In this document: positions 1-26,366 of the stretch, piece after piece
How the letters are laid out: every line of letters begins with the position of its first letter
How positions within the stretch are numbered: the first letter of the stretch is position 1
Origin: a virus
IMG/VR virus record: IMGVR_UViG_3300029309_000300
Coordinates: 1 to 26,366 of that record
DNA length: 26,366 bases
Reading direction: 5' to 3' (one strand)
The notes under the pieces: generated by a model
What the model saw: only the letters and a program-made list of their open reading frames with translations
The model's database searches: none
What the model was told of the DNA's origin: nothing
Position numbers and translations under genes: made by a program

Positions 1-453
1 CATCGTGATGGCGTCCGCCACAAGAAACTCTTTGTCTACCTCTACAGTGGCTTTCTTTTCTTTGTCTACCAAGAAGAAAAGATTACCCTTGTTGGAAGTG
101 TTTCCTGGATGCGTGTCAAGAAACTCCATGAGGTTTGGTTGATCAGGCCTCACAAAAAGCCTTCCGTCCTGAAAAATTACCGCCTCTCTTCTAGCAGAGT
201 CTGACTGTTCGTCCCTATAAATGCTTGGTTCATTCGGACAGTATCGGATTTCTCTTATGCTGTTTGAGTTTTTGTCAAACACGGTAATCCCGCTTTGTTG
301 CATCAAAAACACGGCACCTCGTTCGCCTTGAGTTTGATACTCTCTAATTTGATCTTTCGGGATGTCTCTTTGAATAGAGACTTTCTTTTTAGGTTGAGTC
401 GTTTTTTTTGTAGCGGGACGACCAGGTCCCCGCTTTGCGGTTGTAGTAGGCAT
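1..453 (-). CDS. Hypothetical basic-N-terminus protein, 3' end cut by window edge
   Basis: An open frame of 151 codons begins with ATG at 453 and runs off the left edge with no stop, so only the N-terminal part is visible. The first 25 residues are very basic and contain RGPGRPATKKTT, which resembles a loose AT-hook core (GRP flanked by basic residues). The remainder is mixed alpha/beta-like, with a LFVRPDQPNLMEFLDTHPGN segment that I associate only loosely with proteins encoded beside capsid genes in marine phages. The start has no Shine-Dalgarno sequence; the leader is AT-rich and follows a terminator-like hairpin at 484-506. It is the last visible gene of the leftward capsid block, so a structural or DNA-associated virion role is possible. 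Function is not recognised. Confidence 0.8.
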   Translation of the reverse strand, partial: MPTTTAKRGPGRPATKKTTQPKKKVSIQRDIPKDQIREYQTQGERGAVFLMQQSGITVFDKNSNSIREIRYCPNEPSIYRDEQSDSARREAVIFQDGRLFVRPDQPNLMEFLDTHPGNTSNKGNLFFLVDKEKKATVEVDKEFLVADAITM

Positions 454-483
454 TAAATTAAAATTTAAAAGTAAGAGTAAGAA

Positions 484-506
484 AGCGGGGGCTAAAGCCC
501 CACGCT
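484..506 (-). terminator. Intrinsic terminator-like hairpin after the gene at 523-921
   Basis: The core stem is GGGGC/GCCCC around a 4-nt loop, extended by an outer AGCG/CGCT stem with one bulged A. Read leftward, it is followed by a T-rich tail (TTTCTTACTCTTACTTTT). It lies between the stop of the small capsid-adjacent gene and the next start. This placement fits a rho-independent terminator for leftward transcripts. Confidence 0.65.
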
Positions 507-522
507 CAATTACCAGTGTTTA

Positions 523-921
523 TTAGCTAAAAGTAGCTCCAGACGTGGCTCCAAGGTCGGTTCCGAGGATACCAGTTCCATCTACAAATCCAGTCTCAGT
601 GCTCAACACGCACGCAGCCTCTCCCACGGCATCAAGAAGGATCTCATTATCACCCTTTTTGAGCGTGACAGAAGTTGCAGCTGCGCTCGCTCCATTTGCA
701 TTCAAGGAATCGCCATCAAGAAAATCAACGAAAAAAATCATGCCGTTGGGAGCCTGTACGTTCACCACGTGAGTGCATGCAGCGTCCGCCCCTTGAGCGT
801 CAATCTCGATTTCTCTTGAATTGACTATAAGGTTATGCGTAGCTGAGGTAGCGTCTGCAGCAATAGAAAGTGTTACGGTTTCAGACGCCGTCTCTGATAC
901 AAGAGGAAAAATATTTGCCAT
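523..921 (-). CDS. Small capsid-adjacent protein, possible decoration/head protein
   Basis: A 132-residue protein rich in Ala, Ser, Thr and Gly, with alternating hydrophobic residues that suggest a beta-sandwich. It has no signal peptide or membrane segment. It lies directly downstream of the probable major capsid gene (60-bp gap) and is bracketed by two GC-rich hairpins, one after the capsid stop and one after its own stop. That could give it its own transcript dosage. Small beta-rich proteins encoded right after the major capsid protein are often capsid decoration proteins, which is the main reason for the suggestion. No motif proves it. The ATG at 921 is the only good start. Confidence 0.75.
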   Translation of the reverse strand: MANIFPLVSETASETVTLSIAADATSATHNLIVNSREIEIDAQGADAACTHVVNVQAPNGMIFFVDFLDGDSLNANGASAAATSVTLKKGDNEILLDAVGEAACVLSTETGFVDGTGILGTDLGATSGATFS

Positions 922-944
922 ACTTATATGTGTTGCGAAGATTA

Positions 945-966
945 GGAAGGGGCCGAAGCCCCCTCC
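945..966 (-). terminator. UUCG-tetraloop hairpin just after the capsid gene
   Basis: Read leftward, the stem is GGAGGGGGC pairing with GCCCCTTCC (nine pairs, one G-U) around a TTCG loop, 15 nt past the capsid stop codon. There is no good T-run after it. It may be a weak terminator or an mRNA 3'-end stabiliser rather than a classical intrinsic terminator. Confidence 0.5.
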
Positions 967-981
967 TTCACTTCAGGTTAA

Positions 982-2394
982 TTACGTAAGGATGACGTGC
1001 TGGTTAGCAGCACGGGTGATCAGGTTGCACTCAGAACGGTAGTGGAACTTTGCAGTGTCCTTGTCGTTCGTCTTGAAACCAAGGACGCCACCGCCCTCAA
1101 CCCAGTGCTCCATCTCACGGCTGTATCCGTTCGTCTCCTTGTAGTTCATCTCCAGAGCAGGAGCCTTAACGCCAGTCTTGGCGTCAGCAACCGTAGTCAT
1201 CGGAACCATGGCTCCTTTGAACGGCTTGGAATCACCATAAGCTCCGAGCAAAGTCGGGTCGCTCATCAGTTTCCATCCGTGCTTGTGGAAGGTGTAACCA
1301 CCTCTGGTGAAGCTCTTAAAGCCAAGCTGAACGGCCATGTCGGCACTGTTCTGGAAGGCTCCGAACTGACCAGGCAGACCAGCAGTGGTCTGGGTAGCGA
1401 TACCAACAGCAAGCATGTCGTCGATAGCAAGAGAAGTCTTGCGGTCAACGTACATAGCGTACTCAGAGGGAGCGCCTTGCTTGTCAAGCTCGAAAATGAT
1501 CGTGTCAATGTCAGCAAAGCCAGCACCGTCACCAAAGGCTCCAGTGGTCGTGATTCCTCTACGAGAAACAGCCTGGAAGTAGCCTTCAGATCCAGCGATT
1601 TCGCCGCCACTGATAGCAATCTTATTATCTGTTGCAGTGTCAGCATCCTGAGCAAACAGCATCATCATCTCGCGCTGGTTCATGAAACGCTTCCGCGTGT
1701 CCATTTCACCCTTCACGTACCATCTGTAGTCGCCGTTACCGACGTTAATCCAACCGATGTTCGTGGCTTGAGAACCATTCACCTCGTAGGTTTCCTTGGT
1801 AATCAAGTACGGGTTAACGCGCTTCTTGACTTCCGTCTGGTAAAACTCAGTGGGTTGATTGGTTCCCTGAGCGTACACGTTTCCGATAATGATCAGCTCA
1901 GTCGCACTGTCCTCAGCCGTCAGGGTGTCGCCATCCATTCTGATAACATCAACTTCCTCGTTGTCATCGTCAAGGCCAGTAACAACCAGTCTCTGACCGC
2001 CAGGGGTCAAAAGAACGTCGTTCAATCTAACTGGCTTTGTAGTGGATTGATTCTCTCCGTCGTCGATGCTATAGTTAGCCACAGTAAAGTGACCAGTTGC
2101 ACCAGACGTGGTGTCCAATCCGCCGCCAGAAGCAATAGGAACCTTCTTGTGAAGGCGACCCTCCTCCCAGTACTGAACTTCGTCAGCGGTACCGCCAGAG
2201 CGGACAGCGCCAGTCAGCTGCAGAAAGCCAGTGATGCCTTGATCACCGAAGGTTTTGATGAGCAAGTCCCGATTATCGGGCTTGTTGTATTCGAGAAGTG
2301 ACCCAAGAGCCACGTAGTTGTCGGGAGTCATTTTCAGCGATGCACCGACATCACTGACGTTGGTACTCCCTTGTGTTGCGCCTATAGCACTCAT
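982..2394 (-). CDS. Probable major capsid protein
   Basis: A 470-residue protein without signal peptide, membrane segments or enzymatic motifs. It has the mixed alpha/beta, Gly/Thr/Asp-rich composition typical of phage coat proteins. The assignment rests mainly on context: it follows an acidic, Gln/Glu-rich scaffold-like protein by 27 bp and lies in the same leftward block as portal and terminase. Its length fits HK97-fold capsid proteins of large Bacteroidota phages (roughly 450-520 aa). N-terminal features include a helical-looking stretch (MTPDNYVALGSLLEYNK, residues about 22-38). Codon use is notably more GC-rich than in the fibre genes, as expected for a highly expressed gene. A different virion protein is possible, but no other gene here fits the capsid role better. 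The strongest uncertainty is the lack of a motif I can point to. Confidence 0.8.
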   Translation of the reverse strand: MSAIGATQGSTNVSDVGASLKMTPDNYVALGSLLEYNKPDNRDLLIKTFGDQGITGFLQLTGAVRSGGTADEVQYWEEGRLHKKVPIASGGGLDTTSGATGHFTVANYSIDDGENQSTTKPVRLNDVLLTPGGQRLVVTGLDDDNEEVDVIRMDGDTLTAEDSATELIIIGNVYAQGTNQPTEFYQTEVKKRVNPYLITKETYEVNGSQATNIGWINVGNGDYRWYVKGEMDTRKRFMNQREMMMLFAQDADTATDNKIAISGGEIAGSEGYFQAVSRRGITTTGAFGDGAGFADIDTIIFELDKQGAPSEYAMYVDRKTSLAIDDMLAVGIATQTTAGLPGQFGAFQNSADMAVQLGFKSFTRGGYTFHKHGWKLMSDPTLLGAYGDSKPFKGAMVPMTTVADAKTGVKAPALEMNYKETNGYSREMEHWVEGGGVLGFKTNDKDTAKFHYRSECNLITRAANQHVILT

Positions 2395-2421
2395 AATTTC
2401 TTATTGTAAAAGTTTTTTGTT

Positions 2422-3486
2422 TCAAAAGGACCAAGTGGTATCGCCCCCCAACGCTTGTCTTAGTTGCGCTGAAAGACTATCCTCCTGGGTTTGTCCACCT
2501 TGATTTGGGGTCTGAACTTGTACGTTGGCTGCTTGATTCACGAGACCTTTTTGACCGTCTGCCATACCTTGTTTGTAGACAGATTGAACGATCTGTTCCA
2601 TGTTGTCGATCACGGCTCTGTGAACATTCAGCTTGTCGTAGTCCCAGCTCCCATCCTGTTGGACGTAAGGATCAAAGAACTCGTCAAGGCGAGTGTTTTT
2701 CTCTACAAGATTAGATCTGTAGTTGTCGTCCAATCCGAAAGTGAAGCTCTTTCCGTTACCGAGTTCAAACTCAACACCTTCAAAGGCTTCTGTTTCAAAC
2801 CTCATGGACTCCATCCACTGATCGTCTAATAGAGGCTGATCATCTCCACTCTCACTTGCCTCAGGTGCGGCGTACTTCTCTCGAAGCCCGTCGATACTCT
2901 GACGTGCGTTTTGAGCGTCGATTTTCAGTTGCAACTGCGAGAGTTTCACCTCATCCTCTGTATGCAGATCAGGATCGAGCTTGTACTTGCTGTTCATCAG
3001 CGTGGCTACCTCCTCTTGAGACAGGTTCGGGTACTCAGAGTTCATTTGAACCTGAATGGCAGTCATATCATCCATTTCGGAAGGGTTGAGCTGCTGGTAC
3101 ACGAACCAGTCCTGCGGGGAACGTCCAGTTTCTTGAACAAACTCCGCAATAGCAGATATCCGTTCGTCAAGTTCGCTCTCTTGTTGCGGACTTCCGAGAA
3201 GAGAATCGAAAGATTCGATCTGGGTACCTAGCCTTTCGCTTAGGTATTCCAGGACGGCACCTTCCATTTCTTGCTCGGAGTAATCTTCAGTATCTTGTTG
3301 TTGAGTTTCTTCCGTTGAAGTCTCTACCTCTTGAGTCTGTTCGGGGATCTCCGACACAACCTCTGTTGGCTCTGTTTCCTGAGTCTGCTGCTCCTGCTGC
3401 ATAGCGGCCTGAACCTCAGCCTCGTCTACAAAAGTGAAGGAAGGAGTTTCCTGACCTTCTGTAGGGTTAACTTGTTGATCTTCCAT
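2422..3486 (-). CDS. Scaffold-like acidic protein upstream of capsid
   Basis: A 354-residue protein, strongly acidic and Gln/Glu-rich over residues 1-75 (many EETQ, EQEQ and TEE runs) and then mainly helical. The C-terminus is Gln-rich and ends in a short helix (LSAQLRQALGGD). An acidic, disordered-then-helical protein immediately before the major capsid gene is the usual place and build of a phage scaffolding protein, which directs procapsid assembly and is lost from mature heads. I see no protease motif (no Ser-His-Asp pattern), so a fused maturation protease is unlikely. The start ATG at 3486 is preceded by the promoter-like box TATATTTGC (3500-3508). Confidence is good for a real gene and moderate for scaffold. 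Confidence 0.75.
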   Translation of the reverse strand: MEDQQVNPTEGQETPSFTFVDEAEVQAAMQQEQQTQETEPTEVVSEIPEQTQEVETSTEETQQQDTEDYSEQEMEGAVLEYLSERLGTQIESFDSLLGSPQQESELDERISAIAEFVQETGRSPQDWFVYQQLNPSEMDDMTAIQVQMNSEYPNLSQEEVATLMNSKYKLDPDLHTEDEVKLSQLQLKIDAQNARQSIDGLREKYAAPEASESGDDQPLLDDQWMESMRFETEAFEGVEFELGNGKSFTFGLDDNYRSNLVEKNTRLDEFFDPYVQQDGSWDYDKLNVHRAVIDNMEQIVQSVYKQGMADGQKGLVNQAANVQVQTPNQGGQTQEDSLSAQLRQALGGDTTWSF

Positions 3487-3499
3487 AAATTAAATTTTA

Positions 3500-3508
3500 G
3501 CAAATATA
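3500..3508 (-). promoter_or_regulatory. Bacteroidota-type -7 box (TATATTTGC) before scaffold-like gene
   Basis: Read leftward the sequence is TATATTTGC, matching the TAnnTTTG -7 consensus of Bacteroidota sigma factors. It ends 13 nt before the ATG at 3486. I see no clear TTTG -33 element. The same nine bases recur before four other starts in this window. Confidence 0.5.
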
Positions 3509-3516
3509 GTTAGGGA

Positions 3517-3720
3517 TTACTTCCCTTTTTTAGCCCTTATTTTAGCTGCTTCTTTACGTCCAAAGTCGCTCTTCACTCTAGCCATAGCCCAGGCGTGTTG
3601 AGAAACTTTGGGTCTGTTTCCAGAACTCATGTATGCCGCAAGGCCCCTTCTATACACCTCTTTTTGAGCTGCACTAAGCCCTGCCATGCCCCCTTTCTTG
3701 TACTTTTTTACTGGCTTCAT
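3517..3720 (-). CDS. Small basic KYKKGG-motif protein
   Basis: A 67-residue, very basic protein. It begins MKPVKKYKKGGMAG, sharing the K-Y-x-x-G-G module with proteins at 3911-4111, 4576-4872 and 25051-25296. Residues 15-67 look helical and Arg/Lys-rich (YRRGLAAYMSS, then RKEAAKIRAKKGK at the end). Its start overlaps the stop of the preceding gene as ATGA, so translation is probably coupled. Function is not known. High charge, small size and position in the structural block suggest a nucleic-acid-binding or minor virion component. Confidence 0.75.
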   Translation of the reverse strand: MKPVKKYKKGGMAGLSAAQKEVYRRGLAAYMSSGNRPKVSQHAWAMARVKSDFGRKEAAKIRAKKGK

Positions 3721-3914
3721 ATCCTGTCTCTTCTTTTCATTAGCGACTTGAGCCTCGCTTCCACTGCTGGAGGAAACCCTTTCTTTTTTCTTTTTGCGGC
3801 TGTCCCTCTGTGCTTTTTGTAGATGTTGCTGATTTCAGTCATCAGCCTTTTTCTTTCACCTACGTTAGCACTACCAGTGGTGTACTTAGGGTTAAACTTT
3901 TTTTTACCCATCAT
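3717..3914 (-). CDS. Small basic hypothetical protein
   Basis: A 65-residue Lys/Arg-rich protein. It starts MMGKKKFNPKY and continues with a helical basic segment (ERKRLMTEISNIYKKHRG) and two further basic patches (AAKRKKKGF, LKSLMKRRDRI). It overlaps both neighbours by four bases (ATGA at each end), so it is part of a tightly coupled run of small genes. I do not recognise the family. It might bind nucleic acid or pack with DNA in the head, but that is inference from charge and context only. Confidence 0.7.
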   Translation of the reverse strand: MMGKKKFNPKYTTGSANVGERKRLMTEISNIYKKHRGTAAKRKKKGFPPAVEARLKSLMKRRDRI

Positions 3915-4111
3915 CCTTTAGGGTGATTAGCTTGCTTGAACTTAGCTTGCTTGAGAGCCCCAGGGTGAGGCTTGTAATCCCCCTTCATCAAGTAGTAGCG
4001 ACCTTGCTCTTCCATCCAGTGAAAGCCTTTAGGAGGGTCAACCATAACTGTCTTGTTAAAGATTTCAAGCTTTGGAGCCTTACCGCCTTTTTGATACTTA
4101 ACTGCTTTCAT
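3911..4111 (-). CDS. Small basic KYQKGGK-motif protein
   Basis: A 66-residue protein starting MKAVKYQKGGKAP, with the shared K-Y-x-x-G-G-K module at residues 5-11. The rest includes a short beta-like stretch (LEIFNKTVMVDPPKGFHWMEEQGRYYLMKGDYKPHP, positions about 15-50) and a Lys-rich tail. The 'PPKGFHWMEEQGRYYLMKG' segment looks like a small folded unit with aromatic residues, unlike the purely basic neighbours. The start ATG shares one base with the upstream stop (TAATG), and the stop overlaps the next gene (ATGA). Function is unknown. Confidence 0.75.
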   Translation of the reverse strand: MKAVKYQKGGKAPKLEIFNKTVMVDPPKGFHWMEEQGRYYLMKGDYKPHPGALKQAKFKQANHPKG

Positions 4112-4371
4112 TATCCGAAGTATGCCATGATTGACCCCTCATCGAGCACAACCTCCGTAAATCTTCCGTATATGGTGCATCCAGCAGGAATAGCGACAGC
4201 ATTGGTAGGTTTATCAAATCCGCTTTCAACTGCTGTGGATGAGTCCAGCTTCGCAGCTGCAAGGGCGGTGATAGCAACCACGGTTTTCCCGCTGGGAATT
4301 GTAATCGATCCAGTTCCTGTTGCAAAAGCAGATCCCAGCTGACCGAATGCGACTTGGCTAGTATTATTCAT
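4111..4371 (-). CDS. Small beta-rich virion-associated protein (unknown function)
   Basis: An 86-residue protein with alternating hydrophobic residues and a C-terminus of the type IPAGCTIYGRFTEVVLDEG...YFG. That ending recurs, as I remember it, in small proteins within marine phage structural clusters. The composition (Gly, Thr, Ser, Ala) suggests a compact beta-sandwich. It has no signal peptide. It overlaps the TM/coiled-coil gene upstream by ATGA and shares a TAATG junction with the downstream gene. A decoration or adaptor role is possible but not shown. Confidence 0.75.
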   Translation of the reverse strand: MNNTSQVAFGQLGSAFATGTGSITIPSGKTVVAITALAAAKLDSSTAVESGFDKPTNAVAIPAGCTIYGRFTEVVLDEGSIMAYFG

Positions 4372-4574
4372 GTTACTTTGTTTTTAGCTAGGAGAAGCTT
4401 GATCTCCTGTATGTCTTCAAGAAGCTGTTTTATGTTTTGCTTGAGCTCCCCGTTGTCAGCCTCTATGACCCCCACTCTAGCCTTTAGGCTAGTGTAATCG
4501 TTTTGAAACTTGACCCACATCCCTATAAGTGCCCCGACTATGCTAAGCAGTTCAAATTGAGTTAGCGCATCCAT
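4368..4574 (-). CDS. Small membrane-anchored coiled-coil protein (holin-like candidate)
   Basis: A 68-residue protein with one hydrophobic segment at about residues 8-24 (ELLSIVGALIGMWVKF) followed by a coiled-coil-like helix (residues 30-64, heptads of I/L with K/E/Q). This is the build of small phage membrane proteins such as holin accessory or spanin-like proteins. The lone segment and C-terminal coiled coil partly resemble XhlA-type hemolysin accessory proteins, with the order of the parts reversed. The candidate endolysin lies about 19.5 kb away at 24020-24487, so a lysis cassette is not evident here. It is translationally coupled to the next gene (ATGA). The specific role is uncertain. 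Confidence 0.7.
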   Translation of the reverse strand: MDALTQFELLSIVGALIGMWVKFQNDYTSLKARVGVIEADNGELKQNIKQLLEDIQEIKLLLAKNKVT

Positions 4575-4575
4575 A

Positions 4576-4872
4576 TCAACAGTTCCATTTTCTTAGTGCA
4601 AGAGCCTTTCTAGTAGGCTTTCCGTTTGGTTTTCTCATTGGCCCTTTTACTCCTTTCATTCTGGCGCAAAAGCTTTTTCTTCTCTTCGCAGCTTTACTTC
4701 CAGGTTTTAGCTTTGAAGGCTTTGTAGTAACAGCCATTTTGAGATTACTCCCAGTCTCTCTGTTGTACTTAGCTATTCCAGCCCTTGTAAGCCCTCCTTT
4801 TTTCTTGTCTTTGTGAACCCCCATTTTGAGTTTCACTCTCCCTCCCCTCTTATAGCACTTACAGGCTTTCAT
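4576..4872 (-). CDS. Conserved small basic Cys-containing phage protein (DUF6321-like)
   Basis: A 98-residue basic protein. The N-terminus MKACKCYKRGGRVK is a Cys-bearing variant of the KYxxGG module. The core contains KKGGLTRAGIAKYNRETGSN, then RRKSFCARMKGVKGPM, and the end is PTRKALALRKWNC. I recognise this pattern as a small family common in marine phages, probably the one called DUF6321, though I could not check the name. Four conserved-looking Cys (C4, C6, C69 and the C-terminal one) might bind a metal, but spacing alone does not prove it. Its ATG lies only 4 nt from a TATATTTGC promoter-like box, so leaderless expression is possible. Function is not established. Confidence 0.8.
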   Translation of the reverse strand: MKACKCYKRGGRVKLKMGVHKDKKKGGLTRAGIAKYNRETGSNLKMAVTTKPSKLKPGSKAAKRRKSFCARMKGVKGPMRKPNGKPTRKALALRKWNC

Positions 4873-4876
4873 TGAT

Positions 4877-4885
4877 GCAAATATA
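4877..4885 (-). promoter_or_regulatory. Bacteroidota-type -7 box (TATATTTGC) before the small basic gene cluster
   Basis: Read leftward, TATATTTGC ends 4 nt before the ATG at 4872. If transcription starts the usual few bases past the box, the mRNA would begin at or very near the start codon. This box would drive the run of small genes from 4872 to 3517. Confidence 0.55.
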
Positions 4886-4894
4886 GATAATAAA

Positions 4895-5146
4895 TCAAGG
4901 CTTTATTCCGTACTCCCCAGGATCCAAACTATAATCAATCTCCTTTCCATTTTCACCTATATAGGTAAAGTTTGTTTTTTGATCTAACTCCATGCTTTGA
5001 TACGTTGCCATATACTCTCCGTCTTCGATGACGCAGTCTTCTAGGGTCTCTTGATCAAAACAAAAACAGAAGTTAGGACACCTGTTGTCTTTCCACTCTT
5101 GCATCAAATCTTCATTTGATGTTACAGAAACTTTATAACTAGCCAT
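4895..5146 (-). CDS. Hypothetical small acidic protein
   Basis: An 83-residue acidic protein with Cys residues clustered as CPNFCFCFDQETLEDC (about residues 23-38), followed by a beta-like region with many Tyr and Asp/Glu. The Cys cluster C-x(3)-C-x-C-x(9)-C could hold a metal or simply be coincidental. It has no signal peptide or membrane segment. It sits just downstream of the RCC1-like propeller gene (13-bp gap) and before the small basic gene cluster. I do not recognise it. Confidence 0.7.
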   Translation of the reverse strand: MASYKVSVTSNEDLMQEWKDNRCPNFCFCFDQETLEDCVIEDGEYMATYQSMELDQKTNFTYIGENGKEIDYSLDPGEYGIKP

Positions 5147-5159
5147 GTTTTATTTGTTG

Positions 5160-6461
5160 TTAAGCAGATTGAGTAGACACAAGAACAGTCTCTCCGCCAG
5201 AGCTAGTTCCGCCCTTGTAGGTTATAGCCATGTCAGTAATGGTAGGTGTTATGTCATTGCCCTTCAGCATGGTATTAATAGTAACCCACGTGTTTACCCC
5301 AGGGGCTGGACTAGACCCACTCCCCATAAAACCGTTAGTAAATGAGTTGTTCCAGTTAGCATACCAAGCGTTGTTCTTTTTTGCAAATATCAATTCCGAC
5401 CCACTTGAACTGTTGTTGGCTATGACTCTTAGTTCTTGATAGTCGCTATCGGTACCTACCTGACTGTATGTTCTATTTGTTACGCTTCCCCTGATGTCGT
5501 AATAACTGCTGCTTGAAGTAGACGCATATAAAGTGCCATCCGTTTTAATACAGTAAGAAACAACCCTCCCTCGAACGGGAGTTTCCCAGTCTGTGTCGCT
5601 TCCTATTTGAACTGGATAGCTGCTATCGGACGTATTACCCTGACCCAAAGCCCCGTAGTTTGCGTCACCCATAGCAAAGAACTTTCCGCTCTTAGTCACT
5701 ACGAGGGTTGCATTGTACCCTACATCAACCTTAGAAATAGTTTCTGACCAGTTTGTGCTTGCGTCGGACTTAACTCTAGTCCACGGCTTTGTAGTTCCGC
5801 TTGTAGTTCCAAGTCCAGTTCTACCATATTGATTGTAACCGCAAGTGTATAAATATTCAGATCCAGAAGACCCTTTTGTGGCAAACATAGTAGATGGGTA
5901 TGGGGGCCAACCAAATATATCTATCCAATCCGTATCAGACTGAAACTGTTTCCACCCATAGCTAGATATAGTCGTACTTTGACCCGTGTGGCTGCTGGAC
6001 GCATACAACCCAATGCTTCCACACCACCAAAGAGTTCCGTCGTTTTTGATTGCCCAACAGCCTGACGAATGAGGAGCAAACTTAGATACGTTAGTTAAAC
6101 ACTCTACTAGCTTGTATGGCTCATTTCCAGTCCCCGTTATAGATCGGCCCATGTAGGCCTGATTTGTATACCCCATGCTATACAGCTTGTCGTCACTAGA
6201 CAAGGCATATAGGTGATACTGATTTAACTTCATCCTGACTATATCAGTTCTAGATGAAATCTGAGCTTTATATAGAGCCACTGCCTGACCTGCAAATATT
6301 TCGTCTGCATCGGGCACCCTGTTGTTAAACCCCCCTGCTTCAAAGTACAATACGCCATCATCAGACTCTGATACTCCGCTTGATCCCGAAGGCACTGTTT
6401 GACCGTTTATTGATGAAATATCCGCCATTTCAATTCCGTTGTAGCTGCTTATGTCTGGCAT
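5160..6461 (-). CDS. RCC1-type beta-propeller virion/fibre protein
   Basis: A 433-residue protein. The first 25 residues hold two DISSxNG units (DISSYNGIEM, DISSINGQTV), probably an attachment module. From about residue 80, RCC1-type repeats follow, each of the form 'A-xx-DGxLYxxGxNxxGxLGxG': LYALSSDDKLYSMGY (84-98), CWAIKNDGTLWWCG (135-148), YLYTCGYNQYGRTGLG (203-218), LVVTKSGKFFAMGDANYGALGQGN (253-276) and CIKTDGTLYA (304-313). RCC1 repeats build seven-bladed propellers that bind proteins or other ligands. Here it is the last protein of the fibre cassette and shares a TAATG junction with the upstream fibre gene, so receptor binding or fibre-tip function is likely. It carries no enzymatic motif. 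Confidence in the repeat fold is good; the role is inferred. Confidence 0.85.
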   Translation of the reverse strand: MPDISSYNGIEMADISSINGQTVPSGSSGVSESDDGVLYFEAGGFNNRVPDADEIFAGQAVALYKAQISSRTDIVRMKLNQYHLYALSSDDKLYSMGYTNQAYMGRSITGTGNEPYKLVECLTNVSKFAPHSSGCWAIKNDGTLWWCGSIGLYASSSHTGQSTTISSYGWKQFQSDTDWIDIFGWPPYPSTMFATKGSSGSEYLYTCGYNQYGRTGLGTTSGTTKPWTRVKSDASTNWSETISKVDVGYNATLVVTKSGKFFAMGDANYGALGQGNTSDSSYPVQIGSDTDWETPVRGRVVSYCIKTDGTLYASTSSSSYYDIRGSVTNRTYSQVGTDSDYQELRVIANNSSSGSELIFAKKNNAWYANWNNSFTNGFMGSGSSPAPGVNTWVTINTMLKGNDITPTITDMAITYKGGTSSGGETVLVSTQSA

Positions 6462-8146
6462 TACGCAAGCTCGATAAAGTTATCAGATGGGTTAAAGTGA
6501 ATGAATCCAGTTCCAAGGGCATACCCCACTATTCTCACAATAGATCCCGATGCCGTGGGCGCAGTATTCGTTATCGCTGATTCTGTTTCGCTGACGTACA
6601 GGGTGTCTCCAGCGGAAAACCCGCTAAATGCATTAGCGCTAATAAGACCATCCATCAACAATCCATCCGAAGACTCACTTGATCCGAGCGCCAATCCCAG
6701 CATGCCCTCTGCTTTTCCTGTCTGGTTTGCGTCAGTAGGGGACCATCCAGAAGATGTGTACTGGTATAGCTTTAAACTTTGAAGAGTAGCAGTGCCAAAC
6801 TTCATGACCTTGCCTTCGTATGCGCCGTTTCCGTATGCTGAGCTTCTAGTTACAAACTCTATCTTTTGACCATCCAGGGTTTGTTGAGTTCCACCACTTC
6901 CACCACTCTGGTTTACAAACTCCACTGCATTTCCTGAGCTGTTTACTGCAAGAACTTGACCAGAGCTACCAAATGATGAAGGGGTGTCTGTCAAACCCAA
7001 CAGAGTGCTACTTCCACCGCTTCCTCCAGATCCATTAGCGGCTGATGTAATCCTTCCCTGCGCGTCAATCGTTATGTCTGCGTTTGTGTAGCTGCCAGCG
7101 GTTACAGACGTATCCGCTAAGTCTATTGTGCCAGTGGAGGTTATTGCCCCTCCATCTAGTCCTACTCCAGCAGTCACGCTTGTTACACCGCTGTCTACGT
7201 CAACCCAGTCTAAATTTCCGCTACCGTCTGTTTTTAAAACCTGGTTATTAGACCCTTCGTCGTCGGGAAGGACCAGAGTATATGAAGCCCCCGCTGAGTG
7301 AGGAGGGCCCTTTATTGTAATTCCGTGAGTGTTAACCTCACAGTTTAACACAATCTGTCCAGACCCTCTTGTTGCACTTCCTTTAAAAACAGCATTCCCA
7401 GACCCGTTTGGATCTATATTTATGTCTGCGTTGGTCCCGCTAGTAATATTAGATGAGCTAACTGTTGATGCTGTAGCCGTCCCAGACGTAAGGGAATTTC
7501 CAATCACAGCAAAACCTGAATTGGCAGAGAAAATAACCCCTCCAGTTGTACTTATGGCGAAGCTCTGCATGCTTTCGGAAAACGCATCGCTTCCAGTAGT
7601 TGGGTCTAAGTCTACTAGTTTTGCATCACCCCCAACAGCAATTTTTGTAACATTAGTTACGTGAGTTAGATAGTGAGTGATAGCACTAGAAAGGTTCTGC
7701 TGTCTCGTAAAATCAAAAGCAGTGTCTACGTGAAAGTGACCCTTGTTGTTCCCGAAGTTTATAAATGTATCTCCAACGGCAAAACGAATAGTTCCCGTTC
7801 CCACACCTCCGCTATTTGAGTTTGTGGTATTTAAGAGTATCCCCCTAAACCTTCCTCTGTTAACTAGGTCGTCAAATATGTTGTTTATGGCTGTAGCTGT
7901 AGCCGAGGCGCTGGCGCCAAGTGCAGTTCCAGATTCGTCTTCAAACAGAGTGTGGTTAACCCCAAAAAACAACCTTATATCGCTGTCAGACGCAACAGAA
8001 GGACCTATTCTTACATCTACTGCGTTAGAATTACTAGAGTTTACAGTAGCCACAACATCCTCGTCTTGAGCTAGGCTTATTGATTTTTGGCTCACGGTGT
8101 TGTACACCGTTACTACGTTACCGTCTTTATATATTTGAATTGCCAT
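6461..8146 (-). CDS. Phage fibre protein with repeated Ser/Gly-rich beta domains
   Basis: A 561-residue protein rich in Ser, Thr, Gly and Asn, with no signal peptide. Residues about 290-375 contain the fibre-type stretch YTLVLPDDEG...LKTDGSGNLDWVDVDSG followed by IDLADTSVTAG...ITIDAQGRI, widespread in phage tail fibres. The C-terminus (about 485-561) carries GLLMDGLISAN, GDTLYVSE and IVRIVGYALGTGFIHFNPSDNF, another motif set I associate with marine phage fibres. Two Gly-Gly-Ser linkers (GSGGSGGSS, GGSGGT) separate the domains. It lies between the dockerin-bearing collagen-like protein and the RCC1 propeller, with one-base or 3-bp junctions, in what looks like a fibre operon. The likely role is a trimeric fibre shaft or adaptor. 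Confidence 0.85.
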   Translation of the reverse strand: MAIQIYKDGNVVTVYNTVSQKSISLAQDEDVVATVNSSNSNAVDVRIGPSVASDSDIRLFFGVNHTLFEDESGTALGASASATATAINNIFDDLVNRGRFRGILLNTTNSNSGGVGTGTIRFAVGDTFINFGNNKGHFHVDTAFDFTRQQNLSSAITHYLTHVTNVTKIAVGGDAKLVDLDPTTGSDAFSESMQSFAISTTGGVIFSANSGFAVIGNSLTSGTATASTVSSSNITSGTNADINIDPNGSGNAVFKGSATRGSGQIVLNCEVNTHGITIKGPPHSAGASYTLVLPDDEGSNNQVLKTDGSGNLDWVDVDSGVTSVTAGVGLDGGAITSTGTIDLADTSVTAGSYTNADITIDAQGRITSAANGSGGSGGSSTLLGLTDTPSSFGSSGQVLAVNSSGNAVEFVNQSGGSGGTQQTLDGQKIEFVTRSSAYGNGAYEGKVMKFGTATLQSLKLYQYTSSGWSPTDANQTGKAEGMLGLALGSSESSDGLLMDGLISANAFSGFSAGDTLYVSETESAITNTAPTASGSIVRIVGYALGTGFIHFNPSDNFIELA

Positions 8147-8149
8147 TGG

Positions 8150-10594
8150 TTAAAAAACGCTACATGTGTAAGTTACGTCTCCCCTTCCAGTCTGCTGAGG
8201 CTGCGCTTCGCCATTTCCAGCCATACTATACATAAGCTGAATAGCTACCTCTGTTGTATTAGGGGCTATAAAGTCAACGTTACTGGCCGTTCCTGCATCA
8301 AAAACCTTTTTTATGTCAACAGTTCCGTCATCTGCTGAAAGAGTGGGGAGTATCAATTCGTTCATTTCTACCACGGTTTCTGCATTTGTCAGTACTACAT
8401 CTACAATAGCAAGATCAGAAGTACCTACATGTTGAGTTATTGGAACGGGAGTGCTGAAAGTGTATGTTGATCCTACTTTTCTGCCGACCTTCATTGACAA
8501 GACAAAAAAGAAAGATCCAACTCCAGGATTAATGAAAGTCCACCCTCCAAGACTTGCTTTTATTGACCCGTTTGTGTATTGAGCCCCAATCGTAGATATT
8601 AATACATCACCAGTGGCCCCTCCAGTTTGATCCTTAAAGACAACCATGTCTTCAGTGGTAGATCCATTGGTGTTATCTATGGTTACGTCAACGCTTTTTT
8701 GTCCACTGTCTACGGCATTGACCGTAAAGTGGTCGGTATCTGTAATGACACCTATTACTTGATTTGTAACTCCAAACTGGGAGGCACTTCCGCTAACCGT
8801 ACCTAAAGATCCGTTTGTGTTCGCGTCATCTACATCGTCTTTATACTTAAACAGGACTTCTCTTGGTATCGTCGTCGATGTTGAACCCCCGAAGTTGGAC
8901 AGCATAGTTAGGAGGTCAGATACTCCTATAACTCCGTCGCCGTCGAGGTCATAAGGAGTTGTCGACCCCGCCCCAGTATAGGTATCTACACTTCCGAACC
9001 CACTGGATACTTCTGAGTTTATCATTCCCGACACTATAGCCTCTATGAACTGATCGAAAGTAAACTTTACTGTGCCCTGAGAAGAGTTTATGTGGCCTAT
9101 CATCTCAACGCCCCCCGTAATCCCCTCTCTTATAAGGTCTGGAACAGTATTGTTTCCCTCCTGTACAGCATCAGTAACGTCGTTTACATCTATGGATACC
9201 TCTCCACTGTCTATTACGAGGCCGCTGTTTGCCTTTAGGTCAGTAGAAAGGGTTGTGCCATTAAGGACTAGTCCATCTCCAGGCGTGTAGACTGTCCCGT
9301 CTTGACCGTCGTTTCCTGGGGTGCCGTCCTGACCGTCATTTCCTGGAGTGCCAGCTGGACCTGGAGACCCATCAGCTCCAGAACCTATTTTAAATATTTG
9401 AAACCAACCACCCCTAGATGTTCCAGTGAAGTTGTCGTCGTACTCACCCATCCTGAAAGTGGTGCCACTCCCCGCATCATCTGTACCCGCTATGAAAAGG
9501 CCAGTAGTGTTGCTGGTTCCATAGTCTGTTCCAATACCTTCTACATACACCGCTACAGAATCTCCGCTAGACAGGCTAACAATTTCAAGTCCAGTTGCGG
9601 TTCTATGATTTGAGAGGCTGTTTGAGTCCGTTATATTGTACGACACTATAGATTCAGCATACTGAGTTCCATTTGCAGAAGTAGCCGCATAAGTTTTATA
9701 TGCGTTTTGTGTCAAAGTGGCGCCCCGTTTAACAAAGTTAACGCTGTATGCTATTAAGTACGTCCCATCGGAATTTATGTCAATTTCATAGTTTCCAGTG
9801 TCAGTGCTTAACCCATCAGCAAGACTTTGCGTATCAAATGGTATCTTTTCATAACCCCCATCAGTAGATTCATAATCAGAAAAAAGAAAAGGGGTGCTGT
9901 CATCAGAATGATGAGATGACGATATAGTCATCTTAGCCAGCTTTATGGATACAGCGCCGTCTGGGCCTGGGGGGCCATCCTCGCCTGGAGGGCCGATAGG
10001 ACCTGGAGGCCCACCTGGAGTTCCGTCTTGACCGTCCTGTCCTGGGGTACCGTCTTGACCGTCGTTTCCTGGAGCTCCGCGCAAGTCTCCTGTAGTAAAC
10101 CCAAGGCCAGCCGTGTCTGATGTAAACGTTACAACTCCAGTGCCGCTATTGTAATTTCCTCCAGTAAAACCATCCCCTGGAGGACCTGGGGGTCCACCTG
10201 GAGTTCCGTCTGCCCCGTCTTGACCGTCCTGTCCTGGAGTTCCGTCTTGACCGTCCTGTCCTGGAGTGCCTGGACTCCCTGGTTCCCCTGGAGGGCCTGG
10301 GGCGCCATCTTCCCCATCATTTCCTGGAGTTCCAGATCCGCTCCCTATTTCAGCCCAATTACTAGCGGTGGTCCATCCCCCTCCTTTGTACTGATATACT
10401 TTATCTACATCCGTTACGATAGCCAAGTACCCCTCAACCCGCATATCTGAAGGGAGACTGTTTCTATTAGGTGAAGCCCCGTTAATAGACGCAAATATTC
10501 CAATTCCTCGAAGCTGACTTCCTCCGCTTTTAGCCAGGTTTACGAGAAAGGCACTTGAGTTTGAATGCTGTAAGGGTCCGTCAAATTCAGGCAT
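8150..10594 (-). CDS. Collagen-like fibre protein with dockerin/EF-hand calcium motif
   Basis: An 814-residue protein. The N-terminal globular domain (1-86) ends in the virion motif [20 protein letters not shown]. Gly-X-Y tracts follow at about 88-142 and 173-213, and a third ([19 protein letters not shown]) after a beta domain. The tracts are dominated by [10 protein letters not shown]-type units, with polar X and proline-rich Y positions. Residues 549-560 ([12 protein letters not shown] followed by LLTML) fit a dockerin/EF-hand loop with Asp at positions 1, 3, 5 and 12, so calcium binding is likely. The C-terminal 200 residues are beta-rich. This is presumably a trimeric fibre, exposed on the virion. 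Its start overlaps the upstream collagen gene's stop by one base (TAATG). The collagen, EF-hand and fibre calls are firm; the place on the virion (head or tail) is not known. Confidence 0.88.
9296..9365 (-). repeat. Collagen-coding short tandem DNA repeat (third block)
   Basis: The unit is roughly TCCTGG.GTGCCGTCCTGACCGTC, repeated with few changes. It encodes the third Gly-X-Y tract of the 814-aa protein. The DNA-level similarity could support slippage or recombination. Confidence 0.5.
9955..10330 (-). repeat. Collagen-coding DNA repeats in the first two Gly-X-Y tracts
   Basis: Imperfect 9- and 18-bp units such as CCGTCTTGACCGTCCTG and TCCTGGAGT recur at about 10021-10075 and 10203-10265. 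They encode the two main [10 protein letters not shown] tracts of the 814-aa protein. Near-identical copies in the two tracts are good substrates for intragenic recombination. Confidence 0.6.
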
Positions 10595-13134
10595 TACTCA
10601 GTATTCTTTATTAAATATTTTTTCCCAACCTGTCCTGACCCTCCTAAGGCTGTCTTTATTCTTATGACTATATGTGGCGTATAGTATGATGAGCTTCCAA
10701 ACTGAGTCTGGATATCTATATCGCTACCATAAAGCCAGTAGTCGGCGTCAAGCTCTCCAAAGTCATCAATAACATAGGACTGGTTAGTTCCGTTGTAGTC
10801 AAAGATAAACTCTATGTTTGGGTTCGATGTCCCAGTAATATCTTGAACTGTACCATTTGAATTCTCAAAATAGTATCTCGGAATAAAGAAGTATATAAAC
10901 CTACCTGACGTAGCCCCGCTAGGAACAGTAAACTGAAGGCTCAAGTCGTTTGTAGAACTATCCCTTGTAGCAGTGTTCGCATGTTCGTTTATCTGCTGCA
11001 TATTGTTGCCAAACGACTGAGAGGTGTACAGAGTTCTGAACTGGGCGTCAGTGTAACTAGACCCAGCCTCAGTGGTAGTGATGACCATTCTTACTGGCAG
11101 CCTGTTTATGGTATAAGAGCTACTGCTGGTGGCCGCTGCAGGAGAGGTGTTAGAGCTATAAGAAGATTTATCGTCCCAAACCTTTACAGTAAACTGCTTT
11201 TGGTTTTGTATGTCTATAAACCCTGCGTCATGGCTACCAGACACGCTTGCAGAAGATGATGAAGAGGGTATGCTTGTTGGGCCAACAACTGGGTTTGTTT
11301 GTCCAGAGAGATAGATGGCATACTTGTCAAGGGCTACGCCAGGGCTATTTCTAGTTATAGTCCCGCTAAATGAAGTCTGACCATTGTATATAAGTCTATT
11401 TGCGTTAGACTCTGACGATCCAGTGGCGTTAGTAGTTCTGCCAGCAGTAAGAGTAACAGTGGGGGCAGCATACGAGGGGTTAAAAGAAACGATACTACTA
11501 AATTTCGATTGGTTGCTTTCACTGTCTGTAGCCTTAACCCTAAAGTGCTGAAACGAAGATGCCGAAGGATTGGCGCTAAAAGAAACAGTTTGGTTTGGGA
11601 AAGTAGCCGTTTGGACTCCCGACCCAGTTTTTTCTATCGAACTTCCTACGGGCTGCCAATCTGAAGAAGAGCTTGCTGTAGATCCAGTAAACTTCTGCAA
11701 CTGAAAAAATAGACTAGACCCTTGAGATTGGTTTACATTGTTTAGAGATGAGCTTATAGAAACAGGGGTATTTGTAGATACAGTATCGTAGTCTATATTG
11801 TTTGGGTTGGCAGTTATACTTGGGTTTCCAATTTGGCCTAGAGATATTAGAGCTTCTTTTATTATATCTAATGCGGTTTTGCTCCCATCACCAACTGATA
11901 TTTCGTCCGTCTTAGTAAACTTTCCAAATATTCTTTCGGTTGTACCTGCGTCTGGAAGGAATATATCTATGGTGCTATCTAGGGTCTCTTCTGGGCCTGT
12001 AGGTCCAGTGGGGCCAGTCTGCCCAGTAGGGCCAGGTGGACCTACCAAAGAATCTAAAAAATCCGACTCAGTTCCGCTATTTCCTGGTTGAGAGCTCCAA
12101 ACCTGATACGCCGTATCCCCCCCATTTCCTTGAGGCCCTGGACTCCCATCAGGACCATCAGGACCTGGTCCCCCTGGTTCCCCTGGCGTCCCTGGTGTCC
12201 CTGGTGTCCCTGGTTCCCCTGGACTTCCTGGACTCCCTGGACTACCGTCATCACCAGACTGAAGCACCTCAGTGGTAATGCTCCCACCCATTCCAGAGTG
12301 ATTTTGACAATAGTAGTACAGTGCTGCAGGAGCGTCTGAAGGAACTGAAAAACTGCCATTAGCGCCAGAACTACCAGCAGTTCCGCTGTAGGTCCATCCA
12401 CTTGTATAAGCAGACCCAGAATTATGGGTTCCGTCACTAGTAGTAGATATAGCTATAGGGTGACCGCTGTTGCTACTGTTAGATTGGTCAAACACATACG
12501 TAAAACCCCTAAGAAGGGTTATAGAGTCTTGCTGTACGCCATCTACAAAATACTTATTGGATCCCTCTACGCTTTGTACGGTTACCACAAAAGTCTTTAC
12601 TATCGCTGCGCTCCCATCAGGACCAGGGTTTCCGTCGTCTCCATTTTCCCCTGGAGTCCCTGGCGTTCCTGGAGGGCCTGGCTCCCCTGGAGGACCTGGA
12701 CCTCCATCGTCACCAGGGTTTCCGTCGTCACCGTTGTCTCCTGGTGTCCCTGGCGTTCCTGGGGTTCCTGGCGGTCCAGGACCACCATCTGGGCCCGTAG
12801 GTCCTGGAAAACTAGATAGATAAGCCTTTACTGACTGCTGCGTTGGCACTTTTGTGTCAGAGTCAGAGGCCATGTCGTTCTCATCTAACACCCAGCTATA
12901 AGAGCTTACATCAGTGACTGCAGCAAGCTTAGTTGATATGTAATCCCAAACCCTGCTAACTACAGACTTTTTTGTAGAGTCCTGTGTCCCTGCAGCAGCG
13001 TCATCTATAAGTATCAGGTCATTGTCATCAAGATTACTACCCATAAGATCAGCATCAGTAAGGTCTACGTCCTTACCCTTTACCATCTTAAAGGCTCCTG
13101 AAACCTGTTCTATAACACTACTTAGTTTAGGCAT
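10594..13134 (-). CDS. Collagen-like fibre protein with inserted cupredoxin-like domain
   Basis: An 846-residue protein. Residues 1-108 are an N-terminal globular part with the fibre motif [24 protein letters not shown]. Collagen tracts lie at 111-175, 294-339 and 365-381. Between the first two is a compact domain (about 180-288) of the plastocyanin-like type: [26 protein letters not shown] and [12 protein letters not shown]. It offers the type-1 copper ligand set His225, Cys276, His279 and Met282. Motif [22 protein letters not shown] (342-363) is a known type of segment in collagen-like fibres. The C-terminal half is Ser/Thr-rich beta structure ending in a fold with many Tyr. Pro is frequent in the Y position of Gly-X-Y (13 of 21 triplets in block 1, 10 of 15 in block 2). 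It is probably a virion fibre. Copper binding is likely on motif grounds but untested. Confidence 0.88.
12115..12245 (-). repeat. Collagen-coding 9-bp tandem DNA repeat (second block)
   Basis: Nine-base units of the form CCTGGTGTC or CCTGGTTCC repeat almost perfectly (12182-12240). They encode Gly-X-Pro triplets of the second collagen tract. Near-perfect copies suggest recent expansion. Confidence 0.65.
12600..12800 (-). repeat. Collagen-coding DNA repeat (first block)
   Basis: Units such as TCCTGGCGTTCCTGG and CCGTCGTC recur twice, producing the doubled pattern GTPGTPG...GDDGNPG...GGPGPP in the first Gly-X-Y tract. This indicates an internal duplication of about 80-100 bp. Confidence 0.55.
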
Positions 13135-13140
13135 CTCTAA

Positions 13141-14769
13141 TTAAAAAGTTACTTCAATGTACCATGTGTTTACACCCCCCGTATTATCTAGCGGGTTAGG
13201 ACTCTTCCAGCCCCTATAGGTTTCTGTAAATCCCGCTGAGTTAGTATGAGATATTGTTCCAGATATGGCTGTCCATGTCTCAGCGTTCAGGGCTCCAGCG
13301 CTAGATCCAACACTAAAGGATGGGGTTGTTGTGATTCTATTTGGGTACCAGAACTGAATATGCTGGCTAGTATCGTTGAGAGACACCCCCTTTGCTGAAA
13401 TGTCGGTAGTGTTAGACGTTCCGTTATTGATGAATTCATCGTATTGAAAGTCCTGAAGTTCCTGGTCCGTTGGGGTGTCATCAGTGTGCTTGCCCAAGTA
13501 CATGTAGTTTTTGTACAGGTATTTTAGCTCGTGATCGTAAGTCGTTGAGTCGTACTTAAACTGAGTCTTTATTCTATTGTAGCTATTTGATGTTAACGAG
13601 GATGGGAAGGCCATGTTCACGCTTACAGAAGCATTAGGGGATCCCCCGCTGTAAGAAAGATTGGCTCTTCCCGTAAACCCACTTTCAGAAATATCCCTTG
13701 TTTGAATCCCTAAATTATCAGACCCTGTAGACCCACTTACAAAACTTCCCTCAACTGAGTTAGAAAGCGTATGAGTCACGTCGATAGACGTAATGTGATT
13801 GCCAGTTCCGTTCAGTATTGTTGAGGTTCTGTCAGAAGTAGGGCTAGTATCAGTTACATCGTCTACGTTGTTGTCATACACAACTTTATCCCAGGAAAAA
13901 ACAAAAGACTCATCTACCCCAGCTGAAACAAAAGAAGTTCCGTTCCACTTTAAAACGTCGTTTACAGCCAGGCCAGTTAGGTCTACATTACTGTGAGTTC
14001 CGACAGACCCGTCTGCGCTTACCTTATCGCTGTTAGCTGACACGGCAGAATTGTTAGCCACCTCGGTGTCGAAGTCGCTGATTGTGGACGCGGGTTGATT
14101 TCCCGTGTGGTTGGCCCTATCGTCTACCCCTTCAAGTTTCGTCCTTTCGTCTGCGGTTATAATAGCCCCACTACCAGCGTTCGTTACGTCACTATGCCCC
14201 GTTACAGACCCCGTTCTGTGAGAGTTGTTTAATTCTATTTCATCAAATTTTGCAGCGGTAAGAAGTCCAGCATCGGTTGTCGTAGCCGCATCAAGATCCA
14301 CGTCATCACCGCTACTAGAAATAACCGTTATCTTAGAGGAAGTAACCGTTTTACTAAGGTCTGTTTCTCCACCACCCGTTGAAGAAGAGGATATAGTGAC
14401 CGTATTGCTTCCATCATCTGAAATTGAGACGTTGTCACCAGCAGATAAAGTAATACCCCCAGTTAAACTATTTACAGACGAAACCCCACCAGCTGGCCCC
14501 TGTATACCCTGATCCCCCTTCGGGCCAGGAACAACCCCAGTAACTGTAATCGGGGCTGGTATAGACTGAGTAACAGATATAGACGGCGTAGTAGTAGGAG
14601 ATATTGTAACCGTAGAGGCTGAAGCCATGGTAATCTGAACAGGACTGGTCGTCTTAGAAACGTTTACAGTCCTGACAGAAGCAGATGTGGCAGATACGCT
14701 AGGCGGAGCCACACTTGGCGTTACCGATATAGTGGCAACCCCAGAGGAAGTCACTACTACATTAGCCAT
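13141..14769 (-). CDS. Fibre protein with short collagen tract and repeat region
   Basis: A 542-residue protein. Residues 1-78 are a Ser/Thr/Val/Pro-rich low-complexity beta stretch, followed by a short collagen segment GPKGDQGIQGPAGG (about 82-95). Next come Gly/Ser-rich beta repeats with typical fibre elements: VSSVNSLTGGITLSAGDNVSISDDGSNTVTIS, TADERTKLEGVDD.ANHTGNQPASTISDFD and VLKWNGTSFVSAG (all between about 95 and 295). The C-terminal 250 residues form a beta-rich, Tyr- and Asn-rich head. It has no signal peptide. Its start overlaps the upstream gene by one base (TGATG). It probably encodes a fibre or attachment protein of the virion; the exact position is unknown. Confidence 0.85.
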   Translation of the reverse strand: MANVVVTSSGVATISVTPSVAPPSVSATSASVRTVNVSKTTSPVQITMASASTVTISPTTTPSISVTQSIPAPITVTGVVPGPKGDQGIQGPAGGVSSVNSLTGGITLSAGDNVSISDDGSNTVTISSSSTGGGETDLSKTVTSSKITVISSSGDDVDLDAATTTDAGLLTAAKFDEIELNNSHRTGSVTGHSDVTNAGSGAIITADERTKLEGVDDRANHTGNQPASTISDFDTEVANNSAVSANSDKVSADGSVGTHSNVDLTGLAVNDVLKWNGTSFVSAGVDESFVFSWDKVVYDNNVDDVTDTSPTSDRTSTILNGTGNHITSIDVTHTLSNSVEGSFVSGSTGSDNLGIQTRDISESGFTGRANLSYSGGSPNASVSVNMAFPSSLTSNSYNRIKTQFKYDSTTYDHELKYLYKNYMYLGKHTDDTPTDQELQDFQYDEFINNGTSNTTDISAKGVSLNDTSQHIQFWYPNRITTTPSFSVGSSAGALNAETWTAISGTISHTNSAGFTETYRGWKSPNPLDNTGGVNTWYIEVTF

Positions 14770-15152
14770 CAGACAGTGATATCCTCGTTAACTTTAAAAG
14801 TGCCGAACAGGTACGTCTTAGTAACGTTGTTGTCTGTATGCTGAAGGTCGTAAACAAACAGCCCAGAGGTGTCGATAGCATTATTTGGGGCGCTTATTTT
14901 AAGCTTACCCTTTAGGTATGTTTCAGACCCTCCAGCCTCATCGTCTACTCTTTCTATGGTAAAGTCTGCTGGAGATGCGGATGAAGAATACGTGACTGCC
15001 GAAGCTGTATCGGAACTTCTAACCTCCATTTTAAAACCAGAATTGCCAAGGGCTGTAAAGTCCACCCCGAACTCTACGTTAAGTTCAAAGCTGTCTCCCT
15101 TTCTGCAAATGATATCCAGCCTTGCCGCTGTATCAAGATTAACCTGCGCCAT
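14769..15152 (-). CDS. Small virion protein linking portal and fibre genes
   Basis: A 127-residue beta-rich protein (MAQVNLDTAARLDIICRKGD...). The pattern 'CRKGDSFELNVEFGVDFTALG' followed by 'FKMEVRSSDT' and a final 'VYDLQHTD...TYLFGTFKVNEDITV' resembles the compact beta-sandwich modules at the N-termini of phage baseplate/fibre proteins (BppU-like), by memory only. It overlaps the portal gene by 14 bp at its start and the first fibre gene by one base at its end, which ties portal and fibre expression together. It may be an adaptor that attaches fibres. Function is not proven. Confidence 0.75.
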   Translation of the reverse strand: MAQVNLDTAARLDIICRKGDSFELNVEFGVDFTALGNSGFKMEVRSSDTASAVTYSSSASPADFTIERVDDEAGGSETYLKGKLKISAPNNAIDTSGLFVYDLQHTDNNVTKTYLFGTFKVNEDITV

Positions 15153-17601
15153 TTTGTATTATCTGATTTATAATTTCTTCTGGAGATCCACCTTCCTCGG
15201 CTTCTTGCGCCAACTCACCTCTTTCTCCTTGTCTCTGAGAAACCAATTTGCTTTGCTCTACGGCCTGTTTTTTGACTCTATCGTCCTTTCTGTCTTCCTT
15301 GAGAACCTCCAGCTTTTCACGGAACTCCTGCTCCTCAGTTCTAAATCCTAAGCTGGCCTGAGCTCTGATCATCTCTATCTCCTTTCTGTGCTCGTGCTTC
15401 AACGTCTCCATTTGCGCTTCTAGCTGAGCCTTCATCTGCTCCATCTGACTATCTATCTGCGCTTTGGCTTGCATCTCTTGTACCTTAGCTTGGGACGCCG
15501 CCTGAGCAGACTGCGCTTGAGCCTGAGCCTGGGCCTGAACGTTTTGCTGAGCCATCTGCTGGTTCGTGGCTATTCTTTTTTTACGCCTTATTACTAGAAG
15601 CCTTTCTGCTTGGTTTATGTCTTTTAGCTGTCGAATGGCTATGGCGTCCTCTATGTCAAGCTCTTTTTGAGACAGAGAAACCTGTATGTTCTGCTCTAGA
15701 TACTGCTTCTCTACATCCTCCATCTCTTTCACTACCTGAACCCCAAAGTTGTACATAGACAGCCTATTAAAAGTGTTCAGTATACCAATGTTTTCTTTTC
15801 CTATGGCGTTTTCGTAAGCCCTATACAGTATGCTTTCTCTAGGTATTACCTGAAGACACTTTACTATGTCTGCGCAAACCTTTTTAAACAACACCATAGA
15901 GGAGTTGGTAATGTCGTATATGGCGTTGTTTCCAGCCGCTATGGCCTGTTGTCTAACTCCAACTAGTTGCTCACCTTTAGGAGTAGTCCCGTCCATGGCC
16001 TCGTTAATTCCCGTGGCGTCTCGGATCATTCTCAGGTAGTGATTGTACAGGGCTATAAACTCGTTGATGTTCCGTACACTATTGCCGATTTCCCTGATGG
16101 GAGGGTTCTGGAACCCGCCTTCGGGATTTTTGCTGCGGTAGTAGAAGACACCCGTTTGTTCGTAGATGTCATGAAGTTCGAGTGGCTGTAGCTCCCCGCC
16201 TTTTCCGAGCTGAACATTCTCCAAACCCTCGATATCAATGATAATACCATCTGGCTTAGCTTTTGCTATAGCTTGCTGGATCTTTAGGTGGGTAAGCTGA
16301 AGCTGGTCTGCAAACCCAACACACCCATCTACCATAGATTTGGGCATCATAGATTCCAGGTTTGTCGCTACCACAGAGTAAGACAAATTCGCCCTTGAAA
16401 TATCGTGCATGTTTTTGGGCATGTTGGTCTTTAACCCGTAGTTAAAAATCATATCACACCCAACTATATAGCTTCCCCCGTATACAGTTGCGTTTTCTAT
16501 TTTATGTACGTCTCTTTTATACACTGAGTTGCTGGGCTCCTTGTAGCTCTCCCCCTTGAAGTAAAAGCCCACGTTTCCATACTTGCTTTCCTTGCTTTCA
16601 AATACCATGCAGTCCACAGACTTGAACTCAAACTCCATGACCTCAACCATGTACTCGTCATACCCGAACTTGTATTTGCCCATGTAGTCGTCATACATAG
16701 ACTGACCAAGCTTTCCAGTGTCGTAGTTGTACTTCTTTGCAGCCTTTTCTGCAATCTTCTGATACTGCTCCTCACTAAATTGATCGCCAGCCATTCTCTT
16801 GAGTTCCTGTATAGAAACTCTTTTTACGTGACCAGCATAGACTATATCAGAAAAGTTTGGGTCTTCAGTATAGCTGTGTATAAACTTAGCTGGGTCTACA
16901 TATTCCGTTGTAATACCGTAGCTTGGGTCATTAGATCTTTTTACTACAGACATGCCAAGTACGGCGAGGTCATTAACGCATCTTCTGTACGTGTTGTCAC
17001 TGAAGTCATTCCACTTCAGTGTCATGTTTGTAGCTATCTGAGCGGCAATTTCGGAGCTAGACTTAATGTTGTTCCCCATGAAGATTTCAGCCTCCTCAAG
17101 GGTTTCTGGTATACTTTCAGTGTCTGCTATTTGAACCCCAGTTTTTTTCTGCGCCTCTATAAGCTTTTCTCTGTTTCTTATTGTCGCCTCAAGCTTTCTC
17201 CTCTGCATGTCTTTTTCATTTGAAGACAAAGGATCTACAGCCTCAAGGTTTGGATAAGGATCAGAAGAAAGTATTTTGTTTACTACAATCCGAACAAACT
17301 TAGGTAGTATCGGGACGGGCGTAAAGTCGAGATTCAAAAAGCTTCCGTCGCCATTGTTTGGGTCAAGGCTAGTAAGAAGTTGCCTGTATATTGTAGTGTC
17401 TTGGGTTCCATTAGCGTACTTTCTATTTCTCTCGAAAGTTTTTACGCGCTTTTTCATAAGGGAACCGTCCCTTTCGGTGCTACCCCATTGGTTTGAGATA
17501 GCTCTAGCATACCTTAACCCATACTCCCTCCCCTCTTTTACGGACCTAGGGGCCAGGGGGTCTGGAAAGTTTATACTGTTTTTGCCCTGCTTTCCGTACA
17601 T
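15139..17601 (-). CDS. Portal protein
   Basis: An 820-residue protein encoded right after the large terminase. The N-terminal third has the portal-type segment FLNLDFTPVPILPKFVRIVVNKIL (about residues 88-111) and the second domain includes 'NDLAVLGMSVVKRSNDPSYGITTEYVDPAKFI', both reminiscent of crAss-like and other large Bacteroidota phage portals. The C-terminal 140 residues form a long Gln/Ala/Glu-rich coiled coil (about 681-775, AQAQAQAQSAQAASQ... to KLEVLKEDRKDDR), an extended tail known in some such portals. The portal forms the dodecameric DNA gate at one capsid vertex and docks the terminase. The start is preceded by the TATATTTGC box 6 nt upstream. Its length is long for the family, and the coiled coil explains that. 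Confidence 0.88.
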   Translation of the reverse strand: MYGKQGKNSINFPDPLAPRSVKEGREYGLRYARAISNQWGSTERDGSLMKKRVKTFERNRKYANGTQDTTIYRQLLTSLDPNNGDGSFLNLDFTPVPILPKFVRIVVNKILSSDPYPNLEAVDPLSSNEKDMQRRKLEATIRNREKLIEAQKKTGVQIADTESIPETLEEAEIFMGNNIKSSSEIAAQIATNMTLKWNDFSDNTYRRCVNDLAVLGMSVVKRSNDPSYGITTEYVDPAKFIHSYTEDPNFSDIVYAGHVKRVSIQELKRMAGDQFSEEQYQKIAEKAAKKYNYDTGKLGQSMYDDYMGKYKFGYDEYMVEVMEFEFKSVDCMVFESKESKYGNVGFYFKGESYKEPSNSVYKRDVHKIENATVYGGSYIVGCDMIFNYGLKTNMPKNMHDISRANLSYSVVATNLESMMPKSMVDGCVGFADQLQLTHLKIQQAIAKAKPDGIIIDIEGLENVQLGKGGELQPLELHDIYEQTGVFYYRSKNPEGGFQNPPIREIGNSVRNINEFIALYNHYLRMIRDATGINEAMDGTTPKGEQLVGVRQQAIAAGNNAIYDITNSSMVLFKKVCADIVKCLQVIPRESILYRAYENAIGKENIGILNTFNRLSMYNFGVQVVKEMEDVEKQYLEQNIQVSLSQKELDIEDAIAIRQLKDINQAERLLVIRRKKRIATNQQMAQQNVQAQAQAQAQSAQAASQAKVQEMQAKAQIDSQMEQMKAQLEAQMETLKHEHRKEIEMIRAQASLGFRTEEQEFREKLEVLKEDRKDDRVKKQAVEQSKLVSQRQGERGELAQEAEEGGSPEEIINQIIQNGAG

Positions 17602-17607
17602 CTAGTG

Positions 17608-17616
17608 GCAAATATA
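17608..17616 (-). promoter_or_regulatory. Bacteroidota-type -7 box (TATATTTGC) before portal
   Basis: Read leftward, TATATTTGC ends 6 nt before the portal ATG at 17601, with a preceding GTTTGC. It lies in the 21-bp gap after the terminase stop, so portal and the downstream fibre genes may have their own promoter. Confidence 0.5.
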
Positions 17617-17622
17617 GCAAAC

Positions 17623-19734
17623 TTAGCGGTGCCACTCTTTTACTTTATTCTTCCTGAAGAACACCTTATCGCTTAAATCTGATTTAGGCTTTTTCTGAAC
17701 TCCTTTCTGGGCCCCAAGCAACGCCAGCCCTGAGCTAATAGTCAGGTCGTACTTAGTTCTATTGCTAATTTTATACCCTATCCAATCCTCTAAAGTATCG
17801 TTAAAATACATATTGCCAAAATCTGCGGTCTCAGCCTTGACTCCAACGTGATTATGAATATAGGTTTCTATAGCGTGTGCGTGAGCCTGGATAACATCTT
17901 GAGAGTTAGATGGGATCCCTTTAGTTTTTACATTTACCTTGGAGTTTGATGTTTTCAAGTGATCTGGCCTGTTCATAACATAACCATCGTAACCCCTTGA
18001 CTCAAAGTACCTTACTATTCCGTATTTGTTATTCTCAATTAACAGAGGGAAACCATAATAAAAAGCGGCCATAAGCACGTCTTCATAGAATACGCTGGCT
18101 AGATCTGGCCGAGAGGCATACTCCAAAACAAACATGTTGCTCGGAACCTGATCGTTCATATTGAACTTGTTATACAGGTGCATAGCCCCCTTAGACCCCC
18201 TTCCGTCTACAGTCTCGTCAAGGTCGTAAGAGTCTACGCCTCCAACCCCATACTGAGCGTTTGGAGGTACTCTTTTGCCTCTACTGTCTGCAGTTTTATT
18301 CCGCATCTCTGCAGGGGGCTGCCAAGCTATTCGGAACCTACCTCTAGCGTCTGGGGAGAAAATAACCTCTTTGTCTTTCTCCTTCCACATAAAGTTTCCC
18401 CTCACCACAGGATTCGGGTACAGATTGTTATTCCAATCTATTTGCTGGTATATTTTACCAATATTAAATATGCTCCCTTCGATACTGTCTCGGAATGCTT
18501 CGTCCTCTGTCAGAGGAAACTGACGAATAATCTCATTGAGCTCTGAGGGATCATGCTTTAGGCTGTCCCTTTCGTTCTTCAGGTAGGTTTTACTCCCCTG
18601 GTCTATGGGTTCTTCGTCAATGCCCTCTATTGGGCTAGAGGGATCATCCACAACAGGGTTCCCGTACCTATCAAAAAACCCTTCAAGAGCATGACTAGCA
18701 GGGATAAAAATACGGTATAAGCCGCTTCTGGTTCTTCCGTTTGCGTTTCTTTCGAGCGGATCTGAATCCTCCCATAGGTTTTTGTATTCTTCACCCCCCT
18801 TGTCCATTGGGTTTACGGTAGAGCCAACCAGGGCCTTACCTACTATCTTCTTACCAACGATGAGACAAGTTCTCTCAATCCGCCAGGCTTCTTTAATGTC
18901 GACTGGCTTTTCCCACTTACCTGCCTCGTCGAGGTAGAGGATGTGGAGTTTTTCTCCGTCGTATGCGTTGTTGGTGGTGTTTTTCCAGTTGACGATGGTA
19001 TTGAGGGCATCACCCTTCTGTGACGTCTTATTCTTCTTGGTGATTCGTTTTGATGGTTCCCGAAAAGCGAGTTCCATACGTGGGTTCGTCGTTCCATCCT
19101 GTATAGGCTTAAAGAAGAATGGGTAGCTCCGAAACATCGGGATTACCTTCTTCATGAATATATTCTCCTGGGCGTCTTTACCAGTCTTGGACTGGATTCC
19201 GAGGAGCTTGTCTTTTACTTGCGTAGCTTCGTCAACAAGTACAGCGGCACAGATATTAGTATAGCCAGAACGGCGACACTTAGTATATAGCTGACCGATA
19301 CAACGGGGATCGATTTCACACGCAGCCATGTGAAGAAAGATCTCACGTTGGAACGCAAGGTACGAAGGATATCCGACATCAATTTTCGACCATTGAAGAA
19401 ACATGTAGTGTCTGCCTGTAATATACGTAGGCACACCATTATTGTAAAACCAAACACCGTTACGCCTCCGCTCAAACTCTTGCTCGATGTAAGGAGAAAA
19501 GGAACGTCGAAACTCGGCAGGTTTCTCGAACCACTCATCCATACTTCTAACCCTCGACAGTTCTTTTGGCATTGGGGTGCGACTCCACATTTGCATCGCC
19601 TTAGGTCTGTCGTGGAAGAGGATGTCTTTTTTTGCTGGCTTTTTCGGAAGAACAATGTCAAGGTCGTGGATCTGTATGACCTCTCCTTTTTTACCTCCGC
19701 TGTCCAGCCAAATAGCGCCATCTATTTCAATCAT
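17623..19734 (-). CDS. terL: Terminase large subunit (ATPase/nuclease)
   Basis: A 703-residue DNA-packaging motor. The ATPase part has CRRSGYTN (about 153-160, Walker A variant of the K/R-x-x-G-F/Y-S/T type), the Walker B LYLDEAG (about 266-272) and coupling motif GSTVNP (304-309). The C-terminal nuclease has acidic residues at GVDSYD (Asp501), LEYASR (Glu538) and KYDLTISSGLALLG (Asp663), as in RNase H-fold terminases. Length and the 'YITGRHYMFLQW' segment (about 104-115) recall the large terminases of crAss-like phages. The chosen ATG at 19734 overlaps the stop of the oxygenase gene as ATGA, whereas a longer reading at 19758 would need a TTG start. An AGGAGG lies 12 nt upstream of this ATG. 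The assignment is firm. Confidence 0.93.
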   Translation of the reverse strand: MIEIDGAIWLDSGGKKGEVIQIHDLDIVLPKKPAKKDILFHDRPKAMQMWSRTPMPKELSRVRSMDEWFEKPAEFRRSFSPYIEQEFERRRNGVWFYNNGVPTYITGRHYMFLQWSKIDVGYPSYLAFQREIFLHMAACEIDPRCIGQLYTKCRRSGYTNICAAVLVDEATQVKDKLLGIQSKTGKDAQENIFMKKVIPMFRSYPFFFKPIQDGTTNPRMELAFREPSKRITKKNKTSQKGDALNTIVNWKNTTNNAYDGEKLHILYLDEAGKWEKPVDIKEAWRIERTCLIVGKKIVGKALVGSTVNPMDKGGEEYKNLWEDSDPLERNANGRTRSGLYRIFIPASHALEGFFDRYGNPVVDDPSSPIEGIDEEPIDQGSKTYLKNERDSLKHDPSELNEIIRQFPLTEDEAFRDSIEGSIFNIGKIYQQIDWNNNLYPNPVVRGNFMWKEKDKEVIFSPDARGRFRIAWQPPAEMRNKTADSRGKRVPPNAQYGVGGVDSYDLDETVDGRGSKGAMHLYNKFNMNDQVPSNMFVLEYASRPDLASVFYEDVLMAAFYYGFPLLIENNKYGIVRYFESRGYDGYVMNRPDHLKTSNSKVNVKTKGIPSNSQDVIQAHAHAIETYIHNHVGVKAETADFGNMYFNDTLEDWIGYKISNRTKYDLTISSGLALLGAQKGVQKKPKSDLSDKVFFRKNKVKEWHR

Positions 19735-20348
19735 CTGAAATGGCTTCCTCCTACCCAAAGAACCAAGGACTTTCTAACGCCCGATGTTACGGGGGTTACT
19801 CTATGCATCATGTAGCTGGGAAACAAGACCCCCACACCCTTACCTCTTGGGCAAACCCTTGTGTTGCTTAACTTTCCATCTCCGTTGCTTCCAGTGCAAA
19901 TCATTAATTCACCGCCCTCGTATTCGTCTGCGTCAGACATTTGTATCGTAATAGAAACTTTTCTTTTAGAAGGGAGAGCTCCAACCCCTAAGTCTTGATG
20001 CCAGTCATAATGACCGTTTTCTGATGCGTAGTATTCAGTGTACTGTATTTGCTCCAGGCAGGAACTTAAATCAAACCTCCATAAAGCTTTATTGGCTTCC
20101 ACTGAAAGGTTCATTAATCTTTCGTAGAGCCAGGTAAATTTAGGGTCGTTATTAGGAATCCACTTTATCATGGAAGACCTGATTCCCCCTCCGTCTTTAC
20201 TGCCTATTGTATTTGCTCTTTTTGATTCTGGAAGACTTCCAACTAAGCCCAAAACCTTTTCAACTTCTTCTGTCGTCAACCCTGACTTATACCAGTAGTA
20301 CTGCTGAGGTTCGTTTTCAGGGGCGTTATATATAAAACTCTTTCTCAT
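19731..20348 (-). CDS. 2-oxoglutarate/Fe(II)-dependent oxygenase (prolyl-hydroxylase-like)
   Basis: A 205-residue double-stranded beta-helix oxygenase. The iron-binding triad is HQD (His117, Asp119) and His182 in YMMHRVTPV, with Arg192 (GVRKSLVLWVGG) placed to hold 2-oxoglutarate. The motif EYEGGELMI (about 142-150) and the C-terminal SLVLWVGG are typical of P4H/PKHD-type hydroxylases, found in several marine phages. These enzymes hydroxylate proline, lysine or other residues (or nucleobases or small molecules) using O2 and 2-oxoglutarate. The gene is translationally coupled to terminase (ATGA). The substrate is not shown. Two large collagen-like proteins rich in Gly-X-Pro are encoded downstream, so they are candidates (see findings). 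The enzyme class is reliable; the target is inference. Confidence 0.9.
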   Translation of the reverse strand: MRKSFIYNAPENEPQQYYWYKSGLTTEEVEKVLGLVGSLPESKRANTIGSKDGGGIRSSMIKWIPNNDPKFTWLYERLMNLSVEANKALWRFDLSSCLEQIQYTEYYASENGHYDWHQDLGVGALPSKRKVSITIQMSDADEYEGGELMICTGSNGDGKLSNTRVCPRGKGVGVLFPSYMMHRVTPVTSGVRKSLVLWVGGSHFR

Positions 20349-20353
20349 TTTAT

Positions 20354-21646
20354 TTATCTAAATATCTGTACTGACCCCTGGATAGATAAGTTTCTGCCCC
20401 CGTAGGTTTTAGCTTTTATAATCCACGCATATACCCCGTCAGGAGCATAGTAGCTACCATAGCCTCCATCCCATACCTCCTCTGGATCGTCGGAGTGAAA
20501 TATTACATCTCCCCACCTATTGTATATGCTCATCTCCCATCTTTTCCAGCATGTTGGGTCGTCTTGCTCAGCATAAAACGCATCGTTGATACCGTCATTG
20601 TTTGGGGTGAATACGTTCGGTACGAAAACAATCATTTCCTCGCACTCATCAAACCCTGGCTGTTCATCACACGGAAGGCCTGTATCGCAATCCAGCCATA
20701 GCTCTTGCACTATGTACTCCTGAACCGTGTCTGTAATGTATACTTCTGTCGTATCATACACATAGTCAGTTACATACAGGGTGTCGGTAAAGTAATACTC
20801 TATAATCTCTGGGGGAAGCTGCTGATATACAGTATCATACTCAGTTACATAAAGCGTGTCAGTAATGTACACGTATGTAGTGTCGTAGAAGTACCAGTTT
20901 ATTGGGATGGGGATGGTATCGTTGATCACTACAGTGTCAACTTCCACGATCACAATGGTGTCTGGCGGAAGCTCTACATATACAGTATCTATTATGACTT
21001 CTGGTATCGGGTCGCCACAGGGGCCTACTACAACCCAGTTGTCTAGGAAGTTTTCGTCGTCATAAACCCCAGAGCCCCAGCTTGAACCGTCGCCGTTGGC
21101 GCCTACCTCAGCCCAACCACCGTCTTCAGCATACATGGTAGGACCATAGCTAATTTGCCATATTACCGATTGTATGCTCAAGCCAAGGCTCAGCCAGTGC
21201 TGTATGCACCCCTCTAGATTGCAATACAGTTGATTTGCATAAGGTCCGTCTATGCAATCACTTTGATACTGATTGTATATAGGGAATACAACAGTGTCCC
21301 CAGTGTAGTACGGAGGATCTATGGATTCATCATAAAGGTTTGTCCAGTTAGTAATCAGTTCTGTGCTAGTTGCGGAATACACCCACCCAGGATGATTAGC
21401 CTCTGGAGAAAGAGAAAAACCAGACGGAAAGTCCCATGCCTCATTAATTGCATTACAGCTTTCGTCTAAAGCTTGAAATCCAAACTGCATTTCTGAAATG
21501 CCGTCTGGTGAAGCTTCTCCTCCACAGTTTTCAGTGTTGTTGAAAGCAACTGTAATATACCCATAGTTTAGGTCTACATCTAAAATCTCTAGATCACACT
21601 GTGCAGAGCACAGCAAAGGGAACATAAAAGGTATAATCCACTTCAT
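20354..21646 (-). CDS. Secreted protein with T9SS type B (CHU_C) sorting domain
   Basis: A 430-residue protein with an N-terminal signal peptide (MKWIIPFMFPLLCSA, predicted cleavage before Gln16). Residues 17-215 form a Cys-containing globular region with many aromatics. A linker (about 216-312) repeats a DTxYVTxYDTVY-type unit many times. The C-terminus (about 338-430) has the features of T9SS type B sorting domains: VPNVFTPNNDGIND (342-355), IYNRWGDVIF (374-383), WDGG and PDGVYAWIIKAK (392-413), and a final GSVQIFR. Such domains direct proteins through the type IX secretion system of Bacteroidota. The protein is therefore likely to leave the host cell or be attached to its surface. Its start overlaps the stop of the small gene upstream (ATGA). 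Why a phage carries it is unknown; it could modify or block the cell surface, or have been picked up from a host. Confidence 0.9.
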   Translation of the reverse strand: MKWIIPFMFPLLCSAQCDLEILDVDLNYGYITVAFNNTENCGGEASPDGISEMQFGFQALDESCNAINEAWDFPSGFSLSPEANHPGWVYSATSTELITNWTNLYDESIDPPYYTGDTVVFPIYNQYQSDCIDGPYANQLYCNLEGCIQHWLSLGLSIQSVIWQISYGPTMYAEDGGWAEVGANGDGSSWGSGVYDDENFLDNWVVVGPCGDPIPEVIIDTVYVELPPDTIVIVEVDTVVINDTIPIPINWYFYDTTYVYITDTLYVTEYDTVYQQLPPEIIEYYFTDTLYVTDYVYDTTEVYITDTVQEYIVQELWLDCDTGLPCDEQPGFDECEEMIVFVPNVFTPNNDGINDAFYAEQDDPTCWKRWEMSIYNRWGDVIFHSDDPEEVWDGGYGSYYAPDGVYAWIIKAKTYGGRNLSIQGSVQIFR

Positions 21647-21774
21647 CTTCCTTGTCCTCTATACGCCTTAGCGTAATTTTTAGATGCCTTGTGCTTTGAC
21701 GTCTTCGTCTTGGCGTGGACTCCAGGTCTGTTGACCTTATTTTTTTGCCTGTAAGTATCTACTTGTTTTGCCAT
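21643..21774 (-). CDS. 43-aa basic protein (HAKTKTSKHK...YRGQGR type)
   Basis: A short frame starts at ATG 21774 and encodes MAKQVDTYRQKNKVNRPGV followed by HAKTKTSKHKASKNYAKAYRGQGR (43 aa). It is very basic (Lys, Arg, His), with a conserved-looking RPGVHAK...SKNYxKxYRGQGR pattern that I recall from small proteins of marine phages and Bacteroidota. It sits 12 nt past the end of the tRNA gene and overlaps the T9SS protein's start (ATGA), so the two are probably translated together. It is likely to bind nucleic acid, but no function is known to me. It is easily missed because of its size. Confidence 0.75.
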   Translation of the reverse strand: MAKQVDTYRQKNKVNRPGVHAKTKTSKHKASKNYAKAYRGQGR

Positions 21775-21786
21775 TGTATTTAATTG

Positions 21787-21860
21787 TTGGGGCGGAGGGG
21801 CTCGAACCCTCGACTTCCTGCGTATAAGACAGACGCTCTAACCAACTGAACTACGCCCCA
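21787..21860 (-). tRNA. tRNA-Ile (anticodon UAU)
   Basis: A 74-nt cloverleaf on the minus strand: acceptor stem TGGGGCG/CGCCCCA, D stem GTTC/GAGC, anticodon stem TCTGT/GCAGG with loop CTTATAC (anticodon TAT), and T stem GAGGG/CCCTC with loop TTCGAGC. Discriminator base is A; CCA is not encoded. The first pair is U1-A72, which is uncommon. Anticodon UAU reads AUA, normally decoded in bacteria by a lysidine-modified CAU tRNA. The tRNA lies in the leftward gene block between two small basic genes. AUA codons are common in the phage genes nearby. Confidence 0.88.
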
Positions 21861-21903
21861 GTTTGATTTGCCCCGTTTACGTAGGGGGCCGTCGTGTCGA
21901 AAT

Positions 21904-22122
21904 TTATTTGCTGGCTCTTTTTTTCGGCCTATTGTTAGCTCTGTTTATTGACTGCTTCAGAAATCTACGAATGCGTCCAGACTCGTGAGCGGCGTCCATG
22001 CCATCACCGTTACCATACGTCCCTTTTTTACGGTTGTACTTATTGAGACCTGCACGGTATTTTTTGGCCGCTTCGGTTTTGCCGTACTTTCCATATTCTT
22101 TTTTATAGTCTCTAGCTTTCAT
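21904..22122 (-). CDS. Small basic protein, DNA-binding or HNH-like candidate
   Basis: A 72-residue protein from ATG 22122: MKARDYKKEYGKYGKTEAAK..., basic throughout, with KYRAGLNKYNRKKGTYGNGDG followed by MDAAHESGRIRRF. The pattern resembles a family of small phage proteins with a basic N-terminus and an 'xDHKxG'-type end, some related to HNH nucleases; here the H (DAAHESG) is present but the second half of an HNH fold is not obvious. A longer reading from GTG 22209 (101 aa) is possible because it overlaps the upstream stop as GTGA. I prefer ATG 22122 because the extra N-terminus looks unlike a protein (Thr-rich), and another frame there looks more coding (see the feature at 22112-22207). 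Function unproven. Confidence 0.65.
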   Translation of the reverse strand: MKARDYKKEYGKYGKTEAAKKYRAGLNKYNRKKGTYGNGDGMDAAHESGRIRRFLKQSINRANNRPKKRASK

Positions 22123-22207
22123 ACTCTCCGTTCCACTCCTCGTTAAAGTAGATGTGGTTGTTGTGCGAAGATACCCATTTATAATCTCCCCTTCTAAAGG
22201 TGTGATC
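22112..22207 (-). other. Orphan coding-like frame (31 codons), possible +1 frameshift extension
   Basis: Directly after the TGA stop (22206-22208) of the upstream gene, a +1-shifted frame reads DHTFRRGDYKWVSSHNNHIY... to a TAG at 22112-22114. The 31 residues have the composition of a real protein segment (Trp, Tyr, Asn, His, Phe, Glu), and no usable start codon lies between the stop and this stretch. It could be a +1 programmed frameshift product (AAG TGA T to AAG, skip T, GAT), a small gene with a rare start (an in-frame TTG lies upstream), or a sequencing indel. The real status is uncertain. Confidence 0.35.
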
Positions 22208-22529
22208 ACTTGCTGAACTTCTCGGCAAATCCGCCTGAGTAGTCTTTGTCTTCTTTGACTTCTCCATTTTCTTGTAGCTCTTTAACCATAATTTCTAGCG
22301 ACTGCCGCTCCCGAAGAAGTTCCTTGCAGTCTACTGCGGTCTGCTTAACTGATTGAAGCTCTGCTTTCCTAGCGCTGCCATTGACTTCCTGATCGACAGG
22401 CTTTTTTACCTCTTCGATCATATTGTCTATAGCGATTGACATTGCGTCCATCAGCCTTGTAGCTGCGCTTAGCGTACTAAACTTTGTAGAGGAGTTCTGT
22501 GACCGCGACCCTGTAGTATTCCGTCCCAT
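22206..22529 (-). CDS. Helical protein after co-chaperonin
   Basis: A 107-residue protein if read from ATG 22529: Ser/Thr-rich N-terminus, then a predicted helix STLSAATRLMDAMSIAIDNMIEEVKK and a second charged helix (KAELQSVKQTAVDCKELLRERQSLEIMVKELQ), ending GGFAEKFSK. No domain is recognised; the long helices suggest a coiled-coil adaptor or oligomerisation protein. The start is ambiguous. ATG 22529 overlaps the GroES-like gene by 53 bp, while ATG 22451 would follow it after 25 bp. A longer frame from 22628 would overlap the co-chaperonin even more and is unlikely. Its end is followed by the coding-like +1 frame described at 22112-22207. Confidence 0.6.
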   Translation of the reverse strand: MGRNTTGSRSQNSSTKFSTLSAATRLMDAMSIAIDNMIEEVKKPVDQEVNGSARKAELQSVKQTAVDCKELLRERQSLEIMVKELQENGEVKEDKDYSGGFAEKFSK

Positions 22530-23052
22530 TGATCTTAATTCTGTAGTCTCTGTTCTTTTTGAAGCCAACCACGTCGCCATGGGATACTCCAATCTCTTCA
22601 AGCTCTGGGGTGTCAAAGGATACCACACCCTGAGTTACGGGTTTCTCTTGTAGGGAAACCAGCTCAATGAGTCCAGAATGTCCAGTATCATCTTCTTCAA
22701 CAGGCTCAAGCAAACACCAACCCTTGATAGGATAAACCACGCCTTCACTTTGATACGCAATAGCCTGATTCGCTGACGCATGATCGTCATCATACTTGAC
22801 AACGTATTGGTTGTCTTCTTTGCAAAGTGGCGAACCGCCATTGATAACCACGTGATGATGGAAGTAAAGAGAGTCTCCAGCTTTCGCGCCAGTTTCATAC
22901 CTAAGCGGAGTAGCAAGTATTTTGCCTTCTGTAGTTCTGTGTTCAAACTCATTGTACTTGGTGTCTACATACAGCTCTAGTCCAGAGTCTGTAGTTATAG
23001 TGTCTTGTAGTGGGTTGTCTATTTCTACAATAAAGTGTGTTAGTGATTTCAT
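22477..23052 (-). CDS. Tandem GroES-like co-chaperonin
   Basis: A 191-residue protein with two GroES-like halves. The C-terminal half (106-191) is the clearer: YPIKGWCLLEPVEEDD at the start, SGLIE, QEKPVTQGVV, then GVSHGDVVGFKKNRDYRIKINGTEYYRVAVTELLYKV, matching the GroES beta-barrel order (lead strand, mobile-loop-like region, GD turn and final strands). The N-terminal half (5-100) has a similar but more divergent order: FIVEIDNPLQDTITTDSGLELYVD, then GKILATPL, GDSLYFHHHVV and YVVKYDD. It carries a His triplet at 65-67. GroES proteins are about 95 aa, so twice the usual length fits a fused tandem form. It would cap the host GroEL to fold phage proteins, probably including capsid or fibres. 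The gene starts 4 nt after the stop of the previous one. Confidence 0.82.
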   Translation of the reverse strand: MKSLTHFIVEIDNPLQDTITTDSGLELYVDTKYNEFEHRTTEGKILATPLRYETGAKAGDSLYFHHHVVINGGSPLCKEDNQYVVKYDDDHASANQAIAYQSEGVVYPIKGWCLLEPVEEDDTGHSGLIELVSLQEKPVTQGVVSFDTPELEEIGVSHGDVVGFKKNRDYRIKINGTEYYRVAVTELLYKV

Positions 23053-23056
23053 TATA

Positions 23057-23293
23057 TTAGAAGTTCAAATCAAATTCTAGAAGACATGGCATATCGTCGA
23101 TTGCCTTCCAAAGGTCAGTGCCCTCTGGGCCCTCTGTGTAAACTAGGTATCTGCATTTTCCAAACTTGTGCAGATAAGAGTCGTCCTGAATAATAGCGGA
23201 GACTTTACCTTCACCTGCTCTCATGCCTACGAAATAGGCCATTCCGTTCTTGGGGTCTTTTCCGACCACAAGCTTTCTTATTAATCCATCCAT
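23057..23293 (-). CDS. Hypothetical small protein (LVVGKDPKNGM type)
   Basis: A 78-residue protein. It carries RKLVVGKDPKNGMAYFVGM (about 6-24), a beta-like Gly turn, and DDMPCLLEFDLNF at the C-terminus. I recall similar small proteins beside co-chaperonin genes in marine Bacteroidota phages, but no function. No membrane or signal segment. The gene's start overlaps the preceding stop (TGATG), and it is followed after 4 nt by the co-chaperonin, so the three are probably cotranscribed. Confidence 0.75.
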   Translation of the reverse strand: MDGLIRKLVVGKDPKNGMAYFVGMRAGEGKVSAIIQDDSYLHKFGKCRYLVYTEGPEGTDLWKAIDDMPCLLEFDLNF

Positions 23294-23598
23294 CAGTTAA
23301 GTGATATTCCGAGGTCTCCTAGGATATCGTCTATATCTCCTTCAGGATCCTCAAACTGCTGGTCCATTATTCCTTTAACCATCTCTAGCTCCAGCCTACT
23401 GTCAAGGTTGTAACTGAATACGCTTTTTAGTTGAACCTGATCCTCATCCCCTGGGGACAGAACCTCGTCTATATCGAGAACTCCTAGCATTATAGCGGAC
23501 ATCACCCTATCTTCGTAGTTGTAGCTCTTTATGAGCCCTTCTATTTGAACAATGAGCGAATACACTTCGGCAATAAACTCTTTGTCTCTTGTATTCAT
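23293..23598 (-). CDS. Hypothetical acidic protein, first gene of leftward block
   Basis: A 101-residue acidic, helical protein (Asp/Glu-rich C-terminus: DPEGDIDDILGDLGISLN). It is the first leftward gene beyond the divergent gap and starts with ATG at 23598. The TATCTTTG box for this direction lies 5 nt before the ATG within a 15-bp palindrome, so it is a likely first target of whatever regulator binds there. No domain is recognised. Its stop overlaps the next start (TGATG). Confidence 0.75.
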   Translation of the reverse strand: MNTRDKEFIAEVYSLIVQIEGLIKSYNYEDRVMSAIMLGVLDIDEVLSPGDEDQVQLKSVFSYNLDSRLELEMVKGIMDQQFEDPEGDIDDILGDLGISLN

Positions 23599-23612
23599 TA
23601 TCTCAAAGATAA
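23598..23612. promoter_or_regulatory. Palindromic operator candidate in divergent gap
   Basis: The 20-bp gap between the divergent ATGs holds TTATCT-CAA-AGATAA, a perfect inverted repeat with 6-bp arms and 3-bp centre. Read leftward, TATCTTTG (23604-23611) matches the TAnnTTTG -7 box, 5 nt before the 23598 ATG. A DNA-binding dimer at this site could control both directions. Confidence 0.6.
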
Positions 23613-23618
23613 GTAATC

Positions 23619-24035
23619 ATGCCTAAGTCAAGGGTTTCTAAAACCAAGATGTTCAGGGACTTTTCTAGGATGAAAGGGAAGTACTTGAACAACAACTACC
23701 TCAAAAACCTGCATTCGGCAAGGAAGAAGTTTTGCCAAGACAGTGGAGTGGGGTGGAAGCACTTGGAGTTTATGATCTGGGCCTACGACCTAGAGTTCTT
23801 TACTATAGACTACGCCGCAGAGGAATACGAATACAATAGAACCAATATGGCGAACAGGATTATATACCCACTGCAATCAGACGGGTATATATACAAGCAC
23901 TTTGAGAGACTAACCCCCTCGAAGACATTAGAAGATCACATATTCAGAGAAGAGACAAAGTACAACTACAGGGTGCGATACGCCCTATCTCAACGCGCCA
24001 GGCTGTTGGTGCAGCGGTTTTACCAGAGCTTGTAG
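23619..24035 (+). CDS. Candidate winged-helix regulator, the only rightward gene
   Basis: A 138-residue basic protein, transcribed rightward, opposite to everything else in this window. The middle (about residues 45-100) has the order of a winged-helix/MarR-like fold: helix HLEFMIWAYDLEFFTIDYAAEEYE, a turn, recognition-helix-like NRTNMANRIIYPLQSDG, then wing-like YIYKHFERLTPS and a last helix YRVRYALSQRARLLVQRFYQ. Marine phages carry similar small proteins. Together with the palindrome in the 20-bp gap to the divergent gene this fits an autoregulated repressor or activator. The 3' end overlaps the M15 peptidase gene tail by 16 bp. The DNA-binding role is plausible but not proven. Confidence 0.7.
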   Translation: MPKSRVSKTKMFRDFSRMKGKYLNNNYLKNLHSARKKFCQDSGVGWKHLEFMIWAYDLEFFTIDYAAEEYEYNRTNMANRIIYPLQSDGYIYKHFERLTPSKTLEDHIFREETKYNYRVRYALSQRARLLVQRFYQSL

Positions 24036-24487
24036 GTCGTGCCTGGGTACTTGGGGTCTTTGTATGCTTTCAATACCCTCCCTTTGTTTTCTGTAGGGGA
24101 GTTGTAGCTTACGTGAACCCAGTCGGGGTTGGTGTCGTCACCGAACTCCCATATCAGCTGATCGAAGTCCAAGCAGTCTTTGATGTAGTGAAATATCTCT
24201 GCGTTGGTGACTTTACCAAATACATCTGCGTCCATATCCAACGCCCTGCCCTGACAGTGCTGTGAGGTGGTGCTCCCCCCGATAGCGGTGTTTAGCTTAG
24301 GGGATCTGTACCCAGAAGAAATGTATATCGGGACACCGAAGTGCTCCCTAACAGGCTGAAAGATGTGCTCGGCAACCAGCTTCAGATTGGTGATCTGCGG
24401 GTCGTCAGGCTGATTTTTTAAACCAAGTCTGCTGGCCGTTAAACTTTTGGTACACTCTTTTAGAGTCAGGTTTTCTGATAAATTCAT
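24020..24487 (-). CDS. Peptidase M15 family protein, probable endolysin
   Basis: A 155-residue zinc peptidase of the M15A type (D-Ala-D-Ala carboxypeptidase/endopeptidase). Metal and catalytic motifs are visible: SQHCQGRALDMD (His77, Asp84, with Asp86) and DWVHVSY (His125). GYRSPKLNTAIGG (about 59-71) is also typical. Such proteins cut stem peptides of peptidoglycan and often act as phage endolysins. There is no signal peptide or membrane domain, so a separate holin is expected; none is obvious next door. An AGGAAG-like sequence lies 5-10 nt upstream of the ATG, an unusual Shine-Dalgarno for this window. A virion-associated (entry) role is possible. Confidence 0.88.
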   Translation of the reverse strand: MNLSENLTLKECTKSLTASRLGLKNQPDDPQITNLKLVAEHIFQPVREHFGVPIYISSGYRSPKLNTAIGGSTTSQHCQGRALDMDADVFGKVTNAEIFHYIKDCLDFDQLIWEFGDDTNPDWVHVSYNSPTENKGRVLKAYKDPKYPGTTYKLW

Positions 24488-24547
24488 TTTGCTTCCTATT
24501 GAAGTCCTTTAATTTCATCCTGGGGTTGAAGTAACCCTTACTCCCCA

Positions 24548-25054
24548 TCAATAGCGGATTATTCTTCCGCCTCCTGGCATCATCCTCCCTGGAGCGGGTT
24601 GACCGCCTTGTCCGCGCATACCTCCGAGCTTCTCCATCAGATCTTGCATCTTGGACTCACCCTGTCCGCCCAGTCCCTCTGTAGCCTCTTGGCCCCTAGA
24701 CTTTCCGTCCATGGTAGACTCGTCGAGAATAAAGTCTCCTTTAGAGTTCCTTACGTATGGGAAGTCTTCGTCAGGGATAAACATATTCCCGTCTTGATCC
24801 TGTCCCTGAGCGTACTCGTTCCAGTTCCCATACACCTTGAAAGAACCTGGAGTCTGTTGCCATTGCTCGTCAGGGGCGCTTATATCCAGCTCCTCCCCCT
24901 TGTTCACCCATACAAACTCCTTCATCTCCCCGCTATCGGACTGCTCTCTACGTACAGTAGAAGCAAACTGCCCGATCAAAGTTCCAGAATCTTCTCTTCC
25001 CTTGTTCTCCATCGCCTCTCTAAGACGATCGGACATGGTTCCAGAGTTCATCAT
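24548..25054 (-). CDS. Hypothetical protein, Gly/Gln-rich C-terminus
   Basis: A 168-residue hydrophilic protein. The first 60 residues have mixed helical composition; FVWVNKGEELDIS and GNWNEYAQGQDQDGNMFIPDEDFPYV mark a small folded region. The C-terminal 40 residues are low-complexity Gly/Gln/Met (GGQGESKMQDLMEKLGGMRGQGGQPAPGRMMPGGG). It may be disordered or a minor structural protein. The start overlaps the end of the small KYxxGGK gene upstream (ATGA). I do not recognise the family. Confidence 0.7.
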   Translation of the reverse strand: MMNSGTMSDRLREAMENKGREDSGTLIGQFASTVRREQSDSGEMKEFVWVNKGEELDISAPDEQWQQTPGSFKVYGNWNEYAQGQDQDGNMFIPDEDFPYVRNSKGDFILDESTMDGKSRGQEATEGLGGQGESKMQDLMEKLGGMRGQGGQPAPGRMMPGGGRIIRY

Positions 25055-25296
25055 GACTTCTTTCTACTCATGAGGCGAACCATCTTCTTCTCTCGACGAA
25101 CGTCCTTCTTGTCAGCACCCTGAGCGACAGTTCTTTTTCCTCCAACGCCGCGACCCTTCAAGATGTCTGCCATAGTCACTTTACCGTCTCCAGTAAGATC
25201 AGGGAACTTACCTCCCTTCTTGTATTTCATCTTACCACCGTCAGCGTACTTCATCTTTCCGCCGCCCATGTACTTTTTCTTTTTTGCCTTAACCAT
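25051..25296 (-). CDS. Small basic protein with three KYxxGGK repeats and EF-hand loop
   Basis: An 81-residue very basic protein from ATG 25296 (a longer frame to 25383 runs into the next gene and is rejected). Residues 8-31 are three 8-residue repeats, KYMGGGKM, KYADGGKM, KYKKGGKF. They are followed by PDLTGDGKVTMADILKGRG, a dockerin/EF-hand-like loop with Asp at 33, Asp37 and Asp44. The rest is Lys/Arg-rich. I recall this module combination in small proteins of marine phages, but no function. The start is 3 nt from a TATATTTGC box, so it may be leaderless. The same KYxxGG unit occurs in three other small proteins near the capsid genes. Confidence 0.8.
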   Translation of the reverse strand: MVKAKKKKYMGGGKMKYADGGKMKYKKGGKFPDLTGDGKVTMADILKGRGVGGKRTVAQGADKKDVRREKKMVRLMSRKKS

Positions 25297-25299
25297 ATA

Positions 25300-25308
25300 G
25301 CAAATATA
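25300..25308 (-). promoter_or_regulatory. Bacteroidota-type -7 box (TATATTTGC) before small EF-hand gene
   Basis: Read leftward, TATATTTGC ends 3 nt before the ATG at 25296, inside the short gap after the beta-rich gene. Transcription from it would start at or next to the start codon. Confidence 0.55.
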
Positions 25309-25315
25309 ATTAGAA

Positions 25316-25843
25316 TTAATCAGCGGAGATAGATACGTTATGGAAGTATATGATATCACCCTGGCGAACGCCCCCTCCTCCAATATGATCTAAATCAAAT
25401 GTTATTGCATCACCAGAAGAGCCTGTCGTTAAAGAAACCGAGAAGTCAGTCCACTCCCCTAGAGAAATATCCGAGGCTGTTAAGCCTTGCTCTGCTGAAC
25501 TTCCCCCCTTTGCCTCTAATTTAATGGAAGAGAAAGCACCTGGTATGTTTCCAGTATTGTTAGAATCTAGAAGCATAGAGAACGTCACTGTAGCGGCGGT
25601 AGAGTCTGAAACTCCAGACGCACCGTTAGTCATAATTATATGGGGGTCATGACTGTTACTAAAATTTTGAGCCGCCTCAAACTTTAATACATCCGTTTTG
25701 GTGACACTTTGAGAGTCAGTAATAGAGGACGCCGTGCTTAGTGTATGCTGATTGCCAGAGTGGCTCTCCATCTCAAACTGATCGCTGTACTGCGGCGAAG
25801 ATGCACTTGATTGAGTCGTAATTGATGATCCTAGTCCTAGCAT
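25316..25843 (-). CDS. Beta-rich possible structural or binding protein
   Basis: A 175-residue Ser/Thr/Gly-rich protein starting MLGLGSSITT. The N-terminus resembles phage structural proteins of the MLGLG type, and the rest has the composition and alternation of a beta-sandwich (EFxMESHSGNQHTLST, DPHIIMTNGA, GEWTDFSVSLTTGS, GDIIYFHNVSISAD), like a carbohydrate-binding module. No signal peptide or enzymatic motif. It is the first leftward gene after the long noncoding region and has a TATATTTGC box 3 nt before its ATG. It might be a virion surface protein; not proven. Confidence 0.75.
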   Translation of the reverse strand: MLGLGSSITTQSSASSPQYSDQFEMESHSGNQHTLSTASSITDSQSVTKTDVLKFEAAQNFSNSHDPHIIMTNGASGVSDSTAATVTFSMLLDSNNTGNIPGAFSSIKLEAKGGSSAEQGLTASDISLGEWTDFSVSLTTGSSGDAITFDLDHIGGGGVRQGDIIYFHNVSISAD

Positions 25844-25846
25844 GTA

Positions 25847-25855
25847 GCAAATATA
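25847..25855 (-). promoter_or_regulatory. Bacteroidota-type -7 box (TATATTTGC) before the first leftward gene
   Basis: Read leftward, TATATTTGC ends 3 nt before the ATG at 25843. No TTTG -33 element is visible at the usual spacing. It is the rightmost box of the series and probably starts the visible leftward block. Confidence 0.55.
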
Positions 25856-26366
25856 AGAGAACAGTCTTTGCGCCTCTCACAGCAGTAAAGCTTCCTGATT
25901 ACCCCTCAACACCAAAAAACCCTTCTTGGAAGCTTTTGGCACTCTAAAAGTCTCCTTTCTAACTGAGCACCGAGGCGAAGTTACAGCATATTTTTGACAA
26001 AGTCAAGCCTTGACGAGGATTCTTGCGAATACACGCTATTTTATTGCCTTAGAACAGACTACCAGCCAAAAAAAGAGGTGAGTAATACAGATCCTGGGGA
26101 TTCTACGTACATATACACGCACACGCGCGCGCACCCAAACGCATTTGCGCACCCCGACCCCCTGCATTATGCGCACCGTCGGCAAAACATTCAGCGTTTT
26201 GTTAACTGACTGAGTGCCAGAGGGTTAGACTATAAGTGAAGCAGCACCGAATCGCCTGATTTTCAGCCTGTTGACATTTGCGACACACAGACAATCCCAC
26301 CCCAAACTCTTCACACACAGAACCCTGTGCCATTCCGAGTGCATTATACACGCCGAATCACATGGT
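25856..26366. other. 511-bp region without a convincing gene
   Basis: No reliable coding frame is visible. The 71-codon rightward frame at 25994-26209 has no recognisable domain and an unlikely composition. The stretch holds half-sites TTGAC/GTCAA/TTGAC (25994-26014), a 31-bp alternating pyrimidine-purine tract (26104-26134), two TGCGCACC copies (26146-26153, 26170-26177), a CAAAAC/GTTTTG hairpin (26183-26201) and two ACACACAGA copies (26283-26291, 26313-26321). It lies upstream of the leftward block and may be regulatory, or an origin or packaging region; the sequence alone does not say. Confidence 0.6.

Follow-up and report, generated by a model that had tools for sequence, protein, structure and literature searches.

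The 26,366-nucleotide stretch of viral DNA analysed here (the window) encodes a predicted type B cargo protein of the type IX secretion system (T9SS) that very probably reaches the surface of the infected cell. Our favoured explanation, to which we give a probability of roughly 0.55, is that this protein would be made late in infection, displayed through the T9SS of the host, and used to remodel the host surface. The gene had been singled out in an earlier note made from the letters of the window and a list of its open reading frames. The features that bear on it are the following.

982..2394, minus strand: virion structural, probable major capsid protein (phrog_13704), by PHROG match
15139..17601, minus strand: portal protein (phrog_6547), by PHROG match
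17623..19758, minus strand: terminase large subunit (phrog_6681), by PHROG match
19731..20348, minus strand: 2OG-Fe(II) oxygenase, between cargo and terminase, by profiles; absent from this position in L001, the closest relative
20354..21646, minus strand: T9SS type B cargo gene (P0001), 430 aa, ATG start, by TIGR04131 and CHU_C profiles
20357..20626, minus strand: C-terminal sorting domain (CTD), residues 341-430, TIGR04131/CHU_C, by profiles and fold matches to T9SS CTDs
20627..21010, minus strand: acidic DTxY-repeat linker, residues 213-340, differing in length among relatives, by sequence and alignments
21011..21601, minus strand: N-terminal passenger domain (N-domain), residues 16-212 (197 residues), phage-specific and cysteine-bearing, by alignments and AlphaFold2
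21602..21646, minus strand: predicted Sec signal peptide, residues 1-15, MKWIIPFMFPLLCSA, with the mature protein starting at Q16 (Q-rule), by inspection and homologue conservation
21643..21774, minus strand: 43-aa basic ORF, its stop overlapping the start codon of the cargo, by ORF positions
21786..21860, minus strand: tRNA-Ile (anticodon tat), upstream of the cargo, by tRNA call
22206..22628, minus strand: conserved 140-aa neighbour, upstream of the cargo in most of the window's clade, by locus comparison
22477..23052, minus strand: GroES-like protein (phrog_13932), by profile and PHROG match
24020..24487, minus strand: M15 endolysin (phrog_894), by profile and PHROG match

The start assigned to the cargo gene is supported by the four nucleotides, ATGA, that it shares with the stop of the 43-aa ORF, an overlap that also suggests coupled translation of the two. 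No match to the Bacteroidetes promoter consensus was found upstream of the gene, and the single match elsewhere in the window equals the chance expectation. The product contains 71 acidic (D/E) and 8 basic (K/R) residues. Its DTxY repeat linker, described in the earlier note, is real but of variable length, spanning 73 to 282 aa across the family with 5 to 21 DT and almost no K or R. The sorting motifs quoted there (VPNVFTPNNDGIND, IYNRWGDVIF, WDGG and PDGVYAWI) all lie within the last 90 residues.

Profile searches bear out the assignment to type B cargo. The C-terminus scores 41.9 bits against TIGR04131 (E 8.5e-11; curated cutoff 35) and 62.4 bits against PF13585, the CHU_C family (E 4.4e-17; curated cutoff 27). 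CHU_C is above its cut-off in all 18 phage records, and some relatives of the cargo fall under the TIGR04131 cut-off, at 27-33 bits. The signal peptide was called by inspection and by conservation across homologues, for which we used the 52 distinct proteins whose N-domain is nearly complete. Despite widely divergent signal peptides, glutamine occupies position +1 of the predicted cleavage site in all 52, preceded at −1 by A, G or S (35, 10 and 7 proteins, respectively); a glutamine at +1 after the signal peptide is the Bacteroidetes Q-rule (PMC5837995, PMC10653852). Every one of these homologues also carries the sorting motif [PA]N-x-F-[TS]-P-[ND]-x-DG, and 48 end in a C-terminal arginine, at least two of the other four being clipped by contig ends.

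Pairwise dN/dS, obtained from Nei-Gojobori-type counts with some pairs saturated, is about 0.05-0.2 and alike for the three parts of the mature protein; N-domain, linker and CTD are all under purifying selection. Because the Q-rule residue and the sorting motif are kept and dN/dS is low, a decaying or decorative CTD is unlikely. Conservation is highest in the N-domain, where the column mean is 0.78, versus 0.59 for the CTD.

The whole cargo was modelled by running AlphaFold2 with 31 family members. Mean pLDDT was 53 and pTM 0.41; the CTD was modelled moderately well, and the linker adopts no fixed structure. The top Foldseek match of the CTD model in the PDB was 8glk_D, the NucA substrate signal in a T9SS complex (prob 1.00, E 0.01). 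A second aligner placed the model close to the same chain (Z 7.7, 2.3 Å over 73), to the CTD of PorZ (5m11 684-776, Z 8.4), to RemZ (8gl8_D, Z 6.9) and to RgpB (5ag8, Z 6.8). Unrelated Ig-like domains score close to these T9SS CTDs, and the predicted fold is consistent with a T9SS signal in a supporting role, the profile matches carrying the weight. Taking the structural match together with the purifying selection on the sorting domain, routing through the host T9SS, as the earlier note proposed, is the best reading.

For the N-domain, put forward in the earlier note for structure prediction, a beta-rich model was obtained (pTM 0.71, pLDDT 65.6), which is probably an Ig-like beta-sandwich but whose fold matches are weak only. 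These Ig-like matches, lamin tail and BF0290 with a top Z of 5.1, were not used to assign a function. A PDB sequence search with the N-domain gave no match, profile and sequence searches found no carbohydrate-binding or enzyme family, and BFVD holds one relative, A0A516LPX6, at 53% identity. Since the N-domain belongs to no recognisable family and its Ig-like matches are weak, nothing about it singles out receptor binding.

The neighbourhood of the cargo gene is that of a phage. Relatives of the window's terminase are found in Flavobacterium elemo phages and in Cellulophaga, Tenacibaculum and Maribacter phages, making a Bacteroidota host likely. Relatives of the cargo occur on 72 IMG/VR contigs (44 and 28 further), a few of them with a partial protein. 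Within the clade of the window, the cargo gene is usually found between the 140-aa gene adjoining GroES and the terminase; the earlier note was right about the phage surroundings but had placed the gene inside the packaging block, when in the window it sits between the GroES-like gene and the terminase, immediately upstream of that block. The tRNA-Ile (tat) of the window is present also in L001, L009, L030, L021 and L088. L009 and L030 have a tRNA-Arg (tct; 3731-3805 and 8504-8578, respectively) immediately after the cargo and tRNA-Ile (tat) before it, so that phage tRNAs bracket the cargo in these relatives. Elsewhere in the window, positions 8150-13134 hold two ORFs of 814 and 846 aa with collagen-like GPP/GPPGxPG repeats, one of which matches tail-fibre PHROGs, and an RCC1-repeat (beta-propeller) protein is encoded at 5160-6461 within the structural block.

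Two other clades carry the gene in different contexts. In the second, whose terminase is 48% identical, the cargo follows the capsid gene and is flanked by elemo gp25 and gp24 homologues. Because these two genes are direct neighbours in the isolated phage, the cargo of L012, L010, L083 and L082 is best regarded as an extra, moron-type gene. In the third, with a terminase about 20% identical that still belongs to phrog_6681, the cargo is on the strand opposite to the flanking terminase and portal genes. Two further cargo contigs, L062 (109 kb) and L069 (53 kb), gave no match to the phrog_6681 terminase in the records analysed.

The position between virion structural genes in the second clade invites the suggestion that the protein is part of the virion, a fibre or head decoration that has borrowed an Ig-like CHU_C domain for binding; the earlier note had likewise considered a fibre-like mimic of host surface proteins. 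We consider this very unlikely. The cleavable signal peptide, with its glutamine kept in 52/52 homologues, would remove the protein from the cytoplasm, the site of virion assembly; the cargo of the third clade stands alone on the opposite strand; and the structural block of the second clade occurs without the cargo in an isolate and in one complete genome of an uncultured phage.

The two ends of the protein have different distributions. CTD-like domains are present in 199/199 sampled genomes of the order of a Flavobacteriales metagenome-assembled genome (MAG), G001, the best being about 50% identical. The N-domain was found in none of about 830 genomes searched from the family, order and phylum of G001, except for one probable chimera. 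A scan of the genome contig collection with the N-domain gave no match beyond that contig end, and one with the full-length cargo protein matched no genome contig. The cargo thus appears to join an essentially phage-only passenger to an export label of host type. The exception, L046:9941-11383 (plus strand), is a contig end of G001 in which the N-domain is present up to residue 137-144 and then continues in-frame into alpha/beta-hydrolase-like sequence, while GC drops from 0.48 to 0.28. We take it as a probable chimera rather than as evidence for a cellular origin of the passenger. A sister genome of G001 gave no N-domain match, on a contig that stops about 1.8 kb past the neighbouring gene.

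The host-like CTD and this truncated N-domain on a MAG contig are what could be said for regarding the gene as a host fragment, the product of a mis-joined contig or a decaying passenger gene. Conservation of the neighbourhood across many contigs led us to reject the first two of these, which the earlier note had raised; in view of the number of contigs (72), the fixed contexts in phages, the purifying selection and the absence of stop codons, an explanation of this kind is extremely improbable, and the cargo gene is a genuine phage gene.

Comparison of loci indicates that the parts of the cargo have recombined among phages. L002 and L008 have N-domains that are 94% identical and CTDs that are 38-40% identical, and the corresponding values for L009 and L027 are 95% and 39-40%. 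Across 31 non-redundant loci that include a terminase, similarity of the CTD is correlated with that of the terminase when the N-domain is controlled for (partial Mantel r 0.38, p 0.0002), while N-domain similarity does not when the CTD is controlled for (r 0.005, p 0.44). As the Mantel test handles the kinship of loci crudely, we treat as a lead the possibility that the label stays with the phage backbone, perhaps with its host, and the passenger moves. Between the window and L001, dS is 1.2 for the cargo, 0.2-0.4 for most upstream neighbours and 0.49 for the terminase, one small gene and the portal being exceptions to the low values; the contrast is compatible with phages having exchanged the cargo gene. 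At L043:913-1692 (plus strand), a relative combines signal peptide, linker and CTD with a different, short cysteine-rich passenger that is found also inside the L062 cargo. Two uncultured phages of about 640 kb, LR756502.1 (519121-519387) and LR745206.1 (15118-15435), have three CHU_C-like places each.

Type B cargo requires PorP/SprF shuttles, which are limiting, and cargo and shuttle are required in stoichiometric amounts (PMC12618676). A search for the shuttle family (PF11751) found it in 0/18 phage records, several of which are partial; among seven Bacteroidota control genomes, four have 14-23 copies each and three weak matches only. Adjacency to porP/sprF is common but not obligatory, being missing for 3/12 type B cargo of Flavobacterium johnsoniae (PMC12618676), and because adjacency is not a defining feature, membership in type B stands without a neighbouring shuttle gene. 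Similar type B CTDs show shuttle cross-talk, and the shuttles anchor the cargo (PMC12618676, PMC9143113).

These properties lend themselves to a decoy mechanism, in which an abundant orphan type B cargo saturates PorP/SprF and thereby strips the host of adhesins and gliding proteins. Limiting endogenous shuttles, the lack of a shuttle gene in the phage records tested and a CTD that follows the phage backbone would all fit. A mere plug would have no need of an N-domain, which is the best conserved part of the protein, and we judge saturation as the main effect to be decidedly unlikely.

The same phages carry further predicted cargo. Of the 18 records with type B cargo, 7 also encode type A cargo of the T9SS, about 800-900 aa long. 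Two examples of 800-845 aa, L112:2577-4982 (minus strand) and L113:3329-5860 (minus strand), score 31.9 and 34.3 bits against TIGR04183 (cutoff 23) and have Q-rule signal peptides; the gene upstream of the L112 example matches GTA-holin weakly. At L114:3844-6528 (plus strand), and also in L115-L118, the type A cargo is in-frame with an upstream basic ORF (MSEDRVRKRISRLLKKHG...), so that the signal-peptide-like stretch is internal, which may reflect either an internal start or a fusion. A search for type A cargo in isolated phages gave no match. Directly upstream of the type B cargo of L062 is an M43 metalloprotease (5908-7947, plus strand) with a signal peptide followed by Q and a dockerin-like stretch. 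By eye it resembles type A cargo, but TIGR04183 gives no score and we do not claim it as such. The 109-kb contig also has genes for QueC, QueE, GTP cyclohydrolase and thymidylate synthase.

A secreted-looking protease beside one relative, together with the type A cargo in seven records, the Ig-like N-domain and the frequency of adhesins among type B cargo (PMC12618676), could be taken to mean that the protein acts outward, as a fitness factor unrelated to exclusion that helps infected cells, or virions once released, adhere to particles, polysaccharide or other cells. With no carbohydrate-binding or enzyme family matched by the N-domain, we regard such a role as unlikely, if less so than saturation of the shuttles.

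In the explanation that we favour, display on the host surface, Sec would export the cargo and signal peptidase would bare the glutamine at its mature N-terminus, after which the host type IX translocon would take up the C-terminal type B domain. Sequence, conservation and predicted fold strongly support these two steps. A PorP/SprF-type shuttle of the host would then pull the cargo out and anchor it on the outer surface, a step expected from the published biology of type B cargo and from the lack of a shuttle in the phage records tested. The phage-only N-domain would be held outward on its long, acidic, K/R-poor linker, and we infer that the surface of the infected cell would thereby be remodelled, keeping other phages or the phage's own progeny from adsorbing, either because receptors are covered or because shuttles that would carry host adhesins are occupied. 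Expression is presumed to be late from the position of the gene near GroES, terminase or capsid genes.

As to purpose, exclusion of superinfecting phages or masking of receptors is the likeliest, although we hold it at somewhat less than even odds. Mutations in T9SS and gliding functions confer phage resistance (PMC9233685, PMC13288928), and because these functions are recurrent targets of such mutations, covering or displacing T9SS-dependent receptors would be a reasonable aim. Counting against the favoured explanation, no diversifying selection on the cargo was found and dN/dS is low; strong purifying selection with scant diversification is unexpected for a pure arms-race surface protein.

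The superinfection-exclusion proteins of the T5 Llp type are small lipoproteins that reach the outer membrane of the infected cell by the Lol route. They resemble what we propose for the window cargo in that re-adsorption is blocked at the outer membrane, but have no homology to it.

Phage-encoded T9SS cargo is already in the literature, which qualifies the earlier note's description of the gene as unusual. Cryophage encodes proteins with a T9SS sorting domain, as the window does, and both hijacking of the host T9SS and superinfection exclusion have been proposed for it (PMC7468147). Its signals are of type A, on enzymes and PA14 proteins encoded by variable accessory genes of one phage (PMC7468147), whereas the window cargo has a type B signal and a phage-only passenger, occurs across several phage lineages and is kept in place. 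ORFs with T9SS sorting domains also lie upstream of head genes in Bacteroidetes phages of BACON-phage cluster 2 (PMC6949934); there they stand beside BACON-domain ORFs, one ORF having both domains, and the comparison is one of descriptions. Phage proteins of Porphyromonas gingivalis use the Q-rule signal peptidase route, a further qualification, but unlike the window cargo no T9SS sorting domain is reported for them (PMC10367356). Among host proteins, SprB and other type B cargo share the C-terminal signal type, and F. johnsoniae has orphan type B cargo that likewise has no adjoining shuttle gene (PMC12618676, PMC9143113). Cargo of the SprB type are host adhesins, usually with an adjacent shuttle gene, in contrast to a phage-encoded protein with an unrelated N-domain. 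As far as our searches show, subscription papers and preprints lying outside them, what appears to be new is a type B signal on a phage-specific passenger family found across several lineages, and so too are the fixed place in one clade, the purifying selection on the label, the swaps and the co-occurrence with type A cargo.

Bacteroidota use the T9SS for both export and gliding, and mutations that confer phage resistance repeatedly hit its components. If the favoured explanation is true, phages that enter by way of T9SS-dependent surface features would also redecorate the infected cell through the T9SS. On a broader and doubtful view, phage lineages may share a pool of phage-only surface proteins bearing interchangeable type B labels matched to the shuttles of the current host, alongside type A cargo, with the T9SS serving as a standard route for excluding competitors. 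The natural swaps of passenger and label also provide a ready set for studying the specificity between type B signals and their shuttles, a question left open in PMC12618676.
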